Shown in pieces: positions 1 to 64,000 of a stretch of DNA of 64,000 nucleotides. The notes below the pieces were generated by a model, which saw only the letters and a program-made list of their open reading frames with translations, was not told where the DNA came from and ran no database searches. Origin of the DNA: Sulfurimonas paralvinellae (lineage in GTDB: Bacteria; Campylobacterota; Campylobacteria; Campylobacterales; Sulfurimonadaceae); contig NZ_CP041406.1 of the NCBI RefSeq assembly GCF_014905135.1, forward strand, positions 1,116,001-1,180,000. The letters run 5' to 3'. A program made the translations under genes and the position numbers. The first letter of the stretch is position 1. Every line of letters starts with the position of its first letter.

Positions 1-387
1 GGCGAGCAGTTTAAAAAGATACAATCAACTGCAAAGGCGAAACTAACGACAAAGATCTACCGCATTTATGTCGCAAAGGAGAAAGGAAAAACTTTAGGTT
101 ATGGTATATTGATCAATCATAAAGTCCGTTCCAAGAATGCTGTTGTTATGTACCTTATCACTAAAGGTAAACTGCTCGGCATCGAGATCATCGCTTTTAA
201 CGAACCGCACGAATATATTCCAAGTAAAACATGGCAGGAGCAGTTTCAAAACATTCCGACAGATAAAATGCTGCATCTCTCACGCGACATTCCTACCATT
301 ACGGGAGCAACTCTGAGTGCTAGAAGTGTTACAGAAAGCTCACGCATCGCATTTGCCATATACAATGAACTCTTAAAAGGAAAATAG
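1..387 (+). CDS. FMN-binding domain protein, 5' end outside window
   Basis: The reading frame is open from the first base, so this is the C-terminal part of a longer protein. The visible 128 residues end in a typical FMN-binding domain: TGATLSA at visible residues 101-107 fits the [S/T]GA[T/S] signature in which the second threonine is covalently flavinylated (as in NqrC/RnfG-like proteins). Such domains sit on the periplasmic side and carry electrons. The neighbours are two small membrane proteins, a multiheme cytochrome and an ApbE flavin transferase, which is the enzyme that attaches FMN to this motif. A TTG at 109 is an internal codon, not the start. The identity of the whole protein cannot be seen. 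Confidence 0.8.
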   Translation, partial: GEQFKKIQSTAKAKLTTKIYRIYVAKEKGKTLGYGILINHKVRSKNAVVMYLITKGKLLGIEIIAFNEPHEYIPSKTWQEQFQNIPTDKMLHLSRDIPTITGATLSARSVTESSRIAFAIYNELLKGK

Positions 388-864
388 TTGCGTTTTACCC
401 TCATTAAAAATGTAAAACAGGACAAGGCTATGAAGCCTCTGCTCAACAGCCTTTTAGTCTTTATTTTTCTCTACATCATTTTTGACATCTTTGTAAAGTC
501 GCATACTATGGGACTCACTTCCTCACAGGTCAATACAACGCTTTTTGGCAATGCCGATGAATTTTTGGACCCGATGAACAAGTCTGTCTTTCTTGAATTT
601 GTCCATATGCAGATATTTTTCTTAATGATGCTTCTGCTCACACTCTCAGCAGTCTTTATTCGTCTACTGCATCAAAAAAGAAGCACACTACTTGTGATGA
701 ACCTGCTTATGATCTTTGGGCTGCTCTGCCCTGTTAGCCTGATGGTATCATATTTTTATGCTCCTGAATTTACAACTATCTACCTCTTTGCTTTTTTTAC
801 CTGGCATATTGTCGGATTTTACATGACGCTTGCATCTTTCTGGGAGCTCAATATTGCTAAATAA
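388..864 (+). CDS. Small integral membrane protein, four predicted TM segments
   Basis: I do not recognise this family. The 158-residue product is strongly hydrophobic, with segments at about residues 17-37, 70-90, 100-122 and 130-150, so it should be an inner-membrane protein. The TTG start directly follows the TAG stop of the upstream FMN-binding gene and has AAAGGA upstream, which suggests translational coupling. An ATG at 430 with AAGG upstream is an alternative start that removes 14 residues. Its place between an FMN-binding protein and a pentaheme cytochrome suggests a membrane subunit of an electron-transfer module, but no heme- or quinone-binding residues are evident. Confidence 0.6.
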   Translation: MRFTLIKNVKQDKAMKPLLNSLLVFIFLYIIFDIFVKSHTMGLTSSQVNTTLFGNADEFLDPMNKSVFLEFVHMQIFFLMMLLLTLSAVFIRLLHQKRSTLLVMNLLMIFGLLCPVSLMVSYFYAPEFTTIYLFAFFTWHIVGFYMTLASFWELNIAK

Positions 865-1306
865 AGCGTACAGATATGCTATAGGTTATTTCTTACTTTT
901 TAGCCTCTTGCTGCTTGTAAGCGGTGCACTTATCTTTTCTGACAAAATAGGCTTTTCCTATGAGTCTATCCTGCACTACTACCTTGGTGATGAAGCGGCA
1001 TTTATACCGGCGAAATCCTATGCAGGTCTTTTAAAGATAATCCTGCCTCATATCTTTGCTTTTGGACTTTTTGTCATGGTTGTGCTGCATTTTCTCATCT
1101 TTACGCAAAAGCGCAATACAAAAGAGATGCAGATCATCATCGCTCTCTCTTTTTTCAGTGCTTTTTTGGAACTCTTTTCTCCCTTTGGCATCCTTGCAGG
1201 TCTACACTTTCTTATCTATGTCAAACTTATCTCATTTTTTCTTTTTGAGTTCACTTTACTATATGTACTATTTATATTGTTTAAAAGTATTCTTTATACC
1301 AAATAA
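854..1306 (+). CDS. Small integral membrane protein, four predicted TM segments
   Basis: Unrecognised hydrophobic protein of about 150 residues with roughly four membrane segments and short loops. I place the start at the TTG at 854 because GGGAG lies seven bases upstream; a longer reading begins at TTG 830. Either start overlaps the end of the preceding membrane-protein gene, so the two are probably translated together. The second segment pair carries two histidines (IILPHIFAF and VVLHFLIF), which might be heme ligands, but this is a guess. The cytochrome gene begins 15 bases downstream. Confidence 0.6.
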   Translation: MLNKAYRYAIGYFLLFSLLLLVSGALIFSDKIGFSYESILHYYLGDEAAFIPAKSYAGLLKIILPHIFAFGLFVMVVLHFLIFTQKRNTKEMQIIIALSFFSAFLELFSPFGILAGLHFLIYVKLISFFLFEFTLLYVLFILFKSILYTK

Positions 1307-1321
1307 GCTATAATCTTTTTT

Positions 1322-2422
1322 ATGAAAAAATTTACACTCCTGTTATCACTACTTCTTACAAGCGTTTCTTTATGGTCGGCATCACAAACAAAAGTATGCC
1401 AAAAATGTCACCCTCTCATCTATAAAGAGTATTACAACTCCATACATAGAAAATCATCACTGCAAAACGATATGATCTATAAAGCCATATTTGAAAAAGA
1501 GCATGCCGATAAACAAAAATGTGCAAACTGTCACTCACCGAGTGCAACAGACAAATTACAGGCAAAAGAAGAACCTATCTCCTGTATCTACTGCCATACG
1601 ATCACAGATGTTAAAGAGAATGATACAAGCAATCAAAACATGCTCAGCGGCAAGAAAAAGGATTTTTATACTGCCGAAGTTTCCAAGAAAAATGAATCGA
1701 AGGTCAAATTTGAAACAACAAGCTCCTTTTTCGGTCTTATAAAAAACGCAAAAAACTCCCCTTACCATCAAATAGAGTATAACAATGAAAACTACTACAA
1801 CGGCAATGTCTGCATGGGATGTCACTCTCACGTGAACAATGAGCACGGTTTTGATGTCATCATGCTCGATGCTTACATTGACAAAAAAGACAAAGAGACC
1901 TGCATCTCCTGTCATATGCCAAAGATTATGGGCTCAAAAACAACACTGAGAGATACAAAGACACATGCCTACCATGGTATGGCAGGTGTACATAATATGA
2001 GTAAAAGTCTTGGGAAGTACATTGACATCAGTGCTGAAAAAAATAAAAACGGTTTTGTCATACAGATAAAAAATCAGGCAAACCACGCACTCTTTGGACA
2101 GGCGTACAGAGAAGGTGTTCTTCAGGTAAGCATCTCACGCAAGGGCAAAACCATCACACTAAAACCATTCATATTCAAACGTACATTTACAAAAAACGGC
2201 AAAGCTAGCCTGCCGTTTGAAGCGACAGATGTTCTCAAAGACACGCTTATCTATGCAAAAAAGAGTATTGAGTACGACACAAAACTGCAACAAGGCGATT
2301 TAATGACAGTCACACTTGGCTTTAGACTTATCTCAGAAGAGGCGGCAAAAGTACTCGGTCTTAAAAATGACAAAAAACTAACCGAAATAAAAATCTTAAA
2401 AACAGAGCTATTTCAGTTTTAA
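1322..2422 (+). CDS. Periplasmic pentaheme cytochrome c
   Basis: A 366-residue protein with a signal peptide (residues 1-19) and five CXXCH heme-attachment motifs: CQKCH 26-30, CANCH 67-71, CIYCH 88-92, CMGCH 164-168 and CISCH 194-198. All hemes lie in the first 200 residues; the remaining 165 residues look beta-rich and contain no heme motif. The close pairing of motifs resembles the cytochrome c554/multiheme electron-carrier group. It probably moves electrons in the periplasm, to or from the flavoprotein encoded upstream. The 3' end overlaps the convergent apbE gene by 15 bases. The partner enzyme and substrate are unknown. Confidence 0.85.
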   Translation: MKKFTLLLSLLLTSVSLWSASQTKVCQKCHPLIYKEYYNSIHRKSSLQNDMIYKAIFEKEHADKQKCANCHSPSATDKLQAKEEPISCIYCHTITDVKENDTSNQNMLSGKKKDFYTAEVSKKNESKVKFETTSSFFGLIKNAKNSPYHQIEYNNENYYNGNVCMGCHSHVNNEHGFDVIMLDAYIDKKDKETCISCHMPKIMGSKTTLRDTKTHAYHGMAGVHNMSKSLGKYIDISAEKNKNGFVIQIKNQANHALFGQAYREGVLQVSISRKGKTITLKPFIFKRTFTKNGKASLPFEATDVLKDTLIYAKKSIEYDTKLQQGDLMTVTLGFRLISEEAAKVLGLKNDKKLTEIKILKTELFQF

Positions 2423-3340
2423 TTCACTAACGTAACTTTGCAGATTTTTGCTCACAACAAGCTTTTTATCTGCCTGTAAGATAATATAAGCGATTGGTTG
2501 TGAAGCTAAAAATAGGTAGGCTTTTTTTAGAGACATAACACTCACAGCCGTTGCAAAGGCATCAAGCGTTGCCGAAGGCAATTTTGAGATCAATGTCACT
2601 GAGATAAAGTTTTGCTCAGAGTTTTTCTTTTTTGGGTTTATGAGATGATTATGTGTGATATTACCGACATAACGATTGTAATTTCCACTTGTACTGACAG
2701 CAGTGTCGCACATTGTAAAAACTGCTAACGCAGCATCGTTTTTCAAGGGATTGTTCACAGCTATCTTACACTCTCCAATGCAACGGATATCTCCACTAAG
2801 GGCGATTACCGCATTTTCTACGCTGTTGTTTCTAAAAAACTGACTTACTTTGTCAATACCGTAGCCCTTCCCCATACCGCCAAGATCAATCTTGATGGTA
2901 TCGGTAATGACAGCCTTCTGCTTATCAAACAAAAGCCCATCCATCGATGTCGAAGCTTTTTGCATGGACTTTTTAGATGCAATTCTTTCATCTTCACCAA
3001 AATGATAAAGATCTTTTGTAATACTTCCAACAGCAACATCAAAATAACCGTCCGTCTCTTTGTAATATTTTAAAGAAAGTTGCAAAGCCTCATAGCTGTA
3101 GTTGTCAAGTTTGGCACTTCTGTTTTCATTGAGTTTGTAAATGGGTGAATTTTTGTCAAAAGAAGAGATGGAAGACTCAATCTTTTTCAGCAGTTTAAAT
3201 GCAGGAGAAATAAGCTCTTTGTGCTGCTTATCTACAGAGATGGATACAAAGGTGCCCATTACAACTTTTTGCCGTGCAACCAGCTCCGCATGAAGCTGCA
3301 AAGCCATTAAAAAAAGAGCCAAGGCAAACAGCCTAAGCAT
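2408..3340 (-). CDS. apbE: FAD:protein FMN transferase ApbE
   Basis: Transfers FMN from FAD through a phosphoester bond to a Thr or Ser of FMN-binding domains in the periplasm. The 310 residues start with a signal peptide (1-19, no lipobox Cys) and show family landmarks: MGTFVSISV 28-36, GGMGKGYGID 154-163, SGDIR 182-186, STSGNY 216-221, HLINP 232-236 and DAFATA 260-265. The length is normal for the family. The start ATG shares one base with the ribBA stop (TAATG), so it is the last gene of the long leftward operon. The obvious substrate is the FMN-binding protein at the left edge. Confidence 0.92.
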   Translation of the reverse strand: MLRLFALALFLMALQLHAELVARQKVVMGTFVSISVDKQHKELISPAFKLLKKIESSISSFDKNSPIYKLNENRSAKLDNYSYEALQLSLKYYKETDGYFDVAVGSITKDLYHFGEDERIASKKSMQKASTSMDGLLFDKQKAVITDTIKIDLGGMGKGYGIDKVSQFFRNNSVENAVIALSGDIRCIGECKIAVNNPLKNDAALAVFTMCDTAVSTSGNYNRYVGNITHNHLINPKKKNSEQNFISVTLISKLPSATLDAFATAVSVMSLKKAYLFLASQPIAYIILQADKKLVVSKNLQSYVSELKLK

Positions 3341-4368
3341 TAGATGTCTATTACCTCATTGACTTCGAGTCCAAAACCGCTGAGACCGACAAAGTCCGTC
3401 GCTTTCATTGATGTGATAAGATTCATTTTTGAAATACCAAAAGATTTGATGATCTGCGCACCGATACCGAACTCTTTTGGAGCAGAATTATCCTGATGAT
3501 GCGTCTTGTTTATAAAGACCAGCAGACCGCTGTTTTGTTTAAGATATTCAATCGATTTTATAAGATTGTTGTATTTGTCCTGATTGAGTAGCAATTCATC
3601 ATCCGGAATGACATTATGTACACGAACATTCGCAACCTCTCCTGCACTGTAAAAAAGAATAGCATTGTGCTTTATACCATCATGATCTTCAAATGTATGG
3701 CGTGTCACTTTGACACCAAAGAACTCTATCTCTTCAACAGCGACTTCTTGAACAAGCCGCTCATTTGCAAGTCTGTACTCGACGATATCGGAGATAAAAA
3801 CCGTATGCAGGTCGTGCTCTTTTGCAAAAATATCCAAGTCATCGCGACGAGCCATTTCACCATTGTCTTTAATAATCTCACAAATGACACCCGCTTCACT
3901 CAGTCCTGCCAGACGACACAGATCAACAGAACCTTCCGTATGTCCTGTGCGAACAAGCGTACCGCCCTCTTTTGCAATTAATGGAAATATATGACCAGGT
4001 CGTACAAGTTCATCCGGTTTGGAGATAGGATTTGCCAAAATTTTAATGGTATCATCTCTCTCTTTTGCAGAGATTCCCGTCAACGCATCTTTTGCATCGA
4101 CAGAGACCGTAAATGCCGTCTCATACGATGAAGTGTTCGAACTCACCATTGGATTGAGTTCAAGTCTGTTTGCTATCTCACGTGAGAGGGCAACACAGAT
4201 AAGCCCTCGTGCATGTGTTGCCATGAAGTTGACATGATCGGGCGTTGAAAATGCCGCAGCATAAACAAGATCCCCTTCATTCTCTCTATCCTCATCGTCA
4301 CACATAATGACCATCTTACCCTGTTTTATCTCTTCTATCGCTTTTAAAACTCTCTCATTTGGTGTCAT
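3340..4368 (-). CDS. ribBA: 3,4-dihydroxy-2-butanone 4-phosphate synthase with degenerate GTP cyclohydrolase II domain
   Basis: The N-terminal half (about 1-200) is a full RibB, which makes the four-carbon riboflavin precursor from ribulose 5-phosphate: DDEDRENEGDL at 24-34 and RTGHTEGSVD at 140-149 are the metal- and substrate-binding motifs. The C-terminal half (about 201-342) aligns with GTP cyclohydrolase II only at its end (FVGLSGFGLEV). It has no cysteine at all, so the three zinc ligands of RibA are missing and cyclohydrolase activity is unlikely. This arrangement is known in Helicobacter-type RibBA proteins. ApbE directly downstream uses flavin, linking supply and use. Confidence 0.93.
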   Translation of the reverse strand: MTPNERVLKAIEEIKQGKMVIMCDDEDRENEGDLVYAAAFSTPDHVNFMATHARGLICVALSREIANRLELNPMVSSNTSSYETAFTVSVDAKDALTGISAKERDDTIKILANPISKPDELVRPGHIFPLIAKEGGTLVRTGHTEGSVDLCRLAGLSEAGVICEIIKDNGEMARRDDLDIFAKEHDLHTVFISDIVEYRLANERLVQEVAVEEIEFFGVKVTRHTFEDHDGIKHNAILFYSAGEVANVRVHNVIPDDELLLNQDKYNNLIKSIEYLKQNSGLLVFINKTHHQDNSAPKEFGIGAQIIKSFGISKMNLITSMKATDFVGLSGFGLEVNEVIDI

Positions 4369-4426
4369 AGATATTCTCTTTTTATGTTGGTTATGGAATT
4401 ATACACCCAATTGGGTTAAATCATCA

Positions 4427-6154
4427 TCAATTTAGCTGATGATTAAACTCCGGAACAATCTCTTTAAGTTTATCAATTTTGTGAGTGGTTTGAACAAGCT
4501 CTTCTATATCACTCGAAAGTTTTTCAATGTCGTACTCAGTTTTTCCGGCCACTGTTATAGACTCATACTCTGTTTGCATATCATTGTCACTGATCAAAAG
4601 CTCTTCATAGAGTTTTTCTCCTGCTCTAAGGCCGCTAAACTCAATTTTTACATCATCTCTGCCACTGAGTTCTATCATCTTCTTGGCAAGATCGACTATC
4701 TTGATAGGTTCTCCCATATCGAGTATAAATATTTCCCCGCCTTTTCCGATCGAAGCAGCTTGAAGTACAAGTTCACACGCCTCAGGGATGAGCATAAAAT
4801 AGCGTGTTATATCAGGATGCGTAACGGTAATCGGACCAGCGTTTTGAATCTGTGCTTTAAACTTAGGAATGACACTTCCACTGCTTCCCAAAACGTTTCC
4901 GAAGCGAACAGCTACAATCTCGGTATCTTTGGCATCTACATTCTGCGCATAAAGTTCACATATCCGCTTTGTAGTCCCCATCACATTCGTAGGACGCACC
5001 GCTTTATCTGTCGAGATAAGAACAAATTTTTCAGCCTTGTATTTGATGGCGCAATCAATCACATTTTTAGTGCCAATCACATTGTTTACAACAGCTTCGT
5101 GAATGTTCTCTTCCACAAGCGGTACATGTTTGTAAGCAGCTGCATGGATAACAATATCCGGTTGATACAGTGCAAAAGTTTTTTCCAGTTGTTCTAAGTT
5201 TACTACCGACTGCATTACAAGTTTTGGGTTAGCACTCGCGAGTTCTTCTGCTATCTGGTACAAATTAAACTCACTGTGATCCAGCAGAATAAGCTTACTT
5301 GCACCAAATAAAGCACACTGACGACTCAATTCACTTCCAATACTTCCGCCTGCACCTGTAATAAGCACTTTTTTGTTTTTTATAAATTTCTCAATAGCCT
5401 GTTTGTCCAAGTCTTTTGGATCACGTGCCAAAAGATCTTCAACAGAGATATCTTTTAATTGATTTGACAGCAGTTCATCACTTAACACTTCACTCAAAGA
5501 CGGCAGAATTTTTACACTGCCAAATGAATGATGAAATCTATTGTAAATTTTTTGAATAGCTTCCTTGGATGCACTTGGCATTGCAATGATAAGCAGATTG
5601 TATTTTCTACCTTGAAGCTTGTTTTGCAACTCTTGGGCCGAGAGAATCCGAATACCGTCTATGCTTCTCCCCCGCAGTACCGTATTATCATCACAAAAAT
5701 ATTTTACTCTATATTCGCTGTTGCGAAACTCTTCTTCTATTTTCATGCCTGCTTTTCCGGCACCGTAAATAATAAGCGTTTTTGTTTTTGTAATACGGCT
5801 TTTGTTTATGAGATAGTAGTATGTATACATCAAAAAGCTGATCAAAACAAGATAAGTCATCGCCTCGCTCAGCATAAATGCAAAACGAATTTCCCCATGA
5901 AAGAGAGGCATATAGATAATGAGAGGCACTACAACAACTATGCTTTTAATTAAAAATGTTTTTTGTGTAGCTTTCGACCATGAAAGAGAATAATCTTTGT
6001 AGATCATAAAAGAAGCAAGAAGTCTCAGTACAATAACCACCCCAATTATCTGCCAGTTTACTTCTTGGTGGAATATAAAAAATGTCCAAAGGAATGTAAG
6101 AGTTGTCAGAAATATAATTACTAAAACATTGAGTATTCGTTTATCTAAAATCAT
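4427..6154 (-). CDS. wbpM: Membrane-bound UDP-GlcNAc 4,6-dehydratase (WbpM/PglF/CapD family)
   Basis: Converts UDP-GlcNAc to its 4-keto-6-deoxy derivative, the entry step to QuiNAc, FucNAc or bacillosamine. The 575 residues contain four N-terminal membrane segments (about 10-115), a first Rossmann motif GAGKAG at 131-136, and the catalytic SDR domain starting at TGAGGSIGSE 266-275. The usual SDR Tyr is replaced, as in this family: STDKAV 381-386 and MGTTKR 392-397. It is the last sugar gene, directly after wbpL, the same wbpV-wbpL-wbpM order as in Pseudomonas aeruginosa O-antigen loci. PglF is the equivalent name in Campylobacter. Confidence 0.88.
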   Translation of the reverse strand: MILDKRILNVLVIIFLTTLTFLWTFFIFHQEVNWQIIGVVIVLRLLASFMIYKDYSLSWSKATQKTFLIKSIVVVVPLIIYMPLFHGEIRFAFMLSEAMTYLVLISFLMYTYYYLINKSRITKTKTLIIYGAGKAGMKIEEEFRNSEYRVKYFCDDNTVLRGRSIDGIRILSAQELQNKLQGRKYNLLIIAMPSASKEAIQKIYNRFHHSFGSVKILPSLSEVLSDELLSNQLKDISVEDLLARDPKDLDKQAIEKFIKNKKVLITGAGGSIGSELSRQCALFGASKLILLDHSEFNLYQIAEELASANPKLVMQSVVNLEQLEKTFALYQPDIVIHAAAYKHVPLVEENIHEAVVNNVIGTKNVIDCAIKYKAEKFVLISTDKAVRPTNVMGTTKRICELYAQNVDAKDTEIVAVRFGNVLGSSGSVIPKFKAQIQNAGPITVTHPDITRYFMLIPEACELVLQAASIGKGGEIFILDMGEPIKIVDLAKKMIELSGRDDVKIEFSGLRAGEKLYEELLISDNDMQTEYESITVAGKTEYDIEKLSSDIEELVQTTHKIDKLKEIVPEFNHQLN

Positions 6155-6175
6155 ATGGCTATTCTACCAAAACAA

Positions 6176-7138
6176 TTATTCAAAAGGCTTTTTTTGATTA
6201 ACAAAGTTCATTGCTGTAAAAAGTAAAACCAGAGTAAGAAAAAAACTAATCGCTATATTGGGTATAAAATAAACAAGTGTAAATATCAAAAGGTTCAAAA
6301 GTATAGCGAAGTTTGTCACCTTCATATGACTCCATTCAGCTTGCGTTAATCTTTGATACGCATGCTTTTTATGCGCCTGTGAGAGTTTTTCTTTGTTAAG
6401 TTTTCTTCTGATTAAAGTATACGTCGCATCAAACCAAAATACCCCAAAGAGTGTAATCCATACCCATAGATTCGTAGCTTCTTGATTTGCATAGTAAATC
6501 GTGAAAACAGCAATGTTATAGCCTAAAAGAGTACTCCCGACATCCCCCATAAAGATCTTTGCTTTGTTGTAGTTCCAAAACAAAAACCCTAAAACAGATA
6601 CACTAAGAATGCCAAAATAACTCTCATGAAAAAGAATCAAGCCCGCTAAACCCAAAAAGACAAACTCACTCCCTACATAGCCGTTAATCCCGTCTATAAA
6701 GTTTGTAAGATTAATAAACCATAGAATCAATAAAAATGCGAAAAGTGATGTAATAAACGGATTTGAAATTTCAAAGATGCCAAATGTAAGATTTTCAAGT
6801 CCGCCTAAAAAATAAAGCCCGGCCAATGCCACCAAACTTTGAACTCCCAATCTCAACTTAGGGCTCAACTCATACATATCATCAAAAAAACTCACAATGG
6901 AGATCAAAGCACCAACAAGAAGAGCATAAAACAGTGATGTATCAATTTGATCTGTTATGAAAAGATACAATAAACCCATAAACCATGTTACAGCAATGGC
7001 TATCCCTCCACCATGAGGAGTTGGAACCGTATGACTGCTTCGTTCATTTACGATAGCTACAAACGATTTTTTAAGAGCATACTCTTTTATGATGTATGTA
7101 AGAGTAAAAGAGATTAAAAATAAAACTATATAAATCAA
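6176..7138 (-). CDS. wbpL: Polyprenyl-phosphate HexNAc-1-P transferase (WecA/WbpL type, MraY superfamily)
   Basis: Starts glycan assembly by moving a HexNAc-1-phosphate from its UDP-sugar to undecaprenyl phosphate in the inner membrane. The 320-residue protein is polytopic with about ten segments. Landmarks are NERSSHTVPTPHGGGI at 32-47, the FFDD Mg2+ motif around 85, NFIDGINGY near 166 and GDVGSTLLGY near 197. The gene overlaps the epimerase/reductase upstream by four bases and is followed by wbpM. By analogy with P. aeruginosa the first sugar would be QuiNAc or FucNAc, but specificity cannot be read from sequence. Confidence 0.85.
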   Translation of the reverse strand: MIYIVLFLISFTLTYIIKEYALKKSFVAIVNERSSHTVPTPHGGGIAIAVTWFMGLLYLFITDQIDTSLFYALLVGALISIVSFFDDMYELSPKLRLGVQSLVALAGLYFLGGLENLTFGIFEISNPFITSLFAFLLILWFINLTNFIDGINGYVGSEFVFLGLAGLILFHESYFGILSVSVLGFLFWNYNKAKIFMGDVGSTLLGYNIAVFTIYYANQEATNLWVWITLFGVFWFDATYTLIRRKLNKEKLSQAHKKHAYQRLTQAEWSHMKVTNFAILLNLLIFTLVYFIPNIAISFFLTLVLLFTAMNFVNQKKPFE

Positions 7139-7995
7139 ATATTTTCTCCTTTTATCATCAGCTTTATCCCCTCTTCTGCACTATAAGGATTAGTCAAATT
7201 CAACTTCTCTTTTGTAAGACTATTATTCACTTCCAAACTTCCATAAAGTCTTTTGTGAAATGACGATTTAATTATTTTCAAGAAATTTTCAAAAAATGGT
7301 ATTTTTATAAGATATACTTTTTTATTAAGGTTTTTCGCTATAAGTTCAATTAACCTTGAAGTGCTTAAAGGCTCATCATCACTGGCCAAAAATATTCCTG
7401 ATTTTTGTTGTTCTATTACAACATCAATCAAATGACAAAGATTTTGTATATATACGAAACTTCTTTTATTTTCTATGCTGCCAAGTGGTATGATAGACAG
7501 CTTTTTTACAAGTTTTACTAAACTGTCTATATTCCCTGGAGCATCTTTGCCATAAACCATAGGTGGTCTTATGATACTTACTATAAAACTATCATCACTT
7601 AGTTCTAGCATTTTTTTTTCTGCTTCAAGCTTACTTTTTCCATAAGGTGTGACTGGGTTACAATTTGTATTTTCATCTAGCTTTTCTTCATCTTCACCAT
7701 ATACAGCAATAGTACTTATGAAGATAAATTGTTTTATCCCATTTTGTTTTGCTAATTTTGCTAGTTTAGTTGGATACTCTACATTAATTTCATAATACTT
7801 ATCATAATTATATTCTATTTTTTGATGTACAAGTGCGGCACAATGCAAAACCACATCTATATTATCAAAGTTTATATCTTCTAAATTTTGATTTACTAGG
7901 GAAAATTTTTCAAATGTATATTTGTTTTGGTATTGCTTTATAAAACTACTTCCTAAATAACCATTTGCACCTGTAATTAAAATATTGTCAATCAT
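7135..7995 (-). CDS. wbpV: SDR-family nucleotide-sugar 4-reductase/epimerase (WbpV-like)
   Basis: A 286-residue extended SDR with the NAD(P) motif TGANGYLGSS at 8-17 and the catalytic YGKSK (Tyr-x3-Lys) near 118-122. It is short for an epimerase and lies just before wbpL-wbpM, which fits a reductase that turns the UDP-4-keto-6-deoxy-GlcNAc made by WbpM into UDP-QuiNAc (or UDP-FucNAc). It overlaps both neighbours by 4-8 bases. The exact stereochemistry, and thus the symbol, is an inference from gene order. Confidence 0.7.
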   Translation of the reverse strand: MIDNILITGANGYLGSSFIKQYQNKYTFEKFSLVNQNLEDINFDNIDVVLHCAALVHQKIEYNYDKYYEINVEYPTKLAKLAKQNGIKQFIFISTIAVYGEDEEKLDENTNCNPVTPYGKSKLEAEKKMLELSDDSFIVSIIRPPMVYGKDAPGNIDSLVKLVKKLSIIPLGSIENKRSFVYIQNLCHLIDVVIEQQKSGIFLASDDEPLSTSRLIELIAKNLNKKVYLIKIPFFENFLKIIKSSFHKRLYGSLEVNNSLTKEKLNLTNPYSAEEGIKLMIKGENI

Positions 7996-9025
7996 TTAAT
8001 ATATCTTTATAATACTCAATATAACTATTTTTATTAAGTTCTAAATTAAACATTTTGTTAAATATATCTATCGAATTTTTTGAAAACATCTCATTCTGTA
8101 AAATACATTCTGCTATAGCCGCTTTTATTTCATCTACATCGTTTTTAACCAACACTCCATTTCCATCAATAAGCTCAGAACACCCACCTATATTACTTAA
8201 AATAATTGGCATCTTAGCACTCATAGCCTCTAAAGCAGACAATGGCAGCCCCTCACTATCTGAAATCAAAGAAAAAACATCATATTTTCCAAAGTCCTTA
8301 AATCCATCTATTTCTCCATGAAATACTACATTTTTATGTTTTATAGATTCTAAATAATTTCGTTGAGAACCATCTCCTATAATGTGTAACTCTACATTAT
8401 CTAAATCTCTGGTTGCTTCAATTAGTAAATCAACTCTTTTTGGAGACTCCAATCTAGCTACAGTTAATAACTTTATAACTTTATCTTGTTTTTCTCTAAT
8501 CTCATTGTTTTTAATAGGATAAATCTTATTAGTAATCCATTTTAATTTATGTTCATTAATCCCTATAATGTTTTTCGCATTTTCAAAGTCTTTTTTTGAA
8601 ATACAAAGAATTGAATCACTAAATTTTGAAAGCTGTTTTTCTATAAAGGTATATAAAAAAGCCAATTTACCACCATTATAAATTGATGACCAGCCATGAC
8701 TAACATATATAATTTTTATTTTTCTATTTAAAATTTTAATTAATCTTGAATATATACCTGCATTAGCAGAACTTGCAACTATCATATCAATTTTATTATT
8801 CTTTATAAATTTATTTAACCCTAATAAATATGAAAAAGAAAACTTTTTGTATATTAGATCATTTAAAAATTTATCATCTACTCTCACATTGTGAGAAAGC
8901 CATCCATTTCTATCAGTAGCCAAAAAACATTTAAAATCATTCGAGCAAATCTCTATTTGCTCCTTGGTCCATTTTTGTGCTCCACCATTTTGAGATCTTG
9001 TAACAATAAACAAAATATTTTTCAA
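7988..9025 (-). CDS. Glycosyltransferase family 4
   Basis: A 345-residue cytosolic GT-B enzyme expected to add one sugar to the lipid-linked glycan. The N-terminal half starts with a GGAQKWTKEQ loop typical of GT4 acceptor domains. The C-terminal half shows LLTVARLESPKRVDLLIEA and the E-x7-E region SDSEGLPLSALEAMSAKMP, which bind the nucleotide sugar. It overlaps the neighbouring glycosyltransferase gene by four bases. Donor and acceptor cannot be read from sequence. Confidence 0.85.
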   Translation of the reverse strand: MKNILFIVTRSQNGGAQKWTKEQIEICSNDFKCFLATDRNGWLSHNVRVDDKFLNDLIYKKFSFSYLLGLNKFIKNNKIDMIVASSANAGIYSRLIKILNRKIKIIYVSHGWSSIYNGGKLAFLYTFIEKQLSKFSDSILCISKKDFENAKNIIGINEHKLKWITNKIYPIKNNEIREKQDKVIKLLTVARLESPKRVDLLIEATRDLDNVELHIIGDGSQRNYLESIKHKNVVFHGEIDGFKDFGKYDVFSLISDSEGLPLSALEAMSAKMPIILSNIGGCSELIDGNGVLVKNDVDEIKAAIAECILQNEMFSKNSIDIFNKMFNLELNKNSYIEYYKDILND

Positions 9026-10158
9026 TCTAGAACCTCTATATATTGTCTTATCATTGTCTCAACTTCAAAATACTTAGCTCTAAGTATAGCTTTCTTTTGA
9101 TAACTCTCTAATAAATTATGATCATTCAACATTAATGTCATTGCTTTTTTCATTATCTGTTCATTATTAACAGGTGTCAAAATGCCATATTGTGCACACT
9201 CTATATCTTTCATGAGGCAAGAATCCATATTATTATCCGGTGCTAAAATCTCTCTAGGCCCACTTTTGCAGTCGGTACTAATAATGGGTAATCTACAAGC
9301 TAATGCTTCCAACAAGACATTGGGAAACCCTTCATGATTTGAACCAAATACAAAACAATCAGATTTTGAAAGAAATTTATATGGATTTTCTTGTCGCCCA
9401 AGCAAAAGTACTTTAGTTTGTAAATTAAGTGTATCTATGTGTTGTTGTAAATCATTTCTAAGCTCACCATCTCCTATGATCCATAAATTCGCATCTAGGT
9501 TTTGTATGGCATTTATGAGTAACTTATGATTTTTTCCACTGTCAAGTCGACCAATAGTTATAAAAGTAAACTTTTGCTTTCTTAACTCAATATCTTCATT
9601 TTTTAATTGATCTATTTTATCTATATCTACAACATTGTAAATGGTTTTCATTTTTGCTGTTATAGAAAAGTTCTCATCCAAATCCTTAGCATTACCCTTA
9701 GAATTTGTAACAATAACATCTGCATAGTTATATAATTTAACTAATTTTTTATTAGTATATGACTGTAAATTACCATAACTATATTGTAAAGAAAATTGTG
9801 AACGCTCGCTGATGATTGTTTTAACCTTACTTCCAAATAACTTGGAAAAAATATTGATATAATTAGGTCTTGTCATCAAGCTAAATGAAATCTCTATCTT
9901 ATTATCTTGTAATATCTTTTTATATTTCCAACCTAATGAAGGAAGTTTTAAAAGTTTTTTTATACCACTTTCACAAGGGGAAGATTTTTCAAGATAAATT
10001 ATTTTTGTATTTTCTGGAATATTATAAAAAACTGTATCATTCATTAAAACCAGAGTTATATCAAAAGTATCTATTAATTCTTTCAGCAAAATAGAAACCT
10101 GCCTTTCTGCCCCTCCACTTGCTAATGAATAAATAAGTATTGCTAACTTTTTTTTCAC
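9022..10158 (-). CDS. Glycosyltransferase family 4 (PglA/PglJ-like)
   Basis: A 378-residue GT-B enzyme. It has the N-terminal SLASGGAERQ motif and the C-terminal donor site FITIGRLDSGKNHKLLINA and GSNHEGFPNVLLEALACRLP, both hallmark GT4 sequences. This type resembles the PglA/PglJ HexNAc transferases of Campylobacterota, and the next gene is a PglK-like flippase, but the cluster is not a standard pgl locus. The start codon overlaps the flippase stop by four bases (ATGA). Confidence 0.85.
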   Translation of the reverse strand: MKKKLAILIYSLASGGAERQVSILLKELIDTFDITLVLMNDTVFYNIPENTKIIYLEKSSPCESGIKKLLKLPSLGWKYKKILQDNKIEISFSLMTRPNYINIFSKLFGSKVKTIISERSQFSLQYSYGNLQSYTNKKLVKLYNYADVIVTNSKGNAKDLDENFSITAKMKTIYNVVDIDKIDQLKNEDIELRKQKFTFITIGRLDSGKNHKLLINAIQNLDANLWIIGDGELRNDLQQHIDTLNLQTKVLLLGRQENPYKFLSKSDCFVFGSNHEGFPNVLLEALACRLPIISTDCKSGPREILAPDNNMDSCLMKDIECAQYGILTPVNNEQIMKKAMTLMLNDHNLLESYQKKAILRAKYFEVETMIRQYIEVLD

Positions 10159-11852
10159 TTTTGTTGTACCAATTTTTTATTTTCAATTTTATAAACTTTT
10201 CCACACCTATCAATGGTACTAAGTCTATGCGCTATAATTATTAGAGTTTTATCTTGACTTATTTCATATATCTCATTCATAATCTCTTTTTCTATTTTTT
10301 CATCGAGCGCTGAAGTTGCTTCATCTAACACTAAAACTTCTGGTTCTTGATAAAGCGCTCTGGCTATAGCTATACGCTGTTTTTGTCCTCCACTGAGTTT
10401 CACACCTCCTTCGCCAACAAATGTATGAATACCATTTTGATGAGTTTCTAAAAAATCTAATATTTTTGCTTTCTTTAAAACATCTTTAATCTTCTCTTCA
10501 TCATAATGTAATCCAAAAGAGATATTATGAGCTACTGTACCATCAAAAAGATAGACACTTTGTGGTATATATCCTATTTTTTTTCTCCAACTTCGAATAT
10601 TATTATCATTTAATATATCATTATCTATTTTAATTTGACCACTTAAAGGTTTATATAACCCTATGATAATATCTACTAATGTACTCTTACCACTTCCACT
10701 AGGTCCTACGAAAGCTATTTTTTCAGTTTTTTTTATCTCTAAGTATATATTCTCAAGTATTATTTTATCTTCACTATATCCAAAACTTATATTTTTCAAA
10801 TCTATCTTATCGTTAAAATCTATCTTTTCATTACCAAGACTTTCTACATCATACATCAAGTCATTATGAATAATATCTAATGACTTATGAAAATACATAA
10901 TTTGATTATAACTTGAAAGTAATCTATTTGCAGATGGCATAAGTCTGTAAAGGCCTAAAATAAACATAGACAATATTCCAAGTGAAGATGAAATATCTGT
11001 TTCATATTTAAACACTAAATATACAACTATCAAAGCTATAAGTCCAAAACCAATAGTTTCTAAAAATATTCGTGGGAAATGGGCTAGTGTATCACTTATA
11101 ATTCCGCTCTTAGCAAATCCATAACTAGCATTTGAAAACCTATCTAAAATAAGTTTATCGTTTGATTGAAGCTTAATAATCTTATAATTACCAAAAGTAC
11201 TATTTATAATCTCAAAAAAACTTTTTTGATATTTTTCTCTTATACTACCTTGTCTTTTAACTAAAGGAGATATCTTTTTTACAAGAAACAATCCATTTAA
11301 TCCTAAAAAAAGTGTCATAACCAAAGTGATTTTCCAATTTATATACAACATTGCCCCATATATGAAAATTACTACAAATATTTCACTTACCATTAGTAAG
11401 ATTGCTGATAAAAGTTGTGCAAGATATTGAGTCTCATTTATAATTGATTTTGAGAGTTCACTACTGTTTCTTTGAATAAAAGAATGATAAGACATCCCTA
11501 AATAACTTTCAAATAGCCTAAAAGACAAAAGATGAATTCTGCCTTTAGAAAACTTTGCAAGCATGTAAAAGTATAAAAGGTTTAGTCCACCTCTCAGTAT
11601 GTAAAAAACAACAAGTATCAGACCAAAGGCTATCACAAAATTTGTTGCACTAGAAAACTCAAAAAAATTATATATATACTTATAGTAATCTTTAGACTCA
11701 ATAAGACTAAAGTCAGTGGCTACCGATATAAAAGGCATGATAGCAGCTATACCTACTGTTTCTATTAATGCTATAAATACAGAAAAAAATATAAGAAAAA
11801 ATAAATACTTTTTATCATGTTTTGTTAAAAGGGAACTAAGCTTTTTAAACAT
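10155..11852 (-). CDS. ABC-type lipid-linked oligosaccharide flippase (PglK/WlaB family)
   Basis: A half-transporter of 565 residues: a six-segment membrane domain (about 15-320) fused to an ATPase with Walker A GPSGSGKST 383-391, signature LSGGQ 486-490 and Walker B VLVLDEATS 506-514. It should flip the undecaprenyl-linked glycan across the inner membrane using ATP, as PglK does. No Wzx-type flippase is seen in the window, so this protein may fill that role. It lies between an asparagine-synthase-like gene and the glycosyltransferases. Confidence 0.85.
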   Translation of the reverse strand: MFKKLSSLLTKHDKKYLFFLIFFSVFIALIETVGIAAIMPFISVATDFSLIESKDYYKYIYNFFEFSSATNFVIAFGLILVVFYILRGGLNLLYFYMLAKFSKGRIHLLSFRLFESYLGMSYHSFIQRNSSELSKSIINETQYLAQLLSAILLMVSEIFVVIFIYGAMLYINWKITLVMTLFLGLNGLFLVKKISPLVKRQGSIREKYQKSFFEIINSTFGNYKIIKLQSNDKLILDRFSNASYGFAKSGIISDTLAHFPRIFLETIGFGLIALIVVYLVFKYETDISSSLGILSMFILGLYRLMPSANRLLSSYNQIMYFHKSLDIIHNDLMYDVESLGNEKIDFNDKIDLKNISFGYSEDKIILENIYLEIKKTEKIAFVGPSGSGKSTLVDIIIGLYKPLSGQIKIDNDILNDNNIRSWRKKIGYIPQSVYLFDGTVAHNISFGLHYDEEKIKDVLKKAKILDFLETHQNGIHTFVGEGGVKLSGGQKQRIAIARALYQEPEVLVLDEATSALDEKIEKEIMNEIYEISQDKTLIIIAHRLSTIDRCGKVYKIENKKLVQQK

Positions 11853-11865
11853 ATCTTGAAATCCT

Positions 11866-13671
11866 TTACTTTATTCTCATAATATTCCAAAGAACATACT
11901 CAAAATTTCTACCTTTTTGATGTTCATTAAAAATATTAATCAAATATTTTTTATTAAATCTATCATCTATATTTTGAATTTTATCATAGACTATATCTTT
12001 TAGTTCATTTCTAAACCAATATTTCAATGGTACGCTAAAACCTTTTTTTGGCCGCTCTATCAATTCTTTTGGCATCTGTTTATATAATATATCTTTTAGT
12101 ATAGATTTTGGACCTTTTTTTAACTTAATATCTATAGGTAAACTATAGGCAAACTCTACAATTCTGTGGTCTAATAATGGAACTCTTGATTCTAAGCTAA
12201 AAGCCATACTAGCACGATCCACTTTTGTAAGTATATCATCAGGTAAATATCTGTGAAAATCCAACCTGCTTAAACAGTCCATAAGATCATTACTATCAAA
12301 TTGATACTCTAAAATATCTAATAAGTTTAAATTACTTTTTCCAAAAGATTCTACTAAAAAATCTTGATCAAATAAATTTGAAAGTTCCCATGGTTTTATG
12401 GAACTATATAAAAGAGCATAAAGATTTTGTTCATTTAAGTTTTTCAGTGAATAGCTTGCTTTTTGGAGTTTGTCATTTAAAGAATATTTCCCAATTATTG
12501 ACAATATATTTCTTAGAATTTGTGGTATTTTTGAAAACCTATCAAGATATTTTTGTGTGAGAAAATACCTATCATATCCTAAAAAAAGTTCATCTCCACC
12601 ATCTCCACTAAGAGCCACTGTAACTTGCTCTTTGGTTTTTTGACTAAGTAGTAACATAGGCAAACTCGATGCATCACCAAAAGGTTCATCGTAATAAGTA
12701 TCAAAATCTTCTAAAAAATCAAATACATCTTTAACGCAAAACTTATATTCATAATGCTCACTCTCTATATGTTTGGCAACTTCTTTGGCATAAGTAGATT
12801 CATCATAGGCTTTATCTTCAAAACCTATAGAAAAAGTTTTTATTTTATTGTTGCTTTCTTGCTGCATAATAGCACTTACCAAACTGCTATCTACACCACC
12901 ACTTAAAAAACTTCCTACTTTTACATCTGCCAAAAGTCTATATTTTATGCTACTTCTTATAAGTCTTTCAGTTTCTTCTACTGCATCGTTATAGCTTATA
13001 TATTTTTTTTCTTTTGGCAAATTCCAATATCTATTTATATCAATATTTTTTCCATCAAATATCAAGTAATGTCCAGGAGGTAATTTACTTATATTTGTAT
13101 AATAACTGTTATCATTTGGCATATACCCTAATGTCATAAACTGTACCAAAGATTTATTTGAAACTTGCTGTTTCAAATGCCTTGCAAAGCCTTTTAGCTC
13201 ACTTGAAAAAGCAAATTCTTCATTTTGAAAAGTATAATAAAGTGGTTTTATTCCAACTCTGTCTCGTATCAAATAAAGTTTTTTATCCGTTTTGTCAAAA
13301 ATCCCAATAGCAAACATGCCAATAAGTTTTTCAAGAGTTTTCTCTACTCCAAACTTACTAAAAAGAATAAGTAATGTTTCTGTATCAGATGTAGTTTTCC
13401 ACTCTACATTACACTTACTTCTTAATTCAAAATGATTATAAATTTCACCATTGAAAACTATAGAAAATCGTTCATTTTCCATTGGCTGATTTGCATGAGT
13501 GGCTAAATCCTGTATAGAGAGACGGTTATGACCAAGATATAATTTTTTGTTTCTTAAACTATACTCTTTTACGGTTGAATTATCTGGTCCACGATGTGAT
13601 ATAAAAAAATTTTGTTTTATTATATCTTTATAAGGAAGCTTTGTATTAAAATAACCTAAAATACTACACAT
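11866..13671 (-). CDS. Glutamine-hydrolysing asparagine synthase-like amidotransferase (first of two)
   Basis: The 601-residue protein has the full AsnB layout: Cys2 nucleophile in an N-terminal glutaminase domain (MCSILGY), RGPDN and NGEIYN motifs, then a C-terminal ATP-pyrophosphatase domain with SFLSGGVDSSL and LSGDGGDELFLGYDRY. AsnB relatives within O-antigen loci, such as WbpS of P. aeruginosa, amidate sugar uronic acids instead of aspartate. Because this cluster makes uronic acids and has two such genes, a glycan amidotransferase is the better guess. It overlaps the upstream membrane protein by eight bases. Confidence 0.85.
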   Translation of the reverse strand: MCSILGYFNTKLPYKDIIKQNFFISHRGPDNSTVKEYSLRNKKLYLGHNRLSIQDLATHANQPMENERFSIVFNGEIYNHFELRSKCNVEWKTTSDTETLLILFSKFGVEKTLEKLIGMFAIGIFDKTDKKLYLIRDRVGIKPLYYTFQNEEFAFSSELKGFARHLKQQVSNKSLVQFMTLGYMPNDNSYYTNISKLPPGHYLIFDGKNIDINRYWNLPKEKKYISYNDAVEETERLIRSSIKYRLLADVKVGSFLSGGVDSSLVSAIMQQESNNKIKTFSIGFEDKAYDESTYAKEVAKHIESEHYEYKFCVKDVFDFLEDFDTYYDEPFGDASSLPMLLLSQKTKEQVTVALSGDGGDELFLGYDRYFLTQKYLDRFSKIPQILRNILSIIGKYSLNDKLQKASYSLKNLNEQNLYALLYSSIKPWELSNLFDQDFLVESFGKSNLNLLDILEYQFDSNDLMDCLSRLDFHRYLPDDILTKVDRASMAFSLESRVPLLDHRIVEFAYSLPIDIKLKKGPKSILKDILYKQMPKELIERPKKGFSVPLKYWFRNELKDIVYDKIQNIDDRFNKKYLINIFNEHQKGRNFEYVLWNIMRIK

Positions 13672-15178
13672 TTAACCTACCAAATATATCTGAATATTTT
13701 TTTATTGCCCATTGTGGAATTTTTTCTCCATTTTTCCAGTTTTTAACCTTTAATATTATATATTTTTCATTTTCAAAAGCCACATGAAAAAGATTCATAT
13801 TAACTTTTTCAAAAAACTCTCTCCAGTAATCTTTTTTTAAAAAAATAGCACCCAAATTCCAATCCTTCATTGCCTTTTCAATTTTTACGTTCATCACAGG
13901 AAAATATGGTTCCAACCATAAAAAGCCATAACCATGACCACCCCAAAATACTTTTTTAGATGTTTTATATGTCACTTCATCAGGTAGTTGAAAAGGTATC
14001 ACCATCACTCTGTCTAAATCTGAATTTTTCAAAAAATCTATAGCATCCTCAAAATCTTTATCTCTACTTTTATTTTTCAGCCCTTTATAAAACTTAAAAA
14101 TACTTACCGCTGTCATTACTGAAATAATCAATAACAAGATTTGATTAGTAAAATCAGCAAAATAAATATCTGTATAAATCACATAAAAAGAAATTATTGT
14201 TACTAAATTGTATGTGTATAAGTTGCCACTACCTAAACACAAAAATTTATCTACAAAACTTGTGAGCAAAATAAACAACATTGTCATAAAAAAGACAAGT
14301 CCAAAAAAATTCAATTCAAAACTAAAAATTACAAATATTGTAAAAGGCAACATTCCTATGATAAGTGAAAGCTTTTTAATGACTGATTTCAAACCATTTC
14401 CATGAACTCTATTGACATGAACAAAATCTTTTTTTCCATAAATATTAGATTCATAAAACTGATGCGATCCTAACTTATATCTATTTCTATGCCAAAACTT
14501 TACTATCTCTATATGATGTTTTAAATAATTTTTATAATTAAAAAAAAGAAACGCTATAATATTTGCGAATATATAAATAAAAATTGGAATTAAACTTGTA
14601 TAAAAAACTGATAACCCAATAAGTAAAAAAACATATAACTGATGAGACATCTTATGAGTTAATATTAATAGTATAGTCAATAAGACAATTGGCAACAACA
14701 TATAACTTAACTCATACTCGAAATATCCAAAAAAAAATAGTATAAGAATGTCAAGAAGTATTGATCCAAAGATACGAGAATTTATTTGATTGTCATAATA
14801 TATTAATATTGGTGCTGTTAGATAAACCATTATAGCTACAAATATAGAAGTAGAAAACTCTATTCCTATCAACTTTCCGAATAATACAATTAAAATTAAT
14901 CTAAAAAATGATAAAAATTGTGTAATAAAAGCAGAATAATTCAAAATGTCATCTGGCAAAATAGACAAAAAACATCCAAAAAAAGGTGGATACCACTGTT
15001 TCACTTCAAGTAAATATTCTGGTAATTCTGGTGGACATTTTTTTTGTTTTCTTGCTGCATCTCTATATTTTAGCCAATACCACTGGTCTACCACCACCAT
15101 GCTTGCTTTATTTAAAATAAAAAATCTAATTATAATTATAATTATAATTATAATTATACTTATACTTATAAAGATCAA
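13664..15178 (-). CDS. Polytopic membrane protein, GT-C-like or polysaccharide polymerase candidate
   Basis: Unrecognised 504-residue protein with about ten membrane segments and a soluble C-terminal tail of some 110 residues. The first segment is almost pure isoleucine (residues 6-17), encoded by a hexanucleotide repeat. Right after it comes VVDQWYWLKYRDA, an acidic/aromatic first periplasmic loop as found in GT-C glycosyltransferases; the cluster otherwise lacks an O-antigen polymerase (Wzy), so that role is also possible. It sits between a GT4 enzyme and an amidotransferase. Codon and base use is very AT-rich like its neighbours. Confidence 0.6.
   Translation of the reverse strand: MIFISISIIIIIIIIIIRFFILNKASMVVVDQWYWLKYRDAARKQKKCPPELPEYLLEVKQWYPPFFGCFLSILPDDILNYSAFITQFLSFFRLILIVLFGKLIGIEFSTSIFVAIMVYLTAPILIYYDNQINSRIFGSILLDILILFFFGYFEYELSYMLLPIVLLTILLILTHKMSHQLYVFLLIGLSVFYTSLIPIFIYIFANIIAFLFFNYKNYLKHHIEIVKFWHRNRYKLGSHQFYESNIYGKKDFVHVNRVHGNGLKSVIKKLSLIIGMLPFTIFVIFSFELNFFGLVFFMTMLFILLTSFVDKFLCLGSGNLYTYNLVTIISFYVIYTDIYFADFTNQILLLIISVMTAVSIFKFYKGLKNKSRDKDFEDAIDFLKNSDLDRVMVIPFQLPDEVTYKTSKKVFWGGHGYGFLWLEPYFPVMNVKIEKAMKDWNLGAIFLKKDYWREFFEKVNMNLFHVAFENEKYIILKVKNWKNGEKIPQWAIKKYSDIFGRLNV
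15127..15168. repeat. Hexanucleotide tandem repeat (TAATTA/TACTTA) encoding poly-Ile
   Basis: Five perfect TAATTA units at 15127-15156 are followed by two TACTTA units at 15157-15168. On the coding (minus) strand they read as alternating ATA and ATT/AGT-type codons that form the oligo-isoleucine core of the first membrane segment of the 504-residue membrane protein. Because the unit is six bases, slippage changes segment length by two residues without shifting the frame. Confidence 0.9.
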
Positions 15179-15181
15179 ACT

Positions 15182-16378
15182 TTATTCTCCAAATTTTTTC
15201 AAAATTTTATGATAAATATTCTGTTTATTTTTAACTGAATTTTTTAAACTATGATTTTGAAATGCCAATTCTCTTGCATACTTCCCAAGTTTATGTGAAA
15301 GTTTTTCATTATTTAATAAATAATCTATTTTATTTACCATTTCTTTAATGTCATTTTCTTTAACCAACAAACCACTTGTATTGTCTTTTATTAATTCACT
15401 ATGCCATTCAGTATCATATGCTATAACAGGTTTACCACTAGCACATGCTTCTATCAGGCTAAATCCATCTAGAAGACATATATTTATATTAGATTGTTTT
15501 TTTATAGTAAAAACTATATTTTTAGATTGGAAACCAATCAGTTTTATATTATTCTCTAAATTATTTTTTTTTATAAAGGAATTCATATAATTGTATTCTG
15601 GACCATTTCCAGCAACTAATATACAAAAATCATTTCTCATTTTAACTAATTCTTTTGTTATATATAAAATATCTAAGCACTGTTTTTCTTTAGACAATCG
15701 AGCAATATATCCAAGTATATATGGCTTATCAATATTAAATATTTCTTTTATATTTAAAAATTTTGTATTATCAAAATTTTCAAAAGAAACTCCATGATAA
15801 AAAACATCTATATTATTTTCATCTATCTCATATTGATCTATAATTTTTCTTTTTAAATAATTACTTATTGGTAATATTAAATCAGCTTTTTTATAAACAA
15901 ACTTTTCAATTTGTTTAGCTATTTTTCTAGAACCTAAAACTTTAAATGTTTGACCTCCAAGTTCTGCACCTTTATCATAGTCAGAATGAACTGATACTAT
16001 AAATGGAATTTTTAAAAGCTTAGAATAGTACAATGCTATAAGTCCCATATAATATGGATCTGTGGCTCTTATTATAGATATTTTTTCTTTTTTGATTATG
16101 AATGGAAAAATAAAAATCAATTTCAAAAGTATGATAAGTGTTCTAAATATTTTGGTTATTCTAAATTTATTTAAAAAATCTAAGCTGCTTTTCCAGCCAT
16201 ATTCAAAGATTATGTTATTTTCTTTTAATTTAATAACTTTATTATTCTTTGTAAACGGATGCAATGTAAATACTTTATTAAAAAAACCACCTTCATCTCT
16301 CTGTAAAATTAAATCAATAACACCTTTTTGTTTTAATGAATCATAATCAGATGGGACAATATATAAAATATTTCTCAT
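15182..16378 (-). CDS. Glycosyltransferase family 4
   Basis: A 398-residue GT-B enzyme of the GT4 type. The C-terminal donor domain contains ILGYIARLSKEKQCLDILY and VAGNGPEYNYM, followed by a SLIEACASGKPVIAYD loop with the conserved Glu. The acceptor half includes PFIVSVHSDYD. It would add one sugar to the glycan on the cytosolic side. It overlaps the radical SAM gene upstream by four bases and stops four bases before the membrane-protein gene downstream. Specificity is unknown. Confidence 0.82.
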   Translation of the reverse strand: MRNILYIVPSDYDSLKQKGVIDLILQRDEGGFFNKVFTLHPFTKNNKVIKLKENNIIFEYGWKSSLDFLNKFRITKIFRTLIILLKLIFIFPFIIKKEKISIIRATDPYYMGLIALYYSKLLKIPFIVSVHSDYDKGAELGGQTFKVLGSRKIAKQIEKFVYKKADLILPISNYLKRKIIDQYEIDENNIDVFYHGVSFENFDNTKFLNIKEIFNIDKPYILGYIARLSKEKQCLDILYITKELVKMRNDFCILVAGNGPEYNYMNSFIKKNNLENNIKLIGFQSKNIVFTIKKQSNINICLLDGFSLIEACASGKPVIAYDTEWHSELIKDNTSGLLVKENDIKEMVNKIDYLLNNEKLSHKLGKYARELAFQNHSLKNSVKNKQNIYHKILKKFGE

Positions 16379-17445
16379 TTTATATCACTAACCCCATATC
16401 CACTACAAAGACGACATATCTCTATATCTTTCTGATTTGTGTGTATTTTATTTCTAAAGTTTTGATATTTTTCTCCATTCCAAATTTCTTCTAAATCTTG
16501 TTCTATTAAATTTCCCATTACTTCTTTACCGCAAGCATCGTGACAACAAGGTACAACATCTCCATTACTCATTATTGTCATACTATAATATATCCAAGGG
16601 CAGTCATTTTGAGGTACAATTTTTCTTTGTAATTTTCCTTTTTTAAATTTTTCAGGATCATATATCCAATGATCCTTATTAGTTGGTAAATATTTATTCC
16701 CTTGTTCTACAGTCCTAACACAAGGGTCAATAATATTAAAGCTATCTACATCTATCTCTTTACACCATTCTATAAATTCCTCTACCTGATGTTCATTATG
16801 TTTCATCAGGATAAACCCTGCCTCTAAATGTACTTTACTTCCTGTTTCTTTTTTTAACTTTATAGTTTGAAGAAGATTATTCTTTATATTTTCTAAATTT
16901 GTATTGACCCTATACACTTCGTGAGTCTCTTGAGTTGTACCGCCCATTTGAAAAGAGACGAAGTCTATCCCTGATTCTATTATACCTTGAGGTATTCCTT
17001 TAACATCACCATTAGTACAAGTAGAAATAAAAGGTATCCCTTTCTCTTTAGTATATTTGACCTGTTTTACCCATTCTTTATTTAAAAATGGCTCTCCCAT
17101 AAAATAGTACATCAGTGTATTTGTATATGGATATATTTTATCTATAATAATTTTAAAATCACTAAATGATAAAAAAGCTTTTTTTCTCTCTAATATATTT
17201 GCACCTGTTTCACAAACAGGACACTGAGCATTACAGACATTTGTAGGTTCTATAGTTATATTTATGGGTTTACCAAGTATTTTACTATCTTTTTTTACTA
17301 AAGAGTAGGTCGATTTAATATGCTCTATACTTCCTTTTTTACTTTTAAATAGTGAAACTAAACCTTTTTGAAATCCATATGAATTTCTCAACTTTATATA
17401 TAAAGTATAATTTTTCTTGATTTTATTTTTTATTTTATTTATCAT
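16375..17445 (-). CDS. Radical SAM/SPASM domain protein
   Basis: The 356-residue protein binds a 4Fe-4S cluster through CNAQCPVC (CxxxCxxC, about residues 73-80) and uses S-adenosylmethionine to make a radical. The C-terminal part has a cysteine-rich SPASM-type domain (DCPW, VVPCCHDACG and ICRLCSGYG) that would hold auxiliary clusters. Such enzymes occur in surface-polysaccharide loci, but their substrates are mostly unknown. It shares one base with the formyltransferase gene (TAATG) and four with the next glycosyltransferase, so it belongs to the same transcript. Confidence 0.85.
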   Translation of the reverse strand: MINKIKNKIKKNYTLYIKLRNSYGFQKGLVSLFKSKKGSIEHIKSTYSLVKKDSKILGKPINITIEPTNVCNAQCPVCETGANILERKKAFLSFSDFKIIIDKIYPYTNTLMYYFMGEPFLNKEWVKQVKYTKEKGIPFISTCTNGDVKGIPQGIIESGIDFVSFQMGGTTQETHEVYRVNTNLENIKNNLLQTIKLKKETGSKVHLEAGFILMKHNEHQVEEFIEWCKEIDVDSFNIIDPCVRTVEQGNKYLPTNKDHWIYDPEKFKKGKLQRKIVPQNDCPWIYYSMTIMSNGDVVPCCHDACGKEVMGNLIEQDLEEIWNGEKYQNFRNKIHTNQKDIEICRLCSGYGVSDIK

Positions 17446-18377
17446 TATTTAAATCTCTTTCTTATGCTTTTTATTTTTTGACTTGGCTTTCCAACAAAAC
17501 TTTCATATTCAACTTTGCTTATTTTCAATTTTCCATTTCCCGTAATTACAATAACGCTTCCATCCATTTCAATATTGGATATCTGTCCAACTTTTGATAA
17601 ATATATTTCATCATCCTCAAAAAGTTCTGCATCCCAAATAATTAGCTTTTTATCTTCATAAAAACAATATGCTCCACTATAAGGTTTATTGGAAGCATTA
17701 ATTAATCTTAGAATTTCTATATTTGATTTATTCCAATCTATTCTACCATCTTCAGGAATCCTTGGATAACATCTTAAAGCATCTTTTTGATTTTTTGATT
17801 GTACTTCCAAAACATATTGAGGATTTTTTTCAAGTTTTTTAACAGAATTTAAAAACATTTGAGGAATTCTCTCTGCCATCCACTCCCAACATTGAGTTAC
17901 TTTAGTGTTTATATCTATACTTAAATATTCTCTATCTATAATATCTCCGCTATCAACTTCTCCACCTATCATAGAATGAATACATAGACCTATTTTGTCT
18001 TCACCATTAAGAATTGCCCATGCTTGACAAGCATTACCTCTATAACGAGGCAAATCCCCACCATGAGCATTTAAAATTCTAAGTGGAAATAAATCAATCA
18101 CATTTTGAGGTATAATGCTAGAATAGTTTAAGCTTACAGCCATATCACAATTTGTACTTTTTATTTCTTTTTTATATTTATCTAGTCTATTCGTATATAT
18201 ATATTTAGCACCTATTTTGTTTGCCAATTCTTCAAAATATTTTGAAGTTTTAGTATACTCCGGAGCTTCTTTTGAAGTAATAATTAGTGGTATTTGATAA
18301 TTGTTTTTTAGAAGTAATTCAATTGTTTCATATAAAATTTCAGTTCTCCCAATTATTGCTATTTTCATTTTTACCAA
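17445..18377 (-). CDS. Sugar N-formyltransferase (methionyl-tRNA formyltransferase fold)
   Basis: A 310-residue formyltransferase using 10-formyltetrahydrofolate. The catalytic triad is visible: N103 and H105 in ILNAHGGDLP, and D142 in GGEVDSGD. The C-terminal part (about 205-310) is a small beta domain, also seen in Fmt. The O-antigen context and the presence of two DegT-type sugar aminotransferases argue that it formylates an amino sugar on a nucleotide rather than Met-tRNA. An internal ATG three codons in is an equally good start. It overlaps the preceding unknown gene by seven bases. Confidence 0.85.
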   Translation of the reverse strand: MVKMKIAIIGRTEILYETIELLLKNNYQIPLIITSKEAPEYTKTSKYFEELANKIGAKYIYTNRLDKYKKEIKSTNCDMAVSLNYSSIIPQNVIDLFPLRILNAHGGDLPRYRGNACQAWAILNGEDKIGLCIHSMIGGEVDSGDIIDREYLSIDINTKVTQCWEWMAERIPQMFLNSVKKLEKNPQYVLEVQSKNQKDALRCYPRIPEDGRIDWNKSNIEILRLINASNKPYSGAYCFYEDKKLIIWDAELFEDDEIYLSKVGQISNIEMDGSVIVITGNGKLKISKVEYESFVGKPSQKIKSIRKRFK

Positions 18378-19387
18378 TACCTCTCATCTTTAAATGACAT
18401 TGCAGGGTAGTTTTTTTCCATAAATATTTTATATTCTTTTTTTTCTAAATTCATTTTATTCGCTTTCATCATACCTTCTGACACCTTTAAACCTGCTGTA
18501 TGTAAATCTGTAACAACTTGTTTTCCCATATAATCTACTGTATAACTCATATAACCAAAAGATGCTGGATATTTAGGAATAAAATTAAACTTTGCATTTG
18601 AAAAATCAACATTGCCACAAATATGAATTACATCAACATGCTCATTGATTGTATTAATATCAATGAACGCTCCTTTCCTTCCTATTAATAAATCTTGTTT
18701 ATGATGTTCCAATAAAACTATACAATCATAATTATCAATATTGATTTTATCATTATAATCAGATATTATCTTATAATAATAACAGTTGTTTTTTAACACT
18801 TGTTCTGTATATACTGTAAAATAATCACAACCTAATACTAACACTTTTGATGACAAAGGAGTATGCTTTAAGTCTAATAAAAAATTTAAAACCATATATC
18901 CTATATATTCCTTTGTTTTTAACTTTTCGTTGTCTTCGTTCGTACCATATACTTTAATACCCTTTTCTATACAAACTTCTAAATCTAAATCACTATCTCT
19001 AAATTCCCACGTCTCCCACATAAGAGGAATTACACAATTAGGACTTAATTGATCGATAATTTCTTTATTGATTGGTCTTAAAAAACCTGTATTAGTTAAT
19101 ACATCTATACTTTTTAAAGGAACGTTACTTAAGTCTGTTATAATTTCTATCTTACTTTCCACATCCAAATACTTTGCTAATTCATAAGTTTGTCTTTTAA
19201 CCTCTTCAATTGAACCATATTTTGATGCTTTAGTAAAAGCATAAACTTTTTTTGCACCTGAGCATGCGATTATAATGGGTGTTACAACATAATTTCCTGT
19301 TGCAGCTTCAGTTAATATAATTTTATTTGTTAAATTTAAAGAAAATTTATCAATAGATTTTAAAATTTTATTTGCTAAATCTACCAC
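18371..19387 (-). CDS. Unknown protein of the glycan cluster, possible NAD(P)-binding fold
   Basis: I do not recognise this 338-residue protein. It is soluble and alternates beta strands with helices. A hydrophobic strand followed by VLVLGCDYFTV near residue 185 resembles a weak dinucleotide-binding segment, and the overall layout resembles two Rossmann-like halves as in hydroxyacid dehydrogenases or adenosylhomocysteinase-type proteins. It overlaps the methyltransferase by 20 bases and the formyltransferase by seven, so it is likely made with both. A role in activating or modifying a sugar is only an inference. Confidence 0.6.
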   Translation of the reverse strand: MVDLANKILKSIDKFSLNLTNKIILTEAATGNYVVTPIIIACSGAKKVYAFTKASKYGSIEEVKRQTYELAKYLDVESKIEIITDLSNVPLKSIDVLTNTGFLRPINKEIIDQLSPNCVIPLMWETWEFRDSDLDLEVCIEKGIKVYGTNEDNEKLKTKEYIGYMVLNFLLDLKHTPLSSKVLVLGCDYFTVYTEQVLKNNCYYYKIISDYNDKINIDNYDCIVLLEHHKQDLLIGRKGAFIDINTINEHVDVIHICGNVDFSNAKFNFIPKYPASFGYMSYTVDYMGKQVVTDLHTAGLKVSEGMMKANKMNLEKKEYKIFMEKNYPAMSFKDERYW

Positions 19388-20312
19388 TATAACATGCCTC
19401 TTCTATGTGAAAGAACTCTATTTTCAAACCATTGGTACTAATCATTTTTTTAAACTCATCCTCACTGTATCTTCTCGCATTTGATGGACTATACCAATCA
19501 AAATTTATCATATCACTATTATCTTCTCCTTGCTCTCCATTCCAATAACATTTTAAAAAATTCCAATAAATAAATCTTTGAATATCTTGTTTACCACCTT
19601 TTATTCCTAAAAGTGGAATATCTGGTATATCTATTTCTATTTTTAATTGACTTAGCCTTTTTCCAAGTTCTGTAAGTTGTCTTGACATTTCCCAAAGTTG
19701 CTCATTTGTCAGATTTTTAGTTTCTACTCTAAAATAATCATCTAGCAATTCTCTTGGCAACGCTTTTTTAGCATAAACATAACAAACAAACTCACCCCCC
19801 CCATTTTTAGTAATCCTTGTTAGTTCTTTAAAAGTTTCTTCAGGTACTTCCGTATGCATTATAACCTGATCACAACTTACATAATCAATTGAATTATCTT
19901 GAAATGGTAAATCAGCTATATCACCTTTTATAAAAAATAAATTTTTTATATGTTTATAATTATTTGCTGCTATGGAACATGCTTCTGAAAAATCCATACC
20001 TATAACTATAGAATCTGGAGCCAACTCTGCAAACCATTTTGCCTTATATCCTAAACCACAACCAGCATCAAAAATATACTTTTTAGTAGATAAAAATTTT
20101 GCTAGGGCATCTTCATTTTCAAATCCATACAGTTCCAAATACCACTTTTGTTGCATCTTGTAAAATTTTTCTTTTTCATTACTATTTTCATACTCCATCC
20201 ATTTTTCTGAAAAAGCTTCATTAGTTTGCTGCTGATTTTCACAATTTGAACTACTTTTTAAAGATATAAAGTTATCCTTTACTTCTATATGCTCTTTAAA
20301 AATCTTATCCAT
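19368..20312 (-). CDS. Class I SAM-dependent methyltransferase
   Basis: A 314-residue protein with the SAM-binding glycine motif FDAGCGLGY at 81-89, an acidic loop GMDFSEAC, and post-motif region DIADLPFQDNSIDYVSCDQVIMH. It is probably a sugar or small-molecule methyltransferase of the cluster. I chose the ATG at 20312 over the more upstream start at 20390: it overlaps the asparagine-synthase stop in the coupled pattern ATGGATAA, and the extra 26 N-terminal residues of the longer reading lie inside the upstream gene. Its substrate is not known. Confidence 0.8.
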   Translation of the reverse strand: MDKIFKEHIEVKDNFISLKSSSNCENQQQTNEAFSEKWMEYENSNEKEKFYKMQQKWYLELYGFENEDALAKFLSTKKYIFDAGCGLGYKAKWFAELAPDSIVIGMDFSEACSIAANNYKHIKNLFFIKGDIADLPFQDNSIDYVSCDQVIMHTEVPEETFKELTRITKNGGGEFVCYVYAKKALPRELLDDYFRVETKNLTNEQLWEMSRQLTELGKRLSQLKIEIDIPDIPLLGIKGGKQDIQRFIYWNFLKCYWNGEQGEDNSDMINFDWYSPSNARRYSEDEFKKMISTNGLKIEFFHIEEACYSGRFSK

Positions 20313-22305
20313 AAATATTACTCCATTCTTCAAAGTTAAGCAAACTCCAAATAAACAATCTTTGGTTTTTTTTTCCATATAAATGTTCATTTATCAATTG
20401 CTGTGTAGCATTTTTATCCATGTACTTATATATATTCGCATTATCATCTAAAATTTTAAACTTTACAAATTCTATACTTTCACCTTTAAACCAACTTTGA
20501 TCTGGTGAGCTAAACCCCTGCTTAACTGCTTTATAAATATCTTCTGGGATATACTTACTCATAGCTTTTCGAAGTATCACTTTCCCGTCATTAGTTTTTT
20601 GCATTTTCCCTATATCATTTTCATTCATCCTAATCACTTTATGCAAGTCACCGAGTTTATATTTGACAGGTATTTTTTGAGCAAAGTCAACTAAATCATT
20701 ATCTAGGAATGGTACTCTTGTCTCAAGACTATGAGCCATAGAAAGCTTATCATCTACTACAAGTAGTCCATGAAGAAATGTCTTCGCTTCAAAATATAGC
20801 GAATGATTTATATACTCTTCTGGAGTTTGGCATTTTACGGGTGTTTTAAATACACTTGCAAAAATATCTCTTGTCCATACATTTTGTGTTTCACCCATAA
20901 TTGGAGCAAATACTTTTTGTATATCTTTATTTGGGATTAATCTCTTCCAAAAGCTATAATATTTGTCTATATAATTATCAAAGTTATCATTATTTACTGC
21001 TTTATAGTATCGCCATGGATATCCTGCAAAGAGTTCATCCCCACCTGCACCACTTAACACTACTTTTACAAATTTACTTGCTAACTTTGCTGCATAGTAG
21101 TTTGGATAACTTTGTCCTACTCGTGGTTCTTCAAGATGATATGCAAAATTTGGCAAACACCTCTCCATATCACCAGATTTTAGAACCATCTCATAATGTT
21201 CAGTTTTAAACTTATAAGACATATACTCTGACTTTGCCCTCTCATCAAAACTCAGCTCCATACCACTTGCACTATTTAGATCAAACCCTACAGTAAAACT
21301 TTTTAAAAACTCATTTGACTTCTCGAAATGACTTGATGCTATAGCCGTTATACTTCCACTATCCATTCCACCACTAAGATAGCTCCCAACTTGCACATCT
21401 GCTACAAGTTGTCTTTCAACTGCTTGAGTAAAAAGTTTATCTAACTCTTCTATATATTCTCTTTCATCTTTTACAGTTTCAGGTTCACTAAAATCAAAAT
21501 CCCAATATTGAGTCTTATTAATTTCTTTAGATAATAAATCTATCTCAAAATAATGCCCAGCTTCCAATATTTGTATATTTTTATGAAGTGTTTTGTTTGT
21601 AAACATATTTTGAAATGTAAAGTATTCTAAAAGAGCTTCTTTATCTACCTCACTTTTATAATCTTTATATTCTAAAATAGATTTTATTTCACTTGCATAT
21701 ATAAATGTTTTATCTTCTGCAATATGATAATAAACTGGTTTGATACCATATCTATCTCTACAGAGATAGAACTTCTTTTGAAAGTTATCATATAAAGAAA
21801 ATGCAAACATACCGTTAAATCTTTTGATACATTCTATTCCCCATTCTATATATGCATAAATTATAACTTCTGTATCTGTGTGACTTCTAAATTTATGTCC
21901 AAGTTTTTCAAGCTTACTTCTCAACTCTTTAAAGTTATATATCTCTCCATTATATGCTATCCAGATATTTTTAGACAAATCACTCATAGGTTGATGTCCT
22001 GCATAGCTTACATCTAAAATAGACAATCTTCTATGACCCATATAAAGGTCATAATCATGAGAGTGTAATTCTCTTTGAGCTGAATACGATTCTATAGTAG
22101 GAAGCATATCTTCTATATTTTTAAATCTCTCATCAGTTAGATTTTGATAAAACGAGATTTTTCTGTTATGTTTCACACCTGTATGAAAACAGAGATATCC
22201 TGCATCATCAGGTCCCCTATGAGCTATTTTATCTGCCATAGGTTTTGCAAAATCTACGTTAATAGATGGTTTATTTAAACTCAATGCTCCTACTATTCCA
22301 CACAT
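20305..22305 (-). CDS. Glutamine-hydrolysing asparagine synthase-like amidotransferase (second of two)
   Basis: 666 residues, larger than the first paralogue in this cluster and only distantly like it. Cys2 nucleophile (MCGIVGAL), IAHRGPDDAGY and YNGEIYNFKE define the glutaminase domain; SYLSGGMDSGS and LSGAGGDELFAGYPWRYY define the ATP-binding synthetase domain. By its context between a DegT aminotransferase and a methyltransferase it probably amidates a uronic acid (as proposed for WbpS-type proteins) rather than aspartate. It starts one base after the aminotransferase stop. Confidence 0.85.
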   Translation of the reverse strand: MCGIVGALSLNKPSINVDFAKPMADKIAHRGPDDAGYLCFHTGVKHNRKISFYQNLTDERFKNIEDMLPTIESYSAQRELHSHDYDLYMGHRRLSILDVSYAGHQPMSDLSKNIWIAYNGEIYNFKELRSKLEKLGHKFRSHTDTEVIIYAYIEWGIECIKRFNGMFAFSLYDNFQKKFYLCRDRYGIKPVYYHIAEDKTFIYASEIKSILEYKDYKSEVDKEALLEYFTFQNMFTNKTLHKNIQILEAGHYFEIDLLSKEINKTQYWDFDFSEPETVKDEREYIEELDKLFTQAVERQLVADVQVGSYLSGGMDSGSITAIASSHFEKSNEFLKSFTVGFDLNSASGMELSFDERAKSEYMSYKFKTEHYEMVLKSGDMERCLPNFAYHLEEPRVGQSYPNYYAAKLASKFVKVVLSGAGGDELFAGYPWRYYKAVNNDNFDNYIDKYYSFWKRLIPNKDIQKVFAPIMGETQNVWTRDIFASVFKTPVKCQTPEEYINHSLYFEAKTFLHGLLVVDDKLSMAHSLETRVPFLDNDLVDFAQKIPVKYKLGDLHKVIRMNENDIGKMQKTNDGKVILRKAMSKYIPEDIYKAVKQGFSSPDQSWFKGESIEFVKFKILDDNANIYKYMDKNATQQLINEHLYGKKNQRLFIWSLLNFEEWSNIYG

Positions 22306-22306
22306 A

Positions 22307-23497
22307 TTATTTCAATATCTCTTTAATATTTGATATCACATAGTCAAACTCTTCATCACTCATCCCTGCATAAAGAGGTAATGCAATAGAAAGTCTATCT
22401 GCTGCATAACTCATCAAAAAATCTTCATCTTTGAAGTTATTTTTGTTTTTATAGTATCCAAGTGTATGTACCGCATGTGTACCTTGTCTTGTAGCTATAG
22501 TCATCTCTTCAAGTTTTTCCATAAAAATGTTTCTTTTTATGTTAATTCTATCTATTTGTTCTTTTGACAGATTTGATATATCCTCTCCGTCTGTAAATAT
22601 ACAAACATATGATTGATACCCATGTTTATAATTTTCTGGAATGTAAGGAGTCACAAGTTCAACTATATCTTTTAAAGCTGTATCATATTTAGCAGCGACT
22701 TCTCTTCTGCCATTCATAATGTACTCTTTTTTATCCATCTGACAAACACCCAGTGCGCCTTGCATATCTGTCATGCGATAATTGTATCCTCTAACGGTAA
22801 AATCAGGAAGAAGTGAACCACCTTTTTCTTTATGTCTTTGGAGATCCGACTTACTTGCACCATGATCTTTGAGTTGAGATACTTTGTTAGCAATATCTTT
22901 ATTATCTGTAATCAACATACCACCTTCGCCTGTACAGATAGATTTTCGTGGATGAAAGGAAAAACAACCACAATCCCCAAAAGTACCAGAATGTTTATCA
23001 CTTATCCAGCCATCAAATCCACAAGCACTATCTTCAATAACTGTTAAATTATATTTTTTTGCCAGTTCCATAATATATGGCATATTTGCACAAAGTCCAA
23101 ATAAGTTTACTGGCATAATAGCTTTTATTGAAGTGTCATTTTGAATCAACTTTTCTAATTTTGTTTCATCGATATTAAAAGTTTTTAAATCAATATCACA
23201 AAATACCACTTCGGCACCTGTATACTCAACTGCATTGGCACTAGCGACATAGGTAAAAGATGGAATAATAACTTTATCTCCTCTTGTAATACCCATAGCT
23301 TCAAGTCCAAGGTGAAGCGCAGTAGTACAGCTAGTAGTGGCATGGGAATATTTAGCACCTGTAAACTCACTAAACATATCCTGAAATTTAGCTACATTTG
23401 GACCTTGAACTACCCAACCAGTTCCCAATGGTTTTATAATAGCTTCTTTTTCTTCATCATCAAAAATTGTTTTTGTAATTGGGATATTCATTTTCAT
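22307..23497 (-). CDS. DegT/DnrJ/EryC1/StrS family PLP-dependent sugar aminotransferase
   Basis: 396 residues with the family layout. The PLP lysine is in SFHPRKSICTGEGG (about residue 194), and DSACGFDG supplies the cofactor-binding Asp. It should transfer an amino group from glutamate to a keto group of a nucleotide sugar in the cytosol. A 3- or 4-amino sugar made here is a plausible acceptor for the formyltransferase encoded downstream. The flanking genes are an SDR epimerase and an amidotransferase. The keto-sugar substrate cannot be told from sequence. Confidence 0.85.
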   Translation of the reverse strand: MKMNIPITKTIFDDEEKEAIIKPLGTGWVVQGPNVAKFQDMFSEFTGAKYSHATTSCTTALHLGLEAMGITRGDKVIIPSFTYVASANAVEYTGAEVVFCDIDLKTFNIDETKLEKLIQNDTSIKAIMPVNLFGLCANMPYIMELAKKYNLTVIEDSACGFDGWISDKHSGTFGDCGCFSFHPRKSICTGEGGMLITDNKDIANKVSQLKDHGASKSDLQRHKEKGGSLLPDFTVRGYNYRMTDMQGALGVCQMDKKEYIMNGRREVAAKYDTALKDIVELVTPYIPENYKHGYQSYVCIFTDGEDISNLSKEQIDRINIKRNIFMEKLEEMTIATRQGTHAVHTLGYYKNKNNFKDEDFLMSYAADRLSIALPLYAGMSDEEFDYVISNIKEILK

Positions 23498-23502
23498 CGA
23501 GT

Positions 23503-24486
23503 TTAACCTTTTATCCCTTTCTCTTCTCTCCAGTCAATTAACTTTTGAAGACCTTCTTCTAAAGAATATTTATATTTAAATCCTAACTCTTTTTCTGCTT
23601 TTTCTCTTGATCCAATTCTATTTTGGACTAACTGTCTTGCATCATCTTCACTATATGGAACATAGTTAATTTCAAGATCAGAATTTTTTAGTTTAAGCAT
23701 AGTATTACATAGTTCTCGAATAGTTGTCTGCACTTCTGTTCCAACATTGTAATAACCCAACTTTACATCTGATTTTGCAGCTGCTATATTACATCTTGCT
23801 ACATCTTCTACATAAACAAAGTCATATGCTTGAGAACCATCACCATTCACACTAGGTGCTTCACCTCTATCAATTTTGTTTAAAACGATTGGCACAACTC
23901 CACTGTAAACAGCATGTTGATCTTGACCTGGACCATAAACATTCATATATCTAAGTCCTACAATTTCTAAACCATATCTATCATTATATGCAGTACACAT
24001 TGCTTCACCTGCTATTTTCGTGGCACCGTAAAAGTTTCTGTTATTAAAAGGATGATCTTCTGTCATAGGCACTTTCACTGCATCACCATAAACAGAAGCA
24101 GATGAACTATAAATAAGTTTTTTTACTTTGTGTTTTACACAAGCTTCAAGCACATTAAAAGTACCAGCTATATTTACATCAAATGCAGTTCTGGGAAAAT
24201 CTTTACAATGAAGTAGCCACATAGCTGCAAGATGAAATACGTAATCAACACCTTCCATAGCTTTATCTAAAATATCAATTTCCCTTACATCTCCACCATA
24301 AGGAAAAATAGAACATCTTGGATCTTTTAAACTTTCTTCAATATTTTCCATTTTACCTCTAGTAAAGTTATCATAAATAATAACCTCTTTTACAGGCTCT
24401 TTAAGTAATTCACTGATTACAAATCCACCGATAAATCCAGCAGCACCTACTACTAAAACTTTTGCATTTTTTAAATTATTTGACAT
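23503..24486 (-). CDS. NAD-dependent nucleotide-sugar epimerase/dehydratase (extended SDR)
   Basis: 327 residues with the Rossmann motif VGAAGFIGG at 13-21, SSSASVYGD, and the catalytic YGATK near 157-161. It also has the YDNFTRGK segment common in UDP-hexose 4-epimerases and 4,6-dehydratases. It probably makes or epimerises the keto sugar used by the aminotransferase that follows five bases downstream. It overlaps lhgO by 11 bases. I cannot separate epimerase from dehydratase activity without structural comparison. Confidence 0.8.
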   Translation of the reverse strand: MSNNLKNAKVLVVGAAGFIGGFVISELLKEPVKEVIIYDNFTRGKMENIEESLKDPRCSIFPYGGDVREIDILDKAMEGVDYVFHLAAMWLLHCKDFPRTAFDVNIAGTFNVLEACVKHKVKKLIYSSSASVYGDAVKVPMTEDHPFNNRNFYGATKIAGEAMCTAYNDRYGLEIVGLRYMNVYGPGQDQHAVYSGVVPIVLNKIDRGEAPSVNGDGSQAYDFVYVEDVARCNIAAAKSDVKLGYYNVGTEVQTTIRELCNTMLKLKNSDLEINYVPYSEDDARQLVQNRIGSREKAEKELGFKYKYSLEEGLQKLIDWREEKGIKG

Positions 24487-25654
24487 TTTTATTTTCCTTT
24501 TTATTTTGATTTATTTCATTAACTACATATTTTGCAAATGCAAAACTACATGTAAATGCAGGGCTAACTGCATTTAACACGTGTGTAGAGTTTTTTCCAT
24601 GTTCAAGTATAAAATCTTGTACCAATTCATTGGTTTTTGTATTTAAAAGTTGCGCTCTTATTCCTGCTGGAATAGGCTTAAAATCACTTCCAATATATCT
24701 TACCATATTTTTTGCTTTTTGGATAAATACTTTTGAATTGTAATTTTTCATCTCTTCAATAGCTAAATTTCTAAAATTAAAATTATTTAATACAAACAAT
24801 TTTGATTCATAGTATAGTATTTCTAACATTTCTTTTAAGTTGAAATTATTAAATCCATCATAGTTTTCTCTCCAAAAAGCAGGAATAGCAGTCGGCCCTA
24901 TTTTTATACTTCCATCACTTGTAATAGTATAATGCACACCTAAGAATGGATTAGCTAAGTTTGGTACAGGATAGATATTTGTTTTAATATCAGTTTTGTT
25001 GGTTATATATTTTAGATAAATACCTTTAAAAGGAAGCATTGTATAATTCTTTGCGAGTCCAAACTGCTGTGCAATTTTATCTGCATAAGTTCCTGCACTG
25101 TTTATTAAGTATTTATAATCAAACTTAACCTCTTCAAATGAAGTATTAAAGTAGAACTTTATACCATGTTCTATCAGAACATCTTTTAGTTTATTACATA
25201 CTTCTTTTGGATCTACACTTGCTGTATTTGGTGAGAGCAGAGCTTTTTGATATGTTTTTATATTTGGATCCACTTTTTCTGCTTCTTTTTCAGTAATGAT
25301 TCTCGTCTCTACTCCATTCACTTCAGCTCTTTTTTGTAGTTCATAAAGTCCTTTGAGTTCATATTTATTTTTTACAACAACTATTTTTTGAGTAGGTTTT
25401 ACTACTATGTTATGCTGACTACAAAATTCTTTCATAAGATTATTGCCATCAACAGTAAATTTTGCTTTTAAACTGTTTGCACTATAGTAAAATCCGGCAT
25501 GAAGAACTCCACTATTTCTACCACTTGCATGTTGAGCCACATTATCTTCTTTTTCACAAATAGCAATTTTTAGATTTTGATTTTGTTGTTTTAATTCATA
25601 GGCAATTGTCATGCCTATAATTCCAGAACCAACAATTAAATAATCATATTGCAT
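24476..25654 (-). CDS. lhgO: L-2-hydroxyglutarate oxidase/dehydrogenase (LhgO, FAD)
   Basis: A 392-residue FAD-dependent oxidoreductase of the DAO fold. It has the dinucleotide motif GSGIIG at 9-14 and the LhgO signature HASGRNSGVLHAGFYY at 42-57 followed by SLKAK. The family oxidises L-2-hydroxyglutarate to 2-oxoglutarate and passes electrons to the quinone pool. It shares one base with wbpE (TAATG) in the middle of the wbp-type genes. WbpE releases 2-oxoglutarate and WbpB is known to reduce 2-oxoglutarate to 2-hydroxyglutarate, so this enzyme could close that loop. An oxidation of another hydroxy acid or sugar cannot be excluded. Confidence 0.8.
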   Translation of the reverse strand: MQYDYLIVGSGIIGMTIAYELKQQNQNLKIAICEKEDNVAQHASGRNSGVLHAGFYYSANSLKAKFTVDGNNLMKEFCSQHNIVVKPTQKIVVVKNKYELKGLYELQKRAEVNGVETRIITEKEAEKVDPNIKTYQKALLSPNTASVDPKEVCNKLKDVLIEHGIKFYFNTSFEEVKFDYKYLINSAGTYADKIAQQFGLAKNYTMLPFKGIYLKYITNKTDIKTNIYPVPNLANPFLGVHYTITSDGSIKIGPTAIPAFWRENYDGFNNFNLKEMLEILYYESKLFVLNNFNFRNLAIEEMKNYNSKVFIQKAKNMVRYIGSDFKPIPAGIRAQLLNTKTNELVQDFILEHGKNSTHVLNAVSPAFTCSFAFAKYVVNEINQNKKENKNVK

Positions 25655-26739
25655 TAAAATTGCTCACTCATATAGCTTATTTCTTCATCAGTTACATAAG
25701 GGTTCATTGGCAAACTCATAATCTCATCAGAGATAAGTTCAGAAATAGGAAAATCACCTTTAATATATCCTAAATATTGAAAACACTCTTGTAAATGCAG
25801 TGGCATAGGATAATGCACCGCCGCTGGTATCCCTTTTTCTTTGAAGTTAGCCTGCACTGTATCTCTGTTTTTCACACGAACTGAGTATTGTGCCCATGCT
25901 GATGTTCTATTCTTTTCTACTTCAGGCAAGATCATATCTTTACCTTGTAATGCTTTTGTATATTTCGCTGCCACTTCTTGACGAAGAGCCAAATCTTTTT
26001 TATAATGTCTAAGTTTTACATTGACTACCGCACACTGCAGTGTATCCATTCTTCCACCCATACCAATGTACTTATGATGATAACGTTTATTCTGTCCATG
26101 TGTTCTTAACATTTTTATCTTTGCTGCAAGTTCATCACTATTAGTAAATACAGCACCCCCATCACCAAAGCATCCAAGCGGTTTGGCAGGAAAAAAACTT
26201 GTACAGCTGATATCACCAAGATTACTGTCTGTTTTATCTTTGTAAGTACTTCCAAAGCTCTGAGCACCATCAACTATGACTTTTAGATTATGTTTATTTG
26301 CTATAGATTGAATAGTATCCATATCTGCAGGTTGACCATAAAGACTTACAGGGATGATGGCTTTTGTTTTTGGTGTGATTTTTTCTTCTATTTTACTTGC
26401 ATCGATGTTATAAGTTTTTTCATCTATATCTACAAATACAGGCTTTGCTTTTAAAAAGGCTATTGTCTCCGCTGTTGCGATAAAAGTAAAAGAAGTCGTG
26501 ATTATCTCATCACCCGGCTCTATATCCAAAGCCATCATAGCAAGTAGTAGTGCATCTGTTCCACTACTGCAGGTTATAGCATGTTTAGCACCGGTGAAGT
26601 TTTGAAGATTATCTTCGAGTTCTCTTACTTCATCACCCATGATGTAGTTTGCTTTATCTAAGACTGCTTGCATAGCAGTATCTATTTCATCTTTATAAAG
26701 TTCATATTGGTACTGTAAATTTGCGAAATCTATTTGCAT
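25654..26739 (-). CDS. wbpE: UDP-2-acetamido-3-amino-uronate aminotransferase WbpE
   Basis: A 361-residue DegT-family PLP enzyme. The Schiff-base lysine is in SFFPAKPLGCFGDGG (about 183). In P. aeruginosa, WbpE aminates the 3-keto uronic acid made by WbpB, using glutamate. Here it is directly followed in transcription by lhgO and preceded by wbpD, with wbpB and a UDP-HexNAc 6-dehydrogenase further upstream, which is the full known route to UDP-GlcNAc(3NAc)A. One base separates it from wbpD. The context makes this assignment firmer than the family alone would. Confidence 0.85.
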   Translation of the reverse strand: MQIDFANLQYQYELYKDEIDTAMQAVLDKANYIMGDEVRELEDNLQNFTGAKHAITCSSGTDALLLAMMALDIEPGDEIITTSFTFIATAETIAFLKAKPVFVDIDEKTYNIDASKIEEKITPKTKAIIPVSLYGQPADMDTIQSIANKHNLKVIVDGAQSFGSTYKDKTDSNLGDISCTSFFPAKPLGCFGDGGAVFTNSDELAAKIKMLRTHGQNKRYHHKYIGMGGRMDTLQCAVVNVKLRHYKKDLALRQEVAAKYTKALQGKDMILPEVEKNRTSAWAQYSVRVKNRDTVQANFKEKGIPAAVHYPMPLHLQECFQYLGYIKGDFPISELISDEIMSLPMNPYVTDEEISYMSEQF

Positions 26740-27315
26740 CTATTCTATTACCTCTAAATTATCATCAATAAGCTTATATCTTGAATTATCATATGCATCT
26801 GTTGCAATACCTTCTTCATTAAATTCTAAAGTATTACCGGCTTTGCTTACCCAGCCTATTTGTTTAGCAGGAACACCAACCATAAGTGCATAATCTTTTA
26901 CATCTTTATTTACGACTGCACCACTACCTATAAGGGCATATTCACCTATAGTCACTCCACAAACTACTGTTACATTTGCACCTATGGAACAGCCCTTTTT
27001 GAGTAGTGTCTTTTTAAATTCTTCTTTACGGACTATGAATGCTCTTGGATTGATAACATTTGTAAAGACCATAGAAGGTCCTAGAAAGACATCATCTTCT
27101 ACTTCAACACCTTCATAAACAGAGATATTGTTTTGTACTTTTACACCCTTGCCTATTTTCACATTTGGCCCTACGACACAGTTCTGCCCAAAAGAGCAGT
27201 TTGAGCCTACCCTTGTACCTGAGAGTATATGTGAGAAGTGCCATATTTTTGTATTTTCACCTATAATAACATTCTCGTCCACATAAGCAGACTCATGTGC
27301 AAAAAAAGAGCTCAT
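26740..27315 (-). CDS. wbpD: UDP-3-amino-uronate N-acetyltransferase WbpD (left-handed beta helix)
   Basis: 191 residues made mostly of hexapeptide repeats ([31 protein letters not shown] and so on), the left-handed beta-helix fold of trimeric acetyltransferases. It would acetylate the 3-amino group made by WbpE, using acetyl-CoA, giving UDP-2,3-diacetamido-glucuronic acid. The C-terminal NTLEFNEEG segment is shared by WbpD-like proteins. It overlaps wbpB by one base and abuts wbpE. No WbpI-type 2-epimerase is seen here, so the product may stay in the gluco form. Confidence 0.88.
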
Positions 27316-28280
27316 TAGAGAACTACTTTCTCACAAAATGGATGATATTCACCCTGTAATCCTACTGCAGGAAGATTTCTAATGGTTGACACAGTTCTTA
27401 TAGAACCATAAGCCTCGTCAAGTCCAAAGCCATTACCTTTAAGTATCTCTTCATAACTTCTCGTATGCAAATCTGTAAAACCACCGCTGAACTCTATCTC
27501 ATCCCCATCCACTGTAATAGAGCGATATGTTCTGATACCTTGGGCTTTTACTTCCTCTGGTATATAGTCATAGTTTACTGATAAAAACCATCTTACGGTT
27601 GCATTTTTAAGTTTGAAATACCCTGCATTTGTATCTGCTGTTTTTATATGAACTATGTTTTCTTCCACATCGCCAAATATCCAGCAAAGCATATCGTAAA
27701 AGTGTACCCCGATATTAGAAGCTATTCCACCACTTTTAGCTTCATTTCCTTTCCATGAAACAAAATACCACTTTCCACGGCTGGTAAGGTATGTCAAATC
27801 TATGTCATACATCTTATTTGGATTTTTAGCCAATTCTTTGTTCACTTTTTCTTTCAAAGCTATGATTGATGGATGTAAACGAAGCTGTAAAATATTATAT
27901 ACTTTCTTACCCGTTTCTTCTTCTATTACTTTAAGTTGGTCTATATTGTGTGAATTAAGTACTAATGGTTTTTCACAGATTGCATGAGCACCACTTTTTA
28001 AAGCAAATCTTATGTGAGAATCATGCAAATAATTGGGAGAAGTTATTCCAATATATTCTATTTTTTTATTACCATCCCTATGCCATTTATCTACAAACCT
28101 ATCAAATCGTTCAAATTCTGTAAAGAATGATGCCTTTGGAAAATAACTATCCATAACTCCTATGCCATCATATGGATCTAAAGCTGCCACCAGCTCATTT
28201 CCTGTTTCTTTAATAGCTTTCATATGCCTTGGAGCAATATATCCTGCTGCTCCTATCAATGCAAAATTTTTTTTATTCAT
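27315..28280 (-). CDS. wbpB: UDP-GlcNAcA 3-dehydrogenase WbpB (Gfo/Idh/MocA family)
   Basis: Oxidises C3 of UDP-GlcNAc uronic acid; in the characterised enzyme tightly bound NADH is recycled by reducing 2-oxoglutarate to 2-hydroxyglutarate. The 321 residues show the N-terminal Rossmann motif [11 protein letters not shown] at 8-18, the conserved CEKPLVL near 100-106 and a catalytic-region H in [11 protein letters not shown]. Family length and gene order (dehydrogenase, WbpB, WbpD, WbpE) match the known pathway. A 37-base gap separates it from the 6-dehydrogenase gene upstream. Confidence 0.88.
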
Positions 28281-28317
28281 TTAGTACTTCCTCTCTATAT
28301 TTTAAATTTTAAATCAC

Positions 28318-29568
28318 TTACAATCTTCCATCAGAATTCTCTAAAAGAGATTTAATGTCAAAAACTACATTTTTATCAGTTTTAAGGTTTAACTCTTTAT
28401 ACTCATCATGTGCAACAGCCAAAACAATTGCCTCATAATCATTATAATTTATATCATTTTTCAATGCTATATTATACTCATATTTCACTTCATCTTGCTC
28501 TGCCCAATAGTCACTGACATGCACATTACATCCAAACTCTTGTAATTCTCGTATAACATCTATAACTCGAGAGTTTCTAATATCTGGACAGTTTTCTTTG
28601 AAAGTTATTCCAAGTACTAAAACTTTACTTCCTTCTATTTTATGACCTTTTTTTATCATCAATTTTATCACTTGATTTGCTACATAGATTCCCATATTAT
28701 CATTGAGTCTTCGTCCAGCTAATATAATCTCTGGATTGTATCCAACTTCTTGAGCTTTATGTGTAAGATAGTATGGATCCACACCTATGCAATGACCTCC
28801 AACAAGGCCAGGCTTAAATGGTAAAAAGTTCCATTTCGTTCCAGCTGCTTCAAGTACTGCATTAGTGTCTATTCCCAGTCTGTTAAAAATCATTGAGAGT
28901 TCATTAACAAATGCTATGTTTATATCTCTTTGTGAGTTTTCTATAACCTTTGCTGCTTCTGCTACTTTAATGGTAGGTGCCAAATGGGTTCCAGCAGTAA
29001 TTATGCTTGCATAGAGTTCATCTACTTTCGTTCCTATTTTAGGTGTACTCCCCGATGTGACTTTTAATATCTTGGTTACAGTATGTTCTTTATCACCTGG
29101 ATTGATTCGCTCAGGGCTGTAACCACAAAAAAAGTCTTCATTAAACTTTAAATTTGAAAATTTTTCAAGTACTGGAACACATTCTTCTTCTGTTGCGCCT
29201 GGGTAAACTGTAGATTCATAAATAACTATATCATCTTTTTGAAGAACTTTTCCTATAGACTCGCTCGCTTTTATAAGAGGAGTAAGATCTGGTTTTTTAT
29301 GCTTGTCTATTGGAGTAGGAACAGTTACTATGTAGATATTACATTCAGCTATATCTTCAAGTACATTTGTAAACTCCATCTTATTGGCTATAGCTTCGTT
29401 AACTTGTTTTTCAGAAAGCTCAAGAGTTCTATCATATCCGCTTCTTAATTCATCAATACGCCATTGTGCTATATCAAAGCCCACAACTTTATACTTAAAG
29501 CTAAAAGCATGTGCAAGTGGTAAACCCACATAACCTAGTCCAATGACAGCAATCTTTATATTTTCCAT
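28318..29568 (-). CDS. tviB: UDP-N-acetylhexosamine 6-dehydrogenase (TviB/WbpO family)
   Basis: Oxidises the C6 alcohol of UDP-GlcNAc (or UDP-GalNAc) to a carboxylate in two NAD-dependent steps. 416 residues with IGLGYVGLP at 9-17, [24 protein letters not shown] and the catalytic cysteine in [12 protein letters not shown]. These stretches follow the Vi-antigen enzyme TviB very closely. It supplies uronic acid both to WbpB and to uronic-acid residues of the glycan. It shares one base with the wbpP-like epimerase (TAATG). WbpO is the P. aeruginosa O6 name. Confidence 0.92.
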
Positions 29569-30602
29569 TATTTATTTCCTCTTAAATCATTTATGTACCA
29601 CTCTATTGATTCGACTAATCCATCTGCGAGAGTATGTGTTGGCTTGTATCCTATAAGATTTTTCGCTTTTTCTATATTTGCATTTGAGTGTCTGATATCA
29701 CCTGCCCTAAAATCTTTGTAAATTGGTTTAGGAATATGTAAGTTTTCTATATTTGATTCCAAACCACTTTTTAAAGCTATAAAAAGATTGTTAAGTGTTT
29801 CTCTACCGCCTGCTGCAGTATTGTAAGCTTGACCAAAAGCATCTTGATTTGTCGTCATAGCAGATAATATATTCATTTGCACAACATTATCTATATATGT
29901 AAAATCCCTACTTGTCTCACCATCACCATTTATATATACATCTTCATTGTATAACATTTGAGATATCCATTTTGGCATAACAGCAGCATAAGCACCATTA
30001 GGGTCTTGCCTCTTGCCAAAAACATTAAAATAACGAAGCCCTATCGTTTGCATATCATAACATTTATGAAATACATTTGCATAAAGTTCATTTGTAGCTT
30101 TTGTAACAGCATAAGGTGAAAGTACATTTCCAGTTTTTTCTTCAACTTTTGGAAGCTCCTCTGAGTCACCATATACCGAAGAAGAAGATGCATATACAAA
30201 TCTTTTCACACCATTATCTTTTGCAGCTGTTAGTATATTTAAGAAGCCTGTTATATTGGCATTATTCGTTGCTATAGGGTTATCTATAGAACGAGGAACA
30301 GAACCAAGTGCTGCTTGATGAAGCACTACATCTATATCTTTAGTAACAGAATGACAAATAGTAAAATCAGTCATATCACCTTCTACAAAAGTAAAATTTT
30401 CCCACTGTTCTTTAGAAACTGCTTTTTTAACTTGTTCTAAGTTATATCTATGACCAGTTGCAAAATTATCTAGACCTATGATTTTTTGATTGAGTATCAA
30501 TAACTCTTCAAGTAAATTTGAGCCTATAAAACCTGCTACACCTGTTATCAGCCAAGTTTTTTGATTATTTAAAAGTTCTTGTTTTACTTCATTATATTTC
30601 AT
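29568..30602 (-). CDS. wbpP: UDP-GlcNAc 4-epimerase (WbpP/TviC family)
   Basis: 344 residues that follow WbpP/TviC closely: [49 protein letters not shown], the catalytic [27 protein letters not shown] and [16 protein letters not shown]. Group-3 epimerases of this type interconvert UDP-GlcNAc/GalNAc and their uronic acids. Together with the 6-dehydrogenase it can give UDP-GalNAcA. It overlaps tviB by one base and lies 38 bases from galE, so the two are probably cotranscribed. Confidence 0.93.
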
Positions 30603-30640
30603 TTGCGACCTTTTATTTCGTTATAGCATTTCACTTTTTC

Positions 30641-31675
30641 TTAGCCATTGCTATATCCACCTAGGTTATTACTTTGCCATCTCCAACTATCTTTACACAT
30701 TTGCTCTAGTGTTCGTTTAGCTTCCCAACCTAGCATTTCTTTCGCATAAGATGAATCTGCATAACATTTTGCTATATCTCCAGCTCTTCTGTCAACTAAC
30801 TTGTATGGCACTTTTTTACCACTTATTCGTTCATATGCTTTTACAACATCCAGTACAGAGTAACCTTTACCGGTTCCAAGATTGACTATAAGTGGTTCTA
30901 TCTCTTCATGAGTATTCAGGTACTCTATGGCTTTGACATGTCCAAAAGCAAGATCCATTACATGAATATAGTCTCTCACACCAGTGCCATCATGTGTATC
31001 ATAATCACTGCCAAATACATTGAGATATTCTCTTTTTCCAACTGCAACTTGGGAGATAAACGGCATAAGGTTGTTTGGTATTCCATTTGGATCTTCTCCA
31101 ATAGTTCCACTATCATGAGCACCTACAGGATTAAAGTATCTTAAAATCGCTATTTTAAAAGAGTTATCACTTATATATAAGTCTTCAAGTATTCGCTCGA
31201 TCATATATTTACTAGTACCATATGGATTGGTAGTGCCACCTGTCGGACTTGATTCGGTAAGTGGTTTGTAATTTTTAGCATCCACTTCCGAATAAACTGT
31301 AGCAGATGAGCTAAACACGATCTTTTTACAGTCAAACTCCTGCATCACTTCTAAAAGTCTCAAAGTTCCAACTACATTATTATCATAGTATTCAAGTGGT
31401 TTTTTTACCGACTCGCCAACTGCTTTGAGTCCTGCAAAGTGAATAACTGAGTCAATTTTATATTTGCTAAAAATTTCTTTAAGTTTAGCCTTGTCTCTTA
31501 TATCACCTTTTACAAAAGTTATATCTTTTCCAATAATTTTAGAGACTCTTTTAAGAGACTCTTGCGATGAGTTTGATAAATTATCATAGACTATAAAACT
31601 GTAGTTTGCCTTCGCCAATTCTACTAAGGTATGACTTCCTATGTACCCTGCTCCACCGGTGACAAGTATATTCAT
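30641..31675 (-). CDS. galE: UDP-glucose 4-epimerase GalE
   Basis: 344 residues, normal for GalE. It has NAD motif [10 protein letters not shown] at 6-15, [27 protein letters not shown], catalytic YGTSK, and [12 protein letters not shown] with the NLMP substrate loop. It interconverts UDP-glucose and UDP-galactose (and possibly the HexNAc forms) in the cytosol. It is the second gene of the leftward array, four bases behind the MarR-like regulator, so its expression should follow that promoter. Confidence 0.95.
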
Positions 31676-31678
31676 AAC

Positions 31679-32014
31679 CTATATACTTCCTTTGGCTTTT
31701 GCATACTCACCATTCGCTTTATGCATTTGTAAATCAGCTTGAAGCATGTCATACTCTTTTTTCTTTTGTTCGATGAACTTTTCAGTTAAATTTATTTTCT
31801 CTTTTATACCTTTTTCTGTAAGAAGATATTTGTACTGTTTTTTGTTTTGGTTATTGGCAAAATTTTCAGCTTTTACCAATCCCTTTGCTATAAGGGCTTT
31901 GAGTACAAAATTAACTTTTCCCACACTAAACCCAATCTCTTGCGCAATAGTTTGCTGTGTTGTAATTTTGTCAATACTCCTCAGCACTAAAAGATCAACT
32001 TCACTATATTCCAA
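31679..32014 (-). CDS. MarR-family EPS-associated transcriptional regulator
   Basis: 111 residues: an N-terminal winged helix (about 5-75) with TTQQTIAQEIGFSVGKVNFV as helix-turn-helix and KKQYKYLLTEKG as the wing, then a C-terminal coiled-coil segment rich in Lys/Glu. This composition is that of small regulators found at the head of exopolysaccharide/O-antigen loci in many Proteobacteria. The start is TTG with AAAAGG upstream; no in-frame ATG fits. It is the first gene of the leftward array and sits just downstream of a perfect 7+7 inverted repeat, so autoregulation of the whole glycan operon is likely but not shown. Confidence 0.85.
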   Translation of the reverse strand: MEYSEVDLLVLRSIDKITTQQTIAQEIGFSVGKVNFVLKALIAKGLVKAENFANNQNKKQYKYLLTEKGIKEKINLTEKFIEQKKKEYDMLQADLQMHKANGEYAKAKGSI

Positions 32015-32057
32015 AAAGAGCCTTTTCCATAATAAATATCATGACATAAATATTAAC

Positions 32058-32076
32058 AAATTCAGACTTTGAATTT
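32058..32076. promoter_or_regulatory. Candidate operator: AAATTCA-N5-TGAATTT inverted repeat
   Basis: A perfect 7-bp inverted repeat with a 5-bp spacer, 44 bases upstream of the TTG start of the MarR-like gene. It lies just downstream of the possible -10 box at 32093-32098, which is where a repressor dimer would block transcription start. The size and dyad symmetry suit a MarR-family dimer. The link between site and regulator is inferred from position. Confidence 0.55.
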
Positions 32077-32092
32077 ACTGAACACTAAGCAA

Positions 32093-32098
32093 ATTATA
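32093..32098 (-). promoter_or_regulatory. Candidate -10 box of the glycan operon
   Basis: On the minus strand this hexamer reads TATAAT, a perfect sigma-70 -10 sequence, about 80 bases before the regulator start. No clear -35 sequence precedes it, which is common in Campylobacterota promoters. Confidence 0.45.
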
Positions 32099-32145
32099 AT
32101 ATTTTTTGTAGGGTATTCACTTTTAAGCTTGTCTTTAATTTCAAA

Positions 32146-32154
32146 TGCTATAAT
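32146..32154 (+). promoter_or_regulatory. Extended -10 promoter for the tRNA genes
   Basis: TGCTATAAT is a perfect extended -10 element located 38 bases before tRNA-fMet. A TTGTCT at 32129-32134 is a possible but closely spaced -35. It should drive both tRNAs. Confidence 0.55.
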
Positions 32155-32192
32155 TTCGCCATCAATAAGCAAAACAACTTATTGTTTCATAT

Positions 32193-32269
<77 letters not shown>

Positions 32270-32289
32270 ATTATTAACTATAAACATCT

Positions 32290-32364
32290 TGGGGTATCGC
32301 CAAGCGGTAAGGCCTCGGTTTTTGGTACCGATATTCGGGGGTTCGAATCCCTCTACCCCATCCA
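32290..32364 (+). tRNA. tRNA-Gln (TTG)
   Basis: 75 bases. The acceptor stem is TGGGGTA/TACCCCA, the anticodon loop is TTTTGGT (anticodon TTG), and the T arm is GGGGGTTCGAATCCCTC; CCA is encoded. It lies 20 bases after tRNA-fMet. Its 3' end is the probable insertion site of the island, because a P4-type integrase gene follows in the same direction 181 bases downstream. Confidence 0.95.
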
Positions 32365-32466
32365 CCCTTTAATCTGAAAAAGTCTTAAAACTCCCCAAAC
32401 AACGAACTTTAAATAATTTATTAGTCTAACTTAATCTAGCTTATGCTATAGTAATCCCATCTTTTT

Positions 32467-32525
32467 AGGGGTATTTAAAGGGGTACATTAGATAAGTACC
32501 CTTATAACAGTTAAAATATACCCCT
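32467..32525. repeat. Nested inverted repeats upstream of the integrase gene
   Basis: The outer arms AGGGGTAT (32467-32474) and ATACCCCT (32518-32525) enclose inner arms GGGTAC (32481-32486) and GTACCC (32496-32501). All four share the GGGTA core, which also resembles the first bases of tRNA-Gln. Position between the attachment region and int suggests arm-type integrase sites, Xis sites or an int operator; the function is inferred. Confidence 0.5.
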
Positions 32526-32544
32526 ATATACTCAAGGGTTACCG

Positions 32545-33759
32545 ATGGCACGAACTGTTACACCTCTTACCGATACAAAAATAAAAACTGCAAAAGCCAA
32601 AGAAAAAGATTACAAGCTCTTTGATGGCGGTGGCTTATTTCTATTAGTTACAAAGCGAAACACAAAGCTATGGAGACTAAAGTATAAGTTTGACGGAAAA
32701 GAAAAACTTCTAGCTTTAGGTGCATACCCTGAAATAAGTTTATCAAAAGCAAGAGAGCTTAGAGAAGTAAATAAAAAACTCTTAGCAGATGGCATTAATC
32801 CAAATACAGCAAAGCAAGAAGTAAAAGAGCAACATCATAAAGAAGATACAAAACATCTACACACATTTAAAGCTATTGCACTTCAACGACTAGAAAAAAT
32901 CAAAGAAGATATTAGTGAACCACACTACAAAGGCACACTTAGAGGCTTTGTCAATGATACATTCCCTTATATTGGTAATAAACATATCGATACTATAACT
33001 GCTCAAGATATCATCACCCTACTCCGTAAAATGATGGAAAGAGATGTTAGAAACTCTACTGAAAAGGTTTATCAACAAATTGGAAAAACTTTCAAGTGGG
33101 CAATCGCAAATGGTCTTGCTCAACGAAATCCTGCAAGTGATATAGAAATCAGTGAAATAATTGGCAAATCTAAAGAAAAGCACTACCCTACAATTACAGA
33201 TGATACGGGCATAAGAAATCTTCTCACAAGTATTCATGAATATGGCGGTGAGTTGTCGACTAAATATGCTCTTTTAATGTTAGCATACACTTTTGTAAGA
33301 CCATCTAATATCAGATTAGCCTTATGGAGTGAAATAGATTTTAAAGCCAAACAATGGGTCATACCTGCAAAAAAAATGAAGACAGATGATGAGTTTATTA
33401 TACCTCTTTCTGATACTATTATAGAACTACTAAAAGATATACGAATATATTCAGGCAATAGCCTATATCTTTTCCCAAGTACAAAAAGTAAAACAACTCC
33501 TCTTAGCGATGGAGCGCTCTTAGGTGCAGTAAGAAGAATGGGCTATTCTACATATGAGTTCACTCCGCATGGCTTTAGAGCTATGTTTTCAACAATTGCA
33601 CATGAAAAAAGCCCCTTTAAATATGATGTAATCGAGACTCAATTAGCACACAAAATAGGCAATTCAGTCTCTCAGGCATATAACCGTGCTAAATATCTTA
33701 AAGAACGAGTACAGCTTATGACATGGTGGACTAATTATCTCGATAATATTCAAAAATAA
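32545..33759 (+). CDS. int: Tyrosine recombinase/integrase of the P4 type (DUF4102 N-terminus)
   Basis: 404 residues: N-terminal arm-binding DUF4102 domain (about 1-90, with LTDTKIKTAKAKEKDYKLFD), a SAM-like core-binding domain (about 100-190) and a C-terminal catalytic domain. Active-site residues are visible: Arg in VRPSNIRLALW, HGFR in TPHGFRAMF, His in TQLAHKIG and the nucleophile Tyr in QAYNRAKY. It should integrate and excise the island at tRNA-Gln. Nested inverted repeats precede the gene, and one of three dispersed 18-bp repeats lies 17 bases after its stop. It looks intact. Confidence 0.93.
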   Translation: MARTVTPLTDTKIKTAKAKEKDYKLFDGGGLFLLVTKRNTKLWRLKYKFDGKEKLLALGAYPEISLSKARELREVNKKLLADGINPNTAKQEVKEQHHKEDTKHLHTFKAIALQRLEKIKEDISEPHYKGTLRGFVNDTFPYIGNKHIDTITAQDIITLLRKMMERDVRNSTEKVYQQIGKTFKWAIANGLAQRNPASDIEISEIIGKSKEKHYPTITDDTGIRNLLTSIHEYGGELSTKYALLMLAYTFVRPSNIRLALWSEIDFKAKQWVIPAKKMKTDDEFIIPLSDTIIELLKDIRIYSGNSLYLFPSTKSKTTPLSDGALLGAVRRMGYSTYEFTPHGFRAMFSTIAHEKSPFKYDVIETQLAHKIGNSVSQAYNRAKYLKERVQLMTWWTNYLDNIQK

Positions 33760-33776
33760 ATATAGTATAGGTATAA

Positions 33777-33794
33777 CTAGGTTAATCGAAGTCC
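33777..33794 (+). repeat. Dispersed 18-bp island repeat, copy 1
   Basis: CTAGGTTAATCGAAGTCC, differing by one base from the two other copies at 49661 and 53062. It follows the integrase stop, within ATATAGTA-like sequence that is also found before copy 3. Confidence 0.8.
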
Positions 33795-33805
33795 AAATAT
33801 TTCAC

Positions 33806-34126
33806 TTAATTATCTTGTGTTATATCACTCATTTTTTGGATAAAACTCTTGCTAAGTTTATTGTTAAAATAAAATTTAGGTTTTACATAACCAGCATCTT
33901 TAAACTCATCAAGAGTAAATAAAAAATTCAAATACCTTTCTATTACTGCTATTTTTGTAGTATTTCGCTTCATATGTCCTTTAAACTTCTCATAAAAAAT
34001 TCGGATATCATCCTCAGAAGGGTCATGATATAAATCCATAGCATACAACTCAGCAAAATGTTTTTGCTTTAAACCTATTTTATCAATCCAAATTCTGAGT
34101 TCATTCTGTTTGTCATTAATTTTCAT
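33806..34126 (-). CDS. Hypothetical small protein, possible HTH
   Basis: An unrecognised 106-residue charged, helical protein. The N-terminal part GLKQKHFAELYAMDL resembles the first two helices of an XRE-type helix-turn-helix domain, but the spacing of the rest is unusual. It is convergent with the integrase gene and may be a regulator of the mobile element. The upstream ribosome site is weak. Confidence 0.55.
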   Translation of the reverse strand: MKINDKQNELRIWIDKIGLKQKHFAELYAMDLYHDPSEDDIRIFYEKFKGHMKRNTTKIAVIERYLNFLFTLDEFKDAGYVKPKFYFNNKLSKSFIQKMSDITQDN

Positions 34127-34217
34127 TTCTAGTATGTCCCCTAAAGTCCCTTACGATTATTTTATAATTTTACCATCTTAAACAAAAGTTTAGGAAAAAT
34201 ATTTTAAGGAGCCAACT

Positions 34218-34364
34218 ATGGCAAAGAAAACACCAATGACCAAGGCTGATGCAGCTAGGATTCAATCAGGAGCTGCAAAAAATGATACTAATACATCTAA
34301 AAAAAGCTTTCCTGCTAGAGCACAAAGTGCTGCTGACAAAAATTTAAATAAAGGAAAAAAGTAA
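34218..34364 (+). CDS. 48-residue SMP-domain (seed maturation protein-like) small protein
   Basis: A small basic protein preceded by a strong AAGGAG site. Its sequence MTKADAARIQSGAAKN followed later by FPARAQSAADKN matches the short bacterial proteins with an SMP (seed maturation protein) repeat. These are disordered stress-type or unknown-function proteins, often carried on plasmids and islands. The stop is two bases before the next small gene, so the two form a unit. Function unknown. Confidence 0.7.
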   Translation: MAKKTPMTKADAARIQSGAAKNDTNTSKKSFPARAQSAADKNLNKGKK

Positions 34365-34366
34365 TT

Positions 34367-34507
34367 ATGGATACTTCAGATATGAACCAAGAAGAGTTAG
34401 ATTTATACTCTGACATTAACAATCCAAATAATGATTCAGATATGGATGACTGGGCTGATTCACATAATCCAAACAATGATGATTATATTGATAATGAAGA
34501 TGATTAA
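34367..34507 (+). CDS. 46-residue very acidic small protein with NPNND repeats
   Basis: The start follows the SMP-type gene by two bases. The product has 17 Asp/Glu and two similar units, DINNPNNDSDMDDW and DSHNPNNDDYIDNE, like small NPNN-containing proteins that often accompany SMP proteins. It has almost no hydrophobic core, so it is probably disordered. The basic/acidic pairing of the two small proteins suggests that they might bind each other; this is only an inference. Confidence 0.65.
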   Translation: MDTSDMNQEELDLYSDINNPNNDSDMDDWADSHNPNNDDYIDNEDD

Positions 34508-34520
34508 GGACTGTTGAGGA

Positions 34521-34853
34521 TTATCTCCTCACAGTTCTGCACTCTTTAAAACTTTTTTTAAATATCTTTAAAAACTCATTTTCATCTAATTTATAATTTG
34601 TATAGTCATATTGAAATTCACTTTCTTCCAAGGCACATGTACAATCTTCTAATTTTCGTTCATACTGAATATAAGGGATAGGTTTTTCATTTACCGATAG
34701 ACAACTATCAGTAATTAAGTATTCAATTTGTATTGGATAACGACCTACTTCTAAATTGTACTTTTCAATTATATCATCTAGATGATGACCACCAACTGCA
34801 CCAATCGTTAAAGTAGAAAGTACAGAAAGTATTTTTTGAGTCTTAGTCATCAT
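34521..34853 (-). CDS. Hypothetical protein, possibly exported
   Basis: An unrecognised product of 110 residues. I use the ATG at 34853 rather than the one at 34871, because it overlaps the stop of the upstream membrane-protein gene by 11 bases in the sequence AATGATGACTAA. A short hydrophobic N-terminal stretch (ILSVLSTLTIGAVGG) may be a signal or anchor. The rest has four cysteines (CLSV, CTC and ECR) that could form disulfides outside the cytoplasm. Confidence 0.5.
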   Translation of the reverse strand: MMTKTQKILSVLSTLTIGAVGGHHLDDIIEKYNLEVGRYPIQIEYLITDSCLSVNEKPIPYIQYERKLEDCTCALEESEFQYDYTNYKLDENEFLKIFKKSFKECRTVRR

Positions 34854-35253
34854 TATTTTTCCATAAATCATTCATTTTATATACATACTGATATAAAGCA
34901 TATAATATTGGTAATGTTACTGCAGAATCTATTATGTACTCTAATTTATCATAATCGTTGAAAGAATAAATTATATTCCCAAAATACTCAACTAGCATCA
35001 TAAAAAATATAAATTTCCATAACTCTTTTATAAAGTAGCTTTTACTATATATAAAACCTCTTAAGCCCAAAACAGATATGAAAAATAGTAATATAAAGAA
35101 GATATCATATAAATTTGTAAATGCTCTTTTACCCTCAAAAATACTATTAAATTCATTTATATCCGTAGCCAATATAAATACAAATACCCCTAATACAAAT
35201 ATACTAACAAATAAAATTAGCCAATAATATATTTTCCAAACTATTTTAGTCAA
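34843..35253 (-). CDS. Small membrane protein, four predicted TM segments
   Basis: 136 residues with hydrophobic stretches at about 8-29, 47-65, 75-92 and 105-122. There is no recognisable family. It is the first gene of a leftward pair with the possibly exported protein, with overlapping stop and start. It lies between the SMP-type small genes and the mobilisation genes, so it is probably cargo or entry-exclusion-like; this is a guess. Confidence 0.55.
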   Translation of the reverse strand: MTKIVWKIYYWLILFVSIFVLGVFVFILATDINEFNSIFEGKRAFTNLYDIFFILLFFISVLGLRGFIYSKSYFIKELWKFIFFMMLVEYFGNIIYSFNDYDKLEYIIDSAVTLPILYALYQYVYKMNDLWKNNDD

Positions 35254-35482
35254 TTTTCTTGCCCTTTTATTTAAATGATACTAATTTTACTAGATTATTG
35301 TATTTTCAATATTAAAAGGTATATTTTTTCAAAAAAAATCTTTATAAATATCAATAAAGGACTAGAATCATATAATTTTTAAAAAATGCGAAAAACACCC
35401 CAAAAAAAGAACACTTTTTAAAGGCAAATCATGAATGCATATAATAAAATTTTCCTAATCAAAAACAAAACAAAGGAAAGTT
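35254..35482. other. 229-bp intergenic region before the mobilisation genes
   Basis: Very AT-rich divergent region between the leftward membrane-protein pair and the rightward alpA-mob genes. It holds a C-rich island (CACCCC at about 35396) between A/T tracts. The transfer origin and the promoter of the mobilisation genes would be expected here or at the alpA-mobC junction, but I cannot identify a nick site. Confidence 0.35.
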
Positions 35483-35728
35483 ATGAAAATAATTTCAGAA
35501 AAAACAGAAATAGAACCGATAGGTTTGAGACCAAAAATTGCCGCATTTTATTTAGCTATCGGAGTAAGTACTCTCTGGGCATTAGCCAAAAAAGAAATAT
35601 TAACACCTATTAAAATTACCCCAGGTGTTACAGTCTTTTCGAAAATGGAATTAGATGAACTATTTCAAGAAAAGCTCCGTATTGCAAAAACTAAGCAAGA
35701 AAATACTGAGTCTACAATGGAGTCATAA
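35483..35728 (+). CDS. AlpA/excisionase-like DNA-binding protein
   Basis: 81 residues with a MerR/excisionase-type winged helix: LRPKIAAFYLAIGVSTLWAL as the helix-turn-helix, then a wing TPIKITPGVTVFSKMELDEL. Proteins of this kind regulate integrase genes or act as Xis. A good AAAGGAAAG site precedes the ATG at 35483. It shares one base with mobC (TAATG), so the mobilisation genes are coupled to it. An overlapping reading frame beginning at 35431 lacks this support. Confidence 0.8.
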   Translation: MKIISEKTEIEPIGLRPKIAAFYLAIGVSTLWALAKKEILTPIKITPGVTVFSKMELDELFQEKLRIAKTKQENTESTMES

Positions 35729-36036
35729 TGTCAAAATTAAAACAAATAAAAGTAAATGTCACATGTACTGATTATGAAACAATACAACAGCAATCTGCCA
35801 AAAAAAATGTGACAATGGCAGAATATATTCGTCAAAAACTAGATATAACCATTGGTACACATGCTCCGCCTGCTTCGTCTACTTATTTTCAAAGAGCAGA
35901 CCCTGCTCTACTTTTTGAACTAAATACTATTTCAAAAAGTTTAAATATTATTGCAAGTAATATTACAAAAGATATAGAGATTGATAGTTTTTTACTCGTT
36001 TCCATTTACAAACAGGTAATGAGTTTAAAATGTTAA
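35728..36036 (+). CDS. mobC: MobC-like relaxosome accessory protein
   Basis: 102 residues. The N-terminal IKVNVTCTDYETIQQQSAKKN followed by MAEYIRQKL is the ribbon-helix-helix type start of plasmid MobC proteins, which bind near oriT and help the relaxase open the DNA. The C-terminal part (LFELNTISKSLNIIASNI) matches the MobC relaxosome region. It overlaps the relaxase gene by seven bases, the usual mobCA arrangement. Confidence 0.75.
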   Translation: MSKLKQIKVNVTCTDYETIQQQSAKKNVTMAEYIRQKLDITIGTHAPPASSTYFQRADPALLFELNTISKSLNIIASNITKDIEIDSFLLVSIYKQVMSLKC

Positions 36037-36524
36037 TTCTATTCGCAGGCACAAATGATGGCTGGGGGAACTATGTGATAAATGGAACAAAGAAGAAACC
36101 AAGAAATCACGAAAAGATAAAGGTTTTGAGAGGTGATATTACTCTTGGTGACCATATTACAAATCACCCAAACTATAGACAAAATGCTTATTCAATTATT
36201 TTAAGTTTCAAAGGAAAACCTTCTATAGAGACAATGACCCAAGTTCTTACCGAATTTGAACAGTTTTTTATGCATGGATTTGAAGCTTATGAGTACCATT
36301 TTGATGCAGTTTTGCATATGGATACAGATGATTATCATATTCATGTCCGTATTCCTAAATTCAATTTATATACGGGAACTCAACTGCAACTGTATTTGGA
36401 TAAGAAGGATAGATATCGAGTTAATCTTATTCGTAATCTTATTGATATAAAATATCATTTAGAAAGTCCGCAAAATAATAGACAACTTATACAAGAAGAA
36501 CAAGATTTTCACACTGCACAATAG
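36030..36524 (+). CDS. mobA: ColE1-type relaxase MobA, catalytic N-terminal part, ended by in-frame TAG
   Basis: 164 residues that carry the relaxase core: KVLRGDITLGDHI and YSIILSF near the start, and the metal-binding motif LHMDTDDYHIHVRIPKFN (about 92-109). The frame is stopped by TAG at 36522-36524, yet the same frame is open again for 10 codons and continues into the next 354-residue ORF, whose first residues are standard relaxase sequence. So a single amber codon cuts one relaxase gene in two. The catalytic part could still be made; DNA-binding and MobB contact regions would be lost. Confidence 0.8.
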   Translation: MLILFAGTNDGWGNYVINGTKKKPRNHEKIKVLRGDITLGDHITNHPNYRQNAYSIILSFKGKPSIETMTQVLTEFEQFFMHGFEAYEYHFDAVLHMDTDDYHIHVRIPKFNLYTGTQLQLYLDKKDRYRVNLIRNLIDIKYHLESPQNNRQLIQEEQDFHTAQ

Positions 36525-36554
36525 GAAAAAAACAATAAACAAGAATCTAGAAAG

Positions 36555-37619
36555 ATGAGTCGCTCAGTAATAAATAATTTCATAAGAGAGCTACATCAGG
36601 CATCCCTTATTAATTCTTTATCAGATGTAAAAAATGTATTAGAAGATACCAACTTAAAAATAATTAATACAGGCCATGACTATAGTCGAGACTTATATTA
36701 TATAACAGTTCAAAATAAATCTGAAAAAATAAAACTGACAGGAGATATATATAGTGCATACTTTTGGAAATATAGCAGAGAAAATAGAGAAAAACAAGTT
36801 GCAAATAACAAACAATATAGAGGAAGCTACAAATATAGTCCAGAAGAGTATAAAAGAGTTTCAGTTAAGCTCTACATTGCACTTGAAAAACGCTCAACAG
36901 AGATCAATGAAAGATATAGAAAACCAAGAGAAAGAGCTGCTAAGAGACTTGATAATTTACAACAAAAAAATCAAGAAAACATTATCCATCAGACAGAATC
37001 TTTCAAAAACAAAAGAGCAACAACTTCTCATACCAATTTTAGGGGTTCTGGCACTTACACTGATCGTTTTATTAATGCAAAGCTTGCAAATCAAAGAACA
37101 AAGAACACTGAGCAAATGGTTGATTCCAAATCAGTACAGGTTGAATCAAAAAGATGGACGATATATAGTTATACCATCGAGCAATCTAAGTTACTCGAAA
37201 AAAAGCAATACTTACTACTTAAAACTGGTGAACTAAATGGAAGAATTAACAAAAATATTATACGAAAAAATACACAAGATGGAACAGAACGAACAAGCAT
37301 TGATAGATTCGATGGACCAAGACAGGAAGCACTATATAAAAAAGCTAAATTCTATATGCAACGAATGGCTCAGACAAGAGACTGTAGAGAGCAATATAGA
37401 AAAAAGATTGCAATTATTGGAAAACAATGTGTTGATATTGAGCAAGACTTCAACTCATCTATCACAAAAATTGACACAATTATCAAAGTTCTTACAGAAG
37501 AAACCACAAATACAGGAATAGTCAACACTCCAAAAGAAACTAATACAAAAAGATTTGACTTGGATGAGACCTTATCTATTGAAGAGTATGCAGAAGAACT
37601 ATTTAGTCTCAATCTATAA
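36555..37619 (+). CDS. Relaxase MobA C-terminal part (same frame as 36030-36524)
   Basis: 354 residues read from the first ATG after the in-frame TAG. The start, SRSVINNFIRELHQ with LINSLSDVKNVLEDTNLKI and later KIKLTGDIYS, matches the linker region found after the catalytic core in MOB-type relaxases (xHxFIxxLVxxGLIxNRxDVxxxLE and the LKGxIY motif). The rest is Lys/Arg-rich and low complexity, in part because the same DNA also codes the mobB- and mobD-like proteins in another frame. It could be a separate polypeptide through re-initiation or the remnant of the intact gene. Confidence 0.7.
   Translation: MSRSVINNFIRELHQASLINSLSDVKNVLEDTNLKIINTGHDYSRDLYYITVQNKSEKIKLTGDIYSAYFWKYSRENREKQVANNKQYRGSYKYSPEEYKRVSVKLYIALEKRSTEINERYRKPRERAAKRLDNLQQKNQENIIHQTESFKNKRATTSHTNFRGSGTYTDRFINAKLANQRTKNTEQMVDSKSVQVESKRWTIYSYTIEQSKLLEKKQYLLLKTGELNGRINKNIIRKNTQDGTERTSIDRFDGPRQEALYKKAKFYMQRMAQTRDCREQYRKKIAIIGKQCVDIEQDFNSSITKIDTIIKVLTEETTNTGIVNTPKETNTKRFDLDETLSIEEYAEELFSLNL
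36754..37236 (+). CDS. MobB/MbeB-like mobilisation protein overprinted within the relaxase gene
   Basis: 160 residues read in the +1 frame within the relaxase C-terminal coding region. GTG start with AGGAG nine bases upstream. The protein is a long charged helix (about 10-88), one membrane segment at 91-109 (LLIPILGVLALTLIVLLMQ) and a tail with KWLIP and DGRYIVIP. This coiled coil, TM segment and W/DGR tail is the layout of MobB of ColE1 plasmids, which lies inside mobA in the same way. It probably anchors the relaxosome to the membrane. Confidence 0.75.
   Translation: MHTFGNIAEKIEKNKLQITNNIEEATNIVQKSIKEFQLSSTLHLKNAQQRSMKDIENQEKELLRDLIIYNKKIKKTLSIRQNLSKTKEQQLLIPILGVLALTLIVLLMQSLQIKEQRTLSKWLIPNQYRLNQKDGRYIVIPSSNLSYSKKSNTYYLKLVN
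37237..37521 (+). CDS. MobD/MbeD-like coiled-coil protein overprinted within the relaxase gene
   Basis: 94 residues starting immediately after the mobB-like stop (TAA then ATG), in the same +1 frame. It is predicted to be helical throughout with heptad-like Leu/Ile spacing and ends with SKTSTHLSQKLTQLSKFLQ, similar to MbeD-type proteins (NLSxQVxxLSxxL). In ColE1-type plasmids mbeD follows mbeB inside mbeA. Its order and size agree with that. Confidence 0.65.
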   Translation: MEELTKILYEKIHKMEQNEQALIDSMDQDRKHYIKKLNSICNEWLRQETVESNIEKRLQLLENNVLILSKTSTHLSQKLTQLSKFLQKKPQIQE

Positions 37620-38191
37620 GATATTCAATCTTTAAAATAGCCTTTTTGAGCCCATCATACTTAACTTTCATAGGCTCCAATTTCAATAGACTTGAAAGAG
37701 TAATACTCTTTTGAGTTTTTGCTCTCTCATCTAAAATTTTAGTATCTAAAAGATAAAAATCCCATTGTGATAAGTCAAGTGGATTAACACTCTCTTTATC
37801 AGTATGAGCCAACACACAAAATATATAAATATCTGACTTTCTTGTTCTGATAGTTGAGTTACTTTGAGAATCACCAGTAGGTTGAATACCAAAGATAATG
37901 TTAGATAATTTCTTTTGTTCCCAACTCTGAAGATAAGCTGATGATTTTATCTCTATTTTTAAACCGTTTTTAGTTTGTAAATCATAGGCATCCCATTCTT
38001 CTCGTGGGTTATCTAAAACATCTATTGTAGAAGCTACTATAAACTCTGCAAGAACTCCACGAAGTGCATTACCTAGTAGTTCCGAACTAGACCATTGCCA
38101 AAAGGATAGTACATCAATAGATAGTTTTTTATCATTAAAGTAAAATTTTTCTTTACCACTTTTTTTTGTAGTATGAATTGCTGATAAATTC

Positions 38192-38199
<8 letters not shown>
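37609..38199 (-). CDS. Putative PD-(D/E)XK nuclease, last gene of the R-M operon
   Basis: 196 residues. The fold is suggested by E52 in VLAEFIVA, D70/D73 in EEWDAYDL, and E83-x-K85 in KIEIKSS, the spacing of PD-(D/E)XK nucleases, followed by YLQSWEQKKLS. I know the sequence type only as an uncharacterised family linked to defence loci. It overlaps the preceding nuclease gene by eight bases and is the last gene of the leftward R-M operon; its end overlaps the relaxase 3' end by 11 bases. Confidence 0.65.
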
Positions 38200-39096
<897 letters not shown>

Positions 39097-39100
<4 letters not shown>

Positions 39101-40347
39101 AACTCACCTTTAAATGCTTGGTCTAAAATGGAAGCTTTTAATGCTACTAAACTTTCCATTTTTTCTTTTTGAACTGATTTTATTTTTTCTATTTTTTGTG
39201 AAATTTCATCTAAATATTTAACAACTTTTTGTTGGATTTGAATAGGAGGAAGTGGAATATCAATCTCTTTTAATTGTTTAACCGGCGGCATATTTGGTAT
39301 AGCAGCACCCTTTTTAACTGCATTGAAAAATCCATTATTCATTAAATTATTCCAAAAATATACAAATATTTTATCAATTATAATATCTTTATCCAATGTT
39401 AATTTTAATAAGGCTTGGTTAATTATACCTTTTGTATAGTCATTTGGGATAATAGCTAATTTGCCTAAATATACACCAGAACAGCTAATTATTATATCTC
39501 CACTTTTTACTTCAAATCCTTTAAGCTCATTAAATTTATCTTCATTAATGAAATATCTTTCCATTGAAAAATCATTATTTAAAGCGTGATATTGTTCATA
39601 TACTAAATATCCACTTTCAACAAAAAATGACTTCTTCAATGCACTTCCAAATGGACCTCTTTTAATTGATGTTTTTTCTTTAGTTACAACATCTTTCATC
39701 TTAGTGTATTTATACTTCCCTTCCAACTCTTCAAAAATATCATTCAAAACACTCCCCATAAACACATCAGCATCATCCATATTTTTTTGATGTAGGGCTA
39801 TTGATTTATCTATTTTTTCAAAAAGGTTATCTAGTTTAGAAACTATTTTTTGTTGTTCTGAAAGTGGTGGAACAATAATATTCATTTTTTTTAAATGTGT
39901 TGGTCCAAAGTTTTTAATTGCTGTTCCCGTATAAGCCTTATTGTATTGGTTTGAAAAGTTATCACTATTTAAAAAGTATTTTAAATATTCTCTATCTAAA
40001 GTAAGTACATCATTAGGTCTAAACCTGATAATACTGGTATTAAGCACAGCAGGTAAATCACATTTTCTTACAACTGCCATTTTTCCTAAAGAACCAGATG
40101 AAGCAACTAATATATCATTTTCTTCAACTAAAAAATGTGAATATTTTTTTTCAATAGTTTCTAAAGGAAGAAAATTTGTATCTTTTAAATTTAAGGTTTC
40201 ATCTTTGTTAAATGTTCTAATATTAAGTAATGGAATACCCTCTTTAGACATTTGTTTTTTTAGAATTCCAGGACCTTCTTGAAAGAAAACAACTTCTTTT
40301 AAATCTTTATATTCCCATCCATCAGGAAGCTCATACAACTCATTCAT
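39097..40347 (-). CDS. hsdS: Type I restriction-modification specificity subunit HsdS
   Basis: 416 residues with two target recognition domains, each followed by a conserved helix: PLSEQQKIVSKLDNLFEKID (about 159-178) and PPIQIQQKVVKYLDEISQKIE (about 368-388). The repeats determine the two halves of the target sequence and bind two HsdM subunits. It overlaps hsdM by eight bases. No break is visible, so it should be functional. Confidence 0.92.
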
Positions 40348-41827
40348 CTATATCTTTCCCAATCAATATAGTTTCAATCTCATACATCAAATCATTTATT
40401 TCTTTGTTATTTTCTTTAATATTTTCAACTAACTCTAATGGAGATTTATGCTCTATAACTTTGATATTGTTGGGGTTTTTTGCTGATATATCAAACTCTT
40501 TAATATCATTGATATTTACTATCCAAGAGTTATCTGTAAGCTCTCCATTTTCCCATACATCTAAAAATTCTTTGAAGTGTTCATACTGGATAGGTTTATT
40601 TTTTGTAAGTTTATATGGTGGATTTACTTCATAGTAAAATATATCTGAGGTAGAGCCATTTCTATCAAAGAAGATTACATTCGTTTTAACACCACTATAA
40701 GGTAAAAATATCCCTGCTGGGAGTGAAAGTATAGTGTGCACATTAAATCGCTCTAAAAGCTCTTTTTTTACTGCTTGAAAAGCATTATTTGTTTGAAACA
40801 ATACGCCCTCTGGAATAACTACACCACACTTGCCATTTAACTTTAAATAGTTCATCATATGTTGGAGAAACAGTAACTCAGTAGCATTGGATTTTACAGG
40901 AAAGTTTTGTTGGATACTATCGTTCTCTTTTCCACCAAAAGGAGGATTTGCTAAAATACAATCAAATCTATCTTTTTCTTCTAATCCTCTTATATCTTTT
41001 GTAAGAGTATTCGTTTTTGAAATGTTTGGTGATTCTATACCGTGGAGTATCATATTCATAACACCCATTACATAAGAGAGTGGAGTTTTTTCATTTCCAA
41101 AAAATGTATCTTCATTTAAAAACTTTAACTGCTCAGTTGAAAGTTCTCTTTGCTCATTCTTTTCAACATTGGTATATCTCATATGATTGTAAGCTTCTAT
41201 GAGAAAACCACAACTCCCCACTGCTGGGTCATATACTGTTTGACCTACTTGTGGATTTACAACATCAGTGATAACTTTAATAAGTGGACGAGGAGTATAA
41301 AACTCTCCACTATTTCCACCATCACTCCCCATATCTTTTAGAAGTTTTTCATAGATAAGTGAAAGTTGAAACAGATCAGCTTGATTGTGAAAATCCATAA
41401 CATCTATAATATCCAACACCTCTCTAAGAGTATGCCCATTAGCGATACGATTATCTAAAAATTCAAAGATAGCACCGATTTTATACTTAATAGATTTAGC
41501 ATTCTCAGTAATAGACTTGAAACCTTTGAGGTAAGGAAACAACTCTTTATTTACAAATTCTAAAAGGTCTTCACCACTCTTAGCATTTATGAGGTCAATC
41601 TTCCCATCTTTCTTAGGACAAGCCCAATTACTCCACTGGAACTTATCATCAAGTATGTAGGCGTAGTCCTGCCCATTAAGTAGTGCCTCATCAGCTTTTG
41701 AGTCTTCTAAATCACTAAGAAATTTTAAAAAGAGTATCCAAGATATTTGCTCTGTGTACATCATAGCACCGCTAATACCGTCATCTCTTCGTAGTATGTC
41801 TGTTATTCTATTTATTTTACTTTCCAT
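40340..41827 (-). CDS. hsdM: Type I restriction-modification DNA adenine methylase HsdM
   Basis: About 495 residues. The N-terminal helical HsdM domain is followed by the SAM-binding DPAVGSCGF (about 200-208) and the N6-adenine catalytic motif NPPFGG (about 294-299). I place the start at ATG 41827, which has AAGG upstream and overlaps the phosphatase stop by 11 bases; a GTG at 41842 is the longer option. It methylates the target adenine in complex with HsdS. The phosphatase gene fused upstream by overlap is unusual for hsd loci. Confidence 0.93.
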   Translation of the reverse strand: MESKINRITDILRRDDGISGAMMYTEQISWILFLKFLSDLEDSKADEALLNGQDYAYILDDKFQWSNWACPKKDGKIDLINAKSGEDLLEFVNKELFPYLKGFKSITENAKSIKYKIGAIFEFLDNRIANGHTLREVLDIIDVMDFHNQADLFQLSLIYEKLLKDMGSDGGNSGEFYTPRPLIKVITDVVNPQVGQTVYDPAVGSCGFLIEAYNHMRYTNVEKNEQRELSTEQLKFLNEDTFFGNEKTPLSYVMGVMNMILHGIESPNISKTNTLTKDIRGLEEKDRFDCILANPPFGGKENDSIQQNFPVKSNATELLFLQHMMNYLKLNGKCGVVIPEGVLFQTNNAFQAVKKELLERFNVHTILSLPAGIFLPYSGVKTNVIFFDRNGSTSDIFYYEVNPPYKLTKNKPIQYEHFKEFLDVWENGELTDNSWIVNINDIKEFDISAKNPNNIKVIEHKSPLELVENIKENNKEINDLMYEIETILIGKDIDE

Positions 41828-42506
41828 TATTTGCCTTAACACTTATTATTTTAAAAGTTTCTATATTGTAATTATCAAAAATGACTGCACTTAGTTTATT
41901 ACCATATACACAGCCTGTGTCTATCCCTAATGCAAATTTACTGTGTTTAACTTCATCAAACCATTGATGACCATACACTATAAATCCCTGGTTACCATCA
42001 TAAGTGTCAGCCCAAAAAATGGAATCTTCATTTTCTTTACCATAAGTTATAAAATTATCATAAGTATCAAGGTATCTCATTCTAAGTATTTTAGAGTTTT
42101 CTTTTTTTGTTAAATTGTTTAAGTTGTGATAATTTTGTAGTCCACCATGTAAAATAGTTATGTTTTCATATTTGAAAAACAATGGTAAGTTCTTTAAAAA
42201 TTTAATATCTTGCTTATCTAAATTTTCAATAATATTTTTTTCATCTTCATCTAAAGATATAGGATTTTTTATATTGAAATTTTCATGTTCTAAGTATCTG
42301 ACTAATTTATCTTCATGATTGCCTATAACAGATTTTATATTGTGTTCTTGTATATATTTTAGAAGTTTAACAGAGTTTTTACCTTTTGTGATAATATCTC
42401 CAACACAAACTTCTATATCACTTTTATCTGGATTTATCTTTTTTCTTAGAGATATAAACTCATCGTAACAACCGTGTATATCTCCATAGACTATTAGTTG
42501 ATTCAT
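41817..42506 (-). CDS. PPP-family (ApaH/PrpE/lambda-type) metallophosphatase
   Basis: 229 residues with the complete set of PPP motifs: GDIHGCYDE at 8-16, GDIITKG near 37-43, GNHEDKL near 62-68, then LHGG and GHQWFDE, ending in IDTGCVYGNKLSAV. These bind two metal ions and remove phosphate from Ser/Thr/His/Asp-proteins or nucleotides. It overlaps the receiver-HEPN gene by four bases and hsdM by 11, so it is made together with a kinase-like protein and a receiver protein. Reversal of that phospho-signal is the most attractive role but is only an inference. Confidence 0.85.
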   Translation of the reverse strand: MNQLIVYGDIHGCYDEFISLRKKINPDKSDIEVCVGDIITKGKNSVKLLKYIQEHNIKSVIGNHEDKLVRYLEHENFNIKNPISLDEDEKNIIENLDKQDIKFLKNLPLFFKYENITILHGGLQNYHNLNNLTKKENSKILRMRYLDTYDNFITYGKENEDSIFWADTYDGNQGFIVYGHQWFDEVKHSKFALGIDTGCVYGNKLSAVIFDNYNIETFKIISVKANNGK

Positions 42507-43429
42507 ATTTGATTTTTTATATCCACTAAAAGTTTTTTATATTTTCGTATATCTTTTCTAATTTGAATACAATGTTCTGCTGTAAATTCTAAATCTTCAC
42601 CATTAGGATATTTTAAAATGTTAATACCATCTTCTCTAGGTTCTTCTTCCTGATGTGCAAATACATTTCTTTTATCGATAATTTCTTTTTTATAATTTTC
42701 GTGTATAAATTCTATTGTATTACATTTTTGTTTTTTTATTTTAAAAACTGTTCTTGATTTTTTAAAAGTATCATAAAAAAAGTTTTTTTGTAATTCTTCT
42801 AAATTTATTTCATCATAAGTACATTCTGAATCTTCAACTTTAACAAGACAATTTAAATTTTTTAATTCTTCTTTTATTTTTGAAAAAACCTTTTCTTTAA
42901 TATATTTTTTAAAATCGCTATCTGCTTGCGAATTATATTTTTTAATAATTTGCTCTTTTATTCTATCAAGCTCAGCGACCTCTGCCATAATCAAACCACG
43001 AAGATTATTAACATCTTGGGTTTTTTTAATTGTAATATCTATAATTTTTTTTACTTTATCTTTAAGTTCATCTCTACTAGAAGTGAAAATACCTTCGACA
43101 AAATGTTCATTTAATTTCCTGTTTAACTCTTCATATTGAGATGAGTAAAATACTATTTCGGTATATACTTTTTCATCTCTTATTTTTGTTATTATAGTGT
43201 TACCTTCATCTTTTGTTTCTTGATTACCTAAATCTAAATCAATTAATAATAAATCATATTCAGATGTATTTTGACAGCCTATATTCTTTTCAAAATCAGA
43301 AAAATTATTTATTTCTTGAACCTCACATACAAAACCTAATCCTTCTATATATTCTGCAACCTGTCTTTTATCTCTTCTAATAGATTTAGGATTGTCTTCA
43401 ATCCATAAAATTTTATATTCTAATTTCAT
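42503..43429 (-). CDS. Receiver domain fused to a HEPN-like domain with RX4H motif
   Basis: 308 residues. Residues 1-130 form a two-component receiver: acidic pocket E11/D12 in WIEDN, phospho-acceptor D64 in LLLIDLDLG and switch Ser in VFYSSQ 94-99; the usual final Lys is not clear. Residues 140-308 are helical and contain RNVFAH (254-259), the R-x4-H signature of HEPN RNases, in a long helix context. It overlaps the GHKL ATPase gene by four bases, so they probably act as sensor and responder. A phosphorylation-controlled RNase is the simplest idea; a catalytically silent HEPN is possible. Confidence 0.7.
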   Translation of the reverse strand: MKLEYKILWIEDNPKSIRRDKRQVAEYIEGLGFVCEVQEINNFSDFEKNIGCQNTSEYDLLLIDLDLGNQETKDEGNTIITKIRDEKVYTEIVFYSSQYEELNRKLNEHFVEGIFTSSRDELKDKVKKIIDITIKKTQDVNNLRGLIMAEVAELDRIKEQIIKKYNSQADSDFKKYIKEKVFSKIKEELKNLNCLVKVEDSECTYDEINLEELQKNFFYDTFKKSRTVFKIKKQKCNTIEFIHENYKKEIIDKRNVFAHQEEEPREDGINILKYPNGEDLEFTAEHCIQIRKDIRKYKKLLVDIKNQI

Positions 43430-45951
43430 AATTTAAGCCTTAATAAAAATTTAATACCTGTATCAAGTTTATACACATTTATTGTAGATTGATTCATTTC
43501 TTCTAAAATTTCTTTTATGTGGTAAAGTCCCAACCCTGAACCTTTTGTAGTAGTTACACCCATTTCAAAAATTGAATCCTCAGCTATTATTGTATTATCT
43601 AAGCCTAAACCATCATCAATATATTCAATTTCAAGATGTTCATCAGTTTTTATAAAATTCAAAGTTACATTTTTTGCTTTTGCTTTTTTTGAATTATTTA
43701 GTAAATTATCAATTATTATATTGACTTTGATTGGTTCAAAGCTACAAATGTATTGTAAATTATTTGTATTAATTTCAATTATCAATTCTTTATTTGTTGT
43801 TATTTCGTATATATTTCTAATATATTCATCTATAAATTTTACTAAATCTTTTGTAACATTAGATGCTGTTGATAAAAAATCTTCTTTTGTGATATATTTG
43901 TTAATCAAGGATATTTTATCTAACTCAAATGATGCATCTTTTAAATATTCATACACTTCATCATTAATACTTGTATTTTTGTTTAACATATCTACAACAT
44001 CTAAAATACAATCTTTTGCTGTTTTAGTGTACAAGCCTATATGATGTTGAAATGCAATAAGCTCCTTAACATCTTTAGATTGAACTGTTTTTAAATAGGT
44101 TAACTCTTCATCTTTCTTTTTATTTTTTAATTTCGCTGCTTCTAGTTCTTTTTTTAATTTTGTTTCACTATTTTTTAATACTAATATTTTTTTGTCAAGT
44201 TCCTTATATGATTCTTCTTTATCTATTACATCATCAATAAGTTCATTAGTATTCTTTTTACTAATTAAAAAAGTTATTTTATTTGTTAATCTTTTATCAG
44301 CTACAATTTTATATACTTTTTTAACAAATTTTTTTAAATCATTTGATATCGCTGATTGTGGTAATTTTGAGAATTCTTTTAAAAATTTTGTGATATTTTT
44401 TTGTATTAATAAATTTTCTTTTTCCTCAAGTAAATATAGTAGTATTTTATCATCAATATTTATATCTAAGCTATCTTTTGCATCAATTCCTATAATCTTA
44501 AAGATATTTTTACTAATATTTTTCTTCTTTTCTTCTTCAGATAATAAGTACACTTCTTTATCTTTGTTCCAATTTTTGCTAAAAGTAAGTTCTCGTATAT
44601 AAGATTCCGTATATTCCTTGGAAACACTATCCCATCGTATTCCATTTACCACATATCTCTCTAATCTTTTAAGTGTTTTGTAAAAAAAACCATTATTCTT
44701 TTTTTGAGCTGTTGTAGATTTAGTTGATACATGTATAAGCTGTTTAAACTTTTCATTATGGACAATTCCCTCTCTACTTGATATAACATGATATTGTTCA
44801 TCTCTATCCTCTATTTCAATTCTTCCAATAACTTCACGATTACTTAAATATCTACTTCTCCCTTGATTTTTTCGCACTTCCATACCAAATGCATCATTAT
44901 CTATATCTCCATATGGTGGTATTCTAAAGCCATTTATAAACAAATAAACTGAACCAAATTCTACACTTCGCATTTGCATTTGTTTTTGAAAATATGCTTT
45001 GGCATATGGATTTAAATACATTAAAATAATTTTAACACCTTTTAAATCAGGAAACTCTGTATTTTTTTCTATAGTCTTAAATACAACCTTATCTCTATCT
45101 TTAAGCTGTGTGATTATTTGAGTTCCATCTTCACTAATAACTGACTGTATATATGTTGTATCAAAGTTTAATTTATCAAAAAATTTATTTGTAATTTCAC
45201 CATTGATTTTTTTATAATATGCAGTTTCATTCTTATCTTCTATTTCTTTTACATGTAAATGTATCTTAAATCCACCACTATCAACTTGACTTTTATTTAT
45301 TAATTTTTCTAAAGAAGCTTTTAATGTAGAAAATTTTTGATAATTTAAAACTTCATTAAATAAACTATTTTGATTTATTTTTATCCATTTAGTTCGTAGG
45401 CTTACTATTTGCACTATTGTACCTGATGTATTTATTTTATAATTTGTCTCATCAAATACTTCTTTCATACTAACTTCTCTTAATTTCATTGGTATTTGAT
45501 TTATTTCAACACTATAGTCTTCAATATTTTCAAAATCTTCCCAATTAATTTGAAGTTGATAAATTTTTCCTTTTGTTTGTTTAGTGAAAATATTGAGCTT
45601 TTTTCCAAGCCTATCACACGAGAACCTACCAATTCCTTTATTCCCAGCCTGTAAGCGATTGTTCTGTGCATTCTGTACTCTTTTTATAGAATATGCTAGG
45701 TTTAGCCATTTCTGCAAAATATCTTCTTTAGACATTCCCTTACCATTATCTGATATAATTATCTCATGATTTAAAGTATCTACACTTTTTAAATTTTTAA
45801 ATTCTACATCAACTTTTGATGCTCCAGCATCATAAGAGTTTTTAACAAGCTCCATAACAGCTACATTATCATCATTTATAAGTTCTTTACCGATGATGTT
45901 TTTAATATTAACATGAGATAAAAAGTGGACATCTTCCCATTTTGTTGACAT
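43426..45951 (-). CDS. Double-GHKL protein: MutL/MORC/Hsp90-type ATPase plus histidine-kinase-type ATPase
   Basis: 841 residues. The N-terminal ATPase has ELVKNSYDAGA (34-44), DNGKGMS (68-74) and NKGIGRFSCDRLGKK (104-118), as in Hsp90/MORC/MutL-type proteins, with a transducer-like region to about 400. A coiled coil covers about 575-620. Then HH at 636-637 in LIAFQHHIGLY may hold the phospho-acceptor His, followed by a kinase-type ATP domain: IIIDNLLNNSKKAKAK 745-760, DDGLGL 779-784 and GSGLGLYHIKEIL 804-816. It shares one base with the C5 methylase gene upstream. It probably senses DNA or methylation state and signals to the receiver-HEPN protein. Confidence 0.8.
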   Translation of the reverse strand: MSTKWEDVHFLSHVNIKNIIGKELINDDNVAVMELVKNSYDAGASKVDVEFKNLKSVDTLNHEIIISDNGKGMSKEDILQKWLNLAYSIKRVQNAQNNRLQAGNKGIGRFSCDRLGKKLNIFTKQTKGKIYQLQINWEDFENIEDYSVEINQIPMKLREVSMKEVFDETNYKINTSGTIVQIVSLRTKWIKINQNSLFNEVLNYQKFSTLKASLEKLINKSQVDSGGFKIHLHVKEIEDKNETAYYKKINGEITNKFFDKLNFDTTYIQSVISEDGTQIITQLKDRDKVVFKTIEKNTEFPDLKGVKIILMYLNPYAKAYFQKQMQMRSVEFGSVYLFINGFRIPPYGDIDNDAFGMEVRKNQGRSRYLSNREVIGRIEIEDRDEQYHVISSREGIVHNEKFKQLIHVSTKSTTAQKKNNGFFYKTLKRLERYVVNGIRWDSVSKEYTESYIRELTFSKNWNKDKEVYLLSEEEKKKNISKNIFKIIGIDAKDSLDINIDDKILLYLLEEKENLLIQKNITKFLKEFSKLPQSAISNDLKKFVKKVYKIVADKRLTNKITFLISKKNTNELIDDVIDKEESYKELDKKILVLKNSETKLKKELEAAKLKNKKKDEELTYLKTVQSKDVKELIAFQHHIGLYTKTAKDCILDVVDMLNKNTSINDEVYEYLKDASFELDKISLINKYITKEDFLSTASNVTKDLVKFIDEYIRNIYEITTNKELIIEINTNNLQYICSFEPIKVNIIIDNLLNNSKKAKAKNVTLNFIKTDEHLEIEYIDDGLGLDNTIIAEDSIFEMGVTTTKGSGLGLYHIKEILEEMNQSTINVYKLDTGIKFLLRLKL

Positions 45952-47147
45952 TATAAAATTTCCTTTAAAATTATTCCCGCCTGTTCAGCAAAAAGAGGAG
46001 GAATAGCATTACCTATTTGAGTGTATCTAGGTACATCAACTTTTCTTCTTTCGCCACCTGTTGTATATTTTCCCTTAAACTCATAGTTGTCAGGAAAAGA
46101 TTGTACTCTTGCATATTCTCGTACTGTCAAAATTCTTGGCTCACAATAGTGGATATAATCATCAGGTAAGGTTGTAAGAGTTGGGGTACAAGAATCTTTA
46201 CACAATGGGACAACCGTATGTTTTTTTAAATTATATTTTTTTCTTAATTCATCATTTATAGACTTATTTGGTTGGGCATTATTTAAAATATATTGAAACT
46301 TTTCTACTGTTTCTTTCCTATGTTTAGCAAACCTATGGCTATCAGCTACTTTTTTAGTTAAAGGTTTCCCGCTTCTCATTAGTTTTTGATAGCTACTTTT
46401 AGATTTTGAATATAATCCTGCATTAAACCGTTTTGTATCAGGAGATTCTACTTCACCATTTGATTGAAGTAAATCTGAAATTGCTTCACTTAATGAAGTT
46501 TTATCTTTAGTTAATTTTTTCTCTTTAAAAAAGTTTGCTCTATTATTTTTAATAGATTCAAAAAAATCTCTAGCCTTACCTTTTCTTGTACCAACTAAAA
46601 TAAATCTTTGTCTTTTTTGGGGAACACCATACTCTGAAAAATCGACAATAGTTCCAGATACATTGTAACCAAGACTTTCAAGTTTATTAACTACATAAGT
46701 AGAATAAGCTTCACCTCGCTTATTTCCCTTTTTAAACCCAATAGTAAAACCTTTTACATTTTCAAAAAACAATATTTCAGGCTGAACTAATTCTACAAAT
46801 TTTATATATGAATCAATGAGTTTATTTCTATCATCTTTTTCTTTTCTTCTTCCTGCCATAGAGAAACCTTGACAAGGAGGGCCTCCAGCAATAAGTTTAA
46901 TTTTACCCCTTAAAGCAATTAAATTTTCTTCATGGTTTTTTATGACTTCATTAATATCATGATTCTTTTTTTCTAACCAATTTGGCCACTCGAAGTTTTG
47001 ATTTTTATCTATTTGATTATATTTTAATGTTTCAAAAGCATCTGCACTTTTTTCTACAGCAAACAAGCCTTTCCAACCTGCATTATGCAATCCTAAAGCA
47101 AGTCCACCACAACCAGAAAACAGATCAATATAAGTTAATTTTTTCAT
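45951..47147 (-). CDS. DNA (cytosine-5)-methyltransferase
   Basis: 398 residues with all main C5-methylase motifs: IDLFSGCGGLALGL (motif I, 7-20), GGPPCQGFS with catalytic Cys92 (motif IV), ENVKGF (VI, 129-134), a QKRQRF motif (VIII), and RVQSFPDNYEF plus QIGNAIPPLFAEQ (IX/X). The enzyme modifies cytosine in a sequence defined by the variable region (about 190-320). It is placed between hsdR and hsdM, in the same operon as a GHKL ATPase, so the locus holds both adenine and cytosine methylases. AAGGAG lies 11 bases before the start. Confidence 0.92.
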   Translation of the reverse strand: MKKLTYIDLFSGCGGLALGLHNAGWKGLFAVEKSADAFETLKYNQIDKNQNFEWPNWLEKKNHDINEVIKNHEENLIALRGKIKLIAGGPPCQGFSMAGRRKEKDDRNKLIDSYIKFVELVQPEILFFENVKGFTIGFKKGNKRGEAYSTYVVNKLESLGYNVSGTIVDFSEYGVPQKRQRFILVGTRKGKARDFFESIKNNRANFFKEKKLTKDKTSLSEAISDLLQSNGEVESPDTKRFNAGLYSKSKSSYQKLMRSGKPLTKKVADSHRFAKHRKETVEKFQYILNNAQPNKSINDELRKKYNLKKHTVVPLCKDSCTPTLTTLPDDYIHYCEPRILTVREYARVQSFPDNYEFKGKYTTGGERRKVDVPRYTQIGNAIPPLFAEQAGIILKEIL

Positions 47148-47236
47148 TTAATGATAGCTCCTTTTAGTAGTTTGCACGAGTAAATACTGAACCATAGTAA
47201 AATATTCATTAATAAGATGTAAAAAAATCAATTTAA

Positions 47237-49570
47237 TCATCTATAAATCTCCCTCTGTAACTCAAAATACTCATCTCTCATCTTAGGGATACCACCAAAG
47301 TTATTTGCAACTTCTCTCACACTTCCAAGCCCACTTAAATCAACCAACTTGCCAAGTTTATCCTCATCAAGCTCTTTAACACCATCTTTTTTATATCTCT
47401 CTAATATGAATTCTATAAACTCTTTAGCTTTTTCATTATGATGTTTTTCTATAAACTCTGAGTGCTCTACTGCGAAGACTCTCTCGCTTCTTGTTTTAAT
47501 ATCTAGGTTGAAAGATATATGGGTTAGGATGTCGTATATATCACTATTTTGAGCTTCAAATATTACTTTTAAATCATCAAGTTGAGATTCATCTATATTC
47601 ATCTCTTTTAGCTTGTTTAGTAAATCTTTTCTATTGCTAGGGTTACTCCATATCTCTCTTAATCCATCTTCATCATTGTAAAACTTACCAAGTACACCTA
47701 TAAGTAGTTCTAGGTAATCCTCTGTTTTTAAAGGTACTCCATCCATACCAACATAGGTTGTTTCAATGTTGATAACTTTGAGCTTTTTACCTTTGATGTC
47801 TATGGTTACTTTTTCATTAGTGGGTGCTTCAACTTCAGGTGGCTCAGTTGGTGGTCCACCTTCATCTCCCTCTATTCCTTTTCCTTTCGGTGGTCTTGGG
47901 GTTTTTTCTATTGGTTCATCTTCTCCATCCCATTTAGGGTCATAAAATAGATTTGTAGCTCCTACAAAATCCATAATAGTAAAAAAATCTTTCCCCTCAA
48001 ATACTCTAGTTCCACGACCTATAATTTGTTTAAATTCTGTCATTGATTTTATGGGTGCTGTTAAAACTACATTTCTAACATTTTTGGCATCCACACCAGT
48101 TGTGAGCATTTTTGAACTTGTAAGGATAGTAGGTATATCTCTATCATTGTTTTGAAACATCTCTAAGAAATCTCTACCTATATCTCCCTCATCTGATGTT
48201 ACTCTTACACAGTAGTTATTGTCTTTGATAGTTTTAAATTTATCTATGGCTACTTTCATATCGAGTGCATGCTTTTGGTTTACACAAAACACTATAGTTT
48301 TATCCATAGTATTCATATTTTGGAGTATAGTTTTTGCGATTAGTTCGGTTCGTTTAGGGATAACTACTTGCTTTTCAAACTGTTCTAGTTCCACTATCTG
48401 TTTATCTAGTTCCCCAGTTATGATGTCATTAGGGTCAAATCTGTACTCATCTATGTTTGTTTGGATTCTTTTTACTTTGTAAGGTGTTAAGAAACCATCA
48501 TTGATACCATCTTTAAGTGAATATTCATAGATAGGTTCTCCAAAGTATTTGTAAGTATCTCCATTATCATCTCTCTTTGGAGTTGCTGTTAAACCTAAGT
48601 GAACAGCACTACCAAAGTGATTTAAAATATCTCTCCAAGAGCTTTCATCATTTGCACTACCACGATGACACTCATCAATAATGATTAAATCAAAAAAGTT
48701 AGGTGGATACTGTTTATAATATGCAGTTACATCGTCTTCTGACTCTTCTTCTGTTATATCAATCATTCTGTTTTTATTTTCTGCTATTGATTGATATATT
48801 GCAAAAAAGATATTACCAGCAGTTGGAACTTTTCCACCTCTTTTTTTGATAATTTTCCCATTTATCTCAATACAATCTTTCTCTAGTGGATTAAATGTAT
48901 TCATAGATTGGTCTTTGAGAACATTTCTATCAGCTAGGAAAAGTATCTTTGGTCTTCTATCTGCATTATCTCTGTTCCACTTAGATTGAAATAGTCTATA
49001 TGCGATTTGAAAAGCTATGTATGTTTTACCAGTTCCAGTTGCTAGTGTAAGTAACATTCTATCTTTATTTCCTGCGATAGCTTCTATGGTTTTTTGAACT
49101 GCGATTTGTTGGTAGAAACGAGGTTTCATCATTCCCTCAATATAAAAAGGGTGAGTAATTACATCTTTGGCTTTAGGTGTAACTTTCCTATATTTTCGCT
49201 CAAAAAGTTCATCAGGAGTTGGATAGTTTTCAATAAACTGACCTTTACCCTCTAAAAGTGAGTGTTCATATATTTTATGTCCATTAGTTGTATATACAAA
49301 ATCTATCTTCAATCGCTGGGCATAGTTTATAGATTGTTGTAAACCATCTAGTGGGTCTTTAGATTCAGATTTTGCTTCAATGATTGCAAGGTTAGTATTT
49401 TTGTAGGTCAGCATGTAATCCACAAAGTATCTTTTACCTCGTTTACCACCAATAAGCTTTCGTCCATCAGTAAAATAATATTCTCTTACTATGTTGGATT
49501 CCAACCAACCGCTATCCTTTATAGATGGGTCGATAAGTTTTGAGCGAGTATCTGATTCTGAGTATGCCAT
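47237..49570 (-). CDS. hsdR: Type I restriction endonuclease subunit HsdR (EcoEI family)
   Basis: 777 residues. The N-terminal HSDR_N nuclease has D51, E65 and K67 (VDYMLTY then IIEAKS). An SF2 motor follows with Walker A ATGTGKT at 177-183, DECHRGS as motif II and QIIGRGTRVFEG as motif VI, and then the EcoEI-type C-terminal helical domain (about 640-777), which contacts HsdM/HsdS. It translocates and cuts unmodified DNA. It is the first gene of the leftward operon and is separated by 89 bases from the C5 methylase. A dispersed 18-bp repeat lies 90 bases upstream. Confidence 0.93.
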   Translation of the reverse strand: MAYSESDTRSKLIDPSIKDSGWLESNIVREYYFTDGRKLIGGKRGKRYFVDYMLTYKNTNLAIIEAKSESKDPLDGLQQSINYAQRLKIDFVYTTNGHKIYEHSLLEGKGQFIENYPTPDELFERKYRKVTPKAKDVITHPFYIEGMMKPRFYQQIAVQKTIEAIAGNKDRMLLTLATGTGKTYIAFQIAYRLFQSKWNRDNADRRPKILFLADRNVLKDQSMNTFNPLEKDCIEINGKIIKKRGGKVPTAGNIFFAIYQSIAENKNRMIDITEEESEDDVTAYYKQYPPNFFDLIIIDECHRGSANDESSWRDILNHFGSAVHLGLTATPKRDDNGDTYKYFGEPIYEYSLKDGINDGFLTPYKVKRIQTNIDEYRFDPNDIITGELDKQIVELEQFEKQVVIPKRTELIAKTILQNMNTMDKTIVFCVNQKHALDMKVAIDKFKTIKDNNYCVRVTSDEGDIGRDFLEMFQNNDRDIPTILTSSKMLTTGVDAKNVRNVVLTAPIKSMTEFKQIIGRGTRVFEGKDFFTIMDFVGATNLFYDPKWDGEDEPIEKTPRPPKGKGIEGDEGGPPTEPPEVEAPTNEKVTIDIKGKKLKVINIETTYVGMDGVPLKTEDYLELLIGVLGKFYNDEDGLREIWSNPSNRKDLLNKLKEMNIDESQLDDLKVIFEAQNSDIYDILTHISFNLDIKTRSERVFAVEHSEFIEKHHNEKAKEFIEFILERYKKDGVKELDEDKLGKLVDLSGLGSVREVANNFGGIPKMRDEYFELQREIYR

Positions 49571-49660
49571 TAAACCCTACTAAAATATTTTAATCTATTT
49601 TAGCAAAATTTAACTACTATACAGATGAAAATTCTATAATTCAAAAAGGAAAACATATAG

Positions 49661-49678
49661 CTAGGTTAATCAAAGTCC
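49661..49678 (+). repeat. Dispersed 18-bp island repeat, copy 2
   Basis: CTAGGTTAATCAAAGTCC, identical to copy 3 at 53062; identity extends six bases further upstream (ATATAG). It lies between hsdR and the unknown small genes. No plus-strand gene precedes this copy. Confidence 0.85.
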
Positions 49679-49683
49679 TAACT

Positions 49684-50085
49684 TTAAGAATAAAAAGATT
49701 TCACTTTATCTATATTTTCCTGAGATGCTAAAATAGAATCGTCAATTTTTATATCTTTTAGCATCTTGAATCTATACACACTATTCATAGTTTTAAAAGT
49801 AAGTAAATCACCATTTATCTCATAATCTTCAAGCATAGATGTTCTAAAAACAACTTCACCAAATCGACCAAAAAAGTATAAAACACCATCTCTAAAAGTA
49901 ATTTTTCCATCACGGTGCTTATATTCATTTAAAATCTCAATATTTGTTGAATCAATAAACATTACATTAGATTTTTTACTGATTATATTGGGTTTCTTAT
50001 CGCCCTTATACTCTTTTACTATCTCATCTCCGTTATCATCAAAATCCAAAGTAATATATTTAGCCTGAACCATTTCTGCTATCAA
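49684..50085 (-). CDS. Hypothetical protein, probably 3' part of an interrupted gene
   Basis: 133 unrecognised residues, soluble and beta-rich, with repeated strand patterns (KITFRDGVLYFFGRFGEVVF). The TTG start used here is poor. The same frame is open upstream to an ATG at 50193 that overlaps the stop of the preceding gene (ATGATGA), apart from a single TAA at 50104-50106. The gene was therefore probably 169 codons long and coupled to its neighbour, and now carries a nonsense codon. Expression of this fragment is uncertain. Confidence 0.5.
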   Translation of the reverse strand: MIAEMVQAKYITLDFDDNGDEIVKEYKGDKKPNIISKKSNVMFIDSTNIEILNEYKHRDGKITFRDGVLYFFGRFGEVVFRTSMLEDYEINGDLLTFKTMNSVYRFKMLKDIKIDDSILASQENIDKVKSFYS

Positions 50086-50103
50086 GAAATCTATAACACT
50101 TTT

Positions 50104-50193
50104 TTAGGAGCCACTTTGATAAACATCTTTCATTTTGATTACTTGGTGCCTAAAGAGAGCAGCCATAAGCTCTTGAGCATAAAGATTCATCAT
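50104..50193 (-). pseudogene. 5' fragment of the interrupted gene that continues to 49684
   Basis: 29 codons starting at an ATG that overlaps the TGA of the upstream gene and ending at TAA, in the same frame as the 133-residue ORF downstream. The linking codons between TAA and that ORF are all sense. A single-base change would restore one 169-residue protein. A sequencing error at this base is the other explanation. Confidence 0.5.
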
Positions 50194-50549
50194 TGCGTAT
50201 ATCTGCTTGTATAAAATGGAGATTTTTCCCTCTCAATATCACAAACAACCTCTACCTCATACTGTTGCAGATATTTCTCAAATTGTTGCATAAGTACCTC
50301 TTTTATGATATCTTTAATATCTCCAGCATGTGAGCGACCAACCATTTTCGCCCTTTGAGCTACCTCTTCATAACATTCATCACCATGCTTTTGCAAAAAT
50401 CTATTGAAATAGAGTGAAAAAATTTCAAATGTAACTTTATCTGAATCATTAAGATGACTTCTTATACATAAAGCTATCCCCTTTTTATTTTCACTATACA
50501 AAAAAGCAATATCTGCATGACTCAGACCAAATTCATCTAATAAGTTCAT
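50190..50549 (-). CDS. Hypothetical protein
   Basis: 119 residues, unrecognised, without membrane segments and mostly helical. GLSHADIAFLYSENKKG at the start could be a short helix pair; EEVAQRAKMVGRSHAGDIKDI in the middle is charged. Its stop overlaps the start of the interrupted gene downstream (ATGA pattern), so the two were co-translated. It belongs to a leftward run of small unknown genes between two copies of the 18-bp repeat, which may be a separate cargo module. Confidence 0.5.
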   Translation of the reverse strand: MNLLDEFGLSHADIAFLYSENKKGIALCIRSHLNDSDKVTFEIFSLYFNRFLQKHGDECYEEVAQRAKMVGRSHAGDIKDIIKEVLMQQFEKYLQQYEVEVVCDIEREKSPFYTSRYTQ

Positions 50550-50572
50550 ACCAAACCTTTATATAATTTTGT

Positions 50573-51319
50573 TCAATCTTCAAAAAGTTTTCTTTTCCAA
50601 TAAATATGTTCAGGAACTTGTTTAATATGTGAAAATGCTTGTTTTCTTTTTAATCTATACAACTCCTCTTTTGTAGGTATATCCTCATTATAATATTCAT
50701 CTCTAATAAATTTTGTTTCATATACTCCATCTTTAATTCTCACAGACACCATACCGTTATTTTTCACTTCTTTTTCTATCATTTGCAATCTTTTAAGTGC
50801 TTCTTTTCTTAATTCTTCTTTTGTTGCATTGCTATCTGTTCCACCTATAAAGTCCCAAAACCATTTAGCTGGCATTGTAGGATTATTTGAGTATGTTATA
50901 TATCCATACATTGCATATTGTTTGCATCCTATATCATAAAAACAAATGATTTTTTCACCGGGAAGCACAAAGTATCCCTTGCTTTTAAGTTGTTTTTCTG
51001 CTCGCTTTAGCCTTTTTTGCTTAAGCTCTAACTCATATTTTTTTTGCTTTTCTTGATCTTTAGAATCATTATATGCAGTAATAGAAATTACAAAAGCTAT
51101 CAACACTAGTATTGTTTTATAATATATTTTAATACCTGAAAATAATTTTGGTAGCCAAACATGTATATTAGTTAAGATATATACAGCAGGTACAACAACC
51201 ATTATAAGAAACACAACTTCCCATCCAAAATCTACAAACCAAAAGTGATGTGAAAGCTGTTTTGTCTCATATAAAATTAAACCAGCAATTATCTCATATA
51301 GTACAACTTGTCGAATCAT
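50573..51319 (-). CDS. Membrane protein with coiled coil and soluble C-terminal domain
   Basis: 248 residues. Hydrophobic segments at about 5-17, 32-52 and 66-83 are followed by a Lys/Glu-rich helix (85-115) and a C-terminal domain of some 130 residues with two cysteines in IICFYDIGCKQY. The family is not recognised. It is preceded by a small coiled-coil protein gene 11 bases upstream. The topology suggests a membrane-anchored sensor or effector, but there is no motif to prove it. Confidence 0.55.
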   Translation of the reverse strand: MIRQVVLYEIIAGLILYETKQLSHHFWFVDFGWEVVFLIMVVVPAVYILTNIHVWLPKLFSGIKIYYKTILVLIAFVISITAYNDSKDQEKQKKYELELKQKRLKRAEKQLKSKGYFVLPGEKIICFYDIGCKQYAMYGYITYSNNPTMPAKWFWDFIGGTDSNATKEELRKEALKRLQMIEKEVKNNGMVSVRIKDGVYETKFIRDEYYNEDIPTKEELYRLKRKQAFSHIKQVPEHIYWKRKLFED

Positions 51320-51330
51320 TAAAAAGCCTA

Positions 51331-51666
51331 TCAGTATTGCTTCATCATACTTGAATCAATGCTACACAAATGGTCTTTAATTAAGTTAAACTCTTCATCT
51401 ATGCCTTTAAATACTTGCGTTAAACTTTCAATAAATATATCATGCGATTCATGCATTGAATCACTTAATTTTTGAAAATTATTTAATGCATTATTATCTA
51501 AGGTCACCATATCCTTTTTTACATCTTTATAGTAAAGACCAACATTTGGGTAAATTGCATCAATCCTTTGATTGGTATCTTCTAACCTATCAAATAAATA
51601 AAGCATTTTTCTATCTAGTTCTTCAATTTTTCCCAATATCAAATCTAATTTTTCATTTTGATCCAT
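51331..51666 (-). CDS. Small helical coiled-coil protein
   Basis: 111 residues, entirely helical by composition, with heptad-like hydrophobics in LDLILGKIEELDRKMLYLFD and in the C-terminal part. There is no signal or membrane segment. It is located 11 bases upstream of the membrane protein gene and is probably its partner. Unrecognised family. Confidence 0.5.
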   Translation of the reverse strand: MDQNEKLDLILGKIEELDRKMLYLFDRLEDTNQRIDAIYPNVGLYYKDVKKDMVTLDNNALNNFQKLSDSMHESHDIFIESLTQVFKGIDEEFNLIKDHLCSIDSSMMKQY

Positions 51667-51693
51667 TATCTTCTCCCTCTGCTTTTTAAAAGT

Positions 51694-51954
51694 TTAATTT
51701 TCAGACTTTAACGGTAAATCACCTCTATCAACTTTCACAAGATACATATACATATCTAAACCATCTCTATTGGTATGCAATTTTTCCAAACACTCTATAG
51801 AGTCATCTTTATCTAAATTTGGATTTTGTGTTACATAAATATCCATGTTGGCATCAAACATATACTGCTTTAAAAGTGCATTTTCCATATCCTCTTTATC
51901 TTCATAAAGTGAATCAAATTGATTCTCAAAATACTCAAGTGTGATTGTTTGCAT
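51694..51954 (-). CDS. Small acidic hypothetical protein
   Basis: 86 residues rich in Asp/Glu, including DSLYEDKEDMENALLKQYMFD. Not recognised. It has no membrane segment and lies between the GGCT-like gene and the coiled-coil gene with short spacers (21 and 27 bases), consistent with the same transcript. Confidence 0.45.
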   Translation of the reverse strand: MQTITLEYFENQFDSLYEDKEDMENALLKQYMFDANMDIYVTQNPNLDKDDSIECLEKLHTNRDGLDMYMYLVKVDRGDLPLKSEN

Positions 51955-51975
51955 TGTTAGTCCTTTGTGTTAGTT

Positions 51976-52332
51976 TTACTCAAAACTTTTTAATAGTTCC
52001 AAGTTTGTATAGTTAATTTTTTCATTGACAAAGTAAGTGATGGCTTGAAGTTCTATGCCAAGTGATTTGACAGCTATTTGATGCCGAGTATAAAGATCTG
52101 GATACCCCTCTAATATATCAAGCATCGCCAATTTTTCTGCATCTATTTTATAAACCTCTCCCTCTATATAATGCCCATTTCCCTTGGCATCAATTAAATA
52201 AGGAAAATACTCTTCAACATTGACCATAGGATATTTATATTTTGTAGTGGCATTACATACAAACTCCATATCTTCTAAAAGATAATGATTGTGAAATCCA
52301 CTTTTAAGCGTCCCATACACAAAAAGACACAT
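51976..52332 (-). CDS. Gamma-glutamylcyclotransferase-like (AIG2/GGCT fold) protein
   Basis: 118 residues with the fold signature FVYGTLKSGFHNH at 4-16, and the acidic residue in MLDILEGYPDLYTRH (the conserved E-x-Y region) that acts as general acid/base in the family. It could cyclise gamma-glutamyl groups from peptides or amines. The start shares one base with the 95-residue acidic protein upstream (TAATG). GGCT-like proteins are common companions in toxin-, defence- and island-linked gene sets, with mostly unknown substrates. Confidence 0.8.
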   Translation of the reverse strand: MCLFVYGTLKSGFHNHYLLEDMEFVCNATTKYKYPMVNVEEYFPYLIDAKGNGHYIEGEVYKIDAEKLAMLDILEGYPDLYTRHQIAVKSLGIELQAITYFVNEKINYTNLELLKSFE

Positions 52333-52619
52333 CAGTAATCATCTTCCTCATCTTCTAAACCACCCAATTCATAAGCATAGCTTTGATAATCATCATAAAG
52401 AAAGATATATTCAAAGTTACCAAGATGATTCTTTTGATACTCTACAATAGGAGCATTTATTTCTACCCCATCATCTTGATTATCATACTCCTCGGCATCA
52501 ACAATTATTGCATAGTATTCATTCTCTTCTAAGTCTATCTCATCAGCACTCAAATTAGATGAGAATACTTCATATTTTCCATCTATATCTCTTGCATAAG
52601 CACACTGCACATTAAGCAT
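52332..52619 (-). CDS. Small very acidic hypothetical protein
   Basis: 95 residues, strongly acidic (about 27 Asp/Glu), ending in GGLEDEEDDY. It is not recognised, and has no membrane segment or HTH. It is the first gene of the leftward run and is coupled to the GGCT-like gene by a one-base overlap. The divergent XRE regulator and its palindrome lie upstream, so that regulator may control it. Confidence 0.5.
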   Translation of the reverse strand: MLNVQCAYARDIDGKYEVFSSNLSADEIDLEENEYYAIIVDAEEYDNQDDGVEINAPIVEYQKNHLGNFEYIFLYDDYQSYAYELGGLEDEEDDY

Positions 52620-52708
52620 TTTTATTCCTAATATTTTATTTTTACATCAAAACTATTGTAACTTATATATTAATTTATAGACAAAAATATTGCAATTTGC
52701 AAAATATT

Positions 52709-52724
52709 ACTAACTATAGTTAGT
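52709..52724. promoter_or_regulatory. 16-bp perfect palindrome, candidate XRE operator
   Basis: ACTAACTATAGTTAGT is a perfect dyad between the divergent acidic-protein and XRE genes. A partial second copy (TTAACTATAGGTA) lies at 52763-52775, immediately before the XRE gene, and a further dyad ACTTA/TAAGT lies between. Several sites of one type in a divergent region suit autoregulation by the XRE protein. Confidence 0.5.
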
Positions 52725-52779
52725 TGATGAAAGATTCTAATGAAAATATACTTATGGTAAGTTTAACTATAGGTATGCA

Positions 52780-53043
52780 ATGAAAGAGAATACATCCATC
52801 ACTGATGAAAAAGTGCTTCAAATTTATAAGATAATTGGTGATAATGTTAAGCGAATAAGAAAAGAGAAAAATGTATCTCAAATGCAATTGGCACTTGCCA
52901 TAGGGCATAAGGCTGTTGGCACTGTATCTATGGCGGAACTCTGTATCAATAATAAACATTTTAACATTGAACACCTTGTAAAAATTGCAGATGTTTTAGA
53001 GGTGGAATTAGCAGATTTTTTTCATGGCATAGATCTAAAATAA
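52780..53043 (+). CDS. XRE-family transcriptional regulator
   Basis: 87 residues with one helix-turn-helix of the lambda-repressor type (about 18-78): IGDNVKRIRKEKNVSQMQLALAIG, then VSMAELCINNKHFNIEHLVKIADVLEV and a short tail. The palindromes in the upstream region are likely its operators. It reads away from the leftward small genes and is followed, 18 bases after its stop, by a copy of the 18-bp repeat. Confidence 0.85.
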   Translation: MKENTSITDEKVLQIYKIIGDNVKRIRKEKNVSQMQLALAIGHKAVGTVSMAELCINNKHFNIEHLVKIADVLEVELADFFHGIDLK

Positions 53044-53061
53044 GCAAATATAGTAATATAG

Positions 53062-53079
53062 CTAGGTTAATCAAAGTCC
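53062..53079 (+). repeat. Dispersed 18-bp island repeat, copy 3
   Basis: CTAGGTTAATCAAAGTCC, part of a 24-bp stretch identical to copy 2. It sits downstream of the XRE stop in a setting much like that of copy 1 after the integrase stop. Confidence 0.85.
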
Positions 53080-53334
53080 CACATCTATAAATTTATTACA
53101 GCAATTCTAAAAGCAAATGCAGTTTTATCTCCTTTTTAACTAACTAATTTTTCACTTCTCTCGCTAAAAATACTTCGTAAAGTATGTTAAATAGTAATTA
53201 CTATGTTTCAAGTAGCGCTGATTATTATTTATATGGGAAACACGAATGTTGTTTTTGAGATAGTTTAAATATCCAGACATAAAGCTGTCAATCTAAAATC
53301 TTATACTTCTTCCATTAAATTAGAGGAGTTTAAG
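53080..53334. other. Intergenic region before the AAA-FtsZ operon
   Basis: 255 bases with no open frame that I can support. It contains a 6+6 inverted repeat ATACTT-CGTA-AAGTAT at 53170-53185, the 17-bp shared element at 53274-53290, a TATACT -10-like hexamer at 53302-53307 and a clear ribosome site (GAGGAG) before the AAA gene. Confidence 0.5.
53274..53290 (+). promoter_or_regulatory. Shared 17-bp control element, copy 1 (GACA-N6-TGTC)
   Basis: CAGACATAAAGCTGTCA, identical to the copy at 56991. The core is a GACA/TGTC inverted repeat with a 6-base spacer. There are exactly 44 bases between its end and the ATG of the AAA gene. It is a probable operator or promoter element shared by two transcription units. 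Confidence 0.7.
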
Positions 53335-55440
53335 ATGAGACGAAGAAAAAATAGTACAACATTAGAAGAGTTCGATAAAACACAACTTGTAGATAAGGAG
53401 CTAGTTGATAAAATTTCGTTATGGATCTTACGAATTATTTTTAATCTTGGTGGTGCTAGAGAGTTTATTGATAACAACAACCGTCTATATAGAGATAGTC
53501 TCGCTTATTTTCTTGAAGTTGGTGCATATGTTGATATGGATAGTGATGAGTATAAACGCAGTGATATTCTTGCAGTTCTTAAAAAAAATCATATAAAATT
53601 AGAAAAGCGAGTACGTTTTACAAGCTCAAAAATTCTTACAAAAAACATCCAACAAATCTCAAAGCTCATGAACCTTAACAGTGTAGAAGAACAGATACTT
53701 GAGTTTATTGTTTTGGTAAATCAATATGATGTACTTGATGATGCCACTGATTTATTAGGAAATAATTTAAACACTACTCAAGCAAAAAAAGCAATCGGTA
53801 TTATTTTAGCTATTGACACTAAAGCGGTTAATGAAGCTTTTAAATCCACCTCTAAACTTGCCAAATCTTCAATAGTTACAATATCAAAATCATCCACTTT
53901 TCCTCTCGGTCATAAAATTGAAATCATCAGTGATGAGTTTGCTGATAATATGCTCAACTTGGATGAAGATATATCAGTTATGCTCAAAGAGTCTGTAAAA
54001 CCTTGCGATATAAGCACACTGAAGCTTGAAGATTATGAGCATATCGAAAAAGATATAGATATTGTACTACCCTATTTAGATAATGCAATGAAGAATAAAA
54101 AAAATGGAGTAAATATTCTTCTCTATGGCTTGCCTGGAACAGGAAAAACAGAATTAGCAAAAACAATTTCAGAGACTCTACAAACAAAACTTTTTGAGAT
54201 AAGCTATACAGACGAGGACGATGAAGCAATTGATGGGTATAAAAGACTTAAAGCCTATAAAACAGCACAATCACTTCTCAGTAACCAAAATATCTTACTT
54301 ATGTATGATGAAGCTGAAGATATATTTGATAGTAGTGAGAGCCCCTTGTCTCCTAAAAGACAAGACAACAAGGCATGGCTCAATAGAATGCTTGAGACAA
54401 ATACTATCCCTACTATCTGGATTACAAATAATATATATAGAATTGATAATGCAATGGTGAGAAGATTTGATTTTAGTATAGAGGTACCTATACCAAATAA
54501 ATCTAAAAGAGCTAAAATCATTAAAAACTACTCTAATAATCTACTAGATGAGCAAAGTATAAAAGTGTTGGCAGAAAATGAAAACATTGCACCGGCTCTT
54601 ATTACTCGTGCTACAAAAGTAGTTAGTAGTATAGATACAGATGACAAACCAAAAGCTTTCACACAAGTTTTAAATAACACTCTCAAAGCTCAAGGTTATA
54701 AAGAGATACAAGAGAAAATAGTAACTTTATTACCAAATGTATATGACCCTAAGTTTATCAATACAACTACTGATTTAGAAGTTTTAACGCAAGGTATCAA
54801 AGAACACCAAAATGCAAGACTATGTTTATATGGAGCTGCTGGAACTGGTAAGAGTGCATTTGGTAGATATATAGCTGAAACACTTAACAAGCCATTACTA
54901 TTAAAAAAAGGTAGTGATTTAATTAGCATGTGGGTTGGTGGTACTGAAAAAAATATTGCAAAAGCATTCGCAGAAGCAAAAGAAGAAAAAGCTGTACTTG
55001 TATTTGATGAAGTAGATAGTTTTTTAGCTGATAGAACTGGGGCGAATCAGAGTTGGGAAGTGACACAAGTTAATGAGATGTTAGTTCAGATGGAAAACTT
55101 TGAGGGAATATTTATCGCTACTACCAACTTAATAGATAATCTCGATAAAGCAAGTTTAAGAAGGTTTGATTTGAAGTTAGAGTTTGATTTTTTAAAAGCT
55201 GAACAATCTTGGAAGATGTTTTTGTCTTACTGTAAAGATTTGAAGCTAGCACAACCATCGATTTCATTTAAAAGAGCTGTTGAGAGTTTAAAATATTTAA
55301 CTCCGGGGGATTTTGCCGCAGTTACTCGACAAAATAGATTTAGACCTATCACAGATGTAAAAGATTTTATACAAAGGCTAGAAGATGAGATAGCTGTTAA
55401 AAATGTATCTAACGGAAATGTTATGGGGTTTTTAGCATAA
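53335..55440 (+). CDS. Tandem AAA+ ATPase (Cdc48-like), first gene of the FtsZ-like operon
   Basis: 701 residues: a helical N-terminal domain (about 1-230) and two AAA+ modules. The first has Walker A GLPGTGKT 265-272, Walker B LLMYDEAED 321-329 and RRFDF 376-380; the second has GAAGTGKS 500-507, VLVFDEVDS 554-562 and RRFDL 609-613. Both therefore keep nucleotide-binding, hydrolytic and arginine-finger residues. Hexameric enzymes of this design unfold or remodel proteins. It shares one base with the FtsZ-like gene (TAATG), so a tubulin-like polymer is the likely client. I do not know this pairing as a named system. Confidence 0.82.
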   Translation: MRRRKNSTTLEEFDKTQLVDKELVDKISLWILRIIFNLGGAREFIDNNNRLYRDSLAYFLEVGAYVDMDSDEYKRSDILAVLKKNHIKLEKRVRFTSSKILTKNIQQISKLMNLNSVEEQILEFIVLVNQYDVLDDATDLLGNNLNTTQAKKAIGIILAIDTKAVNEAFKSTSKLAKSSIVTISKSSTFPLGHKIEIISDEFADNMLNLDEDISVMLKESVKPCDISTLKLEDYEHIEKDIDIVLPYLDNAMKNKKNGVNILLYGLPGTGKTELAKTISETLQTKLFEISYTDEDDEAIDGYKRLKAYKTAQSLLSNQNILLMYDEAEDIFDSSESPLSPKRQDNKAWLNRMLETNTIPTIWITNNIYRIDNAMVRRFDFSIEVPIPNKSKRAKIIKNYSNNLLDEQSIKVLAENENIAPALITRATKVVSSIDTDDKPKAFTQVLNNTLKAQGYKEIQEKIVTLLPNVYDPKFINTTTDLEVLTQGIKEHQNARLCLYGAAGTGKSAFGRYIAETLNKPLLLKKGSDLISMWVGGTEKNIAKAFAEAKEEKAVLVFDEVDSFLADRTGANQSWEVTQVNEMLVQMENFEGIFIATTNLIDNLDKASLRRFDLKLEFDFLKAEQSWKMFLSYCKDLKLAQPSISFKRAVESLKYLTPGDFAAVTRQNRFRPITDVKDFIQRLEDEIAVKNVSNGNVMGFLA

Positions 55441-56213
55441 TGAGTTCAGCAATGATTTTATGTGTATCTGGAATATCTCTCATTATTGTTGTGTTTGGAA
55501 TTTATGCCATTATTCAAAAAATGAAGTTTGCACTACAAAATAGAGCTGATGATATGGTGAATAAAATTCGCAAAGAGAATCAGACTCAAATAGAACATTT
55601 AGAAAAAAAACTTGATAAGTTTTATATCTCATGCAAGCTCGAAACACTTTGTTTTATAGGTATTGGTGGCGGTGGTTGTAATATTGTTGAAGATATATCG
55701 CAAATAGATAAATGGCATAAATTTATTCATATTAATAGTGATTTACAAGCATTACAATTGAAGACTTCAAAAGATAAGATTTTATTGGGATACGATAAAA
55801 AAGAGGGACTTGGTTGTGGTGGAGTTGCTGAATGTGGAGCACAACTTATCAATAGTAGTAGTAAAAAACAGCTCTTCAAATCCATAAAATCGTTTGAAAA
55901 AGTGTATGTAATTGCGACACTTGGAGGTGGTGTTGGTAGTGGTGCAACATCAGAAATAGTAGAGTATTTAAATTCATTAGATAAGGAAGTCTATGTCTTT
56001 GTAACAATGCCATTTAGCTTTGAAGGGAAAACAAGAAAATCTGTAGCACAGAGTGCATTGGGGAGTATCCAAAATGTTAGTAGCAATGTTACTATAATGA
56101 ACAATGATGACTTAATCAAGAAAAATGCTGAAGAAGAGCTAGGGACAAGAGAAAATTTTAAACTCTCTTCACAAATAATTTATAAACAAATTGTGACTAG
56201 TTTTAGGTGTTGA
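55440..56213 (+). CDS. Membrane-anchored FtsZ/tubulin-like GTPase, N-terminal half only
   Basis: 257 residues. A membrane segment (about 5-25) and a coiled coil (30-60) precede an FtsZ-type GTP-binding domain: FIGIGGGGCNIV (72-83), HINSDLQAL (97-105), GLGCGGVAECGAQ, the tubulin signature GGGVGSGA (162-169), MPFSFEGK (190-197) and IMNNDDLI. The ORF ends inside the H7 helix, so the T7 catalytic loop and the C-terminal domain are missing. Those parts are encoded by the two ORFs at 56437-56975. A standard FtsZ is soluble and one chain. GTP hydrolysis would need the separate C-terminal piece. Confidence 0.82.
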   Translation: MSSAMILCVSGISLIIVVFGIYAIIQKMKFALQNRADDMVNKIRKENQTQIEHLEKKLDKFYISCKLETLCFIGIGGGGCNIVEDISQIDKWHKFIHINSDLQALQLKTSKDKILLGYDKKEGLGCGGVAECGAQLINSSSKKQLFKSIKSFEKVYVIATLGGGVGSGATSEIVEYLNSLDKEVYVFVTMPFSFEGKTRKSVAQSALGSIQNVSSNVTIMNNDDLIKKNAEEELGTRENFKLSSQIIYKQIVTSFRC

Positions 56214-56275
56214 TATTTTTTGTTAATAGCGAGATTAAGCTTATTTACAATATATATTCACAAATGGAGGATTAA

Positions 56276-56437
56276 ATGAAAAAAATAAAAAGCGGTGACT
56301 ACACACTAGAAGAGATAGCAAAAATATTAGGTATTACAAGAGAACGAGTAAGACAGATAGAGACTCAAGCATTAAAAAAATTGAAGTCTCCTAATATTGG
56401 TAGAAAATTAAAAGATTATATATCAGGAGAATTGTAA
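56276..56437 (+). CDS. Stand-alone sigma-70 region 4 mini-protein
   Basis: 53 residues with a strong GGAGG site. TLEEIAKILGITRERVRQIE followed by QALKKLKSP is the conserved region 4.2 helix-turn-helix of primary sigma factors, which contacts the -35 box and the RNA polymerase flap. Regions 1-3 are absent. It lies between the two halves of the FtsZ-like gene and shares one base with the second half (TAATG). It could be a small transcription factor or a sigma competitor controlling this operon and the co-regulated unit downstream. Confidence 0.78.
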   Translation: MKKIKSGDYTLEEIAKILGITRERVRQIETQALKKLKSPNIGRKLKDYISGEL

Positions 56438-56733
56438 TGGAAATATTTGAAGCAACAGAATCAAATGCTAATGCTAATATAGACAAGAAAGAGCTATATA
56501 CATATATAGATAATACGGAGTTTAGTGATGAAATAAAAGAAGCAATAAAAGGAATGCTTGGAGTAGTAATATCAAGTGGAGATAATGATATTAACCTTGA
56601 TGTTGATGATTTAAAGATCATTATGGGACATGGAGGAGTTGCTTTTGTTGGTACTGGTGAATTTGAGGATGAAAACTCAGCAACCAAAGCAATAAAACTA
56701 GCAATTAGAAATTCATCATGGATTATGATTTGA
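56437..56733 (+). CDS. FtsZ-like C-terminal half, first piece with T7 loop
   Basis: 98 residues. After an acidic start (1-25), residues 30-98 follow FtsZ from the end of H7: EAIKGMLGVVISS, then NLDVDD as the N-x-D-x-x-D T7 loop that completes the GTPase site of the next subunit, then IIMGHGGVAFVGTGEFEDENSATKAIKLAIRNSS. The ORF ends where FtsZ would go on; the continuation is in another frame starting at 56718. It is coupled to the sigma-4 gene by a one-base overlap. Confidence 0.75.
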   Translation: MEIFEATESNANANIDKKELYTYIDNTEFSDEIKEAIKGMLGVVISSGDNDINLDVDDLKIIMGHGGVAFVGTGEFEDENSATKAIKLAIRNSSWIMI

Positions 56734-56975
56734 TTGATAAGATAGCAGGTGTGTTAATCCATTTTGTAGTTCACCCTGATTTACCTATTATGCAAATCGC
56801 TGAAGCTATGGAGATAATACACGAAAATGCTCACTATGAAGCTGACATCATTTGGGGAACAACAACTGATGAATCAGTAGGTGAGAACTATGTAAAAGCT
56901 ACTATTTTGCTTGCAGGATTTGATAAAGATGTTTACAAAAATATTGTAGCCAACAATACAAACTACGAAAAATAA
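56718..56975 (+). CDS. FtsZ-like C-terminal half, second piece
   Basis: 85 residues that continue the FtsZ fold without a gap: IAGVLIHFVVHPDLPIMQIAEA (FtsZ GVLVNITGGPDLSLxEVxEA), ADIIWGTTTDESVGENYVKATILLAGF (FtsZ ANIIFGAxxDExxxxxxRVTVIATGF). Its ATG overlaps the end of the previous piece by 16 bases in the -1 frame. Either this is a third polypeptide, or a -1 frameshift joins both pieces. It ends right after the globular domain, with no FtsZ-type C-terminal tail for FtsA/ZipA. Confidence 0.72.
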   Translation: MDYDLIDKIAGVLIHFVVHPDLPIMQIAEAMEIIHENAHYEADIIWGTTTDESVGENYVKATILLAGFDKDVYKNIVANNTNYEK

Positions 56976-56990
56976 AAAACTTAATAAAAG

Positions 56991-57007
56991 CAGACATAAA
57001 GCTGTCA
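56991..57007 (+). promoter_or_regulatory. Shared 17-bp control element, copy 2 (GACA-N6-TGTC)
   Basis: Identical to the copy at 53274 over all 17 bases, again with 44 bases to the ATG of the next gene (57052). The sequences between element and ATG differ apart from the ribosome site, so conservation is specific to the element and its distance. Confidence 0.7.
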
Positions 57008-57051
57008 TACAAAAAGAATAAACTCTTATATATAAAATATAGGAGTTGTTT

Positions 57052-57462
57052 ATGCGGTTAAAATATGAAGTTGTTAAGGGCTTATGTTCGCTTATGAGGA
57101 GAGTGGATGTTAAGATTACAGAGACTAAAAATATCTCAGTAAATTTAAAAAGGCTAAGGTGGTCAGATAAGGAAATAAATTTAACTTTGAAAGACTATCA
57201 ATATCATTTTACCGACTTTTGTAATACCCCAAATACATTACTTTTAGATGAAGTCATACATAAGTTAGATGAGCTAGTAAAATCAAAATCAAAAATAGCT
57301 GATTATGATGAGTTAAAGTCGGATATAGAGTGGTTAAAAGAGTATTATGAAGAAGAGTCTTGGAGTGATGTAACCAGATGGTTAACGAATATTGATAGTA
57401 CACTTCGTGAGACATTTTCGCAGTATATGGAGATACTTAAGGGATTGAATAAGAAATGCTAA
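57052..57462 (+). CDS. Hypothetical helical protein under the shared element
   Basis: 136 residues, not recognised. It is soluble, charged and helical, rich in Trp/Tyr/Asp (SDIEWLKEYYEEESWSDVTRWL). The ATG at 57052 has AGGAG six bases upstream, so I prefer it to the TTG at 57046. The element before it is the same as that before the AAA-FtsZ operon, at the same distance, so both should respond to one regulator. The DUF262 genes follow after a short gap of about 70 bases. Confidence 0.6.
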   Translation: MRLKYEVVKGLCSLMRRVDVKITETKNISVNLKRLRWSDKEINLTLKDYQYHFTDFCNTPNTLLLDEVIHKLDELVKSKSKIADYDELKSDIEWLKEYYEEESWSDVTRWLTNIDSTLRETFSQYMEILKGLNKKC

Positions 57463-57527
57463 ATATGGTTAATAATACAAAAAGTAACATTTTAGAATCT
57501 ATTAGATAAAATGTATAACTAAGTAAA

Positions 57528-59360
57528 ATGATAGGATATTTATCTATGGATTATAATGAGACTAAAAATTTAGACTTAAAAAGTATTGAAAAAGTTATTT
57601 ATGAAAATAAAAAGGCTAGTAAGTTTTTTATACCTTCATATCAGAGGGGTTATCGATGGGATGATAGGCAAGTTTTAGATTTACTTGATGATATTGATGA
57701 GTTCGCACATAAAATAAAGACACAAAATGAATTTTATTGTCTTCAACCAATTGTTCTTAGATATGATGATGAAAATACCCATTATAAAGTCATTGATGGA
57801 CAACAGAGACTTACAACAATTTACATCATCTTAAAATATCTTCAAGAGAGTAGTAAAAGATTTAACGATATAAAAAAAGAATTAAATAATAATGATGAAG
57901 TAAAAGATATTTTTGAATTTTGTGATATTGAAGATTTTGAGGTACAAGAGCCTTACTCAATAGAGTATGAAACCCGAACAAATAGTCAAGATTTCTTAAA
58001 CAATAAATTGACAGAAAAGATAAATGATTCAAATCCAGATTATTATCATATGTCAAAAGCATATCAAACAACAAAAGAGTGGTTTAAAACCAAAAATAAA
58101 AAATTGTTTTTAGATACTCTTATGAAAAATACTAAATTTATTTGGTATGAAGTTGACTGCAAAAATGATAAAGAAGAGATAGAGATATTTAGTCGCTTAA
58201 ATATAGGAAAAATAGGACTTACAAATGCCGAGCTCATTAAAGCAATGCTTCTTTTACCAATAAAAGACTATAAAGAACAAATTGAATTTTCATCAGTTTG
58301 GGACAATATCGAACAAACTTTGCAAAAGAATGATTTTTGGTATTTTCTTAGTAATGATTCAAAAAGTGAAACAGCAATTGATTTGATATTTACTGCTCTA
58401 GCTCAAAAGTATCAAAAAATCTACAATAAAATAATAGAAGAAAAATATAAAAATCATGAAGATGAACAAAAAAACCAAAAACTAAATTTTAAAATCACCG
58501 AAGATAAATATGCATATTATATTTTCGCACATATTTTAAAAACCGATTTTAAATCAGAAAATAAAATTTGGAAAGAGTCGCAAGAACTTTATAGATCTTT
58601 TTTAAATTGGTATAACGATAGAGAGATTTATCATAAAGTTGCTTATTTAATTCATTTTAAACATAGTCTTTTGAGTTTGTATGAGAAATATGAGGATAAA
58701 ACAAAAGATGAGTTTAAAATTGAGTTAAACGAGTTGATTGAAAAAGGTATTCCAAACATTAATTTAATGACTTTAAGATATGGAGAAAAAGGTGTTCATA
58801 AAATGTTGCTTTTGTTTAATATAGAAACAATACTAAAAAATAAAAACTCCAATGTACGATTTGACTTTTTTCATTTTAAATTTAAAGATTGGGATATTGA
58901 ACATATTGCTTCACAAACTGATAATATAAATCAAGAAGAATGGATAAAAACAGTTTATAAATATATAGGAAATAGAGAAATTAATAAAGATAAAATAAAT
59001 AAGATAAAAAAGAATTTTGATAAGTTTACTTTATTAGTTAAAAAGATGTTAAATATTAAAGAACCAACTGATGAGAACAAAGATAGTATAGGTAACTTGA
59101 CTCTACTGGATAGCAAAACAAATCGTAGCTATGGTAATGCATTTTTTCCCGTAAAAAGAACAATAATTATTGATCAAGATAGTAATGGGAATTTTATCCC
59201 TGTTTGTACAAAAAATGTATTTTTAAAACAATATAGTAGTAAGTTGTCAAATATGATGAATTGGACAGACGATGATGTAGAAAACTATAGGAATGAAATT
59301 CTTAATTTACTACAAAAATATAGTGTTAAATGCGAATTAGAGGATGTAGAAAATGATTGA
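57528..59360 (+). CDS. DUF262-DUF1524 (GmrSD-type) nuclease
   Basis: 610 residues. The N-terminal DUF262 (ParB-like) domain has YQRGYRW (38-44) and DGQQRLT (90-96), which bind and split NTPs in GmrS-type proteins. The C-terminal DUF1524 HNH-like nuclease shows WDIEHIASQ (454-462) and GNLTLLDSKTNRSYGN (521-536). This joins both halves of the GmrSD type IV restriction enzymes, which cut modified phage DNA. An ATG at 57546 with AGGA upstream may be the true start. It overlaps the second DUF262 gene by eight bases. Confidence 0.82.
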   Translation: MIGYLSMDYNETKNLDLKSIEKVIYENKKASKFFIPSYQRGYRWDDRQVLDLLDDIDEFAHKIKTQNEFYCLQPIVLRYDDENTHYKVIDGQQRLTTIYIILKYLQESSKRFNDIKKELNNNDEVKDIFEFCDIEDFEVQEPYSIEYETRTNSQDFLNNKLTEKINDSNPDYYHMSKAYQTTKEWFKTKNKKLFLDTLMKNTKFIWYEVDCKNDKEEIEIFSRLNIGKIGLTNAELIKAMLLLPIKDYKEQIEFSSVWDNIEQTLQKNDFWYFLSNDSKSETAIDLIFTALAQKYQKIYNKIIEEKYKNHEDEQKNQKLNFKITEDKYAYYIFAHILKTDFKSENKIWKESQELYRSFLNWYNDREIYHKVAYLIHFKHSLLSLYEKYEDKTKDEFKIELNELIEKGIPNINLMTLRYGEKGVHKMLLLFNIETILKNKNSNVRFDFFHFKFKDWDIEHIASQTDNINQEEWIKTVYKYIGNREINKDKINKIKKNFDKFTLLVKKMLNIKEPTDENKDSIGNLTLLDSKTNRSYGNAFFPVKRTIIIDQDSNGNFIPVCTKNVFLKQYSSKLSNMMNWTDDDVENYRNEILNLLQKYSVKCELEDVEND

Positions 59361-61608
59361 ATTACAAAATAAAAAATATACTTTTTGGGAATTACTTAAC
59401 GAAGTTGGTATAAAAATTCCAATTATTCAAAGAGATTATGCTCAAGGAAGAGAAAATAAACAAGCTCAAGATATTAGGGAAAATTTTTTAAATAATTTAT
59501 TGGAAGTTCTAAATAGTGAAACAAAAATAGATTTAGATTTTGTATATGGAACTGTAAAAGATGGTTACTTGATACTATTAGATGGACAGCAAAGATTAAC
59601 AACCCTTTTTTTACTTCATTATTTTTTAGTACTTAAAGATGAAAAACTAAATGAAGATACAAAAAAAATACTCACAAAGTTTACTTACGAAACAAGACTA
59701 TCTTCAAGAGAATTTATTAAATTACTAATAAATAACACAGTCAATTTAAAAGAAGAAGAAATCTCTACCACAATTAAAAATCAAACTTGGTTTTTTAGTG
59801 ATTGGGAAAATGACCCAACTATTAAAAGTATGCTTAAAATGCTTGATAGTGTGCAAGATAAATTTAAAAATGAGAAGGGATTATTTGAAAAACTAATTTC
59901 AAAAAAACACAAACAAATTACTTTTTCTTTTTTACCATTAGATGAATTTAAACTTACTGATGAACTATATATTAAAATGAATGCAAGAGGTAAGCCTCTC
60001 TCAGAATTTGAGAATTTTAAATCAAATTTTGAAAAATTTTTAAATAATGAAGAAAAAAAAGCAAAACTTGATAATGAATGGTATGATATTTTTTGGAACC
60101 TTAGAAAAGAAAAGGATGAAGATAGTCCAGCACAAAGAGCAGATGAGTTATTTTTAAACTTTTTCAAAAATATTACAGCTTTTTATAGTAAAGAGTTCAA
60201 TAGAGTTGATATTTTTAAGTTTATATATACAGAAAAAATCGATGATATATGTAAAGTATTAGATTGTTTAACATCCTACCAAGACAATCATACAGATGAA
60301 ATAAGACGAGATTTAAACATTCTTCAGAATTTTCTCAAAAATCCAAAAGATATCAGTTATGCTGAAAGATTAAAATTTTATATGCTTATGGTGTTTTTCT
60401 TGAAAAAAGGATTACCAAGTGAATCTCAAGAGACCTTTAAAAGCTGGGCTAGAGTTAATATAAACATAATTCATAATATAGCATACGACAATATAAAGGA
60501 TTTTGAAAATAGTATAAAGTTTATTAATAATTTAGGTGAACATATTGATAATTTATATGAATTTCTATCTGAAAACGACTTTGGAGATAATATATCAGAG
60601 CAATTAAAAGAAGAAATTGAAAAAGCAACTATTATTGAGGATGAAAAACATCAGCATGATTGGGAAAAAGATTTCTTAAATGCAGAAAATCATAATTATC
60701 TTGATGGTGAAGTCAAATTTCTAATTAAAATATCCGCAGAAAATGAAATAAGTGAAGATAATTTTAAAAAATATATGGAGAAATTTCAAGCCTTATGGGA
60801 GTTTGCAAGTGTTAAAGAAGATAAAAAAGAAAATGAGATGTTGCTTCATAGAGCACTTCTCACTTTTGGAAACTATCTTCCACATAAAAAAAATAGCAAT
60901 AAATATACTTTTGGAAGTTTTGGTTTAGGACTCAGGGAGAAAAACGAAAACTGGAGGAGGATTTTTGAAAAAGAAGAATTTAAAAAATTATTGGATGAAT
61001 TAAATTATGAGGATATAAAACAAGAGCTTACAAGTATTATTAATAGTTTTGAATTTAATTGTAATGATTGGAGAAGTTATTTTATAAATCCAAATAAAAA
61101 GTGGACACCAATATCATATGCAAATTATTATCATATACAAATTAATAATAATGCTATCTTTTTAAATAATGGTTGGAGTAGTAGCAAGGCAACTGGATGG
61201 GGTTGGAGTCGAGTTTACGAAATGCATAGTATATACTTATTACAACATATTCAAGAAAAATTAAATAGCCTAGAACCTTTTTTGGAAATTTATCCACATC
61301 CAAGCAGTGATATAAAGGAAACATATCCTCATATAGCTATAAAAAATTGGAAAAATAAAGATAATTATAGTTTTGAGATTAATATAATATATAATGAAAA
61401 ATATATTATTGAATTTTTTGAAAAAAATAATAAACAAATACCAAATAAAATTATGGATACATTAAAAACTTTTGACATAGATAATGAAACATACGATATT
61501 ACGGTCTATAAAAATGAGGAATTTGAACTTTGCAAGCAAAATGATTTAGTTGTATTTTTAGAAAATTTGTTAAAAACATTGAAAGCTATTAACATTGATA
61601 CTCTCTAA
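59353..61608 (+). CDS. Second DUF262-domain protein, large, without a clear nuclease motif
   Basis: 751 residues. PIIQRDYAQGR (23-33) and DGQQRLTTLFLLHY (77-90) define a DUF262 domain. The long C-terminal part has no clear DUF1524 HNH motif but contains WRSYFIN, WSSSKATGWGWSR and other aromatic-rich strands that may bind DNA or a modified base. It overlaps the first DUF262 gene by eight bases and the DUF2779 gene by 14. The pair probably works as a two-protein complex. Confidence 0.78.
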   Translation: MIELQNKKYTFWELLNEVGIKIPIIQRDYAQGRENKQAQDIRENFLNNLLEVLNSETKIDLDFVYGTVKDGYLILLDGQQRLTTLFLLHYFLVLKDEKLNEDTKKILTKFTYETRLSSREFIKLLINNTVNLKEEEISTTIKNQTWFFSDWENDPTIKSMLKMLDSVQDKFKNEKGLFEKLISKKHKQITFSFLPLDEFKLTDELYIKMNARGKPLSEFENFKSNFEKFLNNEEKKAKLDNEWYDIFWNLRKEKDEDSPAQRADELFLNFFKNITAFYSKEFNRVDIFKFIYTEKIDDICKVLDCLTSYQDNHTDEIRRDLNILQNFLKNPKDISYAERLKFYMLMVFFLKKGLPSESQETFKSWARVNINIIHNIAYDNIKDFENSIKFINNLGEHIDNLYEFLSENDFGDNISEQLKEEIEKATIIEDEKHQHDWEKDFLNAENHNYLDGEVKFLIKISAENEISEDNFKKYMEKFQALWEFASVKEDKKENEMLLHRALLTFGNYLPHKKNSNKYTFGSFGLGLREKNENWRRIFEKEEFKKLLDELNYEDIKQELTSIINSFEFNCNDWRSYFINPNKKWTPISYANYYHIQINNNAIFLNNGWSSSKATGWGWSRVYEMHSIYLLQHIQEKLNSLEPFLEIYPHPSSDIKETYPHIAIKNWKNKDNYSFEINIIYNEKYIIEFFEKNNKQIPNKIMDTLKTFDIDNETYDITVYKNEEFELCKQNDLVVFLENLLKTLKAINIDTL

Positions 61609-63085
61609 ATCCCTATACATAAGAGGCTTACAATGTCACAAGTCACTATGGTTATATAAAAATAAACAAGAACTGAGAGATACTCCAAACAATCAAACAG
61701 AATCGAGCTTTAATACTGGGTATGATGTTGGAAAGTTAGCAAAAGAGCTATTTCCTGATGGTGTTGAAATAGAATTTGATAGCAATAATTTCAATGGAAT
61801 GATTGAAAAAACTAAAGAGCTTATATCTAACGGAACAGAAGTAATTTATGAAGCAACATTCAAAGAAGATGGTATCTTTGCAATGGCTGATATTTTAGTC
61901 AAAAATGGAAATGCTTGGGATATTTATGAAGTAAAAGCTAGTACACATGTAAAAGAGTATCACATCAATGACACTTTAATCCAATGGTATGCACTCTCTA
62001 AGGCTATAAATCTAAATCGTGCCTATGTAGTCCATATTAACAATAAGTATGTAAGAAATGGTGAACTAAATATAAAAGAGTTATTTGGCATTGATGATAT
62101 TACAGATATAGTTTTAGAAAAACAAGATGATATAAAGCCACAACTTTTAGAGATAGAAGAGATGTTAAAAGGTGACATACCTGATATAGACATTGGTAAA
62201 CATTGTAGTGACCCTCATGGATGTGATTTTATCTCTCATTGTTGGCAACATATACCTAAGAAAAATTCAGTATTTGATATATCGTATGCTACGGGTAAGC
62301 AATGGAAACTTTACTATCAAGGTATCCTTAGTATAGATGATATTCCAAGTAATTTTCATCTTGGTAAAAATGCCACTTTACAAATAAAACATCATAAATC
62401 TCAAGAGATAAAAATAGACAAACCAAAGATTAAAGAGTTCTTAGACACGATCGAATACCCGATAAACTTCTTCGACTTTGAAACTTTTCAAAATGCTATT
62501 CCACGATTTGACAACCAAAGACCTTATGCACAAATGCCTTTTCAGTATTCGTTACATATCTTACATGAAGATGGAACACTAGAGCATAAGGAGTTTTTGG
62601 GAGATGAAAATAGCGACCCAAGGAGACCATTATCTGAGCAGATGTTAAGAGACATTACACCAACTGGTTCAATTATAGCTTTTAATCAATCGTTTGAGAT
62701 AACACAGATTAAAAACTTGGCACAAGTGTGTTCAGATATTAGTGATGAACTGTTGGCTTTAAATGAGAGGTTTATAGACCTTGCACACCCATTCCAATAC
62801 AAACACTACTACCATCCAAAATTTAACGGTAAATACTCTATAAAGATTGTTTTACCAACACTTTTCCCAAATGATGATGAACTAGATTATAAAAAGCTTG
62901 GCTCTATTCAAAATGGTGGCGATGCTATGGATACTTTTGCTAACCTTTATTTGCTAAAAGATAAAAGCCAATTAGCTGAGATAAAGAAAGATTTATTGGC
63001 TTATTGTAGGCTTGATACTTTGGCTATGGTTCGGATTTGGGAGCAGTTGCAGCAGTTAATTAAGGAAGGAAGTAATGACAAGTAG
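61595..63085 (+). CDS. DUF2779 protein: Cas4-like nuclease fused to DnaQ-like exonuclease
   Basis: 496 residues. The first half has E86, D99, E112-x-K114 (ADILVKNG then IYEVKAST) plus C14, C204, C210 and C216, the four-cysteine iron-sulfur set of Cas4/AddB-like PD-(D/E)XK nucleases. The second half begins with FFDFETF (D294, E296) and ends with YCRLDTLAMV, a DEDD-type 3'-5' exonuclease. It begins with TTG inside the previous gene. A DNA-end processing role next to the DUF262 genes is likely. Confidence 0.8.
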   Translation: MILSKSLYIRGLQCHKSLWLYKNKQELRDTPNNQTESSFNTGYDVGKLAKELFPDGVEIEFDSNNFNGMIEKTKELISNGTEVIYEATFKEDGIFAMADILVKNGNAWDIYEVKASTHVKEYHINDTLIQWYALSKAINLNRAYVVHINNKYVRNGELNIKELFGIDDITDIVLEKQDDIKPQLLEIEEMLKGDIPDIDIGKHCSDPHGCDFISHCWQHIPKKNSVFDISYATGKQWKLYYQGILSIDDIPSNFHLGKNATLQIKHHKSQEIKIDKPKIKEFLDTIEYPINFFDFETFQNAIPRFDNQRPYAQMPFQYSLHILHEDGTLEHKEFLGDENSDPRRPLSEQMLRDITPTGSIIAFNQSFEITQIKNLAQVCSDISDELLALNERFIDLAHPFQYKHYYHPKFNGKYSIKIVLPTLFPNDDELDYKKLGSIQNGGDAMDTFANLYLLKDKSQLAEIKKDLLAYCRLDTLAMVRIWEQLQQLIKEGSNDK

Positions 63086-63578
63086 TAAGTTTATAATCAA
63101 ACCTTTGACTGTTGAAACTATAAATCAGACAGTTATACTTAGAGATAAAATTTTTTCTGATTTAAAAAGTTACGAAAAAGAAACACTACAAGCAAGTTTA
63201 GATAAAAATAACTATGAAGAATGCTGGAAGAAAAATGAATTAACAAGTATGCAGTATTTTATAATGCTAGATACGACTAAAGACAAGGTAATGGGTTTAA
63301 CTGGTATTTATAACGAAGCGGAAGACACTAGCGATATGTGTTGGCTTGGTTGGTTTTGTATTGATAAAGAGTATAGAGGACAAGGATTAAGTAAAAAATT
63401 GTTAAATTTTTCTATTGATAGGGCGAAAGAGTTAAATAAAAAATACTTACATCTTTATACATATGATTCAAGAGAATATATTCCTGCGATGAAACTGTAT
63501 GAAAAGTATCATTTTACTATCTATGATAGAGATGAAAGAGATATTTATTACAAATTAGATTTGAAAAAAAAAGCTTAA
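63075..63578 (+). CDS. GNAT-family N-acetyltransferase
   Basis: 167 residues of the GNAT fold. The acetyl-CoA loop is in WFCIDKEYRGQGLSKKLLNF (R/Q-x-x-G-x-G/A form), followed by LHLYTYDSREYIPAMKLYEKYHF, the usual final strand and helix. The substrate is unknown. It overlaps the DUF2779 gene by 11 bases and has AAGGAAGG upstream. The link with the nuclease genes may be only co-transfer. Confidence 0.85.
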   Translation: MTSSKFIIKPLTVETINQTVILRDKIFSDLKSYEKETLQASLDKNNYEECWKKNELTSMQYFIMLDTTKDKVMGLTGIYNEAEDTSDMCWLGWFCIDKEYRGQGLSKKLLNFSIDRAKELNKKYLHLYTYDSREYIPAMKLYEKYHFTIYDRDERDIYYKLDLKKKA

Positions 63579-63579
63579 A

Positions 63580-64000
63580 ATGAGTAATTTAAATAAAATG
63601 ATCAAAATAAAAGATAATGAATATGATTTTAGTAGCATTGCAGAATTGTTATTAAATAATTCAATATTAAAAATTGCAGAAGAATCGTTTTATATAACAG
63701 AAATAGAATTTTATTTTTACAGCAATAATCATAGTAACTGTTCCATACACAAAAGTGAGTATCAGCTTTTTTCAAATACATGGTATGTTCATACCAAAGG
63801 CAGAGGTGGTCTCGATATTACATTTGGGAATAAAGATAAAAAAGAATTTGGTGGTATTTTAATAAGAGGTATTAAATCTGTTACTACAAATCAATACATT
63901 GATGGACCAACTAATGTTTTAAAGCATATATTGAAAATTTTAGATTTAGAAAGAAAAGAGTTACAACCTTTATTATTAGGTATAAATACTTCAATTATAA
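63580..64000 (+). CDS. Hypothetical protein, cut by the window end
   Basis: The frame starts with ATG just after the GNAT stop and stays open for 140 codons to the last base, so its C-terminus is outside. WYVHTKGRGGLDITFG and EFGGILIRGIKSV are distinctive; I recognise them only as part of an uncharacterised family of proteins with an aromatic, glycine-rich beta core. It has no membrane segment. Confidence 0.65.
   Translation, partial: MSNLNKMIKIKDNEYDFSSIAELLLNNSILKIAEESFYITEIEFYFYSNNHSNCSIHKSEYQLFSNTWYVHTKGRGGLDITFGNKDKKEFGGILIRGIKSVTTNQYIDGPTNVLKHILKILDLERKELQPLLLGINTSII

What the first reader, a model, noticed from the sequence alone, without database searches (positions are those of the whole stretch)
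37609..49570. Hybrid R-M operon carrying a kinase-receiver-phosphatase set and a HEPN domain
Nine leftward genes, eight of them joined by overlaps of 1-11 bases: HsdR, C5 methylase, double-GHKL protein, receiver-HEPN, PPP phosphatase, HsdM, HsdS, DUF5655 nuclease, PD-(D/E)XK protein. GHL ATPases of the MutL/MORC type are known in R-M loci, but a complete phospho-relay (possible His kinase, receiver, phosphatase) leading to an RX4H HEPN domain inside a type I operon is, to my knowledge, not a named system. Inference: when DNA cleavage or methylation fails, the relay activates an RNase as a second line of defence.
Basis: partly seen in the sequence, partly recalled or inferred. Interest (0 to 1): 0.87.

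Follow-up and report, generated by a model that had tools for sequence, protein, structure and literature searches.

The report
Methylase-linked two-component RNase defence module
Inside a DNA-restriction operon of a Sulfurimonas bacterium sits a self-contained gene cassette (a DNA methylase, a MORC-type sensor kinase and a receiver protein carrying an RNase domain) that recurs in at least 12 phyla, usually without the restriction genes, and looks like an undescribed kind of switch that marks own DNA and kills or stalls the cell when foreign DNA appears.

Summary
The nine genes are real and intact. (1) A type I hsdR-hsdM-hsdS operon whose hsdR/hsdM gap is a cargo slot in Sulfurimonas: it holds Fic, zeta-like, RhuM, OLD/YhcG-like or other GHKL genes in relatives. 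(2) A mobile cassette inserted there: C5 methylase, double-GHKL protein, receiver-HEPN protein, PPP enzyme. hsd homology stops at the hsdR stop codon and resumes 10 nt before hsdM; the cassette itself matches stand-alone loci. The three-gene core recurs in 67 of 78 loci from at least 12 phyla; only 2 of 78 have hsd genes in the same operon. The relay looks complete: MORC ATPase motifs, kinase His636, receiver Asp64 and HEPN R254/H259 are invariant; models match MORC2/SMCHD1, HK853-type kinases and receivers; kinase and receiver co-diverge. The phosphatase is not core: it occurs only in Campylobacterota and resembles ApaH/Pnkp. A C5MT-MORC/kinase-receiver arrangement was predicted before (Bellieny-Rabelo 2021), but those receivers and DHp domains differ and no HEPN output was described. 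Most likely function: methylation-linked abortive defence; every biochemical step is untested. New variant of a known kind.

The parts
47237..49570 (-). hsdR, type I restriction subunit (EcoAI/FtnUII family)
   Evidence: NCBIfam NF046051 9.7e-268; 88-92% identical HsdR in eight other Sulfurimonas genomes
45951..47147 (-). C5 cytosine DNA methylase, first gene of the cassette
   Evidence: Pfam DNA_methylase 4.4e-59; 74-80% identical in other Campylobacterota cassettes
43426..45951 (-). MORC-type ATPase (about residues 5-430) fused to a histidine kinase core (DHp His636 plus HATPase_c, about residues 620-840)
   Evidence: Pfam HATPase_c_3 and HATPase_c; invariant motifs in 58 family members; model matches MORC2/MORC3/SMCHD1 and HK853-type kinases
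42503..43429 (-). Receiver-HEPN protein: REC residues 1-125 (Asp64), HEPN about 140-308 (Arg254, Asn255, His259)
   Evidence: D64, R254, H259 invariant in 69 family members; model pLDDT 87, pTM 0.84; HEPN Pfam families hit other members
41817..42506 (-). PPP-family metallophosphoesterase, ApaH/Pnkp-like, accessory gene of Campylobacterota cassettes
   Evidence: Metallophos 4.3e-12; ApaH, PrpE, Pnkp; PDB 2qjc and 4j6o; found only in Campylobacterota loci
41838..47152 (-). Inserted four-gene cassette between the hsdR stop codon and the hsdM start
   Evidence: blastn boundaries: hsd homology ends at 47237-47233 and resumes at 41837; cassette homology to stand-alone loci 47152 to 41896
40340..41827 (-). 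hsdM, type I methylase subunit (ATG at 41827; ORF open from GTG at 41842)
   Evidence: Pfam N6_Mtase 7.6e-64, HsdM_N; 87-93% identical in relatives; start codon read
39097..40347 (-). hsdS, type I specificity subunit
   Evidence: Pfam Methylase_S 7.6e-31; only 34-38% identical in relatives
38192..39100 (-). DUF5655 protein with a weak nuclease-like N-terminus (PADLOC candidate PDC-S18)
   Evidence: PADLOC 4.7e-128; DUF5655 2.2e-12, NucS_C 0.001
37609..38199 (-). Last operon gene, family unknown (PD-(D/E)XK claim unverified)
   Evidence: No match in Pfam, PADLOC or NCBIfam

Best explanation
The finding is a mobile two-component immunity cassette that landed in the cargo slot of a type I hsd operon. 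Proposed mechanism: the C5 methylase marks host DNA. The N-terminal MORC ATPase clamps DNA and responds to DNA that lacks the mark or is otherwise abnormal. ATP-driven dimerisation then lets the C-terminal kinase core phosphorylate His636, and the phosphoryl group passes to Asp64 of the receiver-HEPN protein. Phosphorylation frees or dimerises the HEPN domain, whose R254-N255-x3-H259 site cleaves RNA and stalls or kills the cell before the phage matures. The PPP enzyme, present only in Campylobacterota, probably resets or limits the response, for example by healing HEPN-type 2',3'-cyclic-phosphate RNA ends (Pnkp-like) or hydrolysing Ap4A (ApaH-like). Shown here: module identity and mobility, linkage, complete catalytic residues, predicted folds, kinase-receiver co-divergence. 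Inferred: methylation as the gate, DNA as the ligand, phospho-activation, RNase activity, defence, the role of PPP.
For: Linkage: 78 non-redundant loci found through the GHKL protein alone, in at least 12 phyla; C5MT within three genes in 74, receiver-HEPN in 71, both in 67. The reverse search, starting from the receiver-HEPN in 396 genomes of the Pedobacter locus's phylum, gave 7 of 7 examined loci with GHKL and C5MT adjacent. Catalysis: E34, N38, D68/G70/G72, G103, K105, G106, G108 (MORC ATPase) and H636, N753, G781, G804/806/808 (kinase) invariant in 58 proteins, D779 over 90%; D64, R254, H259 invariant and N255 96% in 69 proteins, S/T at 96 always, acidic 11 always. Fold: receiver plus helical domain, pLDDT 87; receivers as best PDB matches; GHKL model matches HK853/ZraS at the C-terminus and MORC2/MORC3/SMCHD1 at the N-terminus. 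HEPN Pfam families hit members when the C-terminal part is scanned alone: MAE_28990 in 7, RiboL-PSP in 6, Swt1 in 6 of 54. Pairing: kinase core and receiver distances correlate after controlling for the other parts (r 0.28, 0 of 2000 permutations), whereas MORC part and receiver do not. Mobility: exact insertion boundaries. At least 26 of 78 loci have no other same-strand contiguous gene, so a restriction endonuclease is not required.
Against: The receiver lacks a clearly conserved beta-5 lysine, so phosphorylation could be atypical. The MORC part and the methylase do not co-vary once the other parts are controlled for (r 0.07, 250 of 2000 permutations), which gives no support to sequence-specific sensing of that methylase's sites. 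No HEPN relative of solved structure was found by sequence, and the window's own protein has no HEPN Pfam hit by itself. No phage or RNase assay exists. In the slot the cassette shares an operon with hsd, so cross-talk is possible.
Confidence: 0.55

Rival explanations
1. Selfish addiction module: the methylase acts as antidote by keeping host sites methylated. When the cassette is lost and methylation dilutes, the MORC kinase senses bare sites and fires the HEPN toxin. It is maintained for post-segregational killing rather than defence.
For: The cassette moves as a unit between stand-alone sites and the hsd slot; in many loci it has no restriction enzyme beside it; a related layout sits on a conjugative plasmid.
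Against: The same molecules would also act in defence. The window copy lies next to other defence-like genes.
Confidence: 0.2
2. One reading: a second line of type I restriction, PrrC-style. The HEPN is held in check by HsdRMS and released when restriction is blocked.
For: Shared operon with an 11-nt PPP/hsdM overlap; second hsd-slot instance in G456; trio-hsdR-hsdM in L047; PrrC precedent (PMC2610378).
Against: Only 2 of 78 loci have hsd genes in the operon; the slot carries unrelated genes elsewhere; close cassettes stand alone (G455 = L029/L177, 94% identity in the MORC part).
Confidence: 0.1
3. Regulatory two-component system that controls methylase or R-M expression, with the HEPN acting as a specific mRNA processor.
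For: The linkage to C5 methylase is the strongest one; receivers usually regulate.
Against: The output domain is a HEPN with invariant R and H and not a DNA-binding domain; the HEPN part diverges fastest between the closest pair (41% against 88% in REC, L029), as toxins do.
Confidence: 0.1
4. The helical C-terminus is not an RNase but a binding or dimerisation domain, so the output is something else.
For: Weak sequence matches; no solved relative found by sequence.
Against: Arg and His invariant in all 69 members and Asn in 96%; three HEPN Pfam families ring.
Confidence: 0.05

Closest known systems
Response_reg_2 (PF19192) / HEF_HK (PF19191) two-component-like loci with C5 methylase and paraMORC ATPase (Bellieny-Rabelo 2021, PMC8011034)
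   Same: Gene set and order: C5 methylase, HATPase_c_3 + DHp + HATPase_c protein, receiver protein; R-M neighbourhoods
   Different: Receiver differs (PF19192 hits 1 of 69 weakly), PF19191 hits 0 of 58; their receivers are 542-567 aa in L184/L185 and carry no shared RNxxxH site; HEPN is not mentioned in the paper
MORC/paraMORC ATPases of R-M operons (Iyer 2008, PMC2292703) and the BbrUII/HgiDII restriction enzymes
   Same: N-terminal ATPase module (NF050001 2.5e-17); methylase partner
   Different: The C-terminus is a histidine kinase core, not a nuclease
paraMORC-Ymh HEPN fusions in R-M loci (Anantharaman 2013, PMC3710099)
   Same: MORC-like ATPase coupled to a HEPN RNase near R-M genes
   Different: Here HEPN is on a separate receiver protein reached through a phosphorelay
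PrrC/EcoprrI (PMC2610378)
   Same: RNase gene lying inside an hsd operon
   Different: PrrC is silenced by the type I enzyme and has an ABC ATPase; the cassette here is usually independent of hsd
Detocs (described in PMC11728103)
   Same: Kinase and response-regulator effector used for defence
   Different: Detocs has a separate phosphate-buffer protein DtcB; here there is none, and there is a C5 methylase and a MORC sensor

Membership tests
Type I R-M system | hsdR, hsdM and hsdS present | tested here: met
   met by the operon, but the cassette is not part of it
Response_reg_2 / HEF_HK two-component-like system | Receiver matches PF19192 and DHp matches PF19191 | tested here: not met
   PF19192 1 of 69 at 0.0017; PF19191 0 of 58
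Response_reg_2 / HEF_HK two-component-like system | C5 methylase, HATPase_c_3 + HATPase_c protein and receiver protein adjacent | tested here: met
   67 of 78 loci
Histidine kinase | Conserved phospho-acceptor His plus N, G1, G2 boxes | tested here: met
   H636, N753, G781, G804/806/808 invariant, D779 over 90%; fold
Receiver domain | Asp acceptor, acidic pair, Thr/Ser, Lys | tested here: inconclusive
   Asp64, acidic 11 and S/T96 in all, D12 91%; beta-5 Lys not conserved
HEPN RNase | RX4-6H motif on a helical domain | tested here: met
   R254 and H259 in 69 of 69, N255 in 96%; helical model; HEPN Pfam hits in other members
HEPN RNase | RNase activity | not testable with these tools
   Needs an assay
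Type II R-M system | Dedicated restriction endonuclease beside the methylase | tested here: not met
   26 of 78 loci have no other contiguous same-strand gene; endonuclease families in a minority of neighbours
Detocs | Separate DtcB phosphate-buffer protein | tested here: not met
   No second receiver gene in the cassette
PrrC-like hsd-guarded RNase | Regular linkage to hsd | tested here: not met
   2 of 78 loci
Known defence system in PADLOC | Model match for sensor and effector | tested here: not met
   No match for the window's receiver-HEPN; only weak partial matches for the GHKL protein; library dates from 2023

The most novel reading that the evidence does not exclude
A broad, undescribed class of methylation-gated two-component immunity: a C5 methylase marks self, a soluble MORC-kinase reads DNA state and phosphorylates a receiver whose output is interchangeable (HEPN RNase here; other outputs in the Response_reg_2 loci, on a Campylobacter plasmid, and a separate possibly protease-like gene in Stenotrophomonas and Chryseobacterium). 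It would be the two-component counterpart of restriction, with killing instead of DNA cleavage.
Probability: 0.35. Interest if true: 0.82.

Novelty: new variant of a known kind. Interest (0 to 1): 0.64.

Why it matters
If right, histidine-aspartate phosphorelay and DNA-methylation self-marking are joined into one immune switch with an RNase output, found in at least 12 phyla including an archaeon. It would give a function to a domain layout predicted in 2021 without an effector, and a prokaryotic MORC that signals rather than cuts. It also shows how hsd operons act as docking slots for unrelated toxin and abortive-infection cargo, which warns against reading one operon as one pathway.

Tried and rejected
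tblastn of receiver-HEPN proteins in plasmids found nothing. PF19192 did not ring in the own genome, eight cassette genomes or the control genomes; two genuine members were found in the Acinetobacter locus's order and compared. A sequence search of PDB with the HEPN segment gave no HEPN, and Foldseek with the full receiver-HEPN model was dominated by receivers, so the HEPN fold rests on the motif, the helical model and Pfam hits. I first took G310 as an empty slot; its hsdR/hsdM gap holds a 5' remnant of a Fic gene (read by eye). DefensePredictor (PMC13092281) lists HATPase and REC domains in a figure legend only; I could not tell whether it is this system. A search for attachment-site repeats of the tRNA end found none clear.
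Full report
What is there. hsdR is separated from the methylase by 89 nt; all later junctions overlap by 1-11 nt. Profile searches confirm the domains, except that the last protein has no family, so its PD-(D/E)XK label is unverified, and that the PPP protein is ApaH/PrpE/Pnkp-like. The genome is a 2.08-Mb, two-contig genome rated 100% complete (window = C1:1116001-1180000); the genus is Sulfurimonas, inferred from the record titles of same-genus contigs found.

Two units, not one. Close hsdR relatives (88-92% identical) in eight Sulfurimonas genomes are followed by hsdM (87-93%) and a divergent hsdS wherever the contig continues far enough, but what lies between hsdR and hsdM changes from genome to genome: YhcG/OLD-like genes plus Fic (G402), zeta-like and YobI-ATPase genes (G288), similar genes plus Fic (G407), Fic with others (G128, G421), RhuM (G448, contig end), a different GHKL protein (G420, contig end), and in G310 only a 5' remnant of Fic. 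Fic was confirmed by profile in G402 and G456 and read by similarity in the others. The window carries the four-gene cassette there. Nucleotide homology to these hsd operons stops at the hsdR stop codon and resumes at 41837, ten bases before the hsdM start, while homology to stand-alone cassettes (G455, G446, L032) covers 47152 to 41896. G456 is a second case in the slot: the end of a receiver-HEPN gene, PPP (82% identical), Fic, hsdM, hsdS. Other Sulfurimonas cassettes stand alone among housekeeping genes.

The module is widespread. A scan of 84,980 genomes with the GHKL alignment gave 80 loci, two of them duplicates of loci already held. Among 78 non-redundant ones, in at least 12 phyla by record title including one archaeal record, the C5 methylase lies within three genes in 74, the receiver-HEPN in 71, both in 67; two of the seven without a receiver end at a contig edge. 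Only 2 of 78 have an hsd gene in the contiguous same-strand run, and 26 have no other gene of 90 aa or more in that run (hsd was detected with the window's own subunits, so distant hsd genes may be missed). Pfam on 93 neighbouring proteins found restriction families in a minority: N6_Mtase 4, LlaJI 4, Vsr 3, HNH_2 3, HsdM_N 2, Fic 2. PPP occurs only in Campylobacterota loci, so it is an accessory.

The relay is intact. In 58 GHKL proteins the MORC ATPase motifs and the kinase His636 with N and G boxes are invariant or nearly so. In 69 receiver-HEPN proteins Asp64, Arg254 and His259 are invariant and Asn255 is 96%. The predicted structures are a receiver followed by a helical domain with R254 and H259 on one helix (pLDDT 87, pTM 0.84), with receivers as the best solved matches, and a MORC-like ATPase followed by a DHp-CA kinase core (pLDDT 78). 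HEPN Pfam families ring in other members, more often when the C-terminal part is scanned alone. The kinase core and the receiver co-diverge when the other parts are held constant (partial Mantel r 0.28, 0 of 2000), the MORC part and the receiver do not. Against the window, cassettes L022, L023 and L026 keep MORC 75-76% and C5MT 78% but drop to 29-34% in kinase core and 31-32% in receiver, while L029 keeps MORC 94%, kinase 85%, receiver 88% but only 41% in HEPN. That is what a matched kinase-receiver pair with a fast-evolving effector would show. One caveat: the beta-5 lysine of receivers is not conserved.

How it probably works. The best account is methylation-linked abortive defence: self-marking by C5MT, DNA sensing by the MORC ATPase, phosphotransfer His636 to Asp64, HEPN RNA cleavage. 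Everything after 'the parts are there, linked and catalytically intact' is inference. The MORC part does not co-vary with the methylase, so sensing of exactly the methylase's site is not supported by that test. The addiction-module rival uses the same parts and cannot be separated by sequence.

Relation to the known. The layout C5 methylase, HATPase_c_3/HATPase_c protein and receiver was reported in 2021 as a putative two-component system (PMC8011034), with type I and type II R-M neighbours, but with different receiver and DHp families and no identified output. Two such loci compared here have 542-567 aa receivers without a shared RNxxxH site. paraMORCs in R-M loci and paraMORC-HEPN fusions are known (PMC2292703, PMC3710099), as is an RNase inside an hsd operon (PrrC, PMC2610378) and a defence system built on a kinase and response regulator (Detocs, as described in PMC11728103). 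The receiver-HEPN output, its conservation and the cargo-slot insertion are the new points. No PADLOC 2023 model covers the window's receiver-HEPN, and the GHKL protein has only weak partial matches. The paper library lacks most subscription journals, so an existing description elsewhere cannot be excluded.

Noticed in passing
L164, L163, L165, L166, L167, L169, L161, L162, L171 (hsdR-hsdM interval): The hsdR/hsdM interval of this Sulfurimonas type I operon is a cargo slot holding Fic, RhuM, zeta-like, YobI-ATPase, OLD/YhcG-like or GHKL genes; Fic is the most frequent, and an Abi_2-like gene lies between hsdM and hsdS in L163.
   Followed up: partly
L210:4953-9418 (Campylobacter jejuni plasmid NZ_CP044170.1): A conjugative plasmid carries a MORC-like kinase, a 340-aa response regulator with a different output domain, and a convergent C5 methylase; the GHKL query matched 43 Campylobacter plasmid records in all, of which only this one was examined.
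   Followed up: partly
L208:4745-9459 and L036:8772-13889: Here the receiver is short (212-234 aa) and followed by a separate 226-245 aa protein; the Stenotrophomonas copy has 'SHGS' and 'ISCGTA' stretches that recall caspase/CHAT-type proteases, a possible alternative effector. Pfam is silent.
   Followed up: partly
window 32193-33759: tRNA-Met and tRNA-Gln genes directly followed by a tyrosine-integrase-like gene: a likely edge of an integrated island that includes the hsd operon.
   Followed up: partly
window 35483-36524: HTH, NikA-like and MobA/VirD2-type relaxase genes: mobilisation genes on the plus strand beside the operon's 3' end.
   Followed up: no
window 33771-33807, 49655-49691, 53056-53092: A repeat 'TATAGCTAGGTTAATCAAAGTCC' occurs three times (one copy more diverged): after the integrase, just upstream of hsdR and near 53 kb; perhaps a regulatory site.
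   Followed up: no
window 57528-61608: Two adjacent genes that look like DUF262/GmrSD-type proteins by eye, possibly a second defence system in the same island.
   Followed up: no
G334 (L021:10625-11553): A cassette whose receiver-HEPN gene is split in two by a stop and whose PPP gene is missing, i.e. a decaying copy.
   Followed up: no
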